Below are positions 1-64,000 of a stretch of DNA of 64,000 bases, in pieces (the stretch's first letter is position 1; every line of letters begins with the position of its first letter). Source of the DNA: a virus; the IMG/VR virus record IMGVR_UViG_3300025645_000038, positions 62,001-126,000 of that record. The stretch is one strand, 5' to 3'. Under the pieces are notes generated by a model, which saw only the letters and a program-made list of their open reading frames with translations, had not been told where the DNA came from and ran no database searches. The translations under genes and the position numbers were made by a program.

Positions 1-1
1 C

Positions 2-826
2 CGTAATACTGGTATCTTATTTGAGTTGTTGACAAGACAAATTACAGTTGATGTCCTTAATAATGATAAAAAAGGTTCAGCGGCTAATATATTAAAGGAG
101 TTTTTCAATAATAAGACTCAATTAGGAAAAGAGTATGAATTGTATAGAGTTTTGACTGTAGAAAATTATACATCTGAAATAAAAGCTAATCATTTAGTAG
201 ATGCTGTAGTAAAGGCTCGTCAAAAACTAAATGGTTCTCAATTAAAAAGAGAAAAATACAATCTAATTAAAGAAATAAAGAAGACTTATAATATAAATGA
301 CTTCTTTATGGCTAGGATTCCAAATTATAAAGTAAATGCTTCAATATTTAAAGTCTTTGATTCTAATACTGATGGAAATCCAGCGTCTGAAGTAGATAGT
401 AGGTTCACAATCGTAGAGCATGTAACAAGAAAACAGATTTCTAACAAAAAAGAAGACAAGAAACTTGTTGAGGGCTACAAAAAGCAAGAAAAAGACTTGA
501 GATTACTTGCTTATGGTATATTAGTCGAAAAATTTAACAAAAAGTACAGTTCTTTAAGTAAATCACAGAAAAAACTACTTAAAGAGTACATAAATAACAT
601 TTCTAACACCAATTCTCTTAAAGAGTTCGTAGAAACTGAAACAATTAAGGTAAAATCTAAACTCCAATCGTTTTTACCTAAAGTTAGTGATAAAGTTACT
701 AAGATTAAGCTTCAAGAAGCTATTAATCAAGCAGAAACTCTTATGAAGGGAAGAATTGTTGAAGATAAACAAGTAGTTACGCTAATGAGGTATTATCAAT
801 TAGTTAAGGAGCTTGAAAATGTCTAA
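2..826 (+). CDS. Conserved T4-like phage protein, 5' partial
   Basis: The frame is open from the left edge (RNTGILFELLTRQITVDV...) and 275 codons are present, so the true start lies outside the window. A TTG at 26 is only an internal codon. The protein is lysine-rich and mostly helical in character, with no membrane segment or catalytic motif I can name. The opening NTGILFELLTRQI segment and the later IPNYKVNASIFKVF segment resemble, from memory, a conserved hypothetical protein that marine T4-like phages encode between the portal (gp20) and prohead protease (gp21) genes. The position here, upstream of gp21, agrees. Function is unknown; a part in head assembly is inferred from place only. Confidence 0.75.
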   Translation, partial: RNTGILFELLTRQITVDVLNNDKKGSAANILKEFFNNKTQLGKEYELYRVLTVENYTSEIKANHLVDAVVKARQKLNGSQLKREKYNLIKEIKKTYNINDFFMARIPNYKVNASIFKVFDSNTDGNPASEVDSRFTIVEHVTRKQISNKKEDKKLVEGYKKQEKDLRLLAYGILVEKFNKKYSSLSKSQKKLLKEYINNISNTNSLKEFVETETIKVKSKLQSFLPKVSDKVTKIKLQEAINQAETLMKGRIVEDKQVVTLMRYYQLVKELENV

Positions 827-1247
827 AATGGATAAACTCAAAGAGATAATCAGAGAGTTAATCAAAAGGGAACTTGATGAGGCTTCTACTTCAGCTGCCA
901 CACCAGGTTACCAAACACCTTACGCATTTAGTGGTGGTAGAAGTAAAGATAAGAAGAAAAAGAAGAAGATAGCTACAAACTCTACTGGATACAGTAAGGT
1001 AAATGAGGGTAAGTATCACGATTATAGAAATGACGATACTTTATCACCAAAACAAAAAATTGGTCGTTCAATGAGAGAGATTAGAGATAGTCTTAACGAA
1101 TTGAACAAGTTAGTAAAGATGAATGTTCGTCTTAAAAATGAATTAAAAGTTGATTCTAGGTCATATTGGAAAAATACACATAAGGCTTTAAATAAAATAA
1201 GTGAGAGGTTAGTAAAACTAGCAAACAAAGTTGGTCAATTACAGTAG
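819..1247 (+). CDS. Small basic head-region protein of unknown function
   Basis: 142 residues from ATG 819, preceded by AAGGAG at 806-811; this start is preferred to the TTG at 813, which lies inside the spacer. The N-terminus is an amphipathic helix (MDKLKEIIRELIKREL) followed by LDEASTSAATPGYQTPYAF, a motif I associate with small proteins in the head cluster of marine T4-like phages. Next comes a lysine run (about residues 45-52) and a helical C-terminal half. It overlaps the gene before it. I infer a head-core or virion component from position; no enzyme motif is visible. Confidence 0.7.
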   Translation: MSKMDKLKEIIRELIKRELDEASTSAATPGYQTPYAFSGGRSKDKKKKKKIATNSTGYSKVNEGKYHDYRNDDTLSPKQKIGRSMREIRDSLNELNKLVKMNVRLKNELKVDSRSYWKNTHKALNKISERLVKLANKVGQLQ

Positions 1248-1254
1248 CTTCGCT

Positions 1255-1440
1255 ATGGCGTTTGAAGACAAAAAGAAATCCTATATGGATACTCTTTTTA
1301 GTATTTCGACTCTGTTAAAAAGATGGCAGGTTGAGATACAAAGAAAAGATGTAGATAAGACTTATATGTTAAGAAGACTTGGACAATGGATAGAACAGTT
1401 GGAAAGTCTTAAACATGAAATAATGATGGAGAAAGATTAA
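1255..1440 (+). CDS. Small helical protein of unknown function
   Basis: 61 residues starting at ATG 1255 (MAFEDKKKSYMDTLF...). A longer reading from TTG 1231 would overlap the previous gene, and the ATG start is the more natural. No good Shine-Dalgarno sequence precedes it, so translational coupling to the preceding stop at 1247 is likely. The product is charged and predicted helical, without recognisable domains. Its stop overlaps the next start (TAATG at 1438-1442). It sits in the head-assembly operon between two other small proteins. Confidence 0.6.
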   Translation: MAFEDKKKSYMDTLFSISTLLKRWQVEIQRKDVDKTYMLRRLGQWIEQLESLKHEIMMEKD

Positions 1441-2054
1441 TGATATCACTATTAGAAATAGCACATAGTATGAATGAGGCTGATGACGATAAGTATGTAT
1501 CTATCGGTTTTGGTAGGTTCAAACTTAAAGGTAAGGAAGATGACGATGATGCTGATGTCTATGCAAAAACCGACTCTGGTGAGTATGTAAAATCTGCTGA
1601 CCAAGAGAGTGATGACGATGGTGGTGAAAAAGACAAACCAGAACCACAGGGTAGTAAGTTAAGTGGTAGTGATTTTGAAAGAGATAGTAGTGACAACGAA
1701 GAAAGTGATGATGTAGAAATATCAGATGCTAACTCTGGTCCTATCGATACGGATGATATTATGGACATGTTAAAAAATGATTCTGAAGTTGTTGATAAGA
1801 TGGGCGATGATGTGTATTGGGATGGTATGGATTTAGTTAGTTCAAAGTATGATGATGATACAATAGCATCTATACCTGATGATGCTGATATGACTTTAGG
1901 AGATTTGAAAAAACAAATAATGGATTACGAAGAAGAACAAGACGAATCAATCAAAGTAATCGATGGAAAAAAATATAAAGCAATAAAGGAATCAAAAAAG
2001 AATCCTCGTATATTAAAAGAAATTTATGAGAGAACATTTAGGAGTTTAAAATGA
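1440..2054 (+). CDS. Acidic conserved phage protein, head-assembly region
   Basis: 204 residues, strongly acidic (Asp/Glu runs at about residues 34-40 and 56-80). It opens with MISLLEIAHSMNEA, an amphipathic leader like those of other small genes in this cluster, then YVSIGFGRFKLKGKE and SGEYVKSAD, which I recall from marine T4-like phages as a conserved hypothetical family. The composition suits a scaffold-core or prohead-interior protein. Start and stop overlap the neighbours (TAATG at 1438 and ATGA at 2051), indicating tight coupling to the prohead protease gene. Exact role unknown. Confidence 0.7.
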   Translation: MISLLEIAHSMNEADDDKYVSIGFGRFKLKGKEDDDDADVYAKTDSGEYVKSADQESDDDGGEKDKPEPQGSKLSGSDFERDSSDNEESDDVEISDANSGPIDTDDIMDMLKNDSEVVDKMGDDVYWDGMDLVSSKYDDDTIASIPDDADMTLGDLKKQIMDYEEEQDESIKVIDGKKYKAIKESKKNPRILKEIYERTFRSLK

Positions 2055-2653
2055 AACAATTAATCGTAGACTATTTACCATTTGAGGTAGGGCCTGACCA
2101 GATAAACGAGGCTATGAAAGAGAACAACGGAAAGTTAGTTGTTAAGGGTGTTCTACAAAGAGCAGATACCAAAAATCAAAATGGTAGGGTATATCCAAGA
2201 GAAATTTTAATGCGTGAAGCAAAGAAGTATTCCGATGGATTCGTAAAACAAAAAAGAGCTATGGGAGAACTTGACCATCCTGAATCATCTGTTGTGAACT
2301 TACAAAATGTATCACATAACATTACAGATATGAACTTCAATGGTGATGACCTAGTTGGTACAGTAGAAATACTTACAACTCCAAGTGGTAACATACTAAG
2401 AGAATTATTTAAGAATGGAATTAAACTAGGTATCTCTTCTCGTGGTATGGGTTCGGTTGAATCTGTTAATGAGGGAGAGACACAACAGGTTGGTGATGAC
2501 TTTGAACTTATTGCTTTTGACTTTGTTTCTAATCCGTCTACACATGGTGCTTTCCTATATCCAATGAATGAGAGTGTTGATAACAATATTTCAGTTCGTG
2601 ATACTAAGTATGGTAAAGTAGAAGCAGTCATTAACGATATAATGAGAGGCTAA
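2051..2653 (+). CDS. 21: Prohead core protease (T4 gp21-like)
   Basis: 200 residues matching the T4 gp21 family of herpes-type serine proteases that cleave scaffold and capsid proteins inside the prohead during maturation. Seen: an N-terminal GVLQRADTKNQNGRVYPREI segment, the catalytic-histidine motif GELDHP (His76) and the catalytic-serine motif GISSRGMGS (Ser129/Ser130), in the order and spacing expected. Length is close to T4 gp21 (212). Its start overlaps the upstream stop (ATGA) and its stop overlaps the next start (TAATG). The scaffold and major capsid genes follow in the same operon, as in other T4-like phages. The MVxxL-type targets are discussed under the capsid and small-protein findings. 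Confidence 0.93.
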   Translation: MKQLIVDYLPFEVGPDQINEAMKENNGKLVVKGVLQRADTKNQNGRVYPREILMREAKKYSDGFVKQKRAMGELDHPESSVVNLQNVSHNITDMNFNGDDLVGTVEILTTPSGNILRELFKNGIKLGISSRGMGSVESVNEGETQQVGDDFELIAFDFVSNPSTHGAFLYPMNESVDNNISVRDTKYGKVEAVINDIMRG

Positions 2654-3510
2654 TGTCAAAAAAGAGAGACTATAAAGATGAGTATAAGAAATTTCAATCT
2701 TCTACAAAGTCTAAAAAGTATAGGGCAGAATTAAATAAGTACAATCGTAAGAAAGGTACTTATGGAAATGGTGATGGCAAAGACGCCTCACACAAAGGGG
2801 GAAAGATAGTGGGATTCGAATCACAATCTAAAAACAGAGGAAGAGCTGAAAAGAGTCGTTTAAAGAAAGAGGCTGTTCTAAATGAAAATCCAGCAGTGAT
2901 TGCAACTGCAGCTCGTATGGCTATACAAAATGCTAAGGGTAAAAAAGTATCAGTCAATACTGCTCGCCAATCTAAATATGCTAGTACAGACCCATCAGCT
3001 CACAAGAAAGCTAAAAGTATATTCCAAAGAATTAAAGATAAGTTTAAAAAGAAAGATGATAAACCTAAAAAGAAATCAGCTCCTACCACAGCAGCTGACT
3101 TTCGTAGAAGAAGAAGAGGTGAGTCTATAAATGAGAATGATAAAGTAAAGGTTCTTAAACATCTTATCAAAAGAGGTAATAATCCTAAAGATGCTAAAAG
3201 GGATGTTCAAAAACTTTATAATAAAGTAAATAAGATGTATAAGAATGCATCACCATCTAAAAAAGCCGAAATCATTTCTTCTCTATCTGCTTATAAAATG
3301 GAATCTGTAAATAAAGCTAATAATATAGATAAGATAAAAGATATTGTCAAGAAAAAACAATTCAAAAGAATCGGTGGAGTTATTATAGACATGCAAACTG
3401 CTAATGCTATAATGCAAGTACATAAAGCATTAAGTGGTGCTAATAAAAAGAAGTATGAGAAGTTGTCTATATCAAAGATGGCATCTATTGCATACAAACT
3501 GATAAAATGA
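2653..3510 (+). CDS. Lysine-rich head-region protein with HNH-fossil-like N-terminus
   Basis: 285 residues, very basic. The first ~70 residues (KDEYKKFQSSTKSKKYRAELNK, GNGDGKDASHKGGKI, then SKNRGRAEKSR) resemble a family of marine T4-like phage proteins whose GDGKxxxHxxG...N pattern recalls an HNH nuclease core. The usual second His/Asn metal site is not clearly kept, so I infer a degenerate, nucleic-acid- or scaffold-binding role. The middle is low-complexity Lys/Arg (residues 120-155, including RRRRRG), and the C-terminal ~120 residues form a lysine-rich helical region. It may neutralise DNA or bind the acidic scaffold. Function uncertain. Confidence 0.65.
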   Translation: MSKKRDYKDEYKKFQSSTKSKKYRAELNKYNRKKGTYGNGDGKDASHKGGKIVGFESQSKNRGRAEKSRLKKEAVLNENPAVIATAARMAIQNAKGKKVSVNTARQSKYASTDPSAHKKAKSIFQRIKDKFKKKDDKPKKKSAPTTAADFRRRRRGESINENDKVKVLKHLIKRGNNPKDAKRDVQKLYNKVNKMYKNASPSKKAEIISSLSAYKMESVNKANNIDKIKDIVKKKQFKRIGGVIIDMQTANAIMQVHKALSGANKKKYEKLSISKMASIAYKLIK

Positions 3511-3869
3511 TAAAACTCAAAGACATATTACTAGAACATCCAGACGATTACGCTGATAAAGATGCTGATGATATAATCAAACTTTTGAGAAGAAAACAAA
3601 AGTATGACCAGTTTGATGGTATAGGAACAACTGAGGCTAAAGACCACGAAGGTAAGATGGCTAAATCTCAATTAGAACGTTCTATGAAGTATGCAAAAAT
3701 GATTTACAAAATAGTTGATAATGTTGGTAATGGTGGTGAAGTATCAATGCCAGCTTGGGTTCAGTCTAAACTAACCAAATCTATGGATTACTTACAATCG
3801 GTATATAATTACTTAGATGGTAAGGATGGTTTAGAAGATAAATTTCAAAAAGAAAATTCAAAAAAGTAA
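3507..3869 (+). CDS. Conserved small phage protein, head region
   Basis: 120 residues. It opens with MIKLKDILLEHPDDYADKD, the same kind of short amphipathic leader seen in the following gene. The central part (DHEGKMAKSQLERSMKYAKMI ... MPAWVQSKLTKSMDYLQSVYNYL) matches, from memory, a very widespread family of T4-like marine phage proteins of unknown function; AWVQSK-[LI]TK and YL.SVY are its hallmarks. Start ATG overlaps the upstream TGA (ATGA at 3507). No catalytic residues are evident. Probably a virion or prohead component by context. Confidence 0.75.
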   Translation: MIKLKDILLEHPDDYADKDADDIIKLLRRKQKYDQFDGIGTTEAKDHEGKMAKSQLERSMKYAKMIYKIVDNVGNGGEVSMPAWVQSKLTKSMDYLQSVYNYLDGKDGLEDKFQKENSKK

Positions 3870-3893
3870 TATTTATATCTAAGGAGATAAATT

Positions 3894-4529
3894 ATGGCTA
3901 ACATTAAATTAAAAGATTTACTAAACGAAATGACAGTAGCTGGTGGTATTGTTTCTGAAAGTCCTTGGACAAAGAACGAAGAAGAAAAACCATCTATAAA
4001 TGTAAAAGAATTAGTAGAATCAATTCGTAACTTTAACTCTATAGGTGAATCCATCTATGGTAAAGGTAGCTTAAAAGAAGTAGCTGAAAGTCTTTCATCT
4101 ATTGCTGAAGGTGCTGCTCAACATACTCTATCTGAAGCAGGTGATATGTTTGATAAGGTTACAGTTAGTCGTAATATGAAAGAACTTACAGGCTTATCAA
4201 AGCAATTTGGTAAAGTATCTAGCGAAGCTAACTCTCTACAAGAAAGAATGAGTGGTTTATACGAAGACATGGGTAACATCTTAGGTAGATACTATGAGAT
4301 TGGTGAAAAGCATGTGCCAGGTCATGATGATGAAGATTCAGAAGACAGAGGTGATATGGATGAAGCTGAAACAATGATGTTTAGAGAAGAAGATGATTAC
4401 AAAGCATTCTTCAAAAAAGCTATGAAAAAATTTAATGTATCTGATATTGAAGATATGAGTGATGAAGATAAAAAAGACTTCTTCAACTATGTAGATAGAA
4501 ACTATAAGGCGAAAAACGAAAAAGACTAA
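3894..4529 (+). CDS. Acidic helical head-region protein
   Basis: 211 residues with a strong AAGGAG Shine-Dalgarno at 3881-3886. It begins MANIKLKDLLNEMTVAGG, a leader like that of the preceding gene, and LLNE could be a gp21-type cleavage site. The middle (residues ~45-130) is helical, probably coiled-coil; the C-terminal third is acidic (DDEDSEDRGDMDEAE) and ends in a helical KAFFKKAMKKFNV segment. A likely late-promoter element (ATATTTAT, 3869-3876) lies just upstream. No family I can name with confidence; the composition and place suggest a scaffold-core protein. Confidence 0.65.
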   Translation: MANIKLKDLLNEMTVAGGIVSESPWTKNEEEKPSINVKELVESIRNFNSIGESIYGKGSLKEVAESLSSIAEGAAQHTLSEAGDMFDKVTVSRNMKELTGLSKQFGKVSSEANSLQERMSGLYEDMGNILGRYYEIGEKHVPGHDDEDSEDRGDMDEAETMMFREEDDYKAFFKKAMKKFNVSDIEDMSDEDKKDFFNYVDRNYKAKNEKD

Positions 4530-4538
4530 GAGGTTAAT

Positions 4539-4766
4539 ATGTCAATAAAAGTTGTAGTAAAGAATAATAATATCGAGAAAGCTCTCAGTATATTCAAAAG
4601 AAAAGTAAAAGATTCAAACCTTATGTTTGAACTTAGAGAGCGTGAGTTTTACAAAAAACCATCTGCTGTTAGAAAAGAGATGAAAAACAAAGCAAAAGCT
4701 CGTAATTATTGGAAAAAAATCAAATTAATGGAAGAAGTTAGTAGAAATAGAGGTAGAAAATATTAA
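4539..4766 (+). CDS. rpsU: Ribosomal protein bS21 homologue
   Basis: 75 residues with the full-length bS21 pattern. MSIKVVVKNNNIEKALSIFK matches the beta-strand plus first helix; LMFELREREFYKKPSAVRKE matches the family's core (REFYEKP-S/T-x-x-R-K); and a basic C-terminal helix ends RNRGRKY, close to the cellular RTRLY tail. bS21 binds the 30S platform near the anti-Shine-Dalgarno and helps start translation. Phage-encoded S21 is known in marine phages. Here it lies in the late head operon between core genes and the scaffold, so it would be made with virion proteins; I infer that it biases host ribosomes toward phage messages. Identity is clear; activity is untested. Confidence 0.9.
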   Translation: MSIKVVVKNNNIEKALSIFKRKVKDSNLMFELREREFYKKPSAVRKEMKNKAKARNYWKKIKLMEEVSRNRGRKY

Positions 4767-4770
4767 TTCC

Positions 4771-4786
4771 TTATATTTATATATAT
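4771..4786 (+). promoter_or_regulatory. Candidate late promoter upstream of scaffold gene
   Basis: TTATATTTATATATAT in the 123-base gap after the S21 gene. Its core, ATATTTAT, recurs in front of six other structural transcription units and is nearly identical to the elements before the sheath (36385) and tube (39042) genes. No bacterial -35 box is visible, which fits a phage-specific late promoter. Confidence 0.5.
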
Positions 4787-4797
4787 CAAAACTAAAC

Positions 4798-4822
4798 ACA
4801 CCGTTCCTATCGTATACGGTGT
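4798..4822 (+). other. Hairpin in scaffold-gene 5' leader
   Basis: ACACCGT at 4798-4804 and ACGGTGT at 4816-4822 form a perfect 7-bp stem with an 11-base loop, downstream of the candidate late promoter and about 70 bases before ATG 4890. No U-run follows, so it is not an intrinsic terminator; it could stabilise the transcript or be a processing site. Confidence 0.4.
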
Positions 4823-4889
4823 AACCGAAATATAATAATTCTATTATAGTTCCCAATAACTATACTAAATCCTAAATAGGAGAATAATA

Positions 4890-5942
4890 ATGGATGATCT
4901 CTTAAAAGAGGCAATTGCTGACGCAAAAGCTGTTCGTGAAACTGCTTTAGAAAACGCAAAGATGGCTTTAGAAGAGGCTTTTACTCCAAGATTACAGAAT
5001 ATGTTATCTCAGAAAATCCAAAACGAAATCGAAGACGAAGATGATGAAAAGAAAGATGAAGATGTTGATTTGGAAGAAAGAGAAGATGATGATGAAGACA
5101 TGGAAGAAAGAGCCATGAATGATGAAGATGAAGATCCTTCTGATGAGCATTCTGAAGAAGAAATGGATGAGTCTGAAATAATCGAAATCGATGGTGTTAA
5201 ATATGCACCTGTAGTATCTGAAGAAGAAGACGAAGATGAAGAAGATATGGATGAGATGAAAGATGAAGACGATGAAGACATGGATGAAGATCTTGATTTA
5301 GAAGCTGTAATTAAAGAGCTTGAATCTGAACTTGATGAGGCTGAAGAAGTCGAAGAAAGTAAAGAAGAAGTTGAAGAACAATCTAAATCTTCTGGCATTG
5401 GTGCTGGTGACAACAAAGTTAGTCAACCAAGTGCTGGTGATGAAGAAGATCCGGGTAAAGGAAAACTCAAAGAGGGTGAAGATAAAGACGACAAAGAGGT
5501 TGATGAAGATATCGATCTTGATGAAGTTCTTGCAGCTCTTTCTGAGGAAGAAGATGAAGATGAGAAGAAGGATGAAGTTAAAGAACTTAAATCCGACCTT
5601 GAAGAACATCGTTCCGTAATCGAAACACTTCGTGAAAAGCTAAATGAAGTCAACTTGTTAAATGCTAAACTTTTATTCACAAACAAACTATTCAGAAAGC
5701 ATGGTTTGAACAATGAACAGAAGATGAAAGTCGTTGAGCAATTCGATAGAGCATCAAACCTAAGAGAAGTCAAGTTAGTGTATTCTACACTTGGTGAATC
5801 TTTTGGTGCTAGAAAAAATGAAATTAATGAATCTAAGGGAGCTGCTTCAAAGCCAATAGCATCTACCAAACCTGAAAAAGAAGTAATAACTGAAAGTTCA
5901 GATTTGAGAGATAGGTTTAAAAAGCTAGCTAACCTTATTTAA
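4890..5942 (+). CDS. 22: Prohead core scaffold protein (T4 gp22-like)
   Basis: 350 residues. It lies immediately upstream of the major capsid gene, exactly where T4-like phages place the main scaffold gp22. Start ATG 4890 has AGGAG at 4878-4882. The N-terminal ~50 residues are helical (MDDLLKEAIADAKAVRETALENAK). Residues ~50-235 are an extreme Asp/Glu-rich low-complexity region, and the C-terminal ~110 residues are helical (ETLREKLNEVNLLNAKLLFTN, then MKVVEQFDRA), matching the conserved scaffold segment of T4-like gp22 proteins. It should fill the prohead and be degraded by gp21. The acidic core is longer than I expect for T4 gp22 (269 residues). Confidence 0.85.
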   Translation: MDDLLKEAIADAKAVRETALENAKMALEEAFTPRLQNMLSQKIQNEIEDEDDEKKDEDVDLEEREDDDEDMEERAMNDEDEDPSDEHSEEEMDESEIIEIDGVKYAPVVSEEEDEDEEDMDEMKDEDDEDMDEDLDLEAVIKELESELDEAEEVEESKEEVEEQSKSSGIGAGDNKVSQPSAGDEEDPGKGKLKEGEDKDDKEVDEDIDLDEVLAALSEEEDEDEKKDEVKELKSDLEEHRSVIETLREKLNEVNLLNAKLLFTNKLFRKHGLNNEQKMKVVEQFDRASNLREVKLVYSTLGESFGARKNEINESKGAASKPIASTKPEKEVITESSDLRDRFKKLANLI

Positions 5943-5957
5943 TTGGGAGACAATAAA

Positions 5958-7595
5958 ATGTCAGATTTAAAAATAAACGATTTGATGAGTGGTCATAACC
6001 CTCATCAAGAGCTCCTGTCACAGACTCGTAAGTTAGTTGACAAGTGGGAGCCAACCGGATTATTGGATGATATTGATGACTCCACTAAGAAAACAGGCAT
6101 GGCTGTTCTTCTTGAAAACCAGGCAACTCAGCTTATTAAAGAAGCTTCGGGTACAGGTACTGGTGGAAGTAAAGAAGAATGGAGTGGTGTAGCTTTACCA
6201 TTGGTTCGTAGAATCTTTGGTGAAATTTCAGCACAAGAGTTCGTAAGTGTTCAACCTATGAACTTACCATCTGGACTGATTTTCTTCTTGGACTTCAAAT
6301 ATGGTTCAGCTAATCAGGCTAATCACATTAAAGATACAGATATATTTGGTAATACTTCTGCATCAGGCGATCCAAGTGGTGGACTCTACGGAAGTGGTAG
6401 AGGAGGATACTCTATCAATGATAGAGATTCAGCTCTTATTGCTAACTCAAACATTACAGAAGCTTCAGCTTCTTGGAAAGATGTTGAGTTTGAACCATCT
6501 CTAAGTTCTTCTGTTGCTGTTGGTACTGCTAACCAAATAGTAAAGCTAACCGTTACAAGAGCTAATTTCTTAACTGCTGCTCCAAGAGCTGACTTAGAAG
6601 GAATTAGATCTTTTGAGGTAAGTGGTTCTGATATATCAGAGTCATTTCCGGCTTATACAACAGTTGATGATACTAATGTAAACTTCTTCGTGAAGACTAC
6701 AGATGGTAGAATGGATGCTGCTGCTATTGGTGTTAAGTATCATGAAGCTCCAACTGCTGCTCAGCGTGGTGATTTTGAACAAAGTTCATTCACATCACCT
6801 GGACCATCTTCAGCTGACGATCTTAAGATTCCTGAAGTTGACATTCAGTTAAGAAGTGAAGCTATCGTTGCGAAAACTCGTAAATTGAAAGCTGTATGGA
6901 CACCTGAACTTGCTCAGGATCTTAACGCTTATCATAGTGTTGACGCTGAAGCTGAATTAACAGCAATGTTAAGTGAGTACATCGCGATGGAAATCGATTT
7001 GGAAATACTTGATATGTTAAGTCTAAACGCTGATGCTAAGACTGCTTATTGGTCAGCTAAAGTTGGCTTTGAGTATGATGGTTCTGGAACAGGCGCTGGC
7101 GCTTGGACACAAGTAAGTGGTGCTTCAAATGCATATACAAAGAGTTCTTGGTTCCAAACACTTGGAATTAAGATACAATCTGTATCTAATGCTATTCATC
7201 AGAAAACACTTCGTGGTGGTGCTAATTTTGTTGTTGTTTCACCTGAAACTGCTACAATCTTAGAGTCTGTAAGTGGATACGTTGCTAATACTGGTGACGC
7301 TTCTTCTAAGACATACGCTATGGGTGTTGAAGCCGTTGGTTCTATAAATAACAGATATACTGTTTATAAGAATCCATACATGACAACTAACGACATATTG
7401 ATTGGTTTTAGAGGAAGTAACTTCCTTGAAACTGGTGCTGTTTATGCCCCATATGTACCAATGATTATGACTCCATTAGTATACGATCCTCAGAACTTTA
7501 CTCCGCGTAAAGGTGTGATGACTCGTTATGCTAAGAAGATGGTTAGACCAGAGTTCTATGGTAAAGTCATTGTTGCTGATATCAACGAAGTTTAA
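5958..7595 (+). CDS. 23: Major capsid protein (T4 gp23-like)
   Basis: 545 residues from ATG 5958 (GGGAG at 5945-5949); the in-frame TTG at 5943 is too close to that Shine-Dalgarno to be the start. Similarity to T4 gp23 runs throughout: SAQEFVSVQPMNLPSGLIFFLDFKYG (cf. VQPMNSPTGQVF), the core KTRKLKAVWTPELAQDLNAYHSVDAEAELTAMLSEYIAMEI region, then YRVYK-like NRYTVYKNPY, GAVYAPYVPM and FTPRKGVMTRYAKKM. A likely maturation cleavage, LIKE62/A63, parallels the T4 site after Glu65. The product forms the hexameric capsid lattice. It closes the head operon and is followed by a strong terminator. Confidence 0.96.
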   Translation: MSDLKINDLMSGHNPHQELLSQTRKLVDKWEPTGLLDDIDDSTKKTGMAVLLENQATQLIKEASGTGTGGSKEEWSGVALPLVRRIFGEISAQEFVSVQPMNLPSGLIFFLDFKYGSANQANHIKDTDIFGNTSASGDPSGGLYGSGRGGYSINDRDSALIANSNITEASASWKDVEFEPSLSSSVAVGTANQIVKLTVTRANFLTAAPRADLEGIRSFEVSGSDISESFPAYTTVDDTNVNFFVKTTDGRMDAAAIGVKYHEAPTAAQRGDFEQSSFTSPGPSSADDLKIPEVDIQLRSEAIVAKTRKLKAVWTPELAQDLNAYHSVDAEAELTAMLSEYIAMEIDLEILDMLSLNADAKTAYWSAKVGFEYDGSGTGAGAWTQVSGASNAYTKSSWFQTLGIKIQSVSNAIHQKTLRGGANFVVVSPETATILESVSGYVANTGDASSKTYAMGVEAVGSINNRYTVYKNPYMTTNDILIGFRGSNFLETGAVYAPYVPMIMTPLVYDPQNFTPRKGVMTRYAKKMVRPEFYGKVIVADINEV

Positions 7596-7620
7596 TTAAT
7601 TACTTAATTGAACAACTTAA

Positions 7621-7648
7621 AAAGGGGAGTTTTACTCCCCTTTTTTTG
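7621..7648 (+). terminator. Intrinsic terminator after major capsid gene
   Basis: AAAGGGGAGT (7621-7630) and ACTCCCCTTT (7634-7643) form a perfect 10-bp stem with a TTT loop, followed by an unbroken T run to 7647. It lies 25 bases after the capsid stop and ends the head operon. Confidence 0.92.
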
Positions 7649-7654
7649 TATCTT

Positions 7655-7670
7655 GTATATTTATTAATGA
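7655..7670 (+). promoter_or_regulatory. Candidate late promoter for neck operon
   Basis: GTATATTTATTAATGA contains the ATATTTAT core (7657-7664), placed directly after the terminator and 35 bases before ATG 7699, where a new transcription unit must begin. Confidence 0.45.
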
Positions 7671-7698
7671 GTAAATATATCTATTTTAGGAGAATATA

Positions 7699-8865
7699 AT
7701 GGAAGCAATTTGGGCTGGTAGTAGTTCTTTTTCAGCAGGAAACACACCTTACGGGTTTTATGATAGTGATACAGAGTTTTCAGGCTCTGGTAATCATTCT
7801 ATAGACAAGTTTTCTGATTGGGCTGCTAAAAGATTAGGGTATCCAATAATCGAAGTAGAATTACAAGATAAACAATTCTACGCTTGTTATGAAGAAGCTA
7901 TCACAGAGTATAGCGCACAGGTAAACCAATTTAATATTAGAGATAATATGTTGGCTTTACAAGGACAAGAAACAGGTTCTGGTTCTACAAAAACAAACTT
8001 AACGCATAGAAAACTAACACCGACAATCGGTAGGAACATTCAGTTAGCTGAACAATACGGAACAGAAGCTGGGGTTGGTGGAACAGTTGATTTTAAGAGT
8101 GGTTCTATACAAATCACAAGTGGTTCACAGGTTTATGATTTAAATGCACTTTGGGCTAATGTCTCAGAAAGCGGTGATGCTATAGAAGTAAGAAAAGTAT
8201 TTTATGAGAGTTCTCCTGCTATTACAAGATATTTCGATCCATATGCTGGTACAGGTGATGGTTCTTACAATATGTTGGATAGTTTTGGTTGGGGTAATAA
8301 CTCACCAGCAGTTCAGTTTATGATGATGCCGATGTATGCTGATTTATTAAAGATTCAAGCTATTGAGTTTAATGACCAGATAAGAAAGTCTGCTTATTCA
8401 TTCGAGTTACAGAATAATAAATTAAGAATTTTTCCTAATCCAACAAGTACTTACAAACTACACTTTAGATATATTCTAAAGAAAGATAGAAATAATACGT
8501 TACAAGGAACCTCTGATGGTGTGATTACAGACTACTCAAATGCTCCTTTTAATAATATGACATTTGCTAATATTAATGAAGTTGGTAAACAATGGATTAA
8601 GAAATATGGATTAGCTCTATGTAAGGAGTTATTAGGAACAATACGAAGTAAGTATTCGTCACTTCCTATACCAAATGCAGAAACAACATTGGATGGTGAT
8701 ACTTTAAGAACAGAAGCGGCTACGGAAAAAGAAGGACTAATTACAGAACTTAGGGAAACATTAGAACAGACAAGTAGAAAGGCTTTGTTGGAAGCTGATA
8801 AGGATGAAGCTGAGTTCTTACAAGAAAAGTTGTCAAAAGTTCCATACCCAATATACATAGGATAA
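7699..8865 (+). CDS. 13: Neck protein (T4 gp13-like)
   Basis: 388 residues with TAGGAG at 7688-7693. The N-terminus (KFSDWAAKRLGYPIIEVELQDKQFYACYEEAITEYSAQVNQ) matches the pattern of T4-like neck/head-completion proteins that follow the capsid gene in marine phages, and the order gp13-gp14-gp15 is kept here. Middle motifs include ALWANVSESGDAIEVRKVFYES and LRIFPNPTSTYKLHFRYILKK, suggesting a beta-rich body, with a C-terminal helical region (EGLITELRETLEQTS). T4 gp13 is 309 residues, so this is longer. It should act at the portal-tail joint. Family assignment rests on context and recalled similarity. Confidence 0.65.
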   Translation: MEAIWAGSSSFSAGNTPYGFYDSDTEFSGSGNHSIDKFSDWAAKRLGYPIIEVELQDKQFYACYEEAITEYSAQVNQFNIRDNMLALQGQETGSGSTKTNLTHRKLTPTIGRNIQLAEQYGTEAGVGGTVDFKSGSIQITSGSQVYDLNALWANVSESGDAIEVRKVFYESSPAITRYFDPYAGTGDGSYNMLDSFGWGNNSPAVQFMMMPMYADLLKIQAIEFNDQIRKSAYSFELQNNKLRIFPNPTSTYKLHFRYILKKDRNNTLQGTSDGVITDYSNAPFNNMTFANINEVGKQWIKKYGLALCKELLGTIRSKYSSLPIPNAETTLDGDTLRTEAATEKEGLITELRETLEQTSRKALLEADKDEAEFLQEKLSKVPYPIYIG

Positions 8866-8869
8866 GAAA

Positions 8870-9358
8870 ATGGCTGGTAGATTTTTACCTCAAAGAGATG
8901 TTGACTTAGTAACAAGAGTCAGTAGAGAATTGGTTGGTGATAAACAAGGAAACAAAGACGGATTAATAAATCAAGAATGTGTTGTTTATAAACCATCCTT
9001 ACAAGAGTCAGCAGTAAACATGTATGGTGAAGCTGCTGGTGGTAAGAAGGTGTATAAGAATGGAGTACAGATGGCTGCTCTTGTCTCAGCTGATGATTTC
9101 GATTTCAATACAGATGAGTTTGGGCCTGATGCACAACAGAATGCTACATTCTCATTTTTAAGACAATCATTTATAGATGCTTCAATGGTATTGGAGATAG
9201 GCGATTTAATAGATTGGAATTATGGATATTTTGAAGTTGGTTCTATAAACGAAAATCAATTAGTTGGTGGTCAATTTGACCAAAACTTTTCGGTTGTAGC
9301 AACAACTTTTTTAATTAGAAAAAGTTCTATACAAATAGAAAGAGTTAGGAGTACATAA
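8870..9358 (+). CDS. 14: Neck protein (T4 gp14-like)
   Basis: 162 residues starting 4 bases after the preceding stop. Recognisable features are an N-terminal basic segment, a central YKPSLQESAVNMYGEAAGGKKVYKNGV region, and FGPDAQQNATFSFLRQSF...VLEIGDLIDWNYGYFEVGSI, a beta-rich block that fits T4-like gp14 neck proteins (GD-I/L-I...YFEV). T4 gp14 is 256 residues, so this version is short. Gene order and co-translation with the gp13-like gene support a head-tail connector role. The stop overlaps the next start (TAATG). Confidence 0.6.
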   Translation: MAGRFLPQRDVDLVTRVSRELVGDKQGNKDGLINQECVVYKPSLQESAVNMYGEAAGGKKVYKNGVQMAALVSADDFDFNTDEFGPDAQQNATFSFLRQSFIDASMVLEIGDLIDWNYGYFEVGSINENQLVGGQFDQNFSVVATTFLIRKSSIQIERVRST

Positions 9359-10926
9359 TGGCTCGTGAAAAACCAATACCTCGTTCTGCTAGAAAGAAAA
9401 TAAATCGTGGAACATTGAGGTCGAGAGGAGATGACCAAGTAAAAAACATATCAGTTGGGTTGATGGATATCGATGCAGCTATTATGTTTTATTTCAATAA
9501 TGTTATTAAACCTACTGTTATAGAAAATGATGAAACTATAAAAGTTCCTCTTATGTACTCTAATCCAGAAAGATGGAATAGTATACAAAAAAACGGATAC
9601 TTAGTTGATAATAAAAAACAACTATTAATACCACTAATTGTATTCAAGAGAAATTCTATATCAAAAGATGAAACTATGTCTGTTGATAAAATAGATCCTT
9701 TAAATCCTCAATTATTTCGTACTTTTCAAAGTAAATATTCTAAAAAGAATAGATATGATAATTTTTCTGTTCAACAAGGATTAAATAAAACAAAAGAGCT
9801 TTATACAGTGGGTGTACCAGATTATGTAAATCTTGAATATGAATTTATTGTTTGGACATCATATACTGAACAAATGAATAGTATAATAGAAAAAATCATT
9901 TGGAGTGAAGGTTCTTATTGGGGTGAAGATGGAAAGTTTAAATTTAGAACCTCAATAGATAACTATACAGATGCTAGTGAATTTACAGTAAACTCTGAAA
10001 GATTGATTAGAACTACTTTTTCAGTCACTCTAAAAGGATATTTAATACCCGAAGAATTTAATAGTGTTGTCACAACACAAAAGGCGTTAACACCAAAAAG
10101 AATATTAATTGGTGATGATGTAAGTGTAAACCTAACCGATTTGGTAGGAGATAGCCAAACCAGAGATGTAAGAATATCTGTATCGAAAGATGGTGGAGCT
10201 GGCGGTGGTGGTGGATTAGAAAAACCATTTACGATAGCAACAGGAACTGGTGTATCTATTGCAGGAGCTGGTCAGTTTGATGGAAGAAACTCTAAAACAT
10301 TTACATTTAGCATTGGTCAAGATGTAGGAACATCGAGTACAGTCCAATTTGCTAATGTCTCAGCTTCAAGTGCAATTCATATAGGCCCAACATCATTTGA
10401 AATAAAACAAAGAGATGATGGAAAAGCTGAGGTAAGTACGGATTGGGTTGTAAAGGGAGATATCATCGCAGAAAACTTTGTGGTTACATCTTCTGTAACA
10501 TCGATGTCTGTTGCTTTTGCTAGTGGTTCTACTAAATTTGGTGATAGTCCCGATGATACACATAGGATAACAGGTTCTATGAGCATAGTAGGAAACTTGT
10601 TAGTTAATGGAGCAGCTACAATTACAGCAACGACTATAACTACACCAGACCAATATATGAGAAAACAATTTGTCAAGAAAGCTGCTTCAATTAGTATACC
10701 ATCAACTGCTAGTTTTACTGCCGTAACAGCCTCTGCTCCAAGTGGTTTGACTGCTACAAACGAACAAGACTTTGTTTTCTTTATCAATGGACAATATATG
10801 GAACATGATGCTCTTACGATTAAGCAAGCTGGTTCAAACTTTTTATTACTTGTAGATACCGATAGTATAGGTTATAGTTTAGAAGCTGATGATGAGATTA
10901 TTGCTCAAGGAAAGTTTAATTCCTAA
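9358..10926 (+). CDS. 15: Tail terminator/sheath stabiliser (T4 gp15-like) with fibre-like C-terminal fusion
   Basis: 522 residues against 272 in T4 gp15. Residues ~30-245 match gp15: ETIKVPLMYSNPERW (cf. KFIRVPITYASKEHF), YEFIVWTSYTEQMNSIIEKI (cf. YELSIFTRYEDDMFQIVEQI) and IRTTFSVTLKGYLIPEEF (cf. IEWSLTFEVNGWMYP). A glycine-rich linker near residue 280 follows, then a fibre-type region. That region carries the AEN-[FY]-VV...SGST-x-FGDS-x-DDTH module near residues 370-410, which is also present in the giant fibres, and a FINGQYMEHDALTI...D-EIIAQGKF C-terminus typical of phage fibre appendages. So a neck or upper-tail ring protein seems to carry its own appendage, perhaps whiskers or a fibre dock. 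Confidence 0.75.
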   Translation: MAREKPIPRSARKKINRGTLRSRGDDQVKNISVGLMDIDAAIMFYFNNVIKPTVIENDETIKVPLMYSNPERWNSIQKNGYLVDNKKQLLIPLIVFKRNSISKDETMSVDKIDPLNPQLFRTFQSKYSKKNRYDNFSVQQGLNKTKELYTVGVPDYVNLEYEFIVWTSYTEQMNSIIEKIIWSEGSYWGEDGKFKFRTSIDNYTDASEFTVNSERLIRTTFSVTLKGYLIPEEFNSVVTTQKALTPKRILIGDDVSVNLTDLVGDSQTRDVRISVSKDGGAGGGGGLEKPFTIATGTGVSIAGAGQFDGRNSKTFTFSIGQDVGTSSTVQFANVSASSAIHIGPTSFEIKQRDDGKAEVSTDWVVKGDIIAENFVVTSSVTSMSVAFASGSTKFGDSPDDTHRITGSMSIVGNLLVNGAATITATTITTPDQYMRKQFVKKAASISIPSTASFTAVTASAPSGLTATNEQDFVFFINGQYMEHDALTIKQAGSNFLLLVDTDSIGYSLEADDEIIAQGKFNS

Positions 10927-10966
10927 AAATAGTTCCCACATTCCACCTTTCTTTTACTACTTCCTT

Positions 10967-10974
10967 ATATTTAT
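10967..10974 (+). promoter_or_regulatory. Candidate late promoter before fibre cluster
   Basis: ATATTTAT within TTATATTTATTACT, in the 52-base gap after the gp15-like gene. It is only 5 bases before ATG 10979, so it would serve the cupredoxin and fibre genes downstream rather than that small gene, unless transcription starts elsewhere. Confidence 0.3.
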
Positions 10975-10978
10975 TACT

Positions 10979-11251
10979 ATGAGAAAACGACATTGGAAAA
11001 ATAGAAAGAATAGAAAATGTCCTACTTGTACTAGGATATTAACTTATTCTCGAAAAGATTCCTTTGATAGAGCAGTAGGTAACAACTCTGTCTGTAAGTC
11101 ATGTGCTCAAACAGATAGAAAAGTAACAATGGAGACATTGGAAAAGATGAAACAACCTAAGACTGTCGAACATAGAAAAAAGATTTCACGCTCTATGAAG
11201 ACGCGTTGGGAAAAACTGAGAGAGAAAGAGTATGGCTTTACTAGACAGTAA
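10979..11251 (+). CDS. Small zinc-ribbon/NUMOD3-like protein
   Basis: 90 residues from ATG 10979; the frame extends to a TTG-type start at 10889, but that would run deep into the gp15-like gene. It contains a CPTC...CKSC pair (a likely zinc knuckle) followed by KTVEHRKKISRSMKTRWEKLREKEYG. The latter matches the NUMOD3 DNA-binding motif found in phage homing endonucleases (GIY-YIG or HNH). No nuclease domain is present, so this may be a free-standing DNA-binding remnant or a regulator. Its last 20 bases overlap the next gene. No Shine-Dalgarno sequence is obvious. It interrupts an otherwise structural gene row, as expected of a former mobile element. Confidence 0.6.
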   Translation: MRKRHWKNRKNRKCPTCTRILTYSRKDSFDRAVGNNSVCKSCAQTDRKVTMETLEKMKQPKTVEHRKKISRSMKTRWEKLREKEYGFTRQ

Positions 11252-11951
11252 ACAATTAAATCCAAGACTTACAGGTTCGTTTACCCTTTCTGGTAGTTTA
11301 TCAACAGAAAAGAATACACGAATTATAAGCAATTTAACAGAAATTATAAAGGTTACAGTAGTTTCTGATAATGGAAATAAGTATGCTTTTGAAGGTGCTA
11401 CTGCTCCTAATATCACAGTAGCTGAGGGAAAGACTTATAGATTTGATACATCTGATAGTACAAATAGTACCCATCCTTTTAGATTTAGTACCACATTAAG
11501 TGGAAGTTGGGCTGGCGGTAGTGCTTACACAACAGGAGTAACAGTAAATGGAACACCAGGACAAGGAGATTCATACACAGAAATTTCAATCAATAAAGTC
11601 ACACCTAATCATCTTTATTACTATTGTACTGCTCATGCTAATATGGGGAACGATGGTAAGTTACTTAAAAACGATTTTACAAACTTACATCTCGTAAGTG
11701 GTTCATCAGTATCAACCGGTTCGTTTGGACACTTAGTAGTACAAGGAAATGTGACTGCTAGTGGTACTGTAAGAGCAGATGCTTTCGAATCTGTTCAAGG
11801 TGGAGACACGATAAGTTTTGGAGATAATTTAAGTGTTACTGGTCAGATAACTGCGAGTGGTAATATAGATACTACAAGTGGTAGGGTATTTGAACAAGGA
11901 ACATCAGTAATAGACCATGCTACGGCGATGGCTATTGTATTTGGAGGATAA
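11232..11951 (+). CDS. Virion protein with cupredoxin-like domain and fibre module
   Basis: 239 residues. Residues ~38-142 look like a cupredoxin beta-sandwich: a KVTVVSDNGNKYAFEG opening, ITVAEGKTYRFDTSDSTNSTHPFRF, then TPNHLYYYCTAHANMG. His81, Cys132, His135 and Met138 have the order of type 1 copper ligands, and C-x2-H-x2-M is the amicyanin spacing. Similar domains occur in marine phage tail proteins. Residues ~155-180 are one SGSSVSTGSFGHLVVQGNVTAS module of the type repeated in the giant fibre downstream, so it is probably a fibre-associated virion protein. Start ATG 11232 overlaps the end of the NUMOD3-like gene; the stop is 2 bases from the next start. Confidence 0.7.
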   Translation: MALLDSKQLNPRLTGSFTLSGSLSTEKNTRIISNLTEIIKVTVVSDNGNKYAFEGATAPNITVAEGKTYRFDTSDSTNSTHPFRFSTTLSGSWAGGSAYTTGVTVNGTPGQGDSYTEISINKVTPNHLYYYCTAHANMGNDGKLLKNDFTNLHLVSGSSVSTGSFGHLVVQGNVTASGTVRADAFESVQGGDTISFGDNLSVTGQITASGNIDTTSGRVFEQGTSVIDHATAMAIVFGG

Positions 11952-11953
11952 TA

Positions 11954-12277
11954 ATGGCTAATACTTTTAAAAATGCTGGAGTTGCTGTTGGAAATAGTGC
12001 TACTACTATTTATACTGCACCTGGTAGTACAACAGGAGTTATTCATGCAGTTTACATTAGTAATGTAGATGGAACGAATGACGCAACAATAGATTTGTAT
12101 GTAACAGATACAAGTGCTGGTTCTGATTTTTACATTATGAAAACAGTAGATGTACCAGCAGATTCAACTTTGGTAATTGAGAAACCTATTAATTTAGAAG
12201 CTGGTGATGTACTAAAAGCTGTTGCTTCAGCGGCTGGTGATTTACAAGCTTTTGCGAGTGTATTGGAAATAACATAA
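11954..12277 (+). CDS. Small conserved virion/fibre-associated protein
   Basis: 107 residues with GGAGG at 11943-11947. Sequence blocks NSATTIYTAPGSTTGVIHAVYISNVDGTND, IDLYVTD, IMKTVDVPADSTLVIEKPINLEAGDVLKAVASAAGDLQAFASVLEI describe an all-beta protein. I recall near-identical small proteins next to fibre genes in many marine phages, where they are treated as structural. No signal peptide or membrane segment. It sits between the cupredoxin protein and the first giant fibre and is probably a tail or fibre decoration subunit. Function is inferred. Confidence 0.7.
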   Translation: MANTFKNAGVAVGNSATTIYTAPGSTTGVIHAVYISNVDGTNDATIDLYVTDTSAGSDFYIMKTVDVPADSTLVIEKPINLEAGDVLKAVASAAGDLQAFASVLEIT

Positions 12278-12278
12278 T

Positions 12279-15200
12279 ATGGCTAACCTAAAATATATAG
12301 GTAAAAATATACTAAACCACACCCTTGAAATCAAGAAGGGTGATGTAAGTGGTTCGTCTAGTTCTACTGGTTCATTTGGTAGAGGTGAAGTAACCACATT
12401 AGAAGCATCTTCATTTGGAAGTAGTGCTAGTACTTTAATTAGTGGTTCATTTACATCAACAAGCTCCTCATTAGCTAGTAGAATTACCACAGCGGAAACA
12501 GAATTAGGTAATACCTTAATCAGTTCATCTGCTCAGATAGCTTCTGATATTAGTGGTTCATTTACATCAACAAGTTCATCACTTGCTGGTAGACTAACTA
12601 CAGAAGAAGGAAATGTAGATACACTTCAAGCTAGAGATTTAATAGCAGGAGCTGGTTTAACTGGTGGTGGAACATTAGCCTCTGATAGAACTTTCAATGT
12701 AGTCGGCGGAACTGGTATTACAGCAAATGCAAATGATATACAAGTAGATTTTTCAGACTCAACTTTACAGACTACAATTAGTGGTTCATTGGGTACTAAT
12801 GCTACATTGATAAGAAGTCTTACAGCAGCTGGTATTAGTGGTTCATTTACACCAACGAGTTCATCACTTGCTAGTAGACTAACCACAGAAGAAGGAAACG
12901 TAGATACTCTTCAAGCTAGAGATTTAATAGCTGGTACAGGTTTAACAGGTGGTGGAACATTAGCTTCTGATAGAACTTTTAACGTAGTCGGTGGAACTGG
13001 TATTACAGCAAATGCAAATGATATAGAAATAGATTTTTCAGATTCCACTTTACAAACCACAATTAGTGGTTCAGTTACTTCGGTAAGTTCTTCATTAGCT
13101 GGTAGGATTACTACTGAAGAAGGAAACGTAGATACTTTACAAGCTAGAGATTTAATAGCAGGAGCTGGTTTAACTGGTGGTGGAACACTAGCCTCCGATA
13201 GAACTTTTAATGTTGGTGCTGGAACAGGTGTTACTGTAAATGCTAACGATGTAGCTATTGGACAGGCAGTTGCAACATCTGATAATGTTACATTTGGTAG
13301 TGTGACTACAACAGGAAACATAAGTGGTTCATCAACCTCAACTGGTTCGTTTGGTCAAGGTCATTTTGCTAATAGTTTAGGTATCGGCACTACATCGCCA
13401 AGTGCCTTAATTCATGGAACTGGTACAAACGGTACAACATTAAGATTAAAAAATACAAGTAGTGCGTTAAATTATATCCATCTTGAAAATAGTGCGAATA
13501 CTGGTAACTTCATACAAACAAATGCTGATAGTATAATGTTAAACGCTGATGCATTTGGTTCTGGTGGTGATGTTAGATTAATGACTGGTAATACTATAAG
13601 AGTAAGAGTAAACGAACATGGATTAGGTATAAATGCCACACCAGCAGATGATATAAGATTGAGAGTTAAATCATCCGATAACGATGATGGTATTCAATTA
13701 GATGACCAAAGTGGTAATTCATTATTTAAAGTATTCCAACAATCAGATGGTGTTGGAAGATTATTTGTAGGTGGTAGCTCATCGGGTACAGTTTTTACTG
13801 TAACAGGTGGTGGTGATGCTTCCTATGTAAAGACAGGAACATTTGGTGTTGGCGTTACAAGCCCAACAGCAGAGCTAGATGTAAGTGGTTCTCTTCAAGT
13901 ATCTGGTCATATAAGTGGTTCATCATCCTCAACTGGTTCGTTTGGTAGAGTTGAATCGGACACATTTAATGCAACAACATTTACAAGTACAGAAGTAACC
14001 TCTACAAATCTAACGGTTACAGGAACAATAACTGGTTCTTCTTTAAATGTAAGTGGTGATGGTATATTCGGTGGTAACATAAGAGCAGTAGGTGATGTAA
14101 TAGCAGAAAGATATATTGTATCATCTTCGGTTACACATCTTACACAATCTTTTAGTAGCGGTTCTACGATTTTTGGGGATAGTGCTGATGATACTCATCT
14201 ATTTATTGGTAGTAAGATAAGTGGTTCATCAAACTTAACAGGTTCGTTTGGTGCTGTATCAATAGGAAAAGGAACTGCTGATAATCAAAGAGCACTTACC
14301 ATTTCTGGTAATGTTCAGTTAGATAACAATAATGCAATTTACTTTAAAAGGTCAACAGGTACAGCAGATCCTCATATAATTTATAATAGTAATAATGACT
14401 TTAATATTTTCAATCCACTTGCTGGTGAGATAAAATTTGCTGTAGGTAGTGCTGAAATAGTTGTTGTAGATAGTAGTGGATTAACATTTAACGGAAGTAA
14501 GACAATCGGTTCTTCTGCTGGTGCTGGTGTAATAACTATTGCGGGTAATAGTGGTTTAAAACTAAAGTCAGGTGGTGGCGGTGGTTCTGGTCCTATAGAA
14601 CTTATACAAGGTAGTACAACCTATTGGTCAGTAGGTACAAGTGGTGCTTTGACTGGTAGTGCTGACTTGGTGATGAATGCTGGAAAAAACATAAGTGGTT
14701 CAGCAACCTCAACTGGTTCGTTTGGTGAAGTTCATACTGAGGGTGTAAAAGGATTAGCTGGGGATTACAGTAGTGTATTATTAGTACCAGATACTTTACA
14801 ATTTGGCAATGATGCGGATTCAATGTTTAGAAGAAGAACTTCAAACGATGTTGAGTTTAGAATGGCTGGTTCAGATATAGTTAGGATAAACACAAGTGGT
14901 TTACAGGTTGAGAATGGTAATTTAGAAGTTGAAAGTGGTAATGTAATAGCTAGTGGAAACATAAGTGGTTCATCAACCTCAACTGGTTCGTTTGGTAATC
15001 TTAGGGTTGGTGATAGAACTGCTCATGCTAATAGATTTACAGCGTATGGTGGAAATGAAGGATTTAAGGTAGGTTACGCTCAATCAGGTTTCTTAGCTAG
15101 TACAGGTGCTGCTTCAGATGGTGCTGATGCAGAAATAGTAATGACAGGAACTGGTGGTTCTGCTCCATTTAATAATCATGGTAGTATCGTATATAAGACA

Positions 15201-18200
15201 AGAGCAGTTGATACATTACAAAGAAGTTCACATATATTCTACACAGGTAGAACATCTGCTGAAAGAGTAAGGATTGACCACGATGGTAATTTGGGTATTG
15301 GCACAGCTGCTCCTTACTATAAAGCTCATATATCATTTGATAATTCTACTACATCATTTAGTGGTGGTAGTAGTGGAAATTGGGGTGGTAACGGACTGCG
15401 AATTGAAAATACTAATAGTACAACAGATACAAAGGCAACCTTACAATTAAGAGCAAATGATTATGATGCTCTAATATCTGCAGTTAAGAAATCAGGTGGT
15501 AATACAGGTGAAGTACATTTTAACGTAGATCCTGATGCAAATACAAATCAACTTCTCACATTAGCAGGTTCTAAAATAAGCGGTTCATCAACCTCAACTG
15601 GTTCGTTTGGTCATTTGGTAGTTGATGATGCTATTAAAGTAGCACACGGTGGTACAGGTACTACATCTTTAACATCTAATGCTATATTAACTGGTAATGG
15701 AACTTCACCTATACAGGCAGAATCAGACCTTACATTTTCTCCTGGAGGTTCATTATCAATTTCAACTACTCAAGATCCAATTTTAATATTAAATAGAACT
15801 AGTGGTGGAAGTTCCGCTATACATTTTAAAAATTCTGGAACTACAAAAGCTTACATTTATTCAGACACTAGTCAGAATTTGTATTTTGGAAATCCAACTA
15901 CGAATCCAGTATTAAAGCTTAATGCCGATGGTTCTTCTGTATTTGCTGGTAATGTAAGTGGTTCATCAACTTCAACAGGTTCGTTTGGTAGAGGGTTTAT
16001 TGCTGATGATTTATTTGTAGGTGATGGTACAACAACTGGTGGTATAATATCAGGATACAAAGCTGATGGTGCTTACTTATACCTACAGAATAGCACTACC
16101 GGTACGGGTCCTGCTAAAGGTATATCACTACAGGCTTATCAAGACGATGGTTATGTGGGTAACTATTCTAATACATCTGGTAAGTTCATAATCTTTGTAA
16201 ACAATGGTAACACTCATGCAATAACTATCAATGGTACAACAAGTCACAAACTTCTCACATTAGAAGATTCTAAAATAAGTGGTTCATCAACCTCAACAGG
16301 TTCGTTTGGTTCTTTAATAGTTGATGGTGTGATACAAGGTGCTACCGAAATAGGTGGTGATTTAACTATAACGGATGCTACACCAGCATTAACTTTTAAT
16401 GATACAAATGAACATCCATCAAGAATAAGTGGTAATGGTAGTCATGTAACTTTACAAGCTGATTATAATAATACTGGTGCTGGTTCAAGGATTGATTTTG
16501 AGATAGATGGTACTAATCAAGCTAGATTGTATGGTCCTACTGGTGACCTTACATTGTATAATGGTGGATTAGTAACTGCTGGTAACATAAGTGGTTCATC
16601 AACCTCAACAGGTTCGTTTGGTGATGTTCATATTGTTGATAAACTTCTTATCGGTACTAAAACAGCTGATACTGTATGGAATTTTGTACCTAGAGTACAA
16701 ATAGAGGGTACAAATGCTGCTTCATCAGCTTTTAATATAGTTCGTAACAGTAATGATGGTTCTCCACCATATATTATAATGACCAAAACAAGAGGTAGTG
16801 CAGCTGGTGGAGATACTCTTGTTCAAAATGGTGATATACTTGGTAGAATACTATTCGCTGGCGCTGATGGTACTGATAGAGCTCCGATAGGAGCAAGAAT
16901 AGCAGCTGGCGTAGATGGTACACCAGGTGAAAATGATTTACCAACTGAGCTAACATTTTGGACTACTGCGGATGGAGCACAACAGCCAACACAAAGAATG
17001 GTTATCAAAAGTTCAGGAAAAGTAGGCATCGGCGAAACATCTCCTGATTACTTTGTACATATTAAAGATAGTGCTCACACAAGATTACAACTAGAAGCAG
17101 GTAGTGTAAACCATCAAACTTATCTACAATTTGAAGCAGATAGACCAGCAGAAAACGATACAATAGGAAATATACAATTTAGGGTTGCTGGAAATGTTTC
17201 ATCAGCTATTATAGGATATAGAGGAAGTGGAGATAGCTCAGGTTATACGGTATTTACAAGTGGTGGTACGACTGAAAGAATGAGACTAGCTGAAAGTGGT
17301 GATATAGTATTTAGTGGAGCTAATCAAAAAATAAGTGGTTCATCAACCTCAACTGGTTCTTTTGGTGTTGGTTTCTTTGACGATAGTGTTGGTATGGGAG
17401 TTGCACCTGGTAACTCAAGTTATTTGTTGAATATAGAAGCAGCTCAAACTTACGCTGCAAGATTTAAATCAAGAAAGACAACTTCATCTACTTCTCAAAG
17501 AACGATGATACTGGTTGGAAGTGGACAAGACAAAGGAGCTGGTATCTTCTTTCAAGGTCCAGGTACAAATCTTTCAATAGGTGTAAAGGAAGATAATAAG
17601 TTTCATATTGCACCTGGTAGAAATGATATTGGTGATTCTAGTGCTTATTCTGTTACTGTAGATACAAGTGGTAACTTTGAGGTTACTGCTGGAAACATAA
17701 GTGGTTCAGCAACATCAACAGGTTCGTTTGGTAGGGTAGAAGTAAATTCAATATCAGCTAGTCTTTATCAAGGACAAATCGGTTCTCGTTATGTTCATTC
17801 ACAAACATCTGATTCTGCTACTTGGTCAATAAATCACAACATAGGACATAAGTATCCTGTAGTTACTGTATATGATACAAGTGACCAAATGATTTTACCT
17901 GAAACAGGAACTGCTACAGACTCAGATACATTTACCCTAACATTTAATGAAGCTATTCAAGGAAAAGCTGTAGTTTCTGTTGGTGGAATCGGTGAAAATG
18001 CTGGTGGTAACTATATATTTACACAAGATTCTTCTACTACAAATTGGAGAGTTACACATAGTTTAAGTCAACAATATCCAAATGTAACTGTGTATGATGG
18101 TAGTAATCAAGTAATTATACCTGAAAGTATTACAGCTGCTAGTTCTAACGAAATGGATATCACATTTTCAGATGCTCAGAGTGGATATGCTAACTTTTCA

Positions 18201-18554
18201 ATCGGTAGTGGAATACCGAACATAAGTGCAGAAAATGCTGGTAAGGTTCTAAAGGTAAGGTCAGGTGGACAAGGTGTGGAATGGTCACCAACATCAAACG
18301 ATGTATCAGGCTCAATGTCTGTTTCCGGTAGTATAACACCAACGATAGACAACTTTCATAACTTAGGTTCTGCTACACATAGATGGGCTAACCTACATAC
18401 TGGTGATATTCAACTATCCAACGAAGGTTCGGAAGGAAACGAAGTAGATGGAACAACAGGCTCTTGGACAATACAGGAAGGCGAGGATGACTTATACTTA
18501 TTGAATAGGAAGAATGGTAAAAAGTACAAATTTAAATTAGAGGAGATTACCTAA
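12279..18554 (+). CDS. Giant modular tail fibre protein (2,091 aa)
   Basis: Domains in order: three tandem ~110-residue repeats (EEGNVDTLQARDLIAG...LTGGGTLASDRTF) in residues ~85-330. Then beta-strand-rich fibre segments, each introduced by an I-SGSSTSTGSFG module (twelve copies across the protein). One AERYIVSSSVTHLTQSFSSGST module sits near residues 605-650. Two copies of a W-x-x-x-H-x-[LI]-x-x-x-YP-x-VTVYD domain lie near residues 1845-1970. The C-terminus contains NLGSATHRWANLHTGDIQL and WTIQEGEDDLYLLNRKNGKKYKF, a phage structural end module. There is no S74 domain, unlike the next three proteins. Its start is 2 bases from the previous stop and its stop adjoins the next ATG. It is probably a trimeric side or long tail fibre. 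Confidence 0.85.
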   Translation: MANLKYIGKNILNHTLEIKKGDVSGSSSSTGSFGRGEVTTLEASSFGSSASTLISGSFTSTSSSLASRITTAETELGNTLISSSAQIASDISGSFTSTSSSLAGRLTTEEGNVDTLQARDLIAGAGLTGGGTLASDRTFNVVGGTGITANANDIQVDFSDSTLQTTISGSLGTNATLIRSLTAAGISGSFTPTSSSLASRLTTEEGNVDTLQARDLIAGTGLTGGGTLASDRTFNVVGGTGITANANDIEIDFSDSTLQTTISGSVTSVSSSLAGRITTEEGNVDTLQARDLIAGAGLTGGGTLASDRTFNVGAGTGVTVNANDVAIGQAVATSDNVTFGSVTTTGNISGSSTSTGSFGQGHFANSLGIGTTSPSALIHGTGTNGTTLRLKNTSSALNYIHLENSANTGNFIQTNADSIMLNADAFGSGGDVRLMTGNTIRVRVNEHGLGINATPADDIRLRVKSSDNDDGIQLDDQSGNSLFKVFQQSDGVGRLFVGGSSSGTVFTVTGGGDASYVKTGTFGVGVTSPTAELDVSGSLQVSGHISGSSSSTGSFGRVESDTFNATTFTSTEVTSTNLTVTGTITGSSLNVSGDGIFGGNIRAVGDVIAERYIVSSSVTHLTQSFSSGSTIFGDSADDTHLFIGSKISGSSNLTGSFGAVSIGKGTADNQRALTISGNVQLDNNNAIYFKRSTGTADPHIIYNSNNDFNIFNPLAGEIKFAVGSAEIVVVDSSGLTFNGSKTIGSSAGAGVITIAGNSGLKLKSGGGGGSGPIELIQGSTTYWSVGTSGALTGSADLVMNAGKNISGSATSTGSFGEVHTEGVKGLAGDYSSVLLVPDTLQFGNDADSMFRRRTSNDVEFRMAGSDIVRINTSGLQVENGNLEVESGNVIASGNISGSSTSTGSFGNLRVGDRTAHANRFTAYGGNEGFKVGYAQSGFLASTGAASDGADAEIVMTGTGGSAPFNNHGSIVYKTRAVDTLQRSSHIFYTGRTSAERVRIDHDGNLGIGTAAPYYKAHISFDNSTTSFSGGSSGNWGGNGLRIENTNSTTDTKATLQLRANDYDALISAVKKSGGNTGEVHFNVDPDANTNQLLTLAGSKISGSSTSTGSFGHLVVDDAIKVAHGGTGTTSLTSNAILTGNGTSPIQAESDLTFSPGGSLSISTTQDPILILNRTSGGSSAIHFKNSGTTKAYIYSDTSQNLYFGNPTTNPVLKLNADGSSVFAGNVSGSSTSTGSFGRGFIADDLFVGDGTTTGGIISGYKADGAYLYLQNSTTGTGPAKGISLQAYQDDGYVGNYSNTSGKFIIFVNNGNTHAITINGTTSHKLLTLEDSKISGSSTSTGSFGSLIVDGVIQGATEIGGDLTITDATPALTFNDTNEHPSRISGNGSHVTLQADYNNTGAGSRIDFEIDGTNQARLYGPTGDLTLYNGGLVTAGNISGSSTSTGSFGDVHIVDKLLIGTKTADTVWNFVPRVQIEGTNAASSAFNIVRNSNDGSPPYIIMTKTRGSAAGGDTLVQNGDILGRILFAGADGTDRAPIGARIAAGVDGTPGENDLPTELTFWTTADGAQQPTQRMVIKSSGKVGIGETSPDYFVHIKDSAHTRLQLEAGSVNHQTYLQFEADRPAENDTIGNIQFRVAGNVSSAIIGYRGSGDSSGYTVFTSGGTTERMRLAESGDIVFSGANQKISGSSTSTGSFGVGFFDDSVGMGVAPGNSSYLLNIEAAQTYAARFKSRKTTSSTSQRTMILVGSGQDKGAGIFFQGPGTNLSIGVKEDNKFHIAPGRNDIGDSSAYSVTVDTSGNFEVTAGNISGSATSTGSFGRVEVNSISASLYQGQIGSRYVHSQTSDSATWSINHNIGHKYPVVTVYDTSDQMILPETGTATDSDTFTLTFNEAIQGKAVVSVGGIGENAGGNYIFTQDSSTTNWRVTHSLSQQYPNVTVYDGSNQVIIPESITAASSNEMDITFSDAQSGYANFSIGSGIPNISAENAGKVLKVRSGGQGVEWSPTSNDVSGSMSVSGSITPTIDNFHNLGSATHRWANLHTGDIQLSNEGSEGNEVDGTTGSWTIQEGEDDLYLLNRKNGKKYKFKLEEIT
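12345..17735 (+). repeat. SGSSTSTGSFG module repeats (12 copies)
   Basis: Twelve dispersed copies of a 36-base unit encoding I/V-SGS-[SA]-x-STGSFG or close variants (one reads SNLTGSFG). Several copies are identical or nearly so at DNA level (for example near 13320, 14960 and 16590). Spacing between copies is irregular, from about 200 to about 900 bases, so they act as joints between different fibre segments rather than as a tandem array. Two more copies lie in neighbouring genes (near 11697 and 30195). Confidence 0.85.
12556..13250 (+). repeat. Tandem ~110-residue repeats near N-terminus of first giant fibre
   Basis: Three successive units, beginning near 12556, 12843 and 13081. Each encodes TSSSLA-[GS]-R-[LI]-TTEEGNVDTLQARDLIAG followed by LTGGGTLASDRTFNV. 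DNA identity between units is visibly high, consistent with recent duplication. Confidence 0.8.
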
Positions 18555-21500
18555 ATGGCTATTTTTAGTGGTGACATATTTGCCGAAAATTATACTGTAT
18601 CATCATCTGTAACCAACGTTCAGATATCATCTGTCTCTGGTTCTACAAAGTCTGGTGATACACCAGATGACACTCATCAGTTTACTGGTTCTTTATTCAT
18701 AAGTGCTAGTAGGATTTCATTTGACGATGGTAAACAAAATATTGCTGTTGGTAAATCAGCTCTTTATGGTATTACTTCAGGAGCTGGAAATACTGCTATC
18801 GGTTATGAGGCATTATTAACAGAAGACACAGGTGGTGGTAATACAGCAATAGGTTATCAAGCATTAAAACTTAATAATAAAGATAGTTCTACAGCAGGAA
18901 ATACTGTTATAGGTTATCAAGCAGCTACTGCTTTTACTAGTCACCAAAGAAATACTATTATTGGTTATCAAGCTGCTTTATCTGCAGATGGTGGAGAAAA
19001 TAATAATACTATAATTGGCTGGCAAGCTGGAATGAGTATGAATAGTAATGATGCAAGTAATAATGTTATCATTGGAAAAGAAGCGGGTACTGGAGGAACT
19101 GGTACATTAGCAAGTGCGGTAATTATAGGTGAAGGTGCTATGAACTCAACTGCAAATCAAGCATCTACTGGACAAGTAGCAGTTGGTAGGAGTGCTCTTA
19201 CTGCACTTACATCAGGAATTGGTAATACTGCTATTGGATACAAAGCAGGTCAAGGAATAACCTCCGATAGTAGAAACACAATCATTGGATATGAAGCAGT
19301 ATACTCCTCATCATTAAATGATGATATGGTTGTTGTTGGACACAAAGCTGGTTACAATCTAAAAGGTGATTCTGAACATGGTGGTGTACTTATTGGTTCT
19401 GAAGCTGGATATAATTTAACAGACGATGCTACTTATGCATTACGACCTAATATGTTCATTGGATATCAAGCAGGCTACAATTTCACAACAGCTAATCCAA
19501 GTATGGGTATCGGATATAAAGCTTTATGGGGAGAATATGTAGGTGCTAATGGTACTAGTCACTCTAATATTTATGGTAGTAATTTAGCTATCGGTGATTT
19601 TGCTGGATACGCTGGTGGTAATACAACAGGATTTGGTGGTAACACATATGCAGGACACTTTTCTGGTGAAGGTCATGTAGGTGGTGGATCTACACATATC
19701 GGTTACGAAGCTGGTAGATACACAGCTTCTGGTTCTCAAGATGTTTTTATTGGATACAATGCAGGAAAGATTACACACTTATCAGGTGATTCATCAAGCA
19801 CTCCTACTGCTAGATTAGGTCTTAACGTTGCTATTGGTTATAAAGCTCTGATGTCTGGTGGTACAACTAATGTTGCTATTGGTCATGAAGCATTGACACA
19901 TCAATCTGGAAGTTCTAAAAATACCGCTGTTGGATACGCTGCAATGGAAAACTCAGCTAGAAATATATCAGGTGTGACTGCAGTTGGTTACTCTGCTGGT
20001 AGTTCTGCAACGGGATTTTATTCTGTTTTAATTGGAGAGGCGGCAGGATATAACGCTAGTATAGCTACTGTTTCAATTGGTTACTATGCTGGATACAGAA
20101 CAGCAGCTTATACAACAGCTATTGGTTATGGTGCACTTTCAAGAGGAACAGGTACCAGAAATGTTGCAGTTGGTACAGACACTCTACGAGGATATCCATA
20201 CACACAAAACCAAGAAACAGGTAACAGTACAGGTACAAATAATACTGCTATTGGTTATAATGCAGGACTAGCTTACAATTCTGCTAGTTATAATACTCTT
20301 GTTGGTTATTCAGCTGGATACCGTATTGATAATGGTGAATATACTGTTCACATTGGTAACGAAGCTGGTAGATACGCAACCGGTTCTCGAAATACGTTTG
20401 TAGGAAATGAAGCTGGTAAAGGTGGACAAGCATCTGCTCCGTATAGTTCAGGTCAGGATAATGTTTCTGTTGGATATAGATCTCTTTATAGTTTCACAAC
20501 AGGTCAAAGTAATGTTGCGATTGGAAAATCAGCAGCTCAAAATCTTACCACTGGAGTTTATAATACCGCAGTCGGTAATGAAGCTTACTCTGGTACAACG
20601 GGTAATAACAATACAATAATAGGAAGGGCTGCTGGCGCTTCAATGACAACTGGTCAACAAATTACAGCAGTTGGGGCTACAACATTTAACTATCTCACAG
20701 TTGCTACAGATTCTACTGCAATAGGATTCGATGCGGGAGAATATGCTACAGGTTCCTACAACACATTCGTAGGTTCATCTGCAGGAAAAGGTGGAACAAC
20801 TTCTGCTCCATTTAGTTCAGGTCAGAATAATACTGCTCTTGGATATCAAGCTCTTACTGCTTTCACGACTGGTGGTTCAAATACTGCTATTGGATATCAA
20901 GCTGGATATCTAATCTCATCAGGATCTTATAATGTAACTATGGGATATCAAGCTGGTTACAGTTTGGGTGGAACTTTTAATAATGTAATGATTGGTAATT
21001 ATGCGGGAGCACTTAGCAACACAATAAATAATAGGAATGTATATGTCGGTGATTCAGCAGGTAGATATCTCGATACAGGTATTGCAAATGTTGCTATCGG
21101 TTATGAAGCTATGGAGTCAGCTGGTTCTGGTAATGACGCCTCATATAACACCGCTATAGGATATCATGCATTGGAATCAATCACAGATGCTGATTACAAT
21201 ACCGCTATAGGACAAGCCGCAGGTCAAAATATTGAGGGTGGTAGTGGTCAGAACGTATTTATTGGAAACAGTGCTGGTATAACTTCAGTTACCAGTGCAT
21301 TCAATATAATGATTGGAGTAAGTGCAGGTCTTGCTGCTACGGATGTGGATAAAACAGTTCTGATAGGATGGAACGCTGGAAGAAACACAACCGCAGACGG
21401 AACAATCGCTATCGGATACCAAGCTTTGCTCGAACACACGACTGGTGTAAGAAATATTGCTATTGGTAGAGATGCAATGAAAGGCACAAACGCTGGTTCT

Positions 21501-24500
21501 AATTCTTTAGGTTCAAGTGATAATATATTTATCGGTGACCAAGCTGGTGGTGGAACTTGGACAGATGCGGCTTCAAATGGTAACGTTGGTATTGGTACTT
21601 ATGTTATGGATGCATCTACAGATGGAGCATTATACAATACAGCAGTAGGTGCTTACGCTGCAAGTGCTATAACCCAAGCTGATAATGTCGTAGCTATCGG
21701 AAATAGTGCGGCTTATAGTTTAACAACTGCTTCAAATAATATCGCCATAGGATTTTCAGCTATGAAAGTTCACACAACCGGTGGTGATAATATTGCTATT
21801 GGTGCTAATGCGATGGATGATACTGATGCTGGTTCAACCTCTCTTGGTTCAACAAATAATATTTTTATGGGTTACAATGCTGGTGGTGGAACTTGGGCTG
21901 ATGCGGCTTCTAGCTATAATGTGGGTATTGGTAATTATGTTATGGATGGAGCTTTAAATGGAGCTACATATAATACCGCTCTTGGTCATCAAGCTCTTAC
22001 TTCTATAACAACTGGTGATTATAACGTTGGACTTGGATATCTAGCATTAGGTAATTCTACAACTGCTGGTACAAATGTAGCAGTCGGTGGATATGCGGGA
22101 GCATCAATAACAACTGGTGGAAATAATGTTTCTATTGGATACACATCCCTAAATACCGTTACAGTTGGAACAGATAATATAGCTATTGGAAAAGACTCTG
22201 GTAGATACACAACTGGTTCATACAACACATTCGTAGGCTCAGAAGCAGGAAAAGGTGGAACAACCTCTGCTCCGTTTAGTTCAGGTGAACAAAATACTTC
22301 TGTTGGATATCAAGCTCTCAAAGCTTTTACTACTGGAGGTCAAAATATTGCGATTGGGCACCAAGCTTCTATGGGTGTATCTACAGGAGCTAAAAACGTA
22401 GTTATTGGAAGGTCATCCTTTTCATCAGCTACAACAACTTCAAATGTTGTATTGATTGGAGATGAAGCTGGTAAAGCAATAAACTCAACAGACGCAAACG
22501 GAACAGTTGCTATTGGATATAATGCAGGTGCATCAATTACTGAAGGTCAATATAACACTATCATCGGCCACGGTGCAGGTGATGCTATGTCAACAAGTGA
22601 CCAAAATACTATCATTGGTTATAACGCTGGTACATCTATTGTAACTGATGGAGCTAGAGGTTCAACTCTAATAGGTATGCAAGCTGGAGAAGATTTAACA
22701 TCAGGTGGTTATAATACAGCTATGGGTAGAGGAGCTTTGAGAACTATGACTACTGGACAAGGTAATATTGCAATCGGTGACCAAGCTATGCAATATGTTC
22801 CAGCTAGTGCAGCAATTAATTATGTGATGGGAATTGGATATGCTGCTTTAAACGATGCTCCTAATTTGAGTACAGCGGCAAATGAAAGTATGGCTATCGG
22901 TTTTGCTGCGGGAACAAACGCTAGTAACTTAGCTGCAGAATTTGTATTAATTGGTTCATACGCAGGTCAAAAATATAATGGTGTGGGTGGTACTATCATT
23001 GGTTTCAATGCTGGACAATATGCAAGTGGTTCTTACAACACATTCGTAGGAAAAGAAGCAGGTAAAGGTGGAACAACATCTGCTCCATTTAGTACAGGTA
23101 CTTATAATACTGCTGTTGGATATGCCGCTCTTGATGCTTTCACAACTGGTGGTTCAAACACAGTTGTCGGAAATTATGCTGGTAGTGGTATAACAACTGG
23201 TGGTAGTAATGTTTTTATAGGTGGTCAGGCTGGTTTAAGTATAACCGACCATTCTCGAAATGTCACAATAGGTGATGGTGCAGGTAGAGCTGGAGCAGGA
23301 AATTATGCTAATAATGTAATAGTTGGATATGGTACGGCTGATAGAACAACTGGTGATTATCAGGTTATTATAGGTTCTCAGGCTATGGGTGGAACTTCTG
23401 TTACCGGAGAGAATAATACCGTAATGGGATTTCAAGCTCACGGAATTTCAACAGGACCCGGTGCTGCAGCAAATAATGTAACGATTGGATTTCAAGCACA
23501 ATACCATTCTTCTGGTAGTAATAATGTTGCTATTGGATATAAAGCTGGATTTGATAATCAAGCCACTGGTCAAACTTTTGTTGGATATCAAGCTGGTACA
23601 AATGTTACTTCAGGAGTACAGAATACTGCTATTGGATATAATGCACTTTATGTAGCAACAACTGGAGGTTATAATACAGTTATTGGTTACAACGCCGGTG
23701 ATGCTATCACGACTGCAAATTACAGTACGCTTGTCGGTGCCTCTGCTGGTAGTTCGATAACCACACAACAATACAATACATTGGTTGGTTCTTATTGTGG
23801 TTATGGATTAGATGCTGGAGATGGTCAGAATACGGCTGTTGGTAGAGAAGCATTGTACTATGGTGATGGTAGTGCTTCCAATGTTGCTATCGGTCAGTTA
23901 GCTCTGTACGGAGCATCCGGTACTAACAATGCTACCGCTAATGTTGCATTAGGAAATTCAGCTCTTCAAAATACTTCTACAGGTGACTACAATGTTGCTA
24001 TAGGATTTAAGGCCGGTGAGAAAAATAATAATAGTCAAAACATTTTTATCGGAAACCTTGCATCAGGTTCTGGTGCTGACCAAGAAATCGTAATAGGTTC
24101 TGGTACAAGCACATATCAGAATCCATTAATCGGTGGTGGTACTGAAACAATCAGAATAGGTAGAGCATCAGACTTTATCACAAATGATTTCGGTGAGAAT
24201 GCTACTTGGACACATTCCTCAGATAGAAGAATTAAAAAAGATATAAAAGATACCAACTTAGGATTAGAATTTATACTTAAACTACAACCAAAAGAATTTA
24301 AGAAAAAGGCACCAAGTGAGTATCCTAAAGAATTTGAACAACATAATTCAGATACTACGGAAAGAAAGAATCCAGATAGAATACATTATGGTTTCGTTGC
24401 TCAAGAAGTTAAAGAGGCAATGGATGAAGTAGGACACTCAGAGTTTCCTGTATGGAAAGAAAATAGAGATGGAATGCAAGAACTTGGTGAAACAGAATTA

Positions 24501-24611
24501 ATCACACCTCTTGTAAAAGCAGTTCAAGAACTTTCATCAGAAAACGAAAGATTAAAAGACAAATTAAATGATTTGGAAATATTTATTATGGATAAGCTAG
24601 GAGACAAATAG
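18555..24611 (+). CDS. Giant YadA-like beta-roll fibre with S74 chaperone (2,018 aa)
   Basis: N-terminal ~50 residues are the GDIFAENYTVSSSVT...DDTHQFTGS anchor module. Residues ~60-1870 are an almost unbroken row of 13-20-residue repeats around N-T-A-I-G-Y-x-A, the pattern of the left-handed parallel beta-roll in YadA-type trimeric adhesin heads. Residues ~1885-2018 are a peptidase S74 / endosialidase-type intramolecular chaperone: WTHSSDRRIKKDI, IHYGFVAQEVKEAMDEVG, LITPLVKAVQEL and a terminal coiled coil. Such domains trimerise the fibre and usually release themselves by cleavage near the SSD motif. It directly adjoins its neighbours, so it is co-translated. Likely a host-binding fibre of unusual length. 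Confidence 0.9.
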   Translation: MAIFSGDIFAENYTVSSSVTNVQISSVSGSTKSGDTPDDTHQFTGSLFISASRISFDDGKQNIAVGKSALYGITSGAGNTAIGYEALLTEDTGGGNTAIGYQALKLNNKDSSTAGNTVIGYQAATAFTSHQRNTIIGYQAALSADGGENNNTIIGWQAGMSMNSNDASNNVIIGKEAGTGGTGTLASAVIIGEGAMNSTANQASTGQVAVGRSALTALTSGIGNTAIGYKAGQGITSDSRNTIIGYEAVYSSSLNDDMVVVGHKAGYNLKGDSEHGGVLIGSEAGYNLTDDATYALRPNMFIGYQAGYNFTTANPSMGIGYKALWGEYVGANGTSHSNIYGSNLAIGDFAGYAGGNTTGFGGNTYAGHFSGEGHVGGGSTHIGYEAGRYTASGSQDVFIGYNAGKITHLSGDSSSTPTARLGLNVAIGYKALMSGGTTNVAIGHEALTHQSGSSKNTAVGYAAMENSARNISGVTAVGYSAGSSATGFYSVLIGEAAGYNASIATVSIGYYAGYRTAAYTTAIGYGALSRGTGTRNVAVGTDTLRGYPYTQNQETGNSTGTNNTAIGYNAGLAYNSASYNTLVGYSAGYRIDNGEYTVHIGNEAGRYATGSRNTFVGNEAGKGGQASAPYSSGQDNVSVGYRSLYSFTTGQSNVAIGKSAAQNLTTGVYNTAVGNEAYSGTTGNNNTIIGRAAGASMTTGQQITAVGATTFNYLTVATDSTAIGFDAGEYATGSYNTFVGSSAGKGGTTSAPFSSGQNNTALGYQALTAFTTGGSNTAIGYQAGYLISSGSYNVTMGYQAGYSLGGTFNNVMIGNYAGALSNTINNRNVYVGDSAGRYLDTGIANVAIGYEAMESAGSGNDASYNTAIGYHALESITDADYNTAIGQAAGQNIEGGSGQNVFIGNSAGITSVTSAFNIMIGVSAGLAATDVDKTVLIGWNAGRNTTADGTIAIGYQALLEHTTGVRNIAIGRDAMKGTNAGSNSLGSSDNIFIGDQAGGGTWTDAASNGNVGIGTYVMDASTDGALYNTAVGAYAASAITQADNVVAIGNSAAYSLTTASNNIAIGFSAMKVHTTGGDNIAIGANAMDDTDAGSTSLGSTNNIFMGYNAGGGTWADAASSYNVGIGNYVMDGALNGATYNTALGHQALTSITTGDYNVGLGYLALGNSTTAGTNVAVGGYAGASITTGGNNVSIGYTSLNTVTVGTDNIAIGKDSGRYTTGSYNTFVGSEAGKGGTTSAPFSSGEQNTSVGYQALKAFTTGGQNIAIGHQASMGVSTGAKNVVIGRSSFSSATTTSNVVLIGDEAGKAINSTDANGTVAIGYNAGASITEGQYNTIIGHGAGDAMSTSDQNTIIGYNAGTSIVTDGARGSTLIGMQAGEDLTSGGYNTAMGRGALRTMTTGQGNIAIGDQAMQYVPASAAINYVMGIGYAALNDAPNLSTAANESMAIGFAAGTNASNLAAEFVLIGSYAGQKYNGVGGTIIGFNAGQYASGSYNTFVGKEAGKGGTTSAPFSTGTYNTAVGYAALDAFTTGGSNTVVGNYAGSGITTGGSNVFIGGQAGLSITDHSRNVTIGDGAGRAGAGNYANNVIVGYGTADRTTGDYQVIIGSQAMGGTSVTGENNTVMGFQAHGISTGPGAAANNVTIGFQAQYHSSGSNNVAIGYKAGFDNQATGQTFVGYQAGTNVTSGVQNTAIGYNALYVATTGGYNTVIGYNAGDAITTANYSTLVGASAGSSITTQQYNTLVGSYCGYGLDAGDGQNTAVGREALYYGDGSASNVAIGQLALYGASGTNNATANVALGNSALQNTSTGDYNVAIGFKAGEKNNNSQNIFIGNLASGSGADQEIVIGSGTSTYQNPLIGGGTETIRIGRASDFITNDFGENATWTHSSDRRIKKDIKDTNLGLEFILKLQPKEFKKKAPSEYPKEFEQHNSDTTERKNPDRIHYGFVAQEVKEAMDEVGHSEFPVWKENRDGMQELGETELITPLVKAVQELSSENERLKDKLNDLEIFIMDKLGDK
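18730..24150 (+). repeat. YadA-head-like repeat region, second giant fibre
   Basis: Roughly one hundred degenerate repeats encoding N-[TV]-A-[IV]-G-[YN]-x-A-G and variants. Embedded are four longer cassettes of the type ATGSYNTFVG...AGKGGTTSAP-[FY]-SSGQ (near 20385, 20755, 22215, 23035) and two copies of a ~70-residue DAGS...GGGTW...NVGIG...VMD cassette (near 21495 and 21825). Confidence 0.85.
24333..24415 (+). repeat. 83-bp exact direct repeat, copy 1 (S74 domain)
   Basis: Begins TTTGAACAACATAATTC and encodes FEQHNSDTTERKNPDRIHYG and onward. It is identical to 29550-29632 over 83 bases, within a longer region of high similarity covering the S74 chaperone of both paralogues. Confidence 0.9.
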
Positions 24612-27600
24612 GTGAAAATTTATAGTTCGGAAATATCAGGATCTCTTAAAGTTCGTGGTGATATATTTGCAGAAAACTATGTAGTAAAATCTACAGTATC
24701 AACGATTACCCAATCGTTTAGTAGTGGTTCTACTATATTTGGTGATAGTAACGATGATACTCATAGATTTACTGGTTCTTTATTCATAAGTGCTAGTAGG
24801 ATTGATTTAGATGATAGTAAAAATAATATAGCGATAGGTAAAAATTCAATTTCTGTAATAGGTGCTGGTCAAGGTGGTAATGTTGCAGTAGGCTACGAGT
24901 CTATGAAATCAGCAGGAACAGCTGCTAATAATAATGCTGAATTTAATACTGCTATAGGTTATGAAAGTTTAAAAGATGTTACTACTGGATATACCAATGT
25001 GGCAGTTGGTAAAGGTGCTGGTGAATCACTTACTACTGGACATAGTAATGTCGCTATAGGAACTGGAGCACTAGATGTTGCTACCGATGTTGATAATACA
25101 GTTATAATTGGGAAAAAAGCTGGTGAAGCAAATATGACATCAGCTGCAGACGGAACGATATCTATCGGATATTCAGCAGGTGCCGCGATTACTTCAGGTG
25201 CAAGTAATATTGCTATTGGGTATGAAGCCTTAAAAACGACTACAACTGGTTTAAGAAATATTGCAATCGGTTATGAGGCTATGCACGATACCGATGCTGG
25301 TTCGAGTTCATCTGATTCAGATAATAATATTTTTATAGGATACACTGCTGGTGGTGGAGCTTGGGCAGACGCTAAATCAGAAAATAATGTTGCTATTGGT
25401 AGTAATGTTATGCAAGGAGTTTTAAACGGAGCTAATAACAACACTGCATTAGGTTATTTTGCTCTCGCATCTATAACATCAGGTGATACTAATGTTGGAA
25501 TAGGCGCAGAAGCGGGTGGTACACTTACCGTAGGTATAAAAAATGTTATGATGGGATACCAAGCTGGAAATTTAGTAAATCATGCGAATGCAGATGAAAA
25601 TGTACTAATAGGATACGCCGCTGGTAAAGGTGGTACTGGAGAGATGAAACGATGTATTGTAATTGGTTCTCAGGCAATGGATTCAACTACAGACCAAGCT
25701 CAAACTGGTACAATAGCAATCGGTCATGCCGCTCTTTCTGCTCTTACTTCTGGAACTGGTAATACAGCAGTAGGATACAGTGCAGGAGGTGCAATAACCA
25801 ATTCGTCTCAAAATACTTTTTTAGGTTATGCTTCAGGAGATACTAACATTGGAGATCATAGTGTTGCAGTAGGCTATCATGCATTAAAAGGAGTATCAGG
25901 TAATGCAAATAGTTACAATACTGCTGTTGGTTCAAGAGCAATGGATTCTGTTACTACTGGTGGAAGTAATGTAGCAGTAGGATTTGATTCTTTAGGTGCA
26001 ATCACAACTGCTACTGGAAATACAGCAATCGGATATAACGCAGGAGATACAATCACAACAAGTGGTTATAATGCTCTAGTAGGTTATGAAGTAGGTCAGG
26101 CTTTAGCAGGTGGTAGTGGTCAAAATGTCGCTATCGGATACCAACCTCTGTATAATGGAACTAGTAATACTAGGGTTATCGCAATAGGTTCAAGAGCAGG
26201 ATATAATAGTACGGCAGACAATAATGTTTATATAGGCTATTCGGCAGGTAGAGAAAGTCGTGCAGGCGTTAGTCAAGTCTATATCGGTAACCAAGCTGGA
26301 TACTACGCAACTGGTTCATACAATACATTTGTAGGAGATGACGCTGGAAAAGGTGGAACAACATCTGCTCCGTTTAGTTCAGGTCAGTATAATACTGCTG
26401 TTGGAAGACAAGCTCTTGGTGGTTTTACAACTGGTGGAAGTAATACAGCAGTAGGGTATACTGCAGGAAACGCTGTAACAACAGGCACGGAAAATACTTT
26501 TCTTGGATTTCATGCTGGATACAACGCGACTGGTACTAATAGTTATGCTGTTCTTATAGGATCTTATGCTGGTTATCAAAATAATAATGGATCAGTCGTT
26601 TACATTGGTCGTTACGCTGGATATGCAGGAAGTGGTCATATAGGAGGTGGTAACATTGCAATAGGGTATCACGCACTATTCACTAATCGTTCAACCGATG
26701 AAGAAGGATGCAAATGGAATATTGCTATCGGAAGAGGTGCCATGAATAATGCAACTGATACTCTTGGTGCAGCTCATAGTAATGTTGCTATTGGATATAC
26801 TGCTCTAAAGAATATAGAAAGTGGAAGTCGTAATATAGCAATCGGTGGTCAACAAGGTGGTGGTGATGGTGGTACTGGTGAATTTCTAAAAAATGGTGAT
26901 TATAATGTTTTTGTTGGTTCTAAAGCAGGTCAAGGAATAGATTCTGGTAACATACATTCAGATAAAAATGTATTTTTAGGTGCTAGTGCAGGTGCTGGTC
27001 ATAACGGTGCAGAAGGTAATGTTGGTATTGGTTATTTGGCTTTAACATTTGCTAGAGGAGACTACTCCGTTGCTATTGGTAGGTCAGCTGGTGACCATGC
27101 AACTGGTTCTTATAATACTTTTGTAGGTGGTTACGCTGGACAAGGCGGAACAACTTCTGCTCCCTATAGTTCAGGTCAGAATAATGTTGCGGTTGGATAT
27201 CAAGCTCTTGACGGTTTTACAACTGGTTATTCTAATGTTGCAGTCGGTAGAATTGCATTGGGTGGAGTAGGCACTGGTTTTAGAAATGTTGGAATAGGTG
27301 ATGGTGCTGGGCAGAGTTTAACAACTGGTAATGAAAATGTAGCAGTTGGATATAATGCGTTAAAATTAGCAGGTACTACCAGTAATCAGGTAGCTATTGG
27401 GAAAAACGCATTACATTCAGTTCAAACTGGAACTGGTAATACTGGTCTTGGATATAATACATTGTACCAAAATTCAAGTGGAAATAATAATGTCGCTATC
27501 GGATACAATGCAGGATTTTTCGGTTCAGCTAAAACTGAAAATGTACTCATTGGACTTTACGCAGGATACAACGCTACTGGCTCTTTTAACACTTTTGTAG

Positions 27601-29828
27601 GTTCTCAAGCTGGAAAAGGTGGAACAACATCTGCTCCATATAGTTCAGGTCAGAATAATGTTGCTATGGGATACGAAGCTCTTAAATCTTTCACAACCGC
27701 ACAAAGAATGGTAGCAATCGGATACGAAGCTATGACGGATGTTAAAGATGGTCAAGATAGTGTTGCCATAGGATATCAAGCAGCCTACTACAACTCAAGT
27801 AGTTATAGTGTATCCATAGGTAAGGGTGCTGGAATGGTAATGGGTGGTGGTTATAATGTTTCCGTAGGATTTGGAGCTGGTGGTTCAGCATCCGATTCAA
27901 ATGTTGCTATCGGACAAAGAGCAATGGGATTACAGCCAGCTGCTAATGAGAATGTTGCTGTTGGTAGTGTCGCTGGTTCTAATTTAATTGGAGGTTTTAC
28001 AGCAATAGTTGGTGCTCAAGCTGGTAGACATGCAACTGGTTCTTATAACACATTTATGGGATATAAGGCTGGTTATGGTTCAATAACATCTGCTCCGTTT
28101 AGTTCAGGTGAAAATAATACTGCACTTGGATACAATGCTCTTAAAGCTTTCACGACTGCTGCTTCAAATACAGTAATCGGATATTCTGCTGGTAGTAGTA
28201 TAACAACCGGTGGTGCTAACATACTTATCGGCTCCCAAGCTGGTATGAACATAACAACAACCACGAGTAACGTAGTGATAGGTAATAATGCAGGTCAACA
28301 TCTTGGTGGTTCAAATGCTGATAATCATGCTAATAGAAACGTAATCATCGGTCACTCCGCTGCAAAAGGAAGTAGTCCATCTATAGCAAAAGGTCACTAT
28401 AGTGTTGTAATAGGTGACCAAGCTCAATATCATTTTAAAAGTGGTAGTCAAAATGTTTATATGGGATATCAGTCTAGTTACTACAATCAAAATGGAAACT
28501 ATAATGTTACCATTGGAAGTGGTGCTGGATCCAATGCAACTGGTTCTAGTAATACTTTTGTTGGATATAGGTCTGGTAAAGGTGGAAACTCATCTGCTCC
28601 ATATAGTTCAGGTGGAAATAATACTGCTTTTGGATATGAAACTCTTACTGCTTTCACGACTGGTGAGTCTAATGTAGCCGTTGGTAGAGAAGCAGGTCAT
28701 GACATCACTACAGGTACTGGCAACACTTTAGTCGGTAATGCTGCAGGTGATAAAATAACAACAGCTGAGTATAATACTGCTATTGGAGCTGGTGCACTTG
28801 GTTCACAAGCAGCAGATGCGGATGGAAACATCGCTATTGGTGATTTTGCTATGGGTGCTGTCAATAATGCAGCTTCTATAGAAAATGTAGTAGTCGGTGG
28901 ATATGCAGGAAGTGGTGGTACTGGTCAACTTATACGAACCGTTGCTATAGGTAAAAATGCTCTTAATTCTACAGGTACTGCAAATCTGACTGGTACAGTA
29001 GCAATAGGATACAACGCAGGAACGGCTATAAATCATGCTGCTGCTCTATCCTCAACTTTAGTTGGATATTTATGTGGTGATTCTATAACATCAGGAGCTG
29101 GTAACTCAGCTTTTGGTTACGAAGCATTAACTGCCCAATCTGTAAATGGTTGGAACGCTGCCTTTGGTAATTATTCTGCTCACGCACATACAGGAGCATA
29201 TAGTACTTTTCTAGGTACTAAAGCTGGTGAAAATTTAACTTCGGGTAATAATGCTATTCATATTGGATTCAACACAGCTGCTTCAGCCGTAGATGTTGAT
29301 AGTGAGTATGTAATTGGAGCTGGAACTTCATTCTCAGACGGATTGACTGGTGGTGGAACTGAAACAATAAGAATAGGTGTTTCTACGGATTACATAACAA
29401 ATGATTTTGGTGAGAATGCTACTTGGACACATTCATCAGATAGACGAGTTAAGAAAAACATTGAAGATAACGATTTAGGATTAGGGTTTATAGAAAAACT
29501 AAGAACACGAAAGTTTCAAAAGAAAGCACCTAGTGAATATCCTGAAGAGTTTGAACAACATAATTCAGATACTACGGAAAGAAAGAATCCAGATAGAATA
29601 CATTATGGTTTCGTTGCTCAAGAAGTTAAAGAAGCTATGGATTCAGTAGGACACTCAGAGTTTCCTGTTTGGAAGGAAAACAGAGATGGAATGCAAGAAC
29701 TTGGTGAAACAGAATTAATTACACCTCTTGTAAAAGCAGTTCAAGAACTTTCTTTAGAAAATAAAGAATTAAAAGACGAACTTAATGAGTTGAAGATACT
29801 TATTAAAAAGAAATTAGGAGACGAATAG
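24612..29828 (+). CDS. Giant YadA-like beta-roll fibre with S74 chaperone (1,738 aa)
   Basis: Paralogue of the preceding gene with the same three-part plan. An N-terminal anchor module (GDIFAENYVVKSTVSTITQ...DDTHRFTGSLFISASRIDLDD) comes first, then ~1,500 residues of NTAIGY-type beta-roll repeats, then an S74 domain (WTHSSDRRVKKNIED, IHYGFVAQEVKEAMDSVG) and C-terminal coiled coil. The S74 part shares an 83-base exact DNA repeat with the upstream paralogue. The start is GTG immediately after the previous TAG (TAGGTG), preceded by AGGAG inside the upstream gene, so it is coupled. The stalk repeats have diverged far more than the ends, which suggests stalk remodelling between fixed anchor and chaperone parts. 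Confidence 0.9.
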   Translation: MKIYSSEISGSLKVRGDIFAENYVVKSTVSTITQSFSSGSTIFGDSNDDTHRFTGSLFISASRIDLDDSKNNIAIGKNSISVIGAGQGGNVAVGYESMKSAGTAANNNAEFNTAIGYESLKDVTTGYTNVAVGKGAGESLTTGHSNVAIGTGALDVATDVDNTVIIGKKAGEANMTSAADGTISIGYSAGAAITSGASNIAIGYEALKTTTTGLRNIAIGYEAMHDTDAGSSSSDSDNNIFIGYTAGGGAWADAKSENNVAIGSNVMQGVLNGANNNTALGYFALASITSGDTNVGIGAEAGGTLTVGIKNVMMGYQAGNLVNHANADENVLIGYAAGKGGTGEMKRCIVIGSQAMDSTTDQAQTGTIAIGHAALSALTSGTGNTAVGYSAGGAITNSSQNTFLGYASGDTNIGDHSVAVGYHALKGVSGNANSYNTAVGSRAMDSVTTGGSNVAVGFDSLGAITTATGNTAIGYNAGDTITTSGYNALVGYEVGQALAGGSGQNVAIGYQPLYNGTSNTRVIAIGSRAGYNSTADNNVYIGYSAGRESRAGVSQVYIGNQAGYYATGSYNTFVGDDAGKGGTTSAPFSSGQYNTAVGRQALGGFTTGGSNTAVGYTAGNAVTTGTENTFLGFHAGYNATGTNSYAVLIGSYAGYQNNNGSVVYIGRYAGYAGSGHIGGGNIAIGYHALFTNRSTDEEGCKWNIAIGRGAMNNATDTLGAAHSNVAIGYTALKNIESGSRNIAIGGQQGGGDGGTGEFLKNGDYNVFVGSKAGQGIDSGNIHSDKNVFLGASAGAGHNGAEGNVGIGYLALTFARGDYSVAIGRSAGDHATGSYNTFVGGYAGQGGTTSAPYSSGQNNVAVGYQALDGFTTGYSNVAVGRIALGGVGTGFRNVGIGDGAGQSLTTGNENVAVGYNALKLAGTTSNQVAIGKNALHSVQTGTGNTGLGYNTLYQNSSGNNNVAIGYNAGFFGSAKTENVLIGLYAGYNATGSFNTFVGSQAGKGGTTSAPYSSGQNNVAMGYEALKSFTTAQRMVAIGYEAMTDVKDGQDSVAIGYQAAYYNSSSYSVSIGKGAGMVMGGGYNVSVGFGAGGSASDSNVAIGQRAMGLQPAANENVAVGSVAGSNLIGGFTAIVGAQAGRHATGSYNTFMGYKAGYGSITSAPFSSGENNTALGYNALKAFTTAASNTVIGYSAGSSITTGGANILIGSQAGMNITTTTSNVVIGNNAGQHLGGSNADNHANRNVIIGHSAAKGSSPSIAKGHYSVVIGDQAQYHFKSGSQNVYMGYQSSYYNQNGNYNVTIGSGAGSNATGSSNTFVGYRSGKGGNSSAPYSSGGNNTAFGYETLTAFTTGESNVAVGREAGHDITTGTGNTLVGNAAGDKITTAEYNTAIGAGALGSQAADADGNIAIGDFAMGAVNNAASIENVVVGGYAGSGGTGQLIRTVAIGKNALNSTGTANLTGTVAIGYNAGTAINHAAALSSTLVGYLCGDSITSGAGNSAFGYEALTAQSVNGWNAAFGNYSAHAHTGAYSTFLGTKAGENLTSGNNAIHIGFNTAASAVDVDSEYVIGAGTSFSDGLTGGGTETIRIGVSTDYITNDFGENATWTHSSDRRVKKNIEDNDLGLGFIEKLRTRKFQKKAPSEYPEEFEQHNSDTTERKNPDRIHYGFVAQEVKEAMDSVGHSEFPVWKENRDGMQELGETELITPLVKAVQELSLENKELKDELNELKILIKKKLGDE
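24810..29330 (+). repeat. YadA-head-like repeat region, third giant fibre
   Basis: Continuous N-x-A-I-G-x-x-A-type repeats. Five cassettes of the ATGSYNTFVG...SAP-[FY]-SSG type lie near 26310, 27105, 27580, 28035 and 28540; one DAGS...GGGAW...VMQ cassette lies near 25290. Confidence 0.85.
29550..29632 (+). repeat. 83-bp exact direct repeat, copy 2 (S74 domain)
   Basis: Identical to 24333-24415. The two copies are 5.2 kb apart in direct orientation, so recombination between them would delete one fibre while keeping an intact open frame. Confidence 0.9.
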
Positions 29829-32800
29829 GTGAAAATTGATAGCCCAACCTTTTTAAGTGAAACTACTTTTATAAGTGCTTCAGTTCAATTCTCAAGTGGT
29901 TCACAAAAATTTGGTAATACTACAGATGACCAACACCAGTTTACTGGCTCTCTTAAAATTGGTGGTACTTCATTTTTCAGAGATATTGGTTCTGCCCACC
30001 AAGTATACATAGATTCAGATACTGGTGGTGTAGCACAGATAGGAACTAACACATATACACCATTAAGTATACGAGCTAACGGAAACCAAGCTATATACAT
30101 CAGTCAAGGCGCTGTGGTTTCAATGGGTACTACAAACGTAGGTAATCTAACATCTACTGGTACTATAGTAAGCACTGGAGCTAATGCTTTAATAAGTGGT
30201 TCATCTACTTCAACTGGTTCTTTTGGTATGATTACAACACCAAGTGATATTGGTGGTAAACCAGCTGCAAGATTACATAAATTTGCATTCCTTAGAGCTT
30301 CAGATTCTGGAGATACTAGTACAAGTGGATATAATAGTAAATCAGGTAACACAATATTTGGATATGATGCCGCTTCTCAAATAGTTCAGAATAATGGAGC
30401 TGGACATTCCAATACCTACATCGGACATTATGCCGGGCATGGTAACGCGAGTGGAGATCATAATACTGCTATTGGGCATGTAGCAGGTCTTGGTGGAAGT
30501 GGTGATAATAATACTTCTGTAGGATCTTATGCTGGGTATAATATAACCTCTGGTGGAAATTTAGTTTTAATAGGTAGGAGCGCTGGTGTAAGCATTACCG
30601 AAATGAGTGATACCGTGGTAATCGGATATAATGCTGGCGATGCTCTAACGACTGGAGTTGGAAGAAATGTTGCTATCGGTTCTGGTGCTATGAGTGCTAT
30701 GACAACTGAAACTCAAAATGTTGCTATCGGTTCTTCTGCTCTTGGTACTGCTACTGTTGCAAGTAATGTTATCGCTATCGGACATAGAGCCGCTGTTGCC
30801 CTAAGTCATGGTGATAGTAGTGGTACGATTGCTATAGGAGCTTTAGCATTAGAAGGTGCTACCGGAGCTCATAGTGGAAATATCGCTATCGGTTACAGAG
30901 CAATCAACAATGCGACTACTAATGTTGCTGGAGCGGTTGCTCTTGGATATGAGGCTCTATACTCCAATACAGATAATACTGGTAATATCGCTATCGGTTT
31001 CTATGCTATGAGAGATGGTGCTGGTGGTTCAAGTAGAGATTATAATATTGCTATAGGTAGAGAAGCGATGAGGAATGCAAATGCACATGTTTCTGTTGCT
31101 ATTGGATATACCGCTGGTAAGTTTATTAAAGATGGTGGTACTGGTGTTACCGTAGTCGGACATGAAGCTGGAAATTATGCGAGTGGTAGTGCAAATACAT
31201 TTATGGGATACCAAGCTGGTCAAGGCGGAACAACATCTGCTCCATATAGTACAGGTACAAATAATGTTGCTCTTGGATATGGAGCTCTTACAGCTTTCAC
31301 TACTGGAGATGAGAACGTTGCTCTAGGATACGAAGCTGGAAGCAATATGACAACAGGTAATAGGAACATAGCAATAGGTTATCAAGCAAAAGCTGGTACT
31401 GTTGGATCTGATAATATAGTTGTTGGTAAAGTTGCAGGAGTTGGATTTTCAAGTGGATATAAAAATATCGTAATGGGAAATCAAGCTGCAGCTGGTCATA
31501 ACGGAATTGAAAATGTAGTTATTGGTCATCAAGCAATGGGTGGTGGTTCTACAGGCGTAGATAAAACAATTATCATAGGATATCAAGCTGCTTACAATAT
31601 TAATTCAGCAGACGCAGACGGAACAATTGCTATTGGATATACAGCAGGTGGAAGTATTACTTCAGGTGCTAAAAACACAGTTGTGGGATACCAAGCTGGT
31701 AATAAAATAACCGATAGTGATAATATTACTTATATAGGTTATGGAGCTGGTTATTATGCAACTGGAGCACACAATACTGCTGTAGGTACTGAAGCCTATT
31801 TAGGTGTAGATGGAAGTACAACTGGTACTGATAACTCTATATTTGGGTATTATGCTGGGCGTGATTTAACTACTGGACATAGTAATGTTTTAATGGGTAG
31901 AGATGCTGGTCAAAATTTAACGAGTGGTTATCAAAATATTATCATTGGACCTGATGCTGGAGAAACTGCTACCAACTTACAGAACGCAATTCTTATAGGT
32001 AAAAGAGCTGGTCAAGATATAAATAGCGGTGTTCATGGCACTATTGCAATAGGTACAGATGCTCTTACTTCGCTCACTTCAGGTGCAAGTAATCTTGCTA
32101 TCGGTTATGAAGCTATGAAAGTTCACACAACTGGTGGTAACAATATCGCTATCGGTTATCAAGCTATGGATGATAATGATGCTGGTTCAAATTCTTTAGC
32201 TTCACAACACAATATCTTTATTGGAAATGCAGCAGGTGGTGGAACTTGGACAAATGTGGCTTCGAGTTACAATGTTGGTATTGGTAACAATGTTATGGAT
32301 GCAGCTATGGCTGAAGCGTGGTATAATACAGCACTCGGAAATCAATCCCTAAGTGCTCTAACATCAGGTGATTACAATGTAGGGCTTGGATACCTTGCTC
32401 TAAATGCTGTCACCACTGGTGAAAGTAATGTTGCTGTTGGAAAAAATGCAGGAGCTGGACTAACAACGGGTATTCGTAATGTCGTAATTGGAGATGGGGC
32501 TCTCGATACAGCTGCTACTGCAGATGTTGATTATAATGTCACAATAGGATATGATGCTGGTTTGGGTATAACAAGTGATGCAAATGTTACTATTGGTGCT
32601 TTTGCTGGACAATATATTAAAGGTGGTAGTTCTGTTCATATTGGATATGAAACTGGTAAATTTGCTAGTGGTAGTTCAAATACATTTGTAGGACTAAAAG
32701 CTGGAAAAGGTGGAACAACATCTGCTCCTTATAGTTCAGGTACAGGTAATACTTTTCTCGGATACCAGACAGGAAAAGATTTTACAACTGGTTATAACAA

Positions 32801-35800
32801 TGTTGGTGTCGGTTATCTTACTCTTCACAATATCACGACAGGATATGAAAATAATTTTATAGGTAACCAATCAGGTCATGTAATCACAACTGGTTATTAC
32901 AACGAAGGAATCGGACATAAAGCTTTAAACTCACTCACAACAGGAATTGGTAATATCGGTATAGGTGCTTTTGCTGGGGCTCACGGAGCTAGAAACTATA
33001 GTATCTTTATGGGATACCAAGCTGGTTACTACGATGGTGGTGGTGGTATGGTAGTTTTAGGACAACAAGCTGGTCAGTATACTGCTGGTGGTAATAGTAT
33101 ATTATTAGGTAAGGAAACTGGTAGATATGTAAGTGGTAGTAACAATGTTATGTTAGGATATAATGCTGGAAAAGGTAACTCAGTTCAGGCAACTACAGCC
33201 ACAATGACAAATGTTTATAGCAATGTGGGAGTAGGTTCTTATACTCTTTTGCAACTAGGTGCAGGAATGAATAATAGTGTAGCTGTTGGTAGTGCAGCTG
33301 GTCAGAATACAACTGGTTCTTACAATACTTTCGTGGGTGGAGAAGCTGGAAAAGGTGGAACAACATCTGCTCCGTTTAGTTCAGGTCAGTATAATACTGC
33401 TGTTGGATACAGAGCTCTTGAAGAGTTCACAACTGGTGGATATAATTCTATACTAGGTCAAGAAGCAGGTGAAAAAATTACAACAGGTGAATCTAATAAT
33501 TTATTTGGTTATCGTGCAGGAAGACATATAACAACTGGAAATTCTAATATAGTAATTGGAACTGAAGCTCTAAGAGATGAAAATGTATCTTCAGTCGTTG
33601 CAATAGGTTCAAGAGCTGGATTATATAATTCAGGTAATGATAATGTTTATTTAGGTGATACCGCTGGAAGAAATTCTGGTGCTGGAGCAGACCAAGTTAT
33701 TATTGGTCATGATGCTGGTTACTACGCTACTCATGATGATGTTGTAATAATCGGTGAGTCCGCTGGATATTACGCAACTGGTTCTGGTAACACATTCATA
33801 GGAAAAGAAGCTGGAAAAGGTGGAACAACTTCTGCTCCTTACAGTTCAGGTGAAAAGAATGTGGCTGTTGGATATAATGCTCTTACTGGTTTCACAACTG
33901 GAGAAAGAGTAGTAGCAGTAGGCTACAACGCAGGTGCTTCATTAACCACAGGTGGTCAAAGTGTCTTTATCGGATACAATGCAGGTGATGGTACTACCAA
34001 TTCTTATAGAAACATTGCTATTGGAGATAACGCTTTAAGTGAAGCTGCTGGCGATGATAATATAGCTGTTGGATTGTTTGCTCTAAGAACTAATACAGGT
34101 GGGGGAAACATCGGAATTGGTACAAGGGCAGGTGAAACCATTACCTCAGGTACAAGAAACATAGCAATCGGTTGGAGAACAATGTGGGATCTCGATGCTG
34201 GTTCAAACTCATCTACCTCTCAAGATAATATTGCTATTGGTTATGCTGCTATGAATGGAACTTGGGCGAATACTAGGTCAGATTTAAATGTTGCTATCGG
34301 TAACTACTCTATGGATGGTGCTTTAGATGGTGCTAATTACAATGTTGCTCTTGGATATGAAACATTAAGTTCAATAACAGGAGATGATGCAAATGTTGCT
34401 ATCGGTTATAGGGCTATGTCGGGAGGTGGAGGAAGTCAAAATATCGCCATAGGTGCTGACGCTATGTATCAAGGCCCAACAGGTGGTACAAACTATGCTA
34501 TCGGTAGATACACTATGATGGATTGTAATGCTGGTTCTAATGCATTGAGTTCAAATAGTAATATAGCTATAGGACATTCTGCTTTAGGTGGAACTTGGGC
34601 AGATGCTGATTCGAATAGAAACATTGCCATTGGTCATTATACTATGGATGCGGGTGTAGATGGAGCATTGGATAATGTTGCTGTAGGACACTACGCATTA
34701 AGTTCAATAACAAGTGGTGATTTTAATACTGCACTTGGCTCAAATGCAGGATTATCCATCACAACTGGTGCAGATAACGTAGTTATCGGGTATCTTGCTG
34801 GTGATACGATGACGGATACAGGTAATACAGTTTTAATCGGCAAAAGTGCTGGACAAGCCATAAATAACAGCACCGCAAATTATACAATTGCTATAGGATT
34901 TAACGCACTTTCAAGTTTAACAAATGGTCATAGTAATATTGGTATAGGCGGTAATACTCAAACAGGTATAAGCACAGGAGATGGCAATGTCACTATTGGT
35001 TATAATACTATGTCTGATTTTAATGCTGGTGTTAACTCTGCTAACTCAAGTAATAATATAGCAATTGGTAATGGTGCAATGAGTGGAACTGTAACAAATG
35101 CGGCTTGTAACGATAACATCGCAATAGGTGCAAACACTCTGGCTGCTGCTTTAGATGGAGCATTATATAACATAGCAATTGGAGTTACCTCTCTTAATGA
35201 TTTAACCACTGGTGACAAAAACGTTTCTATTGGAAACAATTCGTTACAGAAATTGACTACAGGCGAAAGAAATACCTCTGTTGGTTATGATACTGGTGGA
35301 GATGGTGGTAATGCCGCTCTAACTGGCAATGATAATGTTTTGATTGGAACAGGCGCAGGTACTAATTTAGAAGGTGCAGGACACTCTAATACTTTTATAG
35401 GTTCTGCCGCAGGTGCTGTTACAACTACAGGAGTTGAAAACACTACTCTAGGATTCAATACAGAAATTCAAGATGCTACTGCAACAAATCAAATTGTTAT
35501 TGGAAATAATTTAACAGGAACAAAGGATAATGCAGTATTCATTGGTAATGATACAAACCATATTGAAAATGATTTTAATGCAGATGCTACTTGGAACTAT
35601 TCATCAGATGTAAGACAAAAAACTGAGATAGAGGATGATATTTTAGGGTTGGACTTTATAAATAATATAAGGCCAGTAGTGTACAAACACAAATCACCAA
35701 GTGAGTTTCCAAAGGAATGGAGTGCTTATGACGCAGATGATAAAGAGCCTATGGGTGGCGATAAAAGGATTCATGGATTAATTGCTCAAGAGGTAAAAGA

Positions 35801-35972
35801 AGCGTTAGATGAAGTTGGTGCAGACTCTTTTGGTGGTTGGTCTGAAGGAGATGACGGAAGACAGAGGGTTTCAAGAGAAATGTTTGTGACACCATTGATA
35901 AAAGCAGTTCAAGAGCTATCTAAAAAGGTTGAAGAACAACAAAAAGAGATAGAAGAACTAAAAAATAAATAA
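29829..35972 (+). CDS. Giant YadA-like beta-roll fibre with divergent S74 chaperone (2,047 aa)
   Basis: GTG start directly after the previous TAG, with AGGAG at 29816-29820. The N-terminus is a reduced anchor (TFISASVQFSSGSQKFGNTTDDQHQFTGS) followed by one ISGSSTSTGSFG module near residue 122. The stalk (residues ~170-1900) is of NTAIGY-type repeats. The C-terminal S74 domain (WNYSSDVRQKTEIEDD, IHGLIAQEVKEALDEVGADSFGGW, VTPLIKAVQELSKK) is clearly diverged from the other two and ends in a coiled coil. It is the last of the fibre operon; a new promoter follows. Possibly a fibre with a different oligomer partner or receptor. Confidence 0.9.
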   Translation: MKIDSPTFLSETTFISASVQFSSGSQKFGNTTDDQHQFTGSLKIGGTSFFRDIGSAHQVYIDSDTGGVAQIGTNTYTPLSIRANGNQAIYISQGAVVSMGTTNVGNLTSTGTIVSTGANALISGSSTSTGSFGMITTPSDIGGKPAARLHKFAFLRASDSGDTSTSGYNSKSGNTIFGYDAASQIVQNNGAGHSNTYIGHYAGHGNASGDHNTAIGHVAGLGGSGDNNTSVGSYAGYNITSGGNLVLIGRSAGVSITEMSDTVVIGYNAGDALTTGVGRNVAIGSGAMSAMTTETQNVAIGSSALGTATVASNVIAIGHRAAVALSHGDSSGTIAIGALALEGATGAHSGNIAIGYRAINNATTNVAGAVALGYEALYSNTDNTGNIAIGFYAMRDGAGGSSRDYNIAIGREAMRNANAHVSVAIGYTAGKFIKDGGTGVTVVGHEAGNYASGSANTFMGYQAGQGGTTSAPYSTGTNNVALGYGALTAFTTGDENVALGYEAGSNMTTGNRNIAIGYQAKAGTVGSDNIVVGKVAGVGFSSGYKNIVMGNQAAAGHNGIENVVIGHQAMGGGSTGVDKTIIIGYQAAYNINSADADGTIAIGYTAGGSITSGAKNTVVGYQAGNKITDSDNITYIGYGAGYYATGAHNTAVGTEAYLGVDGSTTGTDNSIFGYYAGRDLTTGHSNVLMGRDAGQNLTSGYQNIIIGPDAGETATNLQNAILIGKRAGQDINSGVHGTIAIGTDALTSLTSGASNLAIGYEAMKVHTTGGNNIAIGYQAMDDNDAGSNSLASQHNIFIGNAAGGGTWTNVASSYNVGIGNNVMDAAMAEAWYNTALGNQSLSALTSGDYNVGLGYLALNAVTTGESNVAVGKNAGAGLTTGIRNVVIGDGALDTAATADVDYNVTIGYDAGLGITSDANVTIGAFAGQYIKGGSSVHIGYETGKFASGSSNTFVGLKAGKGGTTSAPYSSGTGNTFLGYQTGKDFTTGYNNVGVGYLTLHNITTGYENNFIGNQSGHVITTGYYNEGIGHKALNSLTTGIGNIGIGAFAGAHGARNYSIFMGYQAGYYDGGGGMVVLGQQAGQYTAGGNSILLGKETGRYVSGSNNVMLGYNAGKGNSVQATTATMTNVYSNVGVGSYTLLQLGAGMNNSVAVGSAAGQNTTGSYNTFVGGEAGKGGTTSAPFSSGQYNTAVGYRALEEFTTGGYNSILGQEAGEKITTGESNNLFGYRAGRHITTGNSNIVIGTEALRDENVSSVVAIGSRAGLYNSGNDNVYLGDTAGRNSGAGADQVIIGHDAGYYATHDDVVIIGESAGYYATGSGNTFIGKEAGKGGTTSAPYSSGEKNVAVGYNALTGFTTGERVVAVGYNAGASLTTGGQSVFIGYNAGDGTTNSYRNIAIGDNALSEAAGDDNIAVGLFALRTNTGGGNIGIGTRAGETITSGTRNIAIGWRTMWDLDAGSNSSTSQDNIAIGYAAMNGTWANTRSDLNVAIGNYSMDGALDGANYNVALGYETLSSITGDDANVAIGYRAMSGGGGSQNIAIGADAMYQGPTGGTNYAIGRYTMMDCNAGSNALSSNSNIAIGHSALGGTWADADSNRNIAIGHYTMDAGVDGALDNVAVGHYALSSITSGDFNTALGSNAGLSITTGADNVVIGYLAGDTMTDTGNTVLIGKSAGQAINNSTANYTIAIGFNALSSLTNGHSNIGIGGNTQTGISTGDGNVTIGYNTMSDFNAGVNSANSSNNIAIGNGAMSGTVTNAACNDNIAIGANTLAAALDGALYNIAIGVTSLNDLTTGDKNVSIGNNSLQKLTTGERNTSVGYDTGGDGGNAALTGNDNVLIGTGAGTNLEGAGHSNTFIGSAAGAVTTTGVENTTLGFNTEIQDATATNQIVIGNNLTGTKDNAVFIGNDTNHIENDFNADATWNYSSDVRQKTEIEDDILGLDFINNIRPVVYKHKSPSEFPKEWSAYDADDKEPMGGDKRIHGLIAQEVKEALDEVGADSFGGWSEGDDGRQRVSREMFVTPLIKAVQELSKKVEEQQKEIEELKNK
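30340..35500 (+). repeat. YadA-head-like repeat region, fourth giant fibre
   Basis: Beta-roll repeats as in the two genes before. SAP-[FY]-S-[ST]-G cassettes lie near 31185, 32670, 33310 and 33775. Four DAGS-type ~70-residue cassettes lie near 32175, 34195, 34525 and 35020, more than in either paralogue. Confidence 0.85.
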
Positions 35973-35976
35973 AAAA

Positions 35977-36008
35977 TTGTATTTCGTATAATTATATGAT
36001 ATATATTA
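35977..36008 (+). promoter_or_regulatory. Sigma-70-like extended -10 promoter
   Basis: TTGTATTTC (35977-35985), eleven bases, then TGATATATATTA (35997-36008). Read as -35 TTGTAT, 17-base spacer, -10 TATATA with an extended TGA. The same two blocks with identical spacing occur at 54865-54896. It lies just after the fibre operon and before the 102-residue protein gene. Confidence 0.65.
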
Positions 36009-36040
36009 CTATTAATAAACAAAACTAAGGAGTTATTAAA

Positions 36041-36349
36041 ATGGCTGAAGAAATTAAATTTACTGATGAAGAGTTAAAGTCTCTTCAAGATTTAAGTCAA
36101 AGTTATCAAAACATTCAAGCTTCTTTTGGACAAATGAAAGTTCAGAAGATTCTTAATCAACAACAAGCTGATGCTTTAGAAGAAGCTGAAGTTAAAATGG
36201 ATGCTGATTACAAAGATATTCAGGATTCTGAACGTAAATTGGTTGAGGAATTGAATGAAAAGTACGGACCAGGTCAATTAGACCCACAAACAGGCGTATT
36301 TACACCAACACCACAAGAAGAAGCTGCTGAAGTAGTAGAAGAATCTTAA
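36041..36349 (+). CDS. Small acidic coiled-coil protein of unknown function
   Basis: 102 residues with TAAGGAG at 36026-36032. Acidic and almost entirely helical (FTDEELKSLQDLSQSYQNIQ ... LNQQQADALEEAEVKMDADYKDIQDSERKLVEELNEKYG), then a proline/acid tail. I recall similar short proteins near tail genes in marine T4-like phages, without a known function. It stands alone between the fibre operon and the sheath gene, behind a bacterial-type promoter. That suggests expression earlier than, or independent of, the virion genes: an assembly chaperone or a regulator are both possible. Confidence 0.65.
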   Translation: MAEEIKFTDEELKSLQDLSQSYQNIQASFGQMKVQKILNQQQADALEEAEVKMDADYKDIQDSERKLVEELNEKYGPGQLDPQTGVFTPTPQEEAAEVVEES

Positions 36350-36384
36350 ATAAATCCTTAATCGGTTGTATTTTGGGAATTTTC

Positions 36385-36400
36385 TTTATATTTATATATA
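36385..36400 (+). promoter_or_regulatory. Candidate late promoter for tail sheath
   Basis: TTTATATTTATATATA, 46 bases before ATG 36446. Fifteen bases are identical to the element before the tube gene (39042-39056), and it is nearly the same as 4771-4786 before the scaffold gene. Confidence 0.55.
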
Positions 36401-36445
36401 ATGAATTTTCATATTAATTTTTTAAACCTTTAAAGGAGAAAACAC

Positions 36446-38923
36446 ATGGCAGAGAGAATAGTCAGCCCAGGTGTATTCACTCGTGAGAGAGATTTATCTT
36501 TTTTACCTCAAGGAGTATCTGAAATAGGTGCAGCTATTGTAGGACCGACAGTAAAAGGTCCTTCATTCGTACCAACAGTAGTCAGAAACTTTGAGGAATT
36601 TGAAAGTATTTTTGGAACTTACAATAGTGATTATTACACACCCTTTACAGTTAAGAACTACTTAGATAGTGCTGGAACTGTAACAATAGTAAAAGTAGGA
36701 TATCTTGGTGGATACAAGGTATCGGGTTTCAATTTAGTAGTTAGTGGTTCGGGCGCAACAAAGTTTGTTGTAGCTCAATTTTTACCAGCAGAACCAAATA
36801 ATAGTGGTGAGGGACTAATAAGTGGTTCTTTGTCAGGAGACCCTATCTCAGAAGCTAGTAACTTTGCTTTGAAGATTAACGGAGCTAATGCAACTGCTAG
36901 TGTTTCAAATTTGACATTATCAGAAAAAGGTTCAGCTACAGGTGATTTATCAAGTGCTTCCTCTAATTTTATTGGAAAGCAATTTCCTACTGCTCCTGGT
37001 GCTCAAAAGATAGGTTCAACAGATGCACCAGCGTATATGTATAAGTTTTTTAGAACTGCATTAAGTGCCTCTTTTTCAAATGGTACTCTTACTGCTAACG
37101 CTTCAATGTCCATAGAAAACTTTGCTGATAATGGAATTGATTTTGCTAGTGGAACTGAATCTGTAGATACTTCAGATGGTAACTATATTAGTACCATTTC
37201 AGGTAACTCAGACGCAGCTTCTGCAAGAACACCATTTATCGTATCCCAAGATTCTACTGAATTATTTAGAATATACACGAGAGCTGATGGTACTGAAACT
37301 AATAATCATTACGCAGTAATTCGTGATGTAAAAAGACCACAAAACTCTAACTCAAGTCCAGATTATGCTGAGTTTGGTTTAGCAGTTTACACTGCAGATG
37401 GAAGTCTTGTTGAAACTTACAGTAATTTAAACTTAGATCCAACTTCGGGTAACTATATAGTTAAGGTAATTGGAGATGAGTTTCAAACTGTAAATAACGA
37501 TGGTGAAATCACTGTTTATGGTGATTATCCTAATGCTTCAAGACACATTAGAGTTGGTGATTACAAAGAAAGTACATTTGAAAGTAATCCTAATTTACAG
37601 CCAATGGGATATTCTGCTGTATTAGACCCAATTAAATCTACTGCAAGTGTACCGACTGCATCTTTTAATCGTAGTCAGGTAATTCCAACTGTAGATTCTA
37701 ATACATATAAAGAGGACTTACCATACGGATTTAAGATAGACCCTCGTTTTGGTGAAAACGAATTAGCTGATAACAAAGCTTACTTATCTCCTATTCCTAA
37801 GAGTGAGAATGCAGGAAGTAACGTTGACTTTCTTCTTACAAATATGAAGGGATTTGGAGCAGCTGGTAGTTCTGAATCAAGCAAATATACTAATTTTGCT
37901 ATATCAACTCAAAATCTAAATATATCATCTTCAACTCAACAGTTGAAGTTTGCTGTACCATTTCAACATGGTTTTGATGGTATTAATCCGTCACACCCAA
38001 AACATACTGGTACATCAATTAGTTCTGCTAACACAAGTGGATTTGATATTAGTAGTGCTACTGCTAGTGGTTCTATAGCTTACAAAAGAGCTATAAACGC
38101 TGTTAGTAATCCTGATGAGTATGATATTAATATGTTGGTAACTCCAGGTATTATTCATAAACATCATAACATTATCAGTAACCACGCTATAGACAAGGTA
38201 GAAGCTAGAGCTGATGCTTTCTATGTAATGGATGGTTCTGATATTGATGATAATGTCGCTACAGCAGTAAATAATGTGGCTAGTTTAGATACTAATTATG
38301 TAGCTACTTATTACCCTTGGGTTAAAATGGATGATATTTCAAAAGGTTCAGGTACAGTATTAGTACCACCATCGGTAGTAATACCAGGCGTAATTGCTTT
38401 CACAGATAGTGTAGCTCACGAATGGTTTGCTCCTGCTGGACTAAACAGAGGTGGATTAACAAATGTTCGTATGACTCAGAAGAAACTTACTCATACAGAC
38501 AGAGATACGCTTTATGAAGGTAGAGTTAATCCTATCGCATCCTTTCCAGGTCAAGGTGTAGTTGTTTTCGGACAGAAGACATTACAGGCTAGACCATCTG
38601 CTCTTGATAGAATCAACGTAAGAAGATTATTAATCAGATTGAAGAAGTTTATCGCTTCCTCAAGTAGATTCTTAGTATTCGAACAGAATGATAGCTCTAC
38701 AAGAAGTAGATTCTTAAATATAGTTAATCCGTTCTTAGAATCAGTTCAATCCAATAGTGGTTTGAGTGCATTCAAAGTTGTAATGGATGATTCTAACAAT
38801 ACTCCTGATGTCATAGACAGAAATCAGTTGGTTGGACAGATATTCATACAACCTACAAGGACTGCTGAGTTTATTGTATTAGACTTCTCAGTACTTCCAA
38901 CGGGTGCTGCATTTCCTGAATAA
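36446..38923 (+). CDS. 18: Contractile tail sheath protein (T4 gp18-like)
   Basis: 825 residues with AAAGGAG at 36431-36437. The start SPGVFTRERDLSFLPQGVSEIGAAIVGPTVKGPSFVPTVV is the characteristic N-terminus of myovirus sheath proteins (SPGV-x-x-x-E-x-D-x-S...G...GP...GPA). The C-terminal domain also fits: VSPPSVVIPGVIA-like VPPSVVIPGV, AHEWFAPAGLNRGGLTNV, LYEGRVNPIASFPGQGVVVFGQKTLQ, SALDRINVRRLLIRLKKFI and FVEQNDS-like FEQNDSSTRSRF. T4 gp18 is 659 residues; the extra length lies in the middle beta domains, which are surface-exposed in this family. It polymerises around the tube and contracts on infection. An intrinsic terminator follows. Confidence 0.96.
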   Translation: MAERIVSPGVFTRERDLSFLPQGVSEIGAAIVGPTVKGPSFVPTVVRNFEEFESIFGTYNSDYYTPFTVKNYLDSAGTVTIVKVGYLGGYKVSGFNLVVSGSGATKFVVAQFLPAEPNNSGEGLISGSLSGDPISEASNFALKINGANATASVSNLTLSEKGSATGDLSSASSNFIGKQFPTAPGAQKIGSTDAPAYMYKFFRTALSASFSNGTLTANASMSIENFADNGIDFASGTESVDTSDGNYISTISGNSDAASARTPFIVSQDSTELFRIYTRADGTETNNHYAVIRDVKRPQNSNSSPDYAEFGLAVYTADGSLVETYSNLNLDPTSGNYIVKVIGDEFQTVNNDGEITVYGDYPNASRHIRVGDYKESTFESNPNLQPMGYSAVLDPIKSTASVPTASFNRSQVIPTVDSNTYKEDLPYGFKIDPRFGENELADNKAYLSPIPKSENAGSNVDFLLTNMKGFGAAGSSESSKYTNFAISTQNLNISSSTQQLKFAVPFQHGFDGINPSHPKHTGTSISSANTSGFDISSATASGSIAYKRAINAVSNPDEYDINMLVTPGIIHKHHNIISNHAIDKVEARADAFYVMDGSDIDDNVATAVNNVASLDTNYVATYYPWVKMDDISKGSGTVLVPPSVVIPGVIAFTDSVAHEWFAPAGLNRGGLTNVRMTQKKLTHTDRDTLYEGRVNPIASFPGQGVVVFGQKTLQARPSALDRINVRRLLIRLKKFIASSSRFLVFEQNDSSTRSRFLNIVNPFLESVQSNSGLSAFKVVMDDSNNTPDVIDRNQLVGQIFIQPTRTAEFIVLDFSVLPTGAAFPE

Positions 38924-38947
38924 TAGGGAGGTGTAAAACAGTAGAAG

Positions 38948-38973
38948 AGGGGAACAATAGTTCCCCTTTTTTA
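38948..38973 (+). terminator. Intrinsic terminator after tail sheath gene
   Basis: AGGGGAAC (38948-38955) and GTTCCCCT (38960-38967) form a perfect 8-bp stem with an AATA loop, followed by a T tract. It separates sheath and tube transcription units. Confidence 0.9.
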
Positions 38974-39041
38974 TTATATCAAAAAACTATGAAAAAACTA
39001 TGAAATAATAACTCAATATTCTGTATCGATTTTTCAGTTTG

Positions 39042-39056
39042 TTTATATTTATATAT
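39042..39056 (+). promoter_or_regulatory. Candidate late promoter for tail tube
   Basis: TTTATATTTATATAT, 33 bases before ATG 39089, identical over its whole length to the sheath-gene element. It directly follows a terminator, which supports promoter function. The rest of the 165-base gap holds only a short AACTATGAAA direct repeat near 38984-39005. Confidence 0.55.
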
Positions 39057-39088
39057 GAAAGAATTAAACACTTATTAGGAGAACTGAA

Positions 39089-39577
39089 ATGGCAGATATA
39101 ATCGATCCTTCAGAAATTATGTTTACACCCTTTGAACCGAAAGTTAAAAATCGGTTTATTATGTACATAGAAGGAATCCCTGCATACCTTATTAGAGCTG
39201 CTGCTCGACCAACTATTACATTCGAAGAAATAGAATTAAATCATATCAACGTTAAAAGATATGTTAAAGGAAAAGGTTCTTGGGAACCATTGGAAATCAC
39301 TCTTTACGATCCTATTGTACCATCAGGTGCACAGGCAGTTATGGAGTGGGTTCGTTTACACAAAGAATCTGTTACAGGTAGAGATGGATACTCAGACTTT
39401 TACAAGAAAGATGTTACTTTCAACGTATTGGGTCCTGTAGGAGATAAAGTAGAAGAATGGACACTAAAAGGTTCTATGATTCAATCTGCTAACTTTGGTG
39501 ACATGAACTTTGAAACCAATGAACCTAATGAGATTACATTAACACTAAGATACGATTACGCTATCTTACAATTCTAA
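39089..39577 (+). CDS. 19: Tail tube protein (T4 gp19-like)
   Basis: 162 residues, the same length as T4 gp19 (163). Family features: FEPKVKNRFIMYIEGIPAYLIRAAARPTITFEEIELNHINVKRYVKGKGSWEPLEITLYDPIVPSGAQAV, then EWTLKGSMIQSANFGDMNF and EITLTLRYDYAIL at the end, the usual tube beta-barrel strands. Shine-Dalgarno TAGGAG at 39076-39081. It stacks as hexamer rings inside the sheath and carries DNA. It has its own promoter and terminator context, consistent with high-level expression of sheath and tube from separate units. Confidence 0.95.
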   Translation: MADIIDPSEIMFTPFEPKVKNRFIMYIEGIPAYLIRAAARPTITFEEIELNHINVKRYVKGKGSWEPLEITLYDPIVPSGAQAVMEWVRLHKESVTGRDGYSDFYKKDVTFNVLGPVGDKVEEWTLKGSMIQSANFGDMNFETNEPNEITLTLRYDYAILQF

Positions 39578-39586
39578 GAGGATAAT

Positions 39587-39796
39587 ATGAGTTTTTTAAG
39601 AGAAATGCTTTCTAGTGATGCTAAAATCTCTAGTAAAAGATTTGTCGGTTTTATGGCTTTCTTTATGCTGATTTGTAGTTGGGGTGCTGATACCTTTTCT
39701 GCATTTGAGGTCAAGGATAAGATATTGGAATGTTTTATGTACATTTCAGTAGTTGGACTTGGTGTTACAGCGGCTGAGAAGTTCGGTAAAAAATAG
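39587..39796 (+). CDS. Small two-helix membrane protein, holin candidate
   Basis: 69 residues with AGAGGAT at 39577-39583. Two hydrophobic segments are visible: FVGFMAFFMLICSWGADTF (residues ~19-37) and CFMYISVVGLGVTAAEKF (~49-66), with a lysine-rich end. The layout SSDAKISSKRF, first helix, loop, second helix with GVTAAEKFGKK is that of short phage inner-membrane proteins often listed as holin-like. It lies between tube and chaperone genes, an unusual place for a holin in T4-like phages, and no endolysin is seen nearby. Membrane location is well supported; the lysis role is a guess. Confidence 0.6.
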   Translation: MSFLREMLSSDAKISSKRFVGFMAFFMLICSWGADTFSAFEVKDKILECFMYISVVGLGVTAAEKFGKK

Positions 39797-39829
39797 TTAT
39801 AGTTCAAAACTAAATCATAGGAGTCAAAT

Positions 39830-40573
39830 ATGGCTGAAGTCAAATTCCCTACAGAAGTAGTGGATTTGCCGTCAAAGGGATTATTGTATCCAGAAGGTAG
39901 CCCTCTATCATCTGGTAAAATAGAAATCAAATACATGACGGCAAGAGAAGAAGATATTCTAACATCTGCTAACCTTATTAAACAAGGTGTGGTGGTTCAA
40001 AAATTATTAGAGTCTCTTATTATAGACAAATCAATTAAGGTAGATGATTTACTGATTGGTGATAAAAATGCTGTTTTAATAGCAGCTCGTATTCTTGCTT
40101 ATGGTAAAGAGTATGAAGTTGAAATATTTGGTAGGAAGGTAGAAGTTGATTTAACTCAATTAAAAGATAACAAGTTAGATGAGAGTATAGTTACAAAAGG
40201 AGTTAATGAGTTTGAGTTTGAATTACCCGCTACAAAAAGAAAATTAACTTTTAAAATGCTTGTATCAGGCGATGAAAAAACAATTGATGATGAGGTTAAA
40301 GGTTATGAGAAAATACATGGTATTGGATACGAACTAACCACAAGATTAAAACACCAAATTATTTCAGTAGATGGTGATACTAAAAGAGCTAGTATTAACT
40401 CTTTTGTAGATAATGAGTTCTTATCAAGAGATTCAATGGCTTTTAGAAATCATATATCTGATATTATGCCAGATGTGGATATGACATCAACTTTTACTGA
40501 TGAGGATGGAAACGAAAAGGAGTTCACGGTCCCTATGACCGTTACGTTTCTTTGGCCTAACGCCGGAATATAA
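39830..40573 (+). CDS. 26: Tail assembly chaperone / baseplate hub assembly protein (T4 gp26-like)
   Basis: 247 residues with TAGGAG at 39818-39823. VDLPSKGLLYPEGSPLSSGKIEIKYMTAREEDILTSANLI is the signature of the gp26-like family (LPSKG...YP...TAREED), followed by VVVQKLLESLIID. The C-terminal half (LPATKRKLTFKMLVSGDEKTIDDEVKGYEK ... TRLKHQIISVDGD) is a helical regulatory-type domain, ending FLWPNAGI. T4 gp26 is 208 residues. It precedes the tape measure gene by one small gene, the place occupied by G/GT-type tail chaperones in other phages. A +1-phase open frame continues past its stop, suggesting a frameshifted longer form (see 40551). Confidence 0.8.
   Translation: MAEVKFPTEVVDLPSKGLLYPEGSPLSSGKIEIKYMTAREEDILTSANLIKQGVVVQKLLESLIIDKSIKVDDLLIGDKNAVLIAARILAYGKEYEVEIFGRKVEVDLTQLKDNKLDESIVTKGVNEFEFELPATKRKLTFKMLVSGDEKTIDDEVKGYEKIHGIGYELTTRLKHQIISVDGDTKRASINSFVDNEFLSRDSMAFRNHISDIMPDVDMTSTFTDEDGNEKEFTVPMTVTFLWPNAGI
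40547..40556 (+). promoter_or_regulatory. Candidate +1 ribosomal frameshift site
   Basis: In the gp26 frame this reads TTT CTT TGG C. A CTT codon in the P site slipping one base forward would pair with TTT, the same arrangement as the CUU slip in bacterial release factor 2, here with a TGG in place of the TGA. An AAGGAG sequence occurs 24-29 bases upstream (40517-40522), which is further than in release factor 2. Confidence 0.4.
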
Positions 40574-40772
40574 ACCACAAATACACGAACAACTTTTTCA
40601 AATAAGTTTTAACTCACAAGGTATGTTCTCTTTTTCAGAGGTATATAACATGCCTATATATCTCCGTACATTCTACTTTAAGAGATTACAAAAACATTTT
40701 AAGGATGAAGCTGAAGAGGTCAAGAAAGCTCAACAAAGTAACAAATCATCTATTCCATCTTATAAAAAATGA
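40551..40772 (+). CDS. +1-phase extension of the gp26-like chaperone, or separate 49-aa ORF
   Basis: In the +1 phase relative to the gp26-like gene the frame is open from 40539 (after TGA 40536-40538) to TGA 40770-40772. Translated from the slip site it gives 73 residues: LTPEYKPQIHEQLFQISFNSQG, then MFSFSEVYNMPIYLRTFYFKRLQKHF and a charged tail. This is protein-like and recalls the short conserved segment (E-V-Y-x-M-P-x-x-L-R-x-F-Y) that follows gp26-type proteins in related phages. No ATG, GTG or TTG exists in its first 24 codons; the first is ATG 40623, without a good Shine-Dalgarno sequence. Frameshifting would give a 314-residue fusion. Confidence 0.55.
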   Translation, partial: FGLTPEYKPQIHEQLFQISFNSQGMFSFSEVYNMPIYLRTFYFKRLQKHFKDEAEEVKKAQQSNKSSIPSYKK

Positions 40773-40780
40773 TAAATGTG

Positions 40781-40788
40781 ATATTTAT
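40781..40788 (+). promoter_or_regulatory. Candidate late promoter for tape-measure unit
   Basis: ATATTTAT within TGATATTTATTATTG, 44 bases before ATG 40832, in a 59-base gap. Same core as the other structural-unit elements. Confidence 0.4.
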
Positions 40789-40831
40789 TATTGAATAATT
40801 CCACACAAAAATAATCTTATGGAGAACAGAA

Positions 40832-41032
40832 ATGGCTGACAGAGAAGGTTTAATATTTAAATTCTTTGATAAATGGAAAAGAAAACGTTTAAATAGATTC
40901 GCAAAACAGTTAGTAAAAGACGATCCTTCCATAGAAAAAAACTTAGATAATTTAGGAAAAGCTTTTTCAGATTTAGAGAGTAAACTAAAAAAGAAGTATC
41001 CTGATGCTTATAAGAAAGCTATGGGGAAGTAA
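40832..41032 (+). CDS. Small basic helical protein before tape measure
   Basis: 66 residues with TGGAG at 40820-40824. Helical and lysine-rich (FKFFDKWKRKRLNRFAKQLVKDD, then KNLDNLGKAFSDLESKLKKKYPDAYKKAMGK). No recognisable family, and no membrane segment. It lies 3 bases from the tape measure start and is surely co-translated with it, so an accessory role in tail length control or hub assembly is reasonable but unproven. Confidence 0.65.
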   Translation: MADREGLIFKFFDKWKRKRLNRFAKQLVKDDPSIEKNLDNLGKAFSDLESKLKKKYPDAYKKAMGK

Positions 41033-41035
41033 TAA

Positions 41036-42769
41036 ATGGCTAAAAAAGTTGATAGTAGAGAACAGGTAATAAACTTAAAAAAACAGACTGAAGAGTTAAG
41101 AAAACAAAGTGAAGTTATGCGTAGTCATAACGACTACTCTAAGTCATATACTCAGTCTCTTGAAAAGGGTAGATCTATTCTCAAAGATATAACTGGTTTA
41201 CAAAGTGACCAAGCACAGATTTCAAAAAATACTCAAAGTATTGAGAAGAATATAAGCGCTCTTTTCGCAAAAAAAGAAAAGAGTGAAGCACTAATAAATA
41301 GTCTAAAGATAAGTCAATACTCTAATAGTAAAAAATTAACATCAGAAGCAAAAAACTTTTCTGGTCTTACCGATAGATTTTTGAAAGGTGAAGTAGAGTT
41401 GGATGAACTTTACAGAGCTAGAGAACAATTTATTGGAACAGACTTTTACAACACACTCGAAGAGTTAATTGAACTTATGGAAAAGTCCCCAAACTTATCA
41501 GAAAAATTAAGTTTAGAGGCTGATGCTCAAAAGAAGATAGACGATTTTAGAAAAAAGGTAAAAGAAACTTCAGCTTTTCTAAGTAGTCCAAAGGCTATGG
41601 GAGTAGCTGCTGTAGGATTACTGGTTCAACAGATGGGTGATTTTGCTAGTAAGGCTTTTGAAGCTAGACAATCTTTAGGAACAACAGCAGTTGAGTCAGC
41701 TAGAGTAGCTGGTAATCTAAAAGTAGCTGGGTTAGCTGCTAAAGCTGTTGGTGGTAGTTCAGAACAAGCTGAAGCAGCTGTAATGTCATTGGTTGATGAG
41801 TTTGGTTCTGTATCCGTTATAAGTGCTGGTGTATCAAAACAATTAGGTTTGGTAACAGGTCAGTTTGGTTTAAGTGGAGACAATGCTGGTAAGTTATTAA
41901 AACAAATGCAGGCTATAAATGGTTCTTCAATAGAAACCAATCTAAATCTAATAAGTTCTGTTGGTGAACTTGCAAGAGCTGAAGGAGTTGCGCCTGCTAA
42001 AGTTCTAAACGACATAGCTGGAGATACGGAGACATTTGCTAAGTTCGCAAAAGATGGTGGAAAAAATATAGGTGCAGCTGCTATTCAAGCTGCTAAGTTA
42101 GGTTTAAATATGTCTACAGTAGCCGGTATAGCTGAAAATCTATTAGACTTTGAGAGTTCGATAGAAAAGCAGATGGAAGCATCTGTTCTATTGGGTAGAC
42201 AACTTAACTTAGATAAAGCTAGAGAGTTGTCCTTAATGGGAGACTTAGAAGGTTTACAAAAAGAAGTATTAAAACAAGTTGGTTCAGAAGCTGATTTTAA
42301 CGCTATGAATGTGATGCAAAGAAAAGCTCTTGCTGATGCTATCGGTGTTAGTGTTGCCGACTTAGGTAAGATGGTAGCTGGTGAACAAACATCAGCACAG
42401 GCAGCAGCTGATAAGGTTAAAGCTCAAGAGAAATCATTAAAATTACAAGAAAAAGCTTCTTACGCAGCTTTAGTGACAGCAGCTGCACAAATCGGTGCAA
42501 GTTTTGGAAAATTTGGTCCAGTTGGATTTGCACTAGCCATACCCGCAATTATGAAGTTATATTCTTTAGCAAAAGGAGCTCCAAAAGCTCAAACCGGTGG
42601 TGTAGTAAGAGAAACCGGTATGGCTGTAGTGCACAAAGGTGAGACGATAGCTGGAACTCAGTTTGGTGGTAGAGAAAGTAATAACTTACTAAAAGAATTA
42701 ATTAAACAAAACTCAACCTTAATGGGTAGACTAACAAACAAAGTTGGTGAAATGGCATTAGGTTCATAG
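41036..42769 (+). CDS. 29: Tape measure protein (T4 gp29-like)
   Basis: 577 residues against 590 in T4 gp29. The N-terminal third is coiled-coil (EQVINLKKQTEELRKQSEVMR; DAQKKIDDFRKKVKETSAF). Hydrophobic segments follow (AMGVAAVGLLVQQMGDFA near residue 187; an alanine/glycine-rich stretch near 478-510). The C-terminus has the tape-measure motif GGVVRETGMAVVHKGETI, comparable to the GG-x-V...P/A-V-x-x-GE region in many tape measures. It determines tail length and leaves the tube at infection. Place after a gp26-like chaperone and before the tube-cap protein is as expected. Confidence 0.75.
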   Translation: MAKKVDSREQVINLKKQTEELRKQSEVMRSHNDYSKSYTQSLEKGRSILKDITGLQSDQAQISKNTQSIEKNISALFAKKEKSEALINSLKISQYSNSKKLTSEAKNFSGLTDRFLKGEVELDELYRAREQFIGTDFYNTLEELIELMEKSPNLSEKLSLEADAQKKIDDFRKKVKETSAFLSSPKAMGVAAVGLLVQQMGDFASKAFEARQSLGTTAVESARVAGNLKVAGLAAKAVGGSSEQAEAAVMSLVDEFGSVSVISAGVSKQLGLVTGQFGLSGDNAGKLLKQMQAINGSSIETNLNLISSVGELARAEGVAPAKVLNDIAGDTETFAKFAKDGGKNIGAAAIQAAKLGLNMSTVAGIAENLLDFESSIEKQMEASVLLGRQLNLDKARELSLMGDLEGLQKEVLKQVGSEADFNAMNVMQRKALADAIGVSVADLGKMVAGEQTSAQAAADKVKAQEKSLKLQEKASYAALVTAAAQIGASFGKFGPVGFALAIPAIMKLYSLAKGAPKAQTGGVVRETGMAVVHKGETIAGTQFGGRESNNLLKELIKQNSTLMGRLTNKVGEMALGS

Positions 42770-42779
42770 GAGATAAGAA

Positions 42780-45230
42780 GTGGCTTTAGAAGACTTAGTA
42801 TCAGACTTATCTAATTTCAAAGGACAATCTCAGTACGATGATTTAGATGGTCAGATAAAAAATGGTGTGGATTTTATTCCTAATACGGATGCTCCTGGTT
42901 TTACTCCTAAAACAGATTTAGAGTCTTTATACAATAAAGTTAAAGATGGTACAGTGGTTGCTCCAAACTCTGGAGTGGTATCTAATGAGAAAACAAGAAA
43001 TCCTTATGGTGCACAAGGAGAGTATCTTGTTGCTAACGGAATAGGTATAGCAAATCCATCTCATATAATAAGTGGTGATAATATCTTGGGAGTCAAGGTA
43101 CAACCACAATTCGTAACAGACTTTATGACCACACCATTAGCTGATTACAATAGTAGATTTTCACTATCCACACCTTTGGGTGCAGGAACTAAAACACTTA
43201 AAGTTAGAAAAGAGTCTTTTAGAACAGTAGAGGGTGAATCTCCATTTGATAAATTTATAAAACCATTTTCTGTAGAAACAACAAAAAACATTTACGGAGA
43301 TAGCGACTATATAAAAGATTTATTTGAGTTTAGAAAAGATGGTAGGGATACATTTAAAAACGTTCCAAATGGAGTGGATGGTAATGGTTTATTTAGTACT
43401 GCTGATTTTAGAAAGGTAGCTAACAAAGGCCCATTTGATGGTAACAACACTCATCCAATTATATTAAGAAAGCCGGGTTCAAATTGGGACAGTGTTCTAT
43501 CAGAAACACCTGGATTAGGTGGAACGATAGGTGGTGTTTTACAAGGTGCTTTAAGCGTATTTGGTTTACTAACAAAGAGTTCAAGAAATATTGCTGATAA
43601 AGCTAGAATAGGTACTTATTTGTTATCAGATCCTGGTAAATTATTTATTGCTAAACAATTTGGTATGCAATTACTTAATCCTACAATAGAAAGTAAGATA
43701 TACAATCCTCTTTCTACTTTAGGTATAGCTGGAGCAAATAGTTTACTGGATGGAGATGTAAGGGGATTATTACAGGCAGCTGCTTCTTTTATCTTACCTG
43801 TAAGTCATGTAGAAAGACATTTAGGTGGTGGTAGATATGAGGATATAATGCCGTTAAGAGAATTGCCTGCTATGGCAAAACTTTTACTACCTGGCGCAAT
43901 AAAAAGTGTAATTCCTGATAATGGCTTTGATACAAAAGCTAAATATGGTTTTGGTAGTAGACTTGCTTTACAAAGTAATCCTGAAATAATACCAGAAGTA
44001 TCAGCATACGGTTACACCATTGGTGGAAAAGATTTAGGAACTTCTTTACTTTTTATGAATCCTAATAAATATTTATTCCCAATTTCATCTGCTCCTAAAA
44101 GTATTGGTCCTGATGGTAGTATTTCATTTTTAGGTGGTCCTAGATTTGCTGCTGTGGATGCTGATAGAGCTGAAAATACACAAAAAATAGGAAATACTCA
44201 TGGTGGTGTTACTTTCAATGACGCAGCTTCAAATAATTTTGGTAGAGCAGCAAATGGTACTGGTGATAGAACAAGATTTCATACATCAACATATTCTGAA
44301 CTAAGAAGAGAAAACAGATATGAGAAAGATATTAAAACATCAGCAGTAAACCAAAATACACATATGCAAAATACTGAAGAAAGAAGAAAAGAGTATAAAA
44401 AGATAAATGATAATATAGGTAATCCTGGAGGAACTACTTTTTCAACAACAAATGGTACAGGAATAGTTGTTAATGAAATACTTGGTGGTGGTGTAAAAAG
44501 AGGACAAGGCCCTAGTACAATATCAAGTGCTGTAGATAAAGTTAACATTATTCCATATGGTAGTGATGGTAATGGGGACATACCTACCGATCATCAAAGT
44601 ACAAAAGATTTTATTAAATTTAGGTTCTTTGATGTGGTGAACAAAAAGTTCATTATATTTAGAGCTATTTTAGAAGGCATAACAGATACCATTACGCCGG
44701 AGTATAGTGAGGAAAGATATATTGGTAGGCCTGATAAACTATTTACATATCAAGGTGTTGATAGAAGTTTATCGTTTACTTTTAGTATCTATCCCAAAAC
44801 AAAACAAGAGTTGCCAGTTTTGATGGAGAAATTAAATTACTTAATAGGGTTGTGTTATCCATCATTTACAACAGGTGACAGAATGGTTACACCATTTATA
44901 GATTTAACATTAGGTGATATGTTTGTGAGTACTCCTGGTATTTTGAGTTCTCTAACAGTTACTGTTGAGGAGCAAAGCACATGGGAAATAACCGATGGTT
45001 TACAATTTCCACATTTTATAAAAGCTGCATGTGAGTTTAGACATATTGGTAAGCATGTTCCTGTATCAACAGGTAGACATTATGATTTACCATTTGGGTT
45101 AGATGACGCAAGACAAAAACAAATTGATAGATTTACAAGCGATAAAGCATTTGGATTTAATCAGTATCCAAGTAGAAAAGAAGATTTTAGAAAAGAAATA
45201 TTTGGTTCTTTAGGACAACCAAACGAATAG
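42780..45230 (+). CDS. Large baseplate tube-cap/initiator protein (T4 gp48/gp54-like C-terminus)
   Basis: 816 residues from GTG 42780 (AGGAGA at 42768-42773). The C-terminal ~200 residues match the gp48/gp54-type pattern: DFIKFRFFDVVNKKFIIFRA, TDTITPEYSEERYIGRPDKLFTYQG, SLSFTFSIYPKTKQELPVLMEKLNYLIGLCYP, TPFIDLTLGDMF and WEITDG. T4 gp48 (364) and gp54 (320) are far shorter. The first ~580 residues are extra, with a hydrophobic glycine-rich stretch near 245-265 and an Asn/Thr-rich low-complexity region near 480-560. It probably caps the baseplate centre and nucleates tube growth. Family assignment is moderate and applies only to the C-terminus. Confidence 0.6.
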   Translation: MALEDLVSDLSNFKGQSQYDDLDGQIKNGVDFIPNTDAPGFTPKTDLESLYNKVKDGTVVAPNSGVVSNEKTRNPYGAQGEYLVANGIGIANPSHIISGDNILGVKVQPQFVTDFMTTPLADYNSRFSLSTPLGAGTKTLKVRKESFRTVEGESPFDKFIKPFSVETTKNIYGDSDYIKDLFEFRKDGRDTFKNVPNGVDGNGLFSTADFRKVANKGPFDGNNTHPIILRKPGSNWDSVLSETPGLGGTIGGVLQGALSVFGLLTKSSRNIADKARIGTYLLSDPGKLFIAKQFGMQLLNPTIESKIYNPLSTLGIAGANSLLDGDVRGLLQAAASFILPVSHVERHLGGGRYEDIMPLRELPAMAKLLLPGAIKSVIPDNGFDTKAKYGFGSRLALQSNPEIIPEVSAYGYTIGGKDLGTSLLFMNPNKYLFPISSAPKSIGPDGSISFLGGPRFAAVDADRAENTQKIGNTHGGVTFNDAASNNFGRAANGTGDRTRFHTSTYSELRRENRYEKDIKTSAVNQNTHMQNTEERRKEYKKINDNIGNPGGTTFSTTNGTGIVVNEILGGGVKRGQGPSTISSAVDKVNIIPYGSDGNGDIPTDHQSTKDFIKFRFFDVVNKKFIIFRAILEGITDTITPEYSEERYIGRPDKLFTYQGVDRSLSFTFSIYPKTKQELPVLMEKLNYLIGLCYPSFTTGDRMVTPFIDLTLGDMFVSTPGILSSLTVTVEEQSTWEITDGLQFPHFIKAACEFRHIGKHVPVSTGRHYDLPFGLDDARQKQIDRFTSDKAFGFNQYPSRKEDFRKEIFGSLGQPNE

Positions 45231-45238
45231 GGTAAGTT

Positions 45239-45529
45239 ATGAGATACAAAAGTAATGTAATAAAAAAAGATAGAAACAATGTCAGATACTATAAACCAAG
45301 AATAGTACCTAACATACCTATAAAAGATAGTGATATTTTTATTTATCCATTATATGGTGATAGGTTTGATACATTAGCTCAAAGGTATTATGAAGACTCT
45401 AATCTTTGGTGGATTATTGCTAAAGCTAATGAAATCGGTAACGGTAAAATAGCTCCAAATCCTGAAAAAAAACTTAGAATACCAACAGAGATAGATGATA
45501 TATTAGAATCAATAAACAAAGCTAATTAA
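45239..45529 (+). CDS. 53: LysM-type baseplate protein (T4 gp53-like)
   Basis: 96 residues. GDRFDTLAQRYYEDSNLWWIIAKANEIGNGKIAPNPEKKLRIP is a LysM-like fold as found in T4-like gp53 baseplate wedge proteins and short tail LysM proteins (D-x-LD-x-LA-x-x-Y-x-G-x-x-x-WW-x-I-A-x-A-N). The N-terminus is a basic tail. T4 gp53 is 196 residues; many marine phages have this short form. It lies 9 bases after the tube-cap gene and 2 bases before the hub-like gene, within the baseplate operon. Likely binds the hub or contacts peptidoglycan. Confidence 0.75.
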   Translation: MRYKSNVIKKDRNNVRYYKPRIVPNIPIKDSDIFIYPLYGDRFDTLAQRYYEDSNLWWIIAKANEIGNGKIAPNPEKKLRIPTEIDDILESINKAN

Positions 45530-45531
45530 AT

Positions 45532-48500
45532 ATGTATACAAAGTTTATATCAAAACCCATTCAAGAAAAGTTGAAAGCTAAAGAACGAGCGCTCGCACGT
45601 TTAGGTAAACCATCACAACAACAACAGAATGACGACTCTTTGGAGCTAAAAGATTTAGCAAGTAGAACAATTTTCGTGAGAATGTGTTCTAACAAATCTA
45701 AAGTTCCAAATATATTAATATCAGGTGGTGAACACAACGAAAGGGGTATACCTTTAGGATTTGGAGATTCCTATAAAGATAGAACAGGTAATGTAGACGA
45801 AGAAGGTAATCCTATAGATAATTCTGGCATAAAAGCAGTGCCTGGTGTAAAGGATATTAGTGTTGAGTATAAAGGTGGATTTAAAGCTATTAGAGAGTGT
45901 ACAATAAATTGGACTGTACCTGCTATAGAAGATTTAGATAGATTAACACCATACTTTTTAACTGTTGGTAAGACAGTTGTTGTAGATTGGGGTTGGGTAA
46001 ATGCTAATAAAAAGAGTTTAAGGCAACAGATTGGTGTCGAACCTTTTATTCAAAGAAATATAGATGTTGCGAATAACACTGTAAACTATTCCGTTGACCA
46101 AGAGATATTTACAAATCCCCAACAAAGAGTTATAGAGGCTGGTGGTGATTATGATGCAATAGGTGGAAGGATAAAAAACTTTAATTATACTCTAAGAGAA
46201 GATGGTGGGTTTGATTGTATAACCACTATTACCGCTCTAGGTGCAGCCCTTTTCCATAAACCAGTAGATGTTAGTGGTGATAAACAAGGAACAAGAAAGT
46301 CTAAGAAAGATAATAGTCCTGTATTCACACCACCTGATACTTTGATTAATTTTTTACTTAATTTAAAGAATGTGCTTAAATACGATGTATTGGGTATAGA
46401 AAAAGACAGAGAATTTGAATCATTATACGAATTATCTAAAGGGGAAAGAGGATTGTATAGTAGTGCTGTTTACCATACAAGCTACTCACTTAGTGGTAAG
46501 AAAAAATTCGCTGTATCAAAAAATTTTTCTTGTATAATAGTTAATGATTCTAAAAATCCTGATGTTATTTTAACTGTTCATCCAGAAGGAAAAACTGATA
46601 TTTTCGTGACTTGGGGATATTTTGAAGACCAAATATTAAACAGATACTTATCTTACAGTGGTGGTTCAGAAGATGGTTCTGGAATAAAAATGACTATGAG
46701 AAGTACAGATACAATTTTAGATGCAGAAGGAAAGGCTATTTCTACTGAAGATTTAGATGGAGCTATTATTGAAAGATATGGTGTGAATTTAGACATACCA
46801 TCTGACGATTATAACTCCACATTAAAACAGACTACTCTAATTAGATATCCGTCTTTACTTTATCCTACAGACCCAATGAAGTTTTTTATTTTAGAGACAA
46901 ACTCATTGATTGTCGCTACTGATAAGAAAACAGGAGCTATTAGTGAAGAGGGTTTGAAAACATCTTTTTTCAAAGAGAAACTTCAGGCTGCAGGGGATGT
47001 CAAAAAAAGAATTAAAGAGTTTTTACACGCTTTTTTAGATATGGGATTTCAAAACAAAGCTGACTTTTCTTCTAAATCATTTAATGCACAGAACATTGGA
47101 ACTCGTGGTAAAGGTAAACTTAGAAATATATACGTTAATATAAAAGAGATACAGAGAGCATTTGGTATAACTAATGCCGATTCTAATGATACGACTAAAA
47201 ATAATGTGAGTCCACCTGGAACCATCGGCGCAGCTATGACAAATCTTCTTAATGAACTTAATGGTAATTTTCATAATTGTTGGGATTTTGATTTAGCGGT
47301 TGACCAATACGATTCGACAAATATAAAAGTTGTAGATAAATCCGATACAAATACTGATAACCCTAAATACACAACTTATGAGGGCGGGGTAGATGATAAA
47401 GAGGGTAGGAACAGTCACAAGGTTCAAGACTTGGGTTTATTTAAGTTTCCATCATTTAAGATAGGCAGTATAGTCAAGACACAGAATTTAGAATTTAAGA
47501 TTCCTGACGCACAAGCAATCACGATACTATATGGTTCTAATAAAGAAAAAGGACAAAGTGATTCCTCTGCTAAATCACGATTGGATAAACTCTTTAGGTT
47601 GGATAAAGTAGATACTGATAAAGATCCTTACGCAGATAAATTTTTAGAAAGTTTGGAAACATCAAACTTTAAGGTAGAAGATAAAGTTATAGGTGAAGCT
47701 ACCCAGAGTATAGTTGTTAGTAGACGGGTGGGTAGTTATCAATCGGATGAAAATTCAAAAATTGTTGAGGGAGAAGGTATATCTCTGAATATCAAAGAAT
47801 CTCCGTATGAGTGGAAACGATACTTACCTGATGTTGAAAAGACTGATAAACCCGATTCTAATCCAAAAACAACAACTAATTATGAAGTAGACGATTTTGG
47901 TAATCTTAAATATGTGACTAGAAAAATAACGAAAGACGGAAAAAATCCCATACATTTATCTCGCGATAATACTTTCTATAGTTACGATACAACAAACAAA
48001 ACATTAGTATTAGAATCAAATGCACAAGGTGCTTTAAATAGTTACATAAATGCTAGTTCACCGACTGCTGAGTACGATGTCAACTCTTTGATACCAGCAG
48101 ATTTAACTTTAGAAATAGATGGTACAGGAGGTATAATACCAGGTGACATAATTCAAACCGACTACATACAGAACAAATATAAAGCTTCCATCTCATTTAC
48201 AGACTTAAAAGGAAAAAGAACAGACGCAGGTCCTTTGACTTATTTTCAGCTATTCGGAGTTACTCAAAAGATAGACCCGAGTGGTTGGAAGACAGAACTA
48301 ACAAGTAAAATGAGAATCAATTATATAAATGATGGTATAGACTTAGAGTACAAAGTTCCTGTTGATAATCCCCTTAATCCCAAAACATCCACAATCCAAA
48401 ATTCAGACGAACCTGAAAGACCATTTATTTCAATACCAATAGAAGAAGAGGATATAGTAGGTGACCAAGTACTAGATGATTTAGATTTTGAAGATATTCC

Positions 48501-49512
48501 GGAGTTTCAAGAAATACCAGCTCCTGTGAGTAGACCAAACATACCAGTTCCTATTGATGATGAGGACATTGCAGATGACGTTGAATTAGAAGATTTAGAC
48601 TTTGATGAAATACCACCTTGGATACCACCACCTTACCCATCTACATTATCTTTGAGAAGAGCTAAAATTGAAATAGAAAACCAACCGGAGAGAGTTCCTG
48701 ATGAGTCTCCACCTGATGTTCCACTAATTCCTGTAGGTGGTATGTTATCATCTGAAGATATAAATGCTCTTATAGCACAAGGACTTGAAAGTAGTAATAT
48801 ATCAGGCAACAGTACAGACTTAGTAGAGTACCCACCTGAACCAGACCCAAGAGCTGAACCAGCTCTACCATCTCAACCGATAAGAAGAGGTGGGGATTAT
48901 GGTAATCTAGATCCATTATCTTTACTTGACCAGATAAAGTCACAGAAGATTATATATGTTCAACCAGCTCCTGAGCTAACCAATGAAACTGGAGAAGTTC
49001 AGAAACCACAAAGGTTTGAAGCACCACAAGTAGAAGAGCTTAACTTTGAAAGTCCTGTTGAGGCTACGATTGCTGTAAATGAAAATATTAAGAAAGAGTT
49101 ACCAAAGGAGATAGTGGTTGCAACTCCACAAGAGTTGAACTTCATCGAAAAGAAGTCTACATACAACTTCAGTCTTGACCATAATCGAATACTTTACAAT
49201 CTAAGAGAGGATTGGAGACCTTTATACAAAAAAACTAATGGTAGTTTGACCGGTGCTAGATTTTCAGGTAAAGGTGAGGATAGGGTTGAGAATACATTGG
49301 TCAGAAGTGGACAACCAAAAGAGATAAGACAAGCTTATTGGGATGCTTACATTGAAGGTAAGAATGAAAGTGGTAAATCACAAACTAAATTTGTGGATAA
49401 GGATAATTTTACAATATTTCCTCCTGTACAACCAACAGGTGATTTATTAAGAAGAGAAAGAGATACTTATTGGTATGGGGAGTGGAATCCAGGATACACA
49501 CCACCATCATAG
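45532..49512 (+). CDS. Large baseplate hub-like structural protein
   Basis: 1,326 residues. The N-terminal region (SVEYKGGFKAIRECTINWTVPAIEDLDRLTPYFLTVGKTVVVDWGWVN) and GGRIKNFNYTLREDGGFDCITTI describe the beta-barrel start of phage hub proteins. A middle segment (LRNIYVNIKEIQRAFG ... LLNELNGNFHNCWDFDL) and SLIPADLTLEIDGTGGIIPGDIIQ ... YFQLFGVTQKIDPSGWKTEL continue the hub pattern. From ~residue 960 on is a proline/acid-rich tail with two similar blocks (RPFISIPIEEEDI / RPNIPVPIDDEDI). Context (after gp48- and gp53-like genes) suggests the gp27 role. T4 gp27 is only 391 residues, so the identity is provisional. Confidence 0.55.
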   Translation: MYTKFISKPIQEKLKAKERALARLGKPSQQQQNDDSLELKDLASRTIFVRMCSNKSKVPNILISGGEHNERGIPLGFGDSYKDRTGNVDEEGNPIDNSGIKAVPGVKDISVEYKGGFKAIRECTINWTVPAIEDLDRLTPYFLTVGKTVVVDWGWVNANKKSLRQQIGVEPFIQRNIDVANNTVNYSVDQEIFTNPQQRVIEAGGDYDAIGGRIKNFNYTLREDGGFDCITTITALGAALFHKPVDVSGDKQGTRKSKKDNSPVFTPPDTLINFLLNLKNVLKYDVLGIEKDREFESLYELSKGERGLYSSAVYHTSYSLSGKKKFAVSKNFSCIIVNDSKNPDVILTVHPEGKTDIFVTWGYFEDQILNRYLSYSGGSEDGSGIKMTMRSTDTILDAEGKAISTEDLDGAIIERYGVNLDIPSDDYNSTLKQTTLIRYPSLLYPTDPMKFFILETNSLIVATDKKTGAISEEGLKTSFFKEKLQAAGDVKKRIKEFLHAFLDMGFQNKADFSSKSFNAQNIGTRGKGKLRNIYVNIKEIQRAFGITNADSNDTTKNNVSPPGTIGAAMTNLLNELNGNFHNCWDFDLAVDQYDSTNIKVVDKSDTNTDNPKYTTYEGGVDDKEGRNSHKVQDLGLFKFPSFKIGSIVKTQNLEFKIPDAQAITILYGSNKEKGQSDSSAKSRLDKLFRLDKVDTDKDPYADKFLESLETSNFKVEDKVIGEATQSIVVSRRVGSYQSDENSKIVEGEGISLNIKESPYEWKRYLPDVEKTDKPDSNPKTTTNYEVDDFGNLKYVTRKITKDGKNPIHLSRDNTFYSYDTTNKTLVLESNAQGALNSYINASSPTAEYDVNSLIPADLTLEIDGTGGIIPGDIIQTDYIQNKYKASISFTDLKGKRTDAGPLTYFQLFGVTQKIDPSGWKTELTSKMRINYINDGIDLEYKVPVDNPLNPKTSTIQNSDEPERPFISIPIEEEDIVGDQVLDDLDFEDIPEFQEIPAPVSRPNIPVPIDDEDIADDVELEDLDFDEIPPWIPPPYPSTLSLRRAKIEIENQPERVPDESPPDVPLIPVGGMLSSEDINALIAQGLESSNISGNSTDLVEYPPEPDPRAEPALPSQPIRRGGDYGNLDPLSLLDQIKSQKIIYVQPAPELTNETGEVQKPQRFEAPQVEELNFESPVEATIAVNENIKKELPKEIVVATPQELNFIEKKSTYNFSLDHNRILYNLREDWRPLYKKTNGSLTGARFSGKGEDRVENTLVRSGQPKEIRQAYWDAYIEGKNESGKSQTKFVDKDNFTIFPPVQPTGDLLRRERDTYWYGEWNPGYTPPS

Positions 49513-49522
49513 GAGATAAAGA

Positions 49523-50311
49523 ATGAGTGTTCAACTACAAGAATTTTTAGAAAAAAGAAGTAATAAGCTACCAAGAGTATCTCCTGCTATATCTGCTATA
49601 CACGAAAATACGGACAGAGTAGAAAAGAATAAGGTTGCTAAAGAGAAAGAATTTTACTCTAAAAGAGGAAAGTATATTTCAAAAGGATCTCTTTATCATG
49701 TACACTATACAAAAGATTTAGAGGTTCATTATATGACTGGTGGAGAACACAACGAAAGAACTCAGTTGATATTTAGAAAGAGTATTTTTGATAGCGACTT
49801 TGATTACTACAATACTTTAAACAAACAAGAGGTTGTACAATTAAAATCAACATCTAAACCACCAACCGAAGATGATTACAAGAATGGTACGATGACTAGA
49901 TACTTTGCTAAAAAAGCTAACGATACAAGGTCACCAGCATTCGAAGTTTCAGAAGATGATTTTGAATCATCACCTATGTACAACTTTGTATCATTACGCT
50001 GGTATATTAGAGGAAATAAGATTAGGGTTACTAAGTCAAATCAGAGAGAAATAAAGGTGGCTTCAATAAAGATACCTAACATTGGTAAGTTGCTACCTAT
50101 TCTACAATACTATCGTTCAGATTCTAAAGTTGGTGTTAGACAATCGATAATCGATAGGTTAGGAATAACAAGTGAACAAGGAGAGGCTCAACAAGAAACT
50201 ACCACAACAACACAAACAACAACTACTCCAAAAACTAATACACAACAAAACGCACCAACTGGTACTCCACCAGAAGTAATAACGCGTGGGGCTTACGGTG
50301 CTGGTAATTAA
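49523..50311 (+). CDS. Baseplate-region protein of unknown function
   Basis: 262 residues with TAGGAG at 49510-49515. No family recognised. Residues ~52-82 contain GSLYHVHYTKDLEVHYMTGGEHNERTQLIF; the GGEHNER heptad also occurs near residue 64 of the preceding hub-like protein. FVSLRWYIRGNKIRVTKSNQREI is beta-rich. The last ~45 residues are a Thr/Gln/Pro low-complexity tail ending GAYGAGN. The Y-H-V-H-Y and M-T-G-G-E-H pattern is reminiscent of short membrane-piercing or spike-associated proteins in marine phages, but that is only a hint. Last gene of the structural block. Confidence 0.55.
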   Translation: MSVQLQEFLEKRSNKLPRVSPAISAIHENTDRVEKNKVAKEKEFYSKRGKYISKGSLYHVHYTKDLEVHYMTGGEHNERTQLIFRKSIFDSDFDYYNTLNKQEVVQLKSTSKPPTEDDYKNGTMTRYFAKKANDTRSPAFEVSEDDFESSPMYNFVSLRWYIRGNKIRVTKSNQREIKVASIKIPNIGKLLPILQYYRSDSKVGVRQSIIDRLGITSEQGEAQQETTTTTQTTTTPKTNTQQNAPTGTPPEVITRGAYGAGN

Positions 50312-50362
50312 TTTACATTTTGGGTTATCTATATAATACTTATATACAAATAGAGGTTACAT

Positions 50363-51064
50363 ATGAAAAGTAAAGTTTTAGACAAAGGCTTTATTGAGGT
50401 TATTGATTCGTTAGGAAACGATTTAACAGTCGTCAATTCAGCTAGAGTATCATTCGGTAAAAGAAAAACAAAGTTCGATAAGTCAGACGAAAGACTTGTT
50501 CGTTATCTTGCTAAACACAAACACTATTCACCATTCAGACATTTACAAGTTCAGTTCCATTTAAAAGCACCTGAGTTCGTGATGAGACAATGGTATAAAC
50601 ATGTAGTTGGGATAGAGACTACATCTAATAGTTCTACTAAAGACCATGCTTGGAATGAAATAAGTGGAAGATATGTTGAGTATGATGAGTTTTACGAACC
50701 AACCATTTACAGAAAACAATCTGATGATAACAAACAAGCATCAGAAGGTCAGTTTGAAGGTCAGTCTGAAATAGCAATAGCTGCTAATTGGAAACAAGCA
50801 CATAGTATGACTTTGACTGCTTACAAAAATATGATAGATGCTGGTATGGCTAAAGAACAAGCTCGTTGTATATTACCACTTACATTATACACAGAGGTAT
50901 ATTGGACAGCTTCCTTTCAGGCCGTAATGAATTTTATTGAGTTGAGAAACGAAAAGACTGCACAGATAGAGATACAAGATTATGCTAAGGTTCTATTAGA
51001 TTTAATGTTAGAGGTTTATCCGATGACAACTAAACTATGGGCTGAGGCACACGATTGGTTATAG
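50363..51064 (+). CDS. thyX: Flavin-dependent thymidylate synthase ThyX
   Basis: 233 residues. ThyX makes dTMP from dUMP using FAD, NADPH and methylene-tetrahydrofolate, supplying phage DNA synthesis. Seen: SARVSFGKRK near the N-terminus; HYSPFRHLQVQFHLKAPEFVMRQWYKH (residues ~54-80); then WNEISGRYVEY (97-107), the second half of the ThyX motif; and GMAKEQARCILPLTLYTEVYWTASFQAVMNFIELR, the substrate-binding end typical of the family. The signature R-H-R-x-x-S-x-N-E-x-S-x-R-Y is split: about 12 extra residues separate His80 from Asn98. Shine-Dalgarno AGAGG at 50351-50355. It overlaps the polymerase gene by 10 bases. Confidence 0.93.
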   Translation: MKSKVLDKGFIEVIDSLGNDLTVVNSARVSFGKRKTKFDKSDERLVRYLAKHKHYSPFRHLQVQFHLKAPEFVMRQWYKHVVGIETTSNSSTKDHAWNEISGRYVEYDEFYEPTIYRKQSDDNKQASEGQFEGQSEIAIAANWKQAHSMTLTAYKNMIDAGMAKEQARCILPLTLYTEVYWTASFQAVMNFIELRNEKTAQIEIQDYAKVLLDLMLEVYPMTTKLWAEAHDWL

Positions 51065-52359
51065 TAGAAACAAAGAAAGAGTATAGAAAGTTTGCTAGGA
51101 TATTCAGTAAAGAGGATTCCATAGTTATACCAATCGAATGTGATTTTAATAAACATCCAAGAAGTACTAGATTGTGTATACTCTATGTAAAAACTATAGA
51201 TAAAGATTCCAAAGAATATATCCTACCATTTAGACATTCAGATACTCTTAACTTAGAAGAGCATATCATTGATAGTCTTTGGACTCCCAAAAATGTTTAC
51301 ACTCACGATAAGAAGAAGCTACTACATTTCTTTGATTGGAAGAACACACACGATGTACAGATGAATCATTACTTAGAAAAGAACGAACCATTGTCTATAG
51401 ATGATATATTGACAAATGCACATGAATACTTTTATAGAAAGTATTATGGTAAGTCTAACATAAATTGTGTGATACCTATCATGAAGCATTTAGAATGGTG
51501 TAGGAAAGTGGTAGAGGTTCTAAAGGTAGCTGGTATCATTGGACTGAAAGAAACTCAATCGGTGTATAACATTTATAATGAGGATGTATTGGAGAACCTA
51601 CAAAAGATAGAATCAAATGGATTACAGACTGTAGATGGTATGGTATATTCAGAATACAATCCTTACACCGCTACAGGCCGCCCATCAAATAGATTCGGTG
51701 GTTTAAACTTTGCTGCTCTTAATAAGAAGGATGGTAGTAGAAAGAAGTTTGTAAGTAGATATGGTAAAGAGGGTATGTTGGTAGAGATGGATTATGATGC
51801 TTATCATCTAAGATTGATCGGTGAGGTAGTAGACTATCAGTTTCCAAAGGGTTCGGTACATAATCATATGGCTAAATTATATGATACCGATTATGACGAA
51901 GCAAAGTCTTTATCATTTCAGTTTTTGTATGGTCATATACCTGATGAGGTGATAAAAACCAATCCGTTTTTCGCTAAAGTTCAAGTATATATAGATGAGG
52001 TTTGGAGTCAATATAAATCAATGAATTTCATAGAATCTTATATTTATAATAAGAGAATATATAAGAAAAATCTGTCTGATATGAACAAAAATAAGGTATT
52101 TAACTATCTTATACAGTTAATGGAAACAGAGAATAATATGAAGATACTAACAGAGCTTCTACCTAAAATAGATGGTTACAAAAGTAAATTAGTTCTGTAT
52201 AGTTACGATTCATTTTTATTTGACTTTTACCTGCCAGATGGATTAGATTTTCTACAGAAGGTAAAAGGTATTATTGAACAAAAGGGTAAGTTTCCAGTCA
52301 AAGTTGGCAAAGGTTGGAACTATCATGAAATGGAAGATATAACGAGGAAGTTTAAATGA
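51055..52359 (+). CDS. Short family A DNA polymerase
   Basis: 434 residues from TTG 51055 (overlapping thyX). Family A core: YTATGRPSNRFGGLNFAAL (205-222), motif A MDYDAYHLRLIGE (245-257, Asp246 and Arg253), finger-helix motif B reduced to AKSLSFQFLYGH (283-294), and motif C YSYDSFLFDF (382-391), where bacterial Pol I has VHDE. The N-terminal ~110 residues (IVIPIECDF, NVYTHDKKKLLHF, DVQMNHYL) resemble the three exonuclease motifs of a 3'-5' domain, but the metal-binding acids look incomplete. At 434 residues it is much shorter than usual family A enzymes. T4 itself uses family B gp43, so this is a replacement, adjoining T4-type replication genes. Confidence 0.85.
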   Translation: MVIVETKKEYRKFARIFSKEDSIVIPIECDFNKHPRSTRLCILYVKTIDKDSKEYILPFRHSDTLNLEEHIIDSLWTPKNVYTHDKKKLLHFFDWKNTHDVQMNHYLEKNEPLSIDDILTNAHEYFYRKYYGKSNINCVIPIMKHLEWCRKVVEVLKVAGIIGLKETQSVYNIYNEDVLENLQKIESNGLQTVDGMVYSEYNPYTATGRPSNRFGGLNFAALNKKDGSRKKFVSRYGKEGMLVEMDYDAYHLRLIGEVVDYQFPKGSVHNHMAKLYDTDYDEAKSLSFQFLYGHIPDEVIKTNPFFAKVQVYIDEVWSQYKSMNFIESYIYNKRIYKKNLSDMNKNKVFNYLIQLMETENNMKILTELLPKIDGYKSKLVLYSYDSFLFDFYLPDGLDFLQKVKGIIEQKGKFPVKVGKGWNYHEMEDITRKFK

Positions 52360-54443
52360 TTACAGATTTAAATGAAATATTAGTAGAATGGTCTTATCGT
52401 ACAAGCGATGGTAAGCCAGATGTAAAGAATAATGCTAAGTTGATAATACTAGAGTCAGTACTGAATGACTTTGGTTGGAGTAGAGAAGCGAGAGCTGAGT
52501 TGTTAAATACGTTGATGGAAGTGGACATAGTTAGAAAAAAACAACCAGATGGAAGTATGGGCTCTTCATACACAGTACAAAAACACAATCCTGAAAAAGG
52601 ACAGGTTTTAGTAACAAAGAATGCTTCCGATGATGCTGTTGCTAAAGTGACAAAGGGTAAAGTAGATAAAGAAAAAGACAAAGGTGAAGAAAAACCAAAG
52701 GATAATGAAGAAGGGCCAAAAGTCTCTATGTCTAACACAATAGATAGAGGTGGAGATAGTAAGGTTAAAAATTTAGCATTTAAATATGGTTTTAAAGAGG
52801 TAAAAGATAAAGATGGAAATACTATATTTAAACCTGCGCCAGGTAATGCAGGTTCATTGTTAAATGAGGTTGTTTCAGGTGAAGTCGCACAGATGCTTGA
52901 AGAGAATCCAAATTTATCAGATGAAGAGCTTATTGATATATTGGAAGATAGATTTGGTGAAACTGAATTATTTAAAAGTAAAGGCAAAAATGGAAATTCA
53001 GGTAGTAAACTTGCAGGAGGACTAACAAAAAAAGATATTGATGTTCCTGAAGGAAAAAATGTTGGTTTGTATAGTAAATTATTCTTAGCTGTAAAGAGTG
53101 GAAGAAGAAAACATAACAAAGCTGTAGATAAAGCTGAGAAAAGAGGTTTTAAAAATCCAAAGATGGAAAACTACTACGGTCACTCATCATCATTTGACGC
53201 GATGGTGGATGCTATTAAGGACAAACAAGTGATTGGTCCCGAAGGTGAAAAAATATCACAAGAAGAGGCAGAAGAATTAATTAGGTCAGGTGGTGGTGGA
53301 GATAACCCATCGGATACTGGAACATTGGTATTTGATGAAGCTTCTAATAAAGTTATAATGCTATTTCACTCCGATAAAGATAGTTTAGATGCGATTGTCG
53401 CACAATCAAGCGCAAACGCAGAAGCTGTAGCAAATGAAAAAAATGTTGATAGGCTGGTTAAAGATGGTAAAATTACAGAAGAACAAGCTGAAGCAGTTAA
53501 GGGTAAAAATAGAGAGTTGGTAGATACTTTAGATGATACAGAAAAAGAATTGAAACAAGTGGTTACAGGTCCAGGTAAGTGGTTTCAGAAAAATGTAGAA
53601 CCAAAAGATGCAATTAATAGTATAAAGAATGATGAGAATCTTGATGGTAGTAAAGATAAAAATGCAACATCTACAAAGTGGAAATCTGTTGTTAACCAAA
53701 GAGGTGAACTAAATTCAAAATTGAGAAAATATTTACCGGATGGAGTAAACCATAGAACTGTAACTGATGAACAAGCCTTAGATGCATTCTTAAAATTTAT
53801 GGCTGATGAAGATAAGGGAGTAGATGTAAAAGGTAATCCTATAGAACCAACTGATGACCAAGTAACATTGATGGAAAGATTAAATTCAAGGTTTGTCGAA
53901 AAAGGTGCACCTGATATATTTACTCAATTAGAAGATATAAGAAATAGAACATTACAAGCCCAAAGAGATTTCACAAAAGATAATGATGAAATAAAAATAG
54001 ATGTAGATGGTAAAGAAGTAGGATTAGGAACATTTTTAGAGGGTGGAACTGTGTGGAAACAATTTCATTTGGAAGCATCCAATTCTGATTCAAAGACAGG
54101 TGTTCATAAGTATCCTGGTATGTTTGAAACTAATCACGCTGGACTTGCAGTTGATGGCGAGACGTTGGTTGGTTGTATGGGTGGTGATGTTAAAAACAAA
54201 AATGATTTCGTAACTCGTTTAGAAGTTGGTGATATTGAAGCACAAAAAGGTGTTAGTGGAACACAAAAAGGATTAACTACAGGTGGAAAAAGATTAGTGT
54301 ATGCTATAACTGCTGGTGGTGAAAAAATTGAAATAGGTCAGAAAACAATGAGAACAAAACGAGGTAAAACAGGTAAATTAGCAACCGATTACAAGTGGTC
54401 TAAAGATATGAAAGATTGTTTTTCTAAAAAGGGAAAGAAGTAA
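52356..54443 (+). CDS. Large conserved marine-phage protein of unknown function
   Basis: 695 residues. Start ATG overlaps the polymerase stop (ATGA at 52356). The N-terminus (LNEILVEWSYRTSDGKPDVKNNAKLIILESVLNDFGWS) belongs to a family I recall from many marine T4-like phages (LNE-[IV]-L-x-EW-[SA]-Y/W-R...G-x-P). A Lys/Glu-rich linker (residues ~80-125) follows, then a mixed alpha/beta body with YYGHSSSFDAMVDAI, GTLVFDEASNKVIMLFHSDKDS (near 325) and a C-terminal region with YPGMFETNHAGLAVDGETLVGCMGG. No known catalytic motif is evident. In such phages it often neighbours replication or baseplate genes; the role is unknown. Confidence 0.7.
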   Translation: MITDLNEILVEWSYRTSDGKPDVKNNAKLIILESVLNDFGWSREARAELLNTLMEVDIVRKKQPDGSMGSSYTVQKHNPEKGQVLVTKNASDDAVAKVTKGKVDKEKDKGEEKPKDNEEGPKVSMSNTIDRGGDSKVKNLAFKYGFKEVKDKDGNTIFKPAPGNAGSLLNEVVSGEVAQMLEENPNLSDEELIDILEDRFGETELFKSKGKNGNSGSKLAGGLTKKDIDVPEGKNVGLYSKLFLAVKSGRRKHNKAVDKAEKRGFKNPKMENYYGHSSSFDAMVDAIKDKQVIGPEGEKISQEEAEELIRSGGGGDNPSDTGTLVFDEASNKVIMLFHSDKDSLDAIVAQSSANAEAVANEKNVDRLVKDGKITEEQAEAVKGKNRELVDTLDDTEKELKQVVTGPGKWFQKNVEPKDAINSIKNDENLDGSKDKNATSTKWKSVVNQRGELNSKLRKYLPDGVNHRTVTDEQALDAFLKFMADEDKGVDVKGNPIEPTDDQVTLMERLNSRFVEKGAPDIFTQLEDIRNRTLQAQRDFTKDNDEIKIDVDGKEVGLGTFLEGGTVWKQFHLEASNSDSKTGVHKYPGMFETNHAGLAVDGETLVGCMGGDVKNKNDFVTRLEVGDIEAQKGVSGTQKGLTTGGKRLVYAITAGGEKIEIGQKTMRTKRGKTGKLATDYKWSKDMKDCFSKKGKK

Positions 54444-54856
54444 TGAAAACACAACTACTCTGCACATTCACCCAAAAAGAAAATCTAAATGATATTCTTG
54501 ACCTAATCATTTTATGTAATGATATACTCTACGATAAGATATATGTATTTCAGAATGGTAAAGACCACAACCAGCTTATCTGTACATACAATGTTGAGTA
54601 CGATGGTGATAATCATCCTGAAGATATTCCAAATACGATATCACTACATAGAAAGAAACAAAGTAATACACTATACACAATCAACGCACTCAACGAAGTT
54701 ATCAGAGAACTAAATGGTGGTGTGCTTGATAAGAGATTTCCCATACCTTGGGATGATTACTATAATAGTTTATTACTAACTAATGAGAACGGACTAAATA
54801 AAATACCGACAAAAATACACAGCATCGTTGATACAAAAAATCATAAAGAAAATTAA
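54443..54856 (+). CDS. Conserved small phage protein of unknown function
   Basis: 137 residues; ATG overlaps the upstream TAA (TAATG). MKTQLLCTFTQKENLNDILDLIILCNDILYDKIYVFQNGKDHNQLICTYNVEY and IPNTISLHRKKQSNTLYTINALNEVIRELNGG are highly characteristic of a family present in many marine T4-like phages, function unknown. The fold appears alpha/beta, without membrane segments. Last gene of its unit: a bacterial-type promoter follows. Its constant presence near replication genes suggests a DNA-metabolism or regulatory role, but nothing in the sequence proves it. Confidence 0.75.
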   Translation: MKTQLLCTFTQKENLNDILDLIILCNDILYDKIYVFQNGKDHNQLICTYNVEYDGDNHPEDIPNTISLHRKKQSNTLYTINALNEVIRELNGGVLDKRFPIPWDDYYNSLLLTNENGLNKIPTKIHSIVDTKNHKEN

Positions 54857-54864
54857 AAAAATAA

Positions 54865-54896
54865 TTGTATTTCACTATTACGGGTGATATATATTA
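54865..54896 (+). promoter_or_regulatory. Sigma-70-like extended -10 promoter for gp32 gene
   Basis: TTGTATTTC (54865-54873), eleven bases, then TGATATATATTA (54885-54896): -35 TTGTAT, 17-base spacer, -10 TATATA with extended TGA. Both blocks and the spacing match 35977-36008. It lies about 63 bases upstream of ATG 54959 in a 102-base gap. Confidence 0.7.
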
Positions 54897-54958
54897 TTGG
54901 TTACAGAATGATGTAACTAACAAATGAATAATAACTAATAAAATAAGGAGAATAAAAA

Positions 54959-55714
54959 ATGGATATTAATTCTATTCGTAAGCGTCTTAATCAATTACAA
55001 ACCACAAACAATAGGACTTCAAACCTATGGAAACCTCAACCAGGAAAACAAGTCATTAGGGTATTACCTTACAAACATAATAAGGATAATCCTTTCATTG
55101 AGTTGTTCTTTCATTTTGGTTTGAATAACAAAACCTATTTATCACCAATCTCTTTTGGTCGTCCAGACCCAATTGAAGAGTTTGCTCAGAAACTAAAAAC
55201 AAGTGGAAACAGAGAAGAGTATCAGATGGCTCGTAAGTTAGAAGCCAAGATGAGAACTTTTGCTCCTGTTATTGTTAGAGGTGAAGAGACTCAAGGTGTT
55301 CGTTTTTGGGGATTTGGTAAGACGGTCTATCAAGAATTACTTTCTGTAATAGCAGATCCAGACTATGGTGATATCACAGACGCTGTTAGTGGTCGTGATG
55401 TATCAGTAGAGTTTATTACTGCTGAAGAAAGTGGTGCTTCTTTTCCTAAGACTACCATTCGTGTTAAACCTAATCAGAATCCTATCGTAGAGGATAAAGC
55501 ACAATTGGAAAATCTCTTAGAAAACCAAAAAGACATTACTGAATTATATCAGGAATTATCTTATGAGGAGCTAACAGATGTTCTTAACACTTGGTTGAAT
55601 CCAGATGATACATCAACCGAGAGTGGAACTCAGACTGAAGCTTCGTCAGTAGTAGCTGAAACAGCAAAAGTTGAAGATGCTAGTGCTGCATTTGATGAGT
55701 TATTCAATAAGTAA
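54959..55714 (+). CDS. 32: Single-stranded DNA-binding protein (T4 gp32-like)
   Basis: 251 residues (T4 gp32: 301) with TAAGGAG at 54943-54949. MDINSIRKRLNQLQTTNNRTSNLWKPQPGKQVIRVLPYKHNKDNPFIELFFHFG is the usual gp32 opening in marine T4-like phages, followed by the OB-fold core (FWGFGKTVYQELLSVIADPDYGDITDAVSGRDVSVEF) and an acidic C-terminal tail ending FDELFNK, which recruits replication proteins in this family. There is no cysteine anywhere in the protein: the zinc-binding CP-x-C segment of T4 gp32 is replaced by SFGRPDPIEEF. It coats ssDNA during replication and recombination. Expressed from its own bacterial-type promoter. Confidence 0.9.
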   Translation: MDINSIRKRLNQLQTTNNRTSNLWKPQPGKQVIRVLPYKHNKDNPFIELFFHFGLNNKTYLSPISFGRPDPIEEFAQKLKTSGNREEYQMARKLEAKMRTFAPVIVRGEETQGVRFWGFGKTVYQELLSVIADPDYGDITDAVSGRDVSVEFITAEESGASFPKTTIRVKPNQNPIVEDKAQLENLLENQKDITELYQELSYEELTDVLNTWLNPDDTSTESGTQTEASSVVAETAKVEDASAAFDELFNK

Positions 55715-55815
55715 ATAAAGTGTAGTGGGTGTTGAAGCCAACACTAATAAAACCGAGTGTGTGCGAAGGATTCTTTACAAAGCCGGACACACCCACTATC
55801 TAATAGGAGAAATAT
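55715..55815 (+). ncRNA. Structured leader between gp32 and uvsX
   Basis: TAGTGGGTGT (55723-55732) is the exact reverse complement of ACACCCACTA (55789-55798): a 10-bp outer stem enclosing 56 bases. Inside it, GTGTTG/CAACAC (55729-55744, loop AAGC) forms a hairpin that would compete with the outer stem, and GTGTGT (55757-55762) can pair with ACACAC (55787-55792). Mutually exclusive pairings just upstream of the uvsX Shine-Dalgarno (TAGGAG at 55803-55808) suggest a regulatory RNA. It matches no riboswitch I recognise. Confidence 0.4.
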
Positions 55816-56913
55816 ATGTCAGTTAAAGACGATTTAGCTGGGGTTCTTGCCGACTCTCTAAATAAGAAGTTCAAAGATTATAAGGTTGCTTACTTCTTGG
55901 ATGGAGTTCAAGAAACACCAACAGATATCAAAGAGTTCATTTCAACAGGTTCAACAATGTTAGACTTAGCAATTTCAAATCGCCCTAATGGTGGTATTGC
56001 AGTTGGTAGGATTACAGAACTGAATGGATTGGAAAGTAGTGGTAAATCATTAGTAGGTGCTCACCTACTTTCAGAGACTCAAAAGAAAGGTGGTGTCGCT
56101 GTTTATATAGATACAGAGACTGCCGTAAGTGAAGAATTTTTAGGTGTTATAGGTGTTGATATAAATAATATGTTGTATCTACATTTAGAAACAGTAGAAG
56201 ATATCTTTGAAGCTATTGAAGAAATCGTAACCAAAGTTCGTGAGTCTGATAAGGATAGGTTAGTAACCATCTTAGTAGATTCATTAGCTGCTGCTACAAC
56301 TAAGGTTGAGTTAAATGCAGACTTTGATAAGGATGGTTGGGCTACTTCAAAAGCTATCGTAATATCTAAAGCTATGAGAAAGATTACTCAGATGATTGGA
56401 AGACAAAGAGTAGCTTTGGTATTCACAAATCAGTTAAGGGTAAAGTTAGGTGCTATGTTTGGAGATCCTTATACCACATCAGGTGGTAAGGCTCTTCCTT
56501 TTCATGCATCAACTCGTATTCGTTTAAAGAATAAAGGTCAAATAAAGGATACTAAAAAGAATGTAATCGGTATGACTATTCTGGCACAAGTGATTAAGAA
56601 TCGTTTGGGTCCTCCACTTAGAAAAGCAGAGTTTCCTCTGTACTTTGAAAGTGGTGTAGATGATGAGGGTAGTTGGTTACAAGTTCTTAAAGACCACAAC
56701 TTAGTCAAAGTTGGTGGTGCTTGGTATACTATGAAAGACCACAATGATGAAGAGATTAAGTTTCAATCTAAGGATTGGGCTGAAAAGTTAGAAGATGAAG
56801 ATTTCAAAGACTATTGTTACAAGTTGATTTGTGATAAAGTCATACTGAAATACACTAAAGCTGATTTAGGTATCGATGATGTAGAGATTACAGAAGAGGT
56901 GTTGGGTGACTAA
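55816..56913 (+). CDS. uvsX: UvsX/RecA-like recombinase
   Basis: 365 residues (T4 UvsX: 391). ATP-dependent strand exchange in recombination-dependent replication and repair. The Walker A motif is GLESSGKS (residues 71-78); YIDTETAVSEEFL follows (the RecA-like D-E-x-A equivalent); Walker B is TILVDSLAAAT; then FTNQLRVKLGAMFGDPYTTSGGKALPFHASTRIRL, the RecA loop-2 region with the NQ sensor and GGxALPF motif. The C-terminus is acidic (DDVEITEEVLGD). Shine-Dalgarno TAGGAG. A structured leader precedes it. The stop overlaps the next gene's GTG start by several bases. Confidence 0.93.
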   Translation: MSVKDDLAGVLADSLNKKFKDYKVAYFLDGVQETPTDIKEFISTGSTMLDLAISNRPNGGIAVGRITELNGLESSGKSLVGAHLLSETQKKGGVAVYIDTETAVSEEFLGVIGVDINNMLYLHLETVEDIFEAIEEIVTKVRESDKDRLVTILVDSLAAATTKVELNADFDKDGWATSKAIVISKAMRKITQMIGRQRVALVFTNQLRVKLGAMFGDPYTTSGGKALPFHASTRIRLKNKGQIKDTKKNVIGMTILAQVIKNRLGPPLRKAEFPLYFESGVDDEGSWLQVLKDHNLVKVGGAWYTMKDHNDEEIKFQSKDWAEKLEDEDFKDYCYKLICDKVILKYTKADLGIDDVEITEEVLGD

Positions 56914-57940
56914 TGCTAGATACCTTTCTATTCTCGATGAGATAAAGAAAAAAGGCGGTGAGTTAGATTCAGAAGAACCTGACGACAAGGTATTGATTAT
57001 AGATGGACTAAATACATTCATAAGATGTTTTAGCGCTATACCAACTCTCAATGATGACGGTGCTCATGTTGGGGGAATAGTTGGTTTTCTAAGGTCAATC
57101 GGATACGCTATTAGGACTATTAGACCTACTCGAACTGTCATAGTATTTGATGGTAAAGGTGGGTCTAACCGCCGAAAGAAGTTATTTCCAGATTACAAAG
57201 CTGGTAGGAACATGTCGGAAAGACTTAATCGTTCCTATGATTTCAATGATAAAGAAGATGAACATCAATCTATGAAGATGCAATTGACTAGGGTTATAGA
57301 TTACTTAGATTATCTTCCAATCACAACGATTACTATTGAAGGTATAGAAGCAGATGATACGATGGCTTATCTTACCAAACAGGTTATGAAGACATCTAAG
57401 ATAGTTTTAATGTCTACGGACAAAGACTTTCTTCAGTTGGTAAATCACAGAGTATCGGTTTGGTCACCAACAAAAAAGAAGATGTACGATCCTCCTAAAG
57501 TTTTAGAGGACTATGGTATTCCATCTCATAACTTTGCTGTTTATAGGTCAATAGATGGTGACAAGTCTGATAACATAGATGGAGTTCGTGGTTGGGGTTT
57601 GAAAACTATTCAAAAAAAAATACCACTTTTGCTCGAAGACAAGATACTTAATATAGATGACATTATTAAAGAAGATGAAAAGCTCAAGGAGAGTGAAGAG
57701 TTATTGAAAAGAAACTATAGGTTGATGCAGTTAGATGAAGTAGACATCAGCACCTCTGCTAAAACTAAAATCTTAGATAAAATTAGAGAACCTATCAATG
57801 GGTTAAATAAAATACAATTTCAAAAAAGGTTTATTGAGGATAGACTATTTGCAACATTACCAAATATGGATAGTTGGTTGGTTCAATGTTTTGCTAAACT
57901 CAATCAGATGGCTGAGAAATCAAATGGGAAGAAAACGTAA
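56906..57940 (+). CDS. rnh: 5'-3' nuclease, RNase H/FEN family (T4 rnh-like)
   Basis: 344 residues from GTG 56906, overlapping uvsX (T4 RNase H: 305). It removes RNA primers and 5' flaps from lagging-strand fragments. Conserved acids of the PIN/FEN fold are visible: LIIDGLNTFIR (Asp33), VIVFDGKGGSNRRKKLFPDYKAGR (Asp82 and the basic bridge), IEGIEADDTMAYL (Glu148, Asp150, Asp151), MSTDKDFLQLV (Asp172, Asp174), and the helix-hairpin-helix IDGDKSDNIDGVRGWGLKTI (from residue 216). It sits between recombinase and helicase genes, forming a replication cluster. Confidence 0.92.
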   Translation: MTNARYLSILDEIKKKGGELDSEEPDDKVLIIDGLNTFIRCFSAIPTLNDDGAHVGGIVGFLRSIGYAIRTIRPTRTVIVFDGKGGSNRRKKLFPDYKAGRNMSERLNRSYDFNDKEDEHQSMKMQLTRVIDYLDYLPITTITIEGIEADDTMAYLTKQVMKTSKIVLMSTDKDFLQLVNHRVSVWSPTKKKMYDPPKVLEDYGIPSHNFAVYRSIDGDKSDNIDGVRGWGLKTIQKKIPLLLEDKILNIDDIIKEDEKLKESEELLKRNYRLMQLDEVDISTSAKTKILDKIREPINGLNKIQFQKRFIEDRLFATLPNMDSWLVQCFAKLNQMAEKSNGKKT

Positions 57941-58103
57941 ATACAACACAGAGTCAGAAAAAAAGGAAGCACAACGTAAGTGGTCTATGAACTACTACCA
58001 TAAAAATAGAGCGGCTCTACAAGCTAAAGCTAGAGAACGTTATCGTAGAAAAAAACAAATGGAACTAAAGGAAAAACAAAGAAGAGAACTATATGGCGAG
58101 TGA
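57924..58103 (+). CDS. Small highly basic protein
   Basis: 59 residues from ATG 57924, overlapping the nuclease gene by 17 bases and the helicase gene by 11. MGRKRKYNTESEKKEAQRKWSMNYYHKNRAALQAKARERYRRKKQMEL is Arg/Lys-rich and predicted as one long helix; the K-x-E-A-x-R-x-W-S-x-x-Y-Y-x-x-N pattern recalls small DNA-binding-like proteins in many phages. The frame is open further upstream (to 57834), but that would be inside the nuclease gene. A nucleic-acid-binding role is inferred from composition and place among replication genes. Confidence 0.65.
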   Translation: MGRKRKYNTESEKKEAQRKWSMNYYHKNRAALQAKARERYRRKKQMELKEKQRRELYGE

Positions 58104-59451
58104 AAATTTTAATCAGTTCGGCCCGACATTTCAATCAAAGGTAATCTCATCTTTATTGTCGGATAACAAATTCATACAGACTATAAGTGATATATTAGAA
58201 CCAGAATATTTTGACTCAGATGCAAACAAATGGTTAACAAAAGAAATAGCTAAATACTTTATGGAGTTTAGAAAGTCTCCAACGTTAGAAGTTCTGAAGA
58301 TAAAAATCAATCAGATGGAAGACGAGATTCTAAAAGTATCTGTTGTAGAAAATCTAAAAGATGCTTGGAGAAATATAGAAGCTACAGACTTAGAGTTTGT
58401 AAAACAAGAAACATTAGGTTTCTGTAAAAACCAAGTCATCAAAGAATCAATCATGCAATCGGTAGACCTATTAGAACAAAAGAAATACGATGAGATAAAA
58501 GTTCTTATCGATGCTGCTATGAAAGCTGGTAGTGAAAGAGACTTAGGTCATGATTATATTATATCCCTAAATGACAGACTTACAGAATCAGTAAGAGAGA
58601 CACTACCAACACCTTGGGATTCTATAACCAATGTAATGGATGGTGGATTAGCTGGTGGTGAGTTAGGTGTGTTAGTTGCTCCTGCTGGTATCGGTAAGAC
58701 TTGGTGTTTACAATCTTTAGCTGCTCACTTGGTAAGACAAGGTAAAACTGTAGTTCATTATACATTAGAGTTGAATGAGGCTTATGTTGGTTTAAGATAT
58801 GATACAGTATTTAGTGGTACACCAACTGCTAACATTAAATTTTATCAAGATGATGTACAGAAAGTTATAGATGGACTAAAAGGTAAGTTGATTATAAAAT
58901 ACTATCCAACTCGTTCTGCTTCGGTAAACACATTAGCTTCTCATCTTAAACAGATGGAGATACAAGAAATCAAACCTGATGCTGTCATAGTTGATTATGC
59001 TGATATTCTAAAACCAACTACATTCTATAAAGAGAAGAGACACGCTACAGGTGAGACTTATGAAAATCTTCGTGGTATGGCTGGTGAGTTTGATATTCCA
59101 ATATGGACTGCTTCACAGGCAAATAGAAGTTCGTTAGAAGAAGATGTGATTGATGCCAGTAAGGTGGCTGAAGATTATAGTAAGGTGATGACTGCTGACT
59201 TTGTTATGTCTGTAAGTCGTAAGGTTGAGGATAAGATTGCAAACACAGGCAGAGTTCATGTAATCAAAAATAGATTTGGTGTTGATGGAATAACATTTCC
59301 TGCAGAAATCAATACAAATACAGGCAACATACAAGTGTATGAAGCTTCAACGCAGGGTGGGAAAGAAGCTCAAGGTAAGATGGATAATTCAGAAGAGTAC
59401 CTAAGACAAACTTTATCTAAAAAATATAAAGATATGGGTGGATTCGAGTAA
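58093..59451 (+). CDS. 41: Replicative DNA helicase (T4 gp41/DnaB-like)
   Basis: 452 residues (T4 gp41: 475). N-terminal helical domain (residues ~1-145) as in DnaB-type helicases, a linker (LPTPWDSITNVMDGGLAGGELGVLVAP), Walker A APAGIGKT (196-203), VVHYTLELNEAYVGLRYDTVFSG (the DnaB E-x-x family segment), Walker B DAVIVDYADIL, then IPIWTASQANRSS, the glutamine sensor, and an arginine-rich KNRFGVDG toward the end. A hexameric 5'-3' helicase that unwinds the fork. Its ATG lies inside the end of the preceding gene. The C-terminal ~40 residues are hydrophilic. No separate primase (gp61) is visible in this window. Confidence 0.92.
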   Translation: MASENFNQFGPTFQSKVISSLLSDNKFIQTISDILEPEYFDSDANKWLTKEIAKYFMEFRKSPTLEVLKIKINQMEDEILKVSVVENLKDAWRNIEATDLEFVKQETLGFCKNQVIKESIMQSVDLLEQKKYDEIKVLIDAAMKAGSERDLGHDYIISLNDRLTESVRETLPTPWDSITNVMDGGLAGGELGVLVAPAGIGKTWCLQSLAAHLVRQGKTVVHYTLELNEAYVGLRYDTVFSGTPTANIKFYQDDVQKVIDGLKGKLIIKYYPTRSASVNTLASHLKQMEIQEIKPDAVIVDYADILKPTTFYKEKRHATGETYENLRGMAGEFDIPIWTASQANRSSLEEDVIDASKVAEDYSKVMTADFVMSVSRKVEDKIANTGRVHVIKNRFGVDGITFPAEINTNTGNIQVYEASTQGGKEAQGKMDNSEEYLRQTLSKKYKDMGGFE

Positions 59452-59458
59452 TAAGAAT

Positions 59459-59470
59459 TGGTATATATTA
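59459..59470 (+). promoter_or_regulatory. Extended -10-like element before RNR gene
   Basis: TGGTATATATTA, 11 of 12 bases identical to the -10 block of the two bacterial-type promoters (35997 and 54885). The matching -35 block is not conserved at the expected distance, so this is a weaker candidate. Confidence 0.35.
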
Positions 59471-59513
59471 TATTTAATATTGTGTACAAAAGAACAAAAA
59501 TAAATTAGGAGTT

Positions 59514-61526
59514 ATGATGGAAAAATTTCAGTTATCAGAAAATTTTATAAATAAATTTAAAAGAAAAAAGCCACCATTTGGTTTCAACGGATTAGGTGAA
59601 TTAGTTTATATGAGAACCTACTCAAGAATTAAAGAAGATGGTAAAAATGAGAGATGGTGGGAAACTGTACAAAGGGTTGTAGAAGGTACATACTCAATGC
59701 AGAAGAAATGGATTGAGTCTCACGAGTTAGGTTGGAATGCATGGCAGGCTCAGAAGAGTGCTCAAGATATGTATGAAAGAATTTTTACAATGAAGTTCCT
59801 ACCACCAGGTAGAGGACTTTGGGCTATGGGAACTCCTATCACAGAAGAAAAAGGTTTATATGCAGCTCTTAACAATTGTGCATTTGTATCAACCAAAACA
59901 ATAAAAGAAGATTATTCAAAACCTTTCTGTTTCCTTATGGATGCAAGTATGTTAGGTGTTGGAGTTGGGTTTGATACTAAAGGGGCTGATGAGATAATAG
60001 TAAAAGGAATAGATAAAGGTAGAGACGAACAATTGTTTGAAATACCTGATACTCGTGAAGGTTGGGTAGAATCTCTAAAGTTATTATTAGAAAGTTACTT
60101 TCATGGAACTGCTTCAATGAAGTTTGATTACTCAAAGATAAGAGGCGCTGGTGAACCAATAAGTGGATTCGGTGGTGTTGCTAGTGGTTATGAACCATTA
60201 GAAGAAGTTCATGAAGATATAAGAAAAGTATTAGAAAAAAATAGTGGAGAACCAATCACAATCACTACAATTGTTGATATTATGAATCTTATAGGAAAAT
60301 GTGTAGTAGCAGGTAATGTTCGTAGAACTGCTGAGATTGTATTTGGTGAGCCAGACAATGAAGAATATTTAGATTTAAAAAACTATGAAGTAAACCCACA
60401 CAGAGACCAATATGGATGGACAAGTAATAATAGTATATTTGCAGAATTGGGTATGGATTATACTGAAGCTGCCAAACGAATCGTAGATAACGGAGAGCCA
60501 GGTTTTGCTTGGTTAGATAATATGAGAAAGTATTCTCGTATGAAGAATGGTGGAGATGATAAAGACCATAGAGCTATGGGTGGTAATCCTTGTTTAGAAC
60601 AAACATTGGAGTCATATGAGTTATGTTGTTTAGTAGAAACTTTTCCTGATAATCATGATGACTTTGAAGATTATGCGAGAACTCTAAAGTATGCTTATCT
60701 TTATGCTAAAACAGTAACTCTTGGTAGAACACATTGGTCAGAAACTAACAGAGTTATGTTAAGAAACAGAAGAATAGGATGTTCGGTTAGTGGTATCGCT
60801 CAGTTCATCACTCATAGAGGATTGGGAACTTTAAAGGAGTGGTTAAATGATGGATACGATGTCATACAAGAATGGGATGATATGTACTCTGATTGGTTTG
60901 CTGTACCGAACTCAATCAAAACTACATCAGTTAAACCAAGTGGAACAGTTTCATTGTTGGCTGGCTCTACTCCAGGTTTACATTATCCCGAAAGTAGATT
61001 TTATATAAGAAGAATAAGGGTTTCAAAACATTCAGAACTATTAGTACCTATGGAAAAAGCAGGATATAAAATAGAACCTGCATTTGGTTCAGAGGATACT
61101 ACAATGGTTGTTGAAGTACCAGTAGATGTTGGAGAGGGAATAAGAACAGCGGCTGACCTATCGATATGGGAACAATTCAGTTTAGCTGCTTTTATGCAAA
61201 GACATTGGGCAGACAATCAAGTTAGTTGTACGGTTACATTCAATCCAGAAACAGAGGGTGAACAAATCGCACCCGCTCTAAATTATTATCAATATCATCT
61301 AAAAGGTATATCCCTTTTACCAAGACATGATTACGGAGCATATCCACAGATGCCGTATGAAGCTATAGATGAGAAAGAGTACAATAAACAAGTTAAGAAA
61401 CTTGGTAAACTTTCATTTGGTGTTATCAAAAATGAAGAGGCAGAAGTAGATAAGTTCTGTAATAACGATTCGTGTGAGATAATTCCAACGACTGGTGATA
61501 ACGATGACCAAGACTATGCTAATTAA
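59514..61526 (+). CDS. Class II (adenosylcobalamin-dependent) ribonucleoside-triphosphate reductase
   Basis: 670 residues (Lactobacillus RTPR: 739), Shine-Dalgarno TTAGGAG just upstream. It makes deoxynucleotides in a B12-dependent, oxygen-independent reaction by a monomeric single-chain enzyme. Seen: NNCAF with Cys122 (first redox cysteine), GNPCLEQ with the thiyl-radical Cys360 and Glu362, CCLVETF with the partner Cys371/372, SVKPSGTVSLLAGSTPGLHYP (phosphate-binding loop), and a C-terminal C-x4-C swivel pair (CNNDSC), the spacing known for RTPR. T4 uses class I NrdAB, so this is another replacement. It requires host or environmental cobalamin. It lies at the end of the replication block. 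Confidence 0.92.
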   Translation: MMEKFQLSENFINKFKRKKPPFGFNGLGELVYMRTYSRIKEDGKNERWWETVQRVVEGTYSMQKKWIESHELGWNAWQAQKSAQDMYERIFTMKFLPPGRGLWAMGTPITEEKGLYAALNNCAFVSTKTIKEDYSKPFCFLMDASMLGVGVGFDTKGADEIIVKGIDKGRDEQLFEIPDTREGWVESLKLLLESYFHGTASMKFDYSKIRGAGEPISGFGGVASGYEPLEEVHEDIRKVLEKNSGEPITITTIVDIMNLIGKCVVAGNVRRTAEIVFGEPDNEEYLDLKNYEVNPHRDQYGWTSNNSIFAELGMDYTEAAKRIVDNGEPGFAWLDNMRKYSRMKNGGDDKDHRAMGGNPCLEQTLESYELCCLVETFPDNHDDFEDYARTLKYAYLYAKTVTLGRTHWSETNRVMLRNRRIGCSVSGIAQFITHRGLGTLKEWLNDGYDVIQEWDDMYSDWFAVPNSIKTTSVKPSGTVSLLAGSTPGLHYPESRFYIRRIRVSKHSELLVPMEKAGYKIEPAFGSEDTTMVVEVPVDVGEGIRTAADLSIWEQFSLAAFMQRHWADNQVSCTVTFNPETEGEQIAPALNYYQYHLKGISLLPRHDYGAYPQMPYEAIDEKEYNKQVKKLGKLSFGVIKNEEAEVDKFCNNDSCEIIPTTGDNDDQDYAN

Positions 61527-61598
61527 AAACTTGCGGATAGGCAGACGACACACCTATACAAAAATGTGTCTTAACCAAAAACAAAGAGGAGACGTTTT
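61527..61598 (+). promoter_or_regulatory. Leader of the TonB-dependent receptor gene
   Basis: The 72-base gap contains GACACA (61554-61559) pairing with TGTGTC (61565-61570) and an overlapping ATAGG/CCTAT pair, so a modest alternative hairpin can form. It ends in a strong GAGGAG Shine-Dalgarno (61586-61591) 7 bases before ATG 61599. No sigma-70 or ATATTTAT element is seen, so the gene may be read through from the reductase gene. Confidence 0.35.
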
Positions 61599-64000
61599 AT
61601 GAATAAACGTAATCTATTATCTTGGCTGTTAATAGCTTTCACTCCAATTTTCCTTATGGGAAGTTCGGTAGTAGGAGTTGTTAGTGGCGAAGGTAAACCT
61701 TTGGTTGGAGCAAACGTAGTCATTGATGGTACAAACTTAGGAACCGTATCAGACGATGATGGTTTCTATAGTATTGATGTGCCTTTAGGTGAACATACTG
61801 TAGTTGCTTCATTCATAGGGTATTCATCTGTAACTCAAGTAGTTATGGTGGATTCAACAAGTGACGCTATAGCTGATTTCTCATTAGAGATGGATGCTAT
61901 TGCAATGTCTGCATTAGAAGTTCTTGCTTCTCGTGCTGACGAAACAACACCTGTTGCTTATACAACTGTAGATAAAGCTGAAATGGAAATCAGACTTGGT
62001 AGTCAAGATATTCCAATGATTCTTAATACTACACCGAGTGTATATGCTACTAACCAAGGTGGTGGTGCGGGTGATGCTCGTATCAATGTTCGTGGTTTCA
62101 ACCAAAGAAACGTTGCTGTTATGATTAATGGTGTTCCCCAAAATGATATGGAGAACGGATGGGTTTATTGGTCTAATTGGGATGGAGTAGGTGATGCTAC
62201 TTCTTCAATTCAGATGCAAAGAGGACTATCAGCTGTTAATCTTGCAACACCATCTATTGGTGGAACAATGAATATCATTACAGATCCTGCTGCTATGGAA
62301 AAAGGTGGTAAGTTCAAACAAGAAGTAGGTGAAGGTGGTTTTCTAAAAACTACTATGACTTACAACTCAGGTCTTATCAATGATAAACTAGCAATTGGTG
62401 GTGCGATAGTTCGTAAAACTGGTGATGGGTTTATTGATGGAACTTGGACAGACGCTTGGGCTTATTACTTAGGAACATCATATGCTATTAGTGATGACCA
62501 AAGGGTTGAACTATATGCTATCGGTGCTCCACAGAGACATGGACAGAACCTATACAAACAGAATATTGCTACTTACTCACAAGAGTTAGCAGGTAGTATT
62601 GATGGGTATGATGATTCTGCTTATGTTGCTGGTAACAAGTTTGAAACTGAAGCTGGTAGGTTTTATAATCAAAACGTAGCACCGATAAGTTCCGATTATA
62701 AAGGAAAGCAATATTGGTATATGTATGGGGATAAAACATCAGACAGATTTAGTCCCGACTTCCTAAATGAAAGAGAAAACTTCTTTCATAAACCACTTGT
62801 AAACTTAAATCATTTCTACGATATAAATGACGAACTTAGATTAAGTTCTGTTCTATATTGGAGTGGTGGTTCAGGTGGTGGTACTGGTACATATGGAAGT
62901 GTTAGTAGAAAACCTGCAGTTGAGGGAGAAAGATGGTATGCATCTTCACCTTGGACTTGGGATTGGGATGGAGAAATTGCTGAGAACTCTGCTAATGTAG
63001 ATTCTGCTTTCTCTGATACCGAAAATCGTTCTACTGGTATTCTTCGTAATTCAATTAATAGACAAGATACTTATGGTTTGATTTCAAAGTTAAACTATGA
63101 TGTATCAGATGAACTTGAAGTTCAGATTGGTATTGATTGGAGAACTGCTGGTATAGAACACGCTAGAGAAGTTCGTGACTTACTTGGTGGAGACTACTAT
63201 GTAGACTTTGCTGATAAGAATGCTCCCGATGGAAAAGTTGTTAGATTAGGTGATGAGATTGCTTATCACAATGAAACAACTGTCGATTGGTTTGGTGCTT
63301 TCTTACAAGGTAAGTATGATGCTGATAAGTTCAATCTTTATGGTATGGGTGGTATTTCAACCATTGGTTATACATATAAAGACCATTTCTCTGTAGAGAA
63401 AGAACTTGTTGAAGCTGATGCTATAACATCTTTCCAAGTAAAAGGTGGTGGTAGATATAATCTTGATGATAGATTATCTGCATTCGCTAATCTTGGATAT
63501 GTTCAGAAGCCGCCAATCCTTGATAATGTAATTTCTTATGATGGAACTGTATCTACAGATCCTGATAATGAGAAGTTCACATCAATGGAAGTCGGTGGTG
63601 AGTATAATAGTGGTTTAGTATCCATTAAGGGTAGTTACTACAATACTCAATGGAAAGATAGAAACCTTACAAAATCTGTAACAACAGGTCAAGGTGACTC
63701 AGGTGATACTGATATCATTTATCTAACTGGTGTAAATCAAAGTCATAGTGGAGTAGAAGTAGAAACGAAAGTTGCTCTTCACGAAATGGTTGACTTGGAT
63801 GTAGTAGTTAGTGTTGGTGATTGGTATTTCGATGGAGATGCTAAAGGTGACTATACAGAGATGGAATATAACGATGACAACCAAATCATTGGACAAACAT
63901 CTACAGAGTATGAATATGCTCTTAATGGTCTAATGGTTGGTGACATGCCACAAACTGCTTATGTTGGTGGATTAACTATTAAACCTATCGATGGATTAAG
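61599..64000 (+). CDS. TonB-dependent outer-membrane receptor, 3' partial
   Basis: 800 codons from ATG 61599 to the window edge, no stop. Order: a signal-peptide-like N-terminus (MNKRNLLSWLLIAFTPIFLMGSS); a carboxypeptidase-regulatory-like beta-sandwich (VVGVVSGEGKPLVGANVVIDGTNLGTVSDDDGFYSIDVPLGEHTVVASFIGYSS, ~residues 20-80); a plug domain (GDARINVRGFNQRNVAVMINGVPQNDMENGWVYWSNW ... GGTMNIIT, ~120-225); then beta-barrel strands with aromatic/glycine alternation. This is the layout of FCB-type TonB-dependent receptors that import siderophores, B12 or glycans across the outer membrane. Same strand, spacing and Shine-Dalgarno style as the phage genes. Substrate cannot be read from the sequence. 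Confidence 0.9.
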   Translation, partial: MNKRNLLSWLLIAFTPIFLMGSSVVGVVSGEGKPLVGANVVIDGTNLGTVSDDDGFYSIDVPLGEHTVVASFIGYSSVTQVVMVDSTSDAIADFSLEMDAIAMSALEVLASRADETTPVAYTTVDKAEMEIRLGSQDIPMILNTTPSVYATNQGGGAGDARINVRGFNQRNVAVMINGVPQNDMENGWVYWSNWDGVGDATSSIQMQRGLSAVNLATPSIGGTMNIITDPAAMEKGGKFKQEVGEGGFLKTTMTYNSGLINDKLAIGGAIVRKTGDGFIDGTWTDAWAYYLGTSYAISDDQRVELYAIGAPQRHGQNLYKQNIATYSQELAGSIDGYDDSAYVAGNKFETEAGRFYNQNVAPISSDYKGKQYWYMYGDKTSDRFSPDFLNERENFFHKPLVNLNHFYDINDELRLSSVLYWSGGSGGGTGTYGSVSRKPAVEGERWYASSPWTWDWDGEIAENSANVDSAFSDTENRSTGILRNSINRQDTYGLISKLNYDVSDELEVQIGIDWRTAGIEHAREVRDLLGGDYYVDFADKNAPDGKVVRLGDEIAYHNETTVDWFGAFLQGKYDADKFNLYGMGGISTIGYTYKDHFSVEKELVEADAITSFQVKGGGRYNLDDRLSAFANLGYVQKPPILDNVISYDGTVSTDPDNEKFTSMEVGGEYNSGLVSIKGSYYNTQWKDRNLTKSVTTGQGDSGDTDIIYLTGVNQSHSGVEVETKVALHEMVDLDVVVSVGDWYFDGDAKGDYTEMEYNDDNQIIGQTSTEYEYALNGLMVGDMPQTAYVGGLTIKPIDGL

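Follow-up and report, generated by a model that had tools for sequence, protein, structure and literature searches.

Three abutting genes for giant repeat-shaft fibres in a T4-like phage, with conserved N-termini and exchanged shafts and S74 chaperones

What does a single phage do with three giant fibre genes placed side by side? In the window analysed here (the whole stretch of 64,000 nucleotides, part of the 165-kb contig of an uncultured T4-like virus of bacteria), three plus-strand open reading frames of 2018, 1738 and 2047 aa lie head to tail with zero-nucleotide gaps (slots 1, 2 and 3; Table 1), and their 17.4 kb take up more than a quarter of the window, in agreement with the preliminary description of this DNA. 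The Shine-Dalgarno sequences (AGGAG) of slots 2 and 3 are located within the C-tail of the preceding gene (24599-24603 and 29816-29820), each 8 nt before the start codon. The array forms a variable island between the neck genes and the tail sheath/tube genes. This position is without fibres in Microcystis phage Mel-JY01 and is filled by entirely different genes in two relatives (G005, G017), and the search among related metagenomic phages proposed earlier recovered the same three-gene array in G001 (IMGVR_UViG_3300030012_003299; 2538, 2243 and 2171 aa), whose sheath and tube are 83% and 97% identical to those of the window phage. A fourth giant gene upstream (slot 0) encodes a fibre-like protein whose C-terminal ~285 aa are conserved (91% identical to the G001 homologue). 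Near-DNA relatives were not found among isolate phages, and the nearest annotated capsid relatives, from phages of Microcystis and Flavobacterium, are at 49-51% identity too distant for a host call. A search for the T4-type late promoter TATAAATA was uninformative (11 found, 9.9 expected), and the promoter and terminator scan stayed at chance level.

Table 1. Features of the fibre island, in window positions
Feature	Coordinates	Strand	Remarks
Slot 0, fibre-like giant gene, ISGSSTSTGSFG-linked modules, without S74	12279..18554	+	2091 aa; no gap to slot 1
Slot 1 repeat-shaft fibre gene with S74	18555..24611	+	2018 aa
Slot 1 N-terminus A1 (MAIFSGDIFAENYTV...), proposed docking end	18555..18692	+	96% identical to G001 slot 1; single occurrence in G046
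Slot 1 shaft, 17-residue repeat	18693..24215	+	100 turn-like motifs, median spacing 17; AF2 model of C-terminal end
Slot 1 S74 domain (intramolecular chaperone) with intact Ser-Asp-x-Arg-x-Lys	24216..24533	+	PF13884, 48.6 bits
Slot 1 C-tail (NDLEIFIMDKLGDK) and stop	24534..24611	+	long helix in AF2 model; contains slot 2 SD
Slot 2 repeat-shaft fibre gene with S74, GTG start	24612..29828	+	1738 aa
Slot 2 N-terminus A2 (VKIYSSEISGSLKVRGDIF...)	24612..24779	+	95% identical to G001 slot 2; A2 also in G046
Slot 2 shaft, 17-residue repeat	24780..29432	+	84 turn-like motifs; AF2 model of 26304-26903
Slot 2 S74 domain	29433..29750	+	PF13884; 99% identical to slot-3 S74 of L016
Slot 2 C-tail (LKILIKKKLGDE) and stop	29751..29828	+	contains slot 3 SD; similar tail in G048 ahead of A3 gene
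Slot 3 repeat-shaft fibre gene with S74, GTG start	29829..35972	+	2047 aa; 31037 onward confirmed by L086
Slot 3 N-terminus A3 (VKIDSPTFLSETTFISAS...)	29829..29951	+	93% identical to G001 slot 3; A3 also in G046, G048
Slot 3 body: ~100-130 aa non-repeat proximal part, then 17-residue-repeat shaft	29952..35600	+	
Slot 3 S74 domain	35601..35918	+	subtype found in G001 slot 1 (94% identical)
Slot 3/last-position C-tail (QQKEIEELKNK) and stop	35919..35972	+	common to contigs with 102-aa gene, then tail sheath, downstream

Proteins this repetitive raise the suspicion, voiced in the preliminary description as a ground for refutation, that repeats were collapsed or duplicated during assembly. However, a separate contig (L086, IMGVR_UViG_3300007276_000427) matches positions 31037-48920 gaplessly at 99.98% (17,884 bp, 4 mismatches), which excludes such an error there and so for most of the third gene. 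Elsewhere an artefact is unlikely, as the longest exact direct repeat within 12279-35972 is 83 bp and the array recurs in another phage. Overall this explanation is scarcely credible and was rejected.

All three proteins matched the PHROG profile phrog_4636, 'tail spike protein' (E = 2.5e-152, 1.4e-142 and 1.3e-161), and each carries at its C-terminus a single PF13884 (S74) match, scoring 48.6, 41.1 and 33.5 bits in slots 1, 2 and 3 against a curated cut-off of 22 bits. The residues of the catalytic motif SDxRxK (S171, D172, R174, K176) were invariant in all 49 aligned sequences, slots 1 and 2 included; in slot 3 the motif reads SSDVRQK. An AF2 model of the slot 1 C-terminus (pLDDT 84) had S74/ICA chaperones as its best PDB matches, led by the MyRF ICA (7dc3, probability 1.00, E = 2.5e-3), with weaker matches to 3gud (0.85, E = 0.37) and the T5 fibre 4uw8. 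Together with the T4-like tail-gene context, these observations support well the original assignment of the genes as phage fibres with S74 chaperones. A scan of bacterial genomes with the S74 region yielded four matches only, all of them distant (39-42%).

The very long N-x-A-I-G-Y repeat stalk described for each protein was recovered when its periodicity was measured: each protein has a period of 17 residues (autocorrelation 0.17-0.19, compared with 0.086 expected from composition), and slots 1, 2 and 3 contain 100, 84 and 102 turn-like motifs with a median spacing of 17. The proposal that this repeat is the left-handed beta-roll of YadA heads fared less evenly. A piece of the slot 2 shaft (26304-26903) was modelled by AF2 as a regular solenoid in which short strands recur roughly once per turn (pLDDT 83, pTM 0.82), and Foldseek gave its highest probabilities to YadA-type heads (BoaA 3s6l, 0.91; YadA 1p9h, 0.87; another, 0.80), but every E value was above 0.1. 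Membership of the YadA family by sequence was rejected: PF05658 (YadA head) reached at best 13.9 bits, below its cut-off of 25, with no match in hmmscan, and a sequence search of the PDB returned no match for the fibre proteins. A profile search returned only weak left-handed beta-helix enzymes. Moreover, YadA-type head repeats have about 14 residues per turn, not 17. The models make a YadA fold plausible for the shaft, with weak support, and do not establish it.

The genes begin with distinct N-termini (A1, A2 and A3). Between the window and G001 these are 93-96% identical within a slot and 39-61% identical between slots, the comparisons for slots 1 and 2 being based on two or three genomes. 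A third phage (G046, IMGVR_UViG_3300029448_000005) has one copy of each in the order A1, A3, A2, with two of the three bodies of another type; these three islands are the only ones found with all three N-termini. The C-tails are 65-92% identical between window and G001 in the same slot. In G046 the last gene combines N-terminus A2 with the last-position C-tail, showing that the tail tracks genome position rather than the N-terminus and weakening the notion that a C-tail is the partner of its own N-terminus. The preliminary description had given each protein an N-terminal anchor; a distinct conserved N-terminus was indeed found on each gene, but the anchoring role is putative, because the 2091-aa slot 0 protein has the conserved module (GDIxAENxVVxSSVT...FSSGSxxFGDxxDDTHxFTGS) in mid-chain as well, and a neck protein (9358-10926) has it in a C-terminal extension. 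The module may therefore belong to the shaft rather than form a dock, and its role as a pure anchor is weakened.

Shaft identity across the window and G001 is 38-49% throughout, same-slot and cross-slot alike, and among decisive 80-aa segments of the G001 shafts the same slot was the best match in only 3 of 26. Within the window the shafts are 41-48% identical, so the 'three parallel copies' first described are three similar genes in an array, but not near-copies. For the S74 domains, same-slot identity between the two phages is 43-49% and the closest pairs are cross-position (85-94%): window slot 1 with G001 slot 3 (92%), window slot 3 with G001 slot 1 (94%), and slots 1 and 2 of the window itself (87%). 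On the S74 tree the slot-3 label requires 8 changes; well-supported branches force at least 4 of these. Window slot 2 groups there with the slot-3 gene of another phage (L016; 99% identity, support 99/86). The slot 3 gene of another phage (L099) is an in-frame mosaic of position-3 and position-1 shafts, with aa 1-80 matching window slot 3 (75/80) and aa 121-240 matching window slot 1 (111/120). Cross-slot DNA similarity stops at or near the S74-tail boundary. This pattern, in which three attachment ends are fixed while shafts and S74 caps are swapped, suggests three fixed sockets fitted with exchangeable host-binding tools.

We consider it probable that the products of the array are three fibres, each a homotrimer with a docking end of its own, which draw on a common pool of exchangeable shafts and self-cleaving S74 chaperones. 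From the abutting genes of 18555-35972 a T4-like myovirus would produce three fibre proteins associated with its tail, each forming a homotrimer whose shaft is a beta-solenoid with 17 residues per turn, of roughly 80-100 turns and ~40-50 nm in length if the rise is ~0.48 nm per turn. The C-terminal S74 domain would nucleate folding of the shaft and then cleave itself off, baring the shaft end, and the fibres may bind host receptors. A1, A2 and A3 would specify three different docking positions occupied together on one virion, and shafts and S74 domains would move between slots and phages by recombination, both close to the S74-tail boundary and in frame within the repeats, while N-termini and junctions stay. 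Since A1, A2 and A3 each occur exactly once in every complete island of this type that was analysed, three co-filled docking positions are the simplest reading; to that extent the sequences of the three phages favour the earlier suggestion of fibres used together, side by side, over alternative use. An elaboration that we judge unlikely is an adhesin rack of three separately docked fibres with shared shaft and tip-plus-chaperone cassettes, in which the differing coiled-coil tails after S74 would be removable sorting tags that prevent mixed trimers and are cut off with the chaperone.

Conservation of the ends could also reflect recombination flanks only, with crossovers at gene borders and the next gene's ribosome binding site in the tail DNA preserving them instead of docking or sorting. 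The G046 C-tails that track genome position, the AGGAG within the tails and the end of cross-slot similarity at the S74-tail boundary all fit this possibility. We nevertheless find it doubtful, as A2 and A3 moved as units in G046 with their protein sequence kept, and a pure flank effect would not preserve a single copy of each N-terminus. The retention of three distinct, strongly conserved N-termini in every complete island likewise weighs against their serving one attachment point, with one fibre or another on each virion as a tropism reservoir, even though the N-termini share a related module and cassette exchange is clear. Reverse transcriptase (PF00078) had no match in the 164,845-bp record, which is possibly incomplete, so no diversity-generating retroelement was found and that candidate was rejected; alternation between fibres appears quite improbable.

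The products of T4 genes gp34-gp35-gp36-gp37, also in tandem, are joined end to end, and the abutting genes here might in the same way encode the pieces of a single jointed long tail fibre, with slot 0 as a large proximal segment lacking a chaperone. Such an arrangement is distinctly unlikely. All three proteins have their own S74 domain, and the mature end expected after cleavage swaps between slots, so any joint would need to be generic; in addition, G046 has reordered N-termini and two bodies of another type. Like the T4 set, the window array places giant fibre genes in tandem within a T4-like genome; it differs in having S74 on each of three genes and distinct conserved N-termini, and the three proteins had no match to the gp34-37 families in PHROGs or Pfam.

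Other known systems resemble the array in part. The YadA-like fibres of marine phages (pelagiphage, Mizuno et al. 2014, PMC3909814; S-TIM4 ORF108, PMC6224464; P-SSM2 'T4-like proximal tail fiber') likewise have a long N-x-A-I-G shaft, S74 in some cases and tail-fibre annotation. ORF108 of cyanophage S-TIM4, a 2235-aa YadA-domain structural protein, acquired mutations in every population that was passaged on different hosts (PMC6224464). Isolate-phage matches of slot 1 include this kind of fibre, at identities below 60% and mostly ~30%; those genes are reported singly, whereas here three lie in tandem, each with a conserved N-terminus of its own, and S74 domains and shafts have been swapped. 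In the branched TSP1-4 complex of Ackermannviridae (PMC11721090), too, several receptor-binding proteins each combine a conserved N-terminus, which differs from one protein to the next, with an exchangeable receptor-binding part. However, those proteins are enzymatic beta-helices with gp10-like/XD adaptor domains, while the three proteins here are predicted repeat solenoids with S74 and had no Pfam match to such an adaptor or to a depolymerase beta-helix, and in the window array chaperone and shaft move across positions. Marine phages also have hypervariable fibre islands in the structural region, among them the host recognition cluster of pelagi- and cyanomyophages (PMC7029224) and islands described from metaviromes (PMC3909814); the present island lies between neck genes and tail sheath and is resolved into fixed N-termini and shuffled modules. 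Yersinia YadA heads and other trimeric autotransporter adhesins have a similar NxAIG repeat. In the window fibres S74 replaces their membrane anchor, and no C-terminal membrane beta-barrel was found, Pfam matching only S74 in the three proteins.

YadA-type S74 fibres in marine phages are already known; we did not find described in the literature how an array of this kind varies. The T4-like lineage that carries it is represented by many environmental contigs. A phage with several fibres has to alter its host-binding parts while keeping docking and folding intact, and these natural recombinants show which parts are fixed (N-termini, junctions) and which are mobile (shafts, tip plus S74). Two questions thereby become testable: how a single virion accommodates a number of distinct giant fibres together, and what keeps near-identical S74 domains, 87% in one genome, from forming mixed trimers within one cell.

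The window covers bases 62001-126000 of its IMG/VR source record, which is linear, possibly incomplete and 164,845 bp long. PHROG profile matches in the window included a major head protein, a head-tail adaptor, a tail sheath stabiliser, a tail sheath and a tail tube, and on sequence grounds the virus is a T4-like myovirus; the closest annotated relatives of its major capsid protein are from Microcystis phage Mel-JY01 (51%) and Flavobacterium phage immuto (49%). The preliminary description of three consecutive giant fibre genes (slots 1-3) was borne out: the ORFs abut without spacer at the coordinates proposed, each has a C-terminal S74 chaperone (PF13884, above cut-off) and the repeat period, when computed, was 17 residues in all three. 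A fourth giant ORF (slot 0) consists of modules joined through ISGSSTSTGSFG linkers. At all three junctions a Shine-Dalgarno sequence lies within the end of the preceding gene, so translational coupling of the abutting fibre genes is likely; at both GTG-start junctions it is spaced 8 nt from the start. Upstream, a small protein matches tail-fibre and baseplate-wedge PHROGs, and a stretch of it may resemble the YHYH-type domain of cyanophage structural proteins.

Coordinates of features in the window and in compared sequences
Feature	Sequence	Coordinates	Length
Neck protein, tail-sheath-stabiliser-like	window	9358-10926	522 aa
Small tail-fibre/baseplate-wedge-like protein	window	11232-11951	239 aa
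Slot 0, without S74, abutting slots 1-3 upstream	window	12279-18554	2091 aa
Slot 1, repeat-S74 fibre	window	18555-24611	2018 aa
Slot 2, repeat-S74 fibre	window	24612-29828	1738 aa
Slot 3, repeat-S74 fibre	window	29829-35972	2047 aa
Stretch repeated in a separate contig	window	31037-48920	17,884 bp
Three repeat-S74 genes after slot 0 genes, same island	G001		2538, 2243, 2171 aa
Repeat protein	AG-345-L05	10315-17787	2491 aa
Sheath-like gene	LR756508.1	34464-36935	
Sheath-like gene	LR756508.1	37953-40424	

Collapse or duplication of repeats during assembly was ruled out for window 31037-48920 by a separate contig (IMGVR_UViG_3300007276_000427), which reproduces this stretch with four mismatches and no gap, and is unlikely elsewhere; the longest exact direct repeat over all four giant genes is 83 bp. 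Copies of a 236-nt cassette share 62-72% DNA identity, and the repeats are, by this divergence, not a recent expansion.

Mel-JY01 lacks fibre genes between its counterparts of the neck genes, the 102-aa gene and the sheath, which adjoin; in the window, fibre genes and genes associated with them occupy ~25 kb at the corresponding place. A search of related phages recovered the three-gene array in G001 (IMGVR_UViG_3300030012_003299; sheath 83% and tube 97% identical to the window), where the C-terminal ~285 aa of slot 0 are 91% conserved and the remainder varies. The island content of two further genomes, G005 (L171-L172) and G017 (L173-L175), is unrelated to the window's: the repeat-S74 fibres are replaced by enzyme-like genes and a giant S74 gene rich in glycine (2176 or 2704 aa). 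Two of the enzyme-like genes are, judged by eye, putative NodU/CmcH-type carbamoyltransferase genes. Contig IMGVR_UViG_3300028844_003739 has a tail sheath 99.9% and a tube 100% identical to the window's, flanking genes at 85-92% and a very different last-position fibre (the final one of the island, before the 102-aa gene and sheath), and looks like a recent backbone recombinant. Further afield, a 484-kb uncultured phage (LR756508.1) has a pair of sheath-like genes close together, with 25% and 39% identity to the window sheath, and the single-cell-derived Marine virus AG-345-L05 encodes a repeat protein with 118 motifs, lacking the S74 signature and adjoining further fibre-like genes.

The central finding comes from an identity matrix comparing the window with G001: the fibre ends are fixed and the middles move. 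The slot-specific N-termini (A1, A2, A3) are 93-96% identical in the same slot and 39-61% across slots, and the C-tails following S74 are 65-92% identical in the same slot. Shafts share 38-49% for every slot combination, and S74 domains 43-49% in the same slot. Across slots, S74 identity reaches 92% (window 1, G001 3), 94% (window 3, G001 1) and 85% (window 2, G001 3); within the window, slots 1 and 2 share 87%. The S74 tree contains no clade per slot and pairs window slot 2 with another phage's slot 3 gene (99% identity, support 99/86). Mapping the slot-3 label onto it needs 8 changes, at least 4 forced by well-supported branches, and last-position genes with one common tail and downstream DNA bear three S74 subtypes. 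Cross-slot DNA similarity starts ~85-120 bp before S74 and, in cross-phage pairs, ends at or near the S74-tail boundary, which makes S74 together with the 28-40 shaft residues before it the apparent unit of exchange. By best match the shafts are without slot memory (same slot in 3 of 26 decisive G001 segments). Another last-position (slot 3) gene, L099, agrees with window slot 3 in residues 1-80 (75/80) and with window slot 1 in residues 121-240 (111/120) and is, on this alignment, a frame-preserving mosaic of the two. Within G001 slot 3, 405 bp are 94% identical to window slot 0.

A third arrangement was found in G046 (IMGVR_UViG_3300029448_000005), where the N-termini occur in the order A1, A3, A2, in single copy. 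Its A1 and A3 genes have ISGSSTSTGSFG-type bodies, the former without S74, and its A2 gene is a 2639-aa repeat-S74 fibre ending in the last-position tail. In G048 (IMGVR_UViG_3300030102_006802) the gene after a slot 2 tail has an A3 N-terminus and a body of mixed type. One copy of each N-terminus thus appears to be kept in the three genomes with the full set while order and bodies vary, which supports three docking ends. The C-tail follows genome position as judged here, and tails may therefore be retained because the ribosome binding site of the following gene is linked to them, not as sorting tags.

An AlphaFold2 model of the slot 1 C-terminus (300 residues, 49-row alignment, pLDDT 84) predicted short strands at intervals of ~15-20 residues, followed by the S74 domain and by a single long helix into the C-tail. 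Its top Foldseek match was the MyRF ICA (probability 1.00, E 2.5e-3), followed by weaker matches to 3gud, 3gw6 and the T5 fibre chaperone, also S74/ICA chaperones. Ser-Asp-x-Arg-x-Lys is invariant in 49/49 aligned sequences, so the catalytic residues are intact and self-cleavage is likely, by analogy with the endosialidase family. The shaft had been described as the beta-roll of YadA heads. A slot 2 mid-shaft model (200 residues) is a solenoid (pTM 0.82), and YadA-type heads rank highest by Foldseek probability (BoaA 3s6l 0.91, YadA 1p9h 0.87, CbpF 0.80). However, no E-value was significant and the Pfam YadA_head profile fell below cut-off in the fibres (13.9 bits vs 25); we therefore say that the shaft probably works like a YadA-type roll, not that it is a YadA head.

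The neck protein is longer than its Mel-JY01 homologue (333 aa), which aligns over the first half only, and its C-terminal extension carries a module, GDIIAENFVVTSSVT...FASGSTKFGDSPDDTHRITGS, common to the fibre N-termini; the N-terminal fibre module thus recurs in this phage outside those of slots 1-3. The shared module may point to the neck or collar as the site of the fibres. An analogous case, S-TIM4, suggests that the fibres may be incorporated into the virion: its YadA-domain structural protein acquired mutations in every population passaged on different hosts (PMC6224464).

Pelagiphage fibres with YadA-like domains and S74, as well as under-recruiting fibre islands, were described in 2014 (PMC3909814); for pelagi- and cyanomyophages, host recognition clusters that are hypervariable were described in 2020 (PMC7029224). 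Ackermannviridae provide an established example of multi-spike systems in which the N-termini are conserved and the receptor-binding domains can be exchanged (PMC11721090). In the open-access collection searched, which includes few subscription journals, we found no account of an array with three N-termini whose S74 domains and repeat shafts are exchanged across positions.

We infer that one message would yield three fibre chains, each homotrimerising from its C-terminal S74; the shaft would wind into a solenoid of ~80-100 turns and S74 would be cut off after folding. Each N-terminus would then dock at its own site on the tail or neck, and the three fibres would bind receptors and be used simultaneously. 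Host range would shift when cassettes of shaft and tip are exchanged between slots and between phages.
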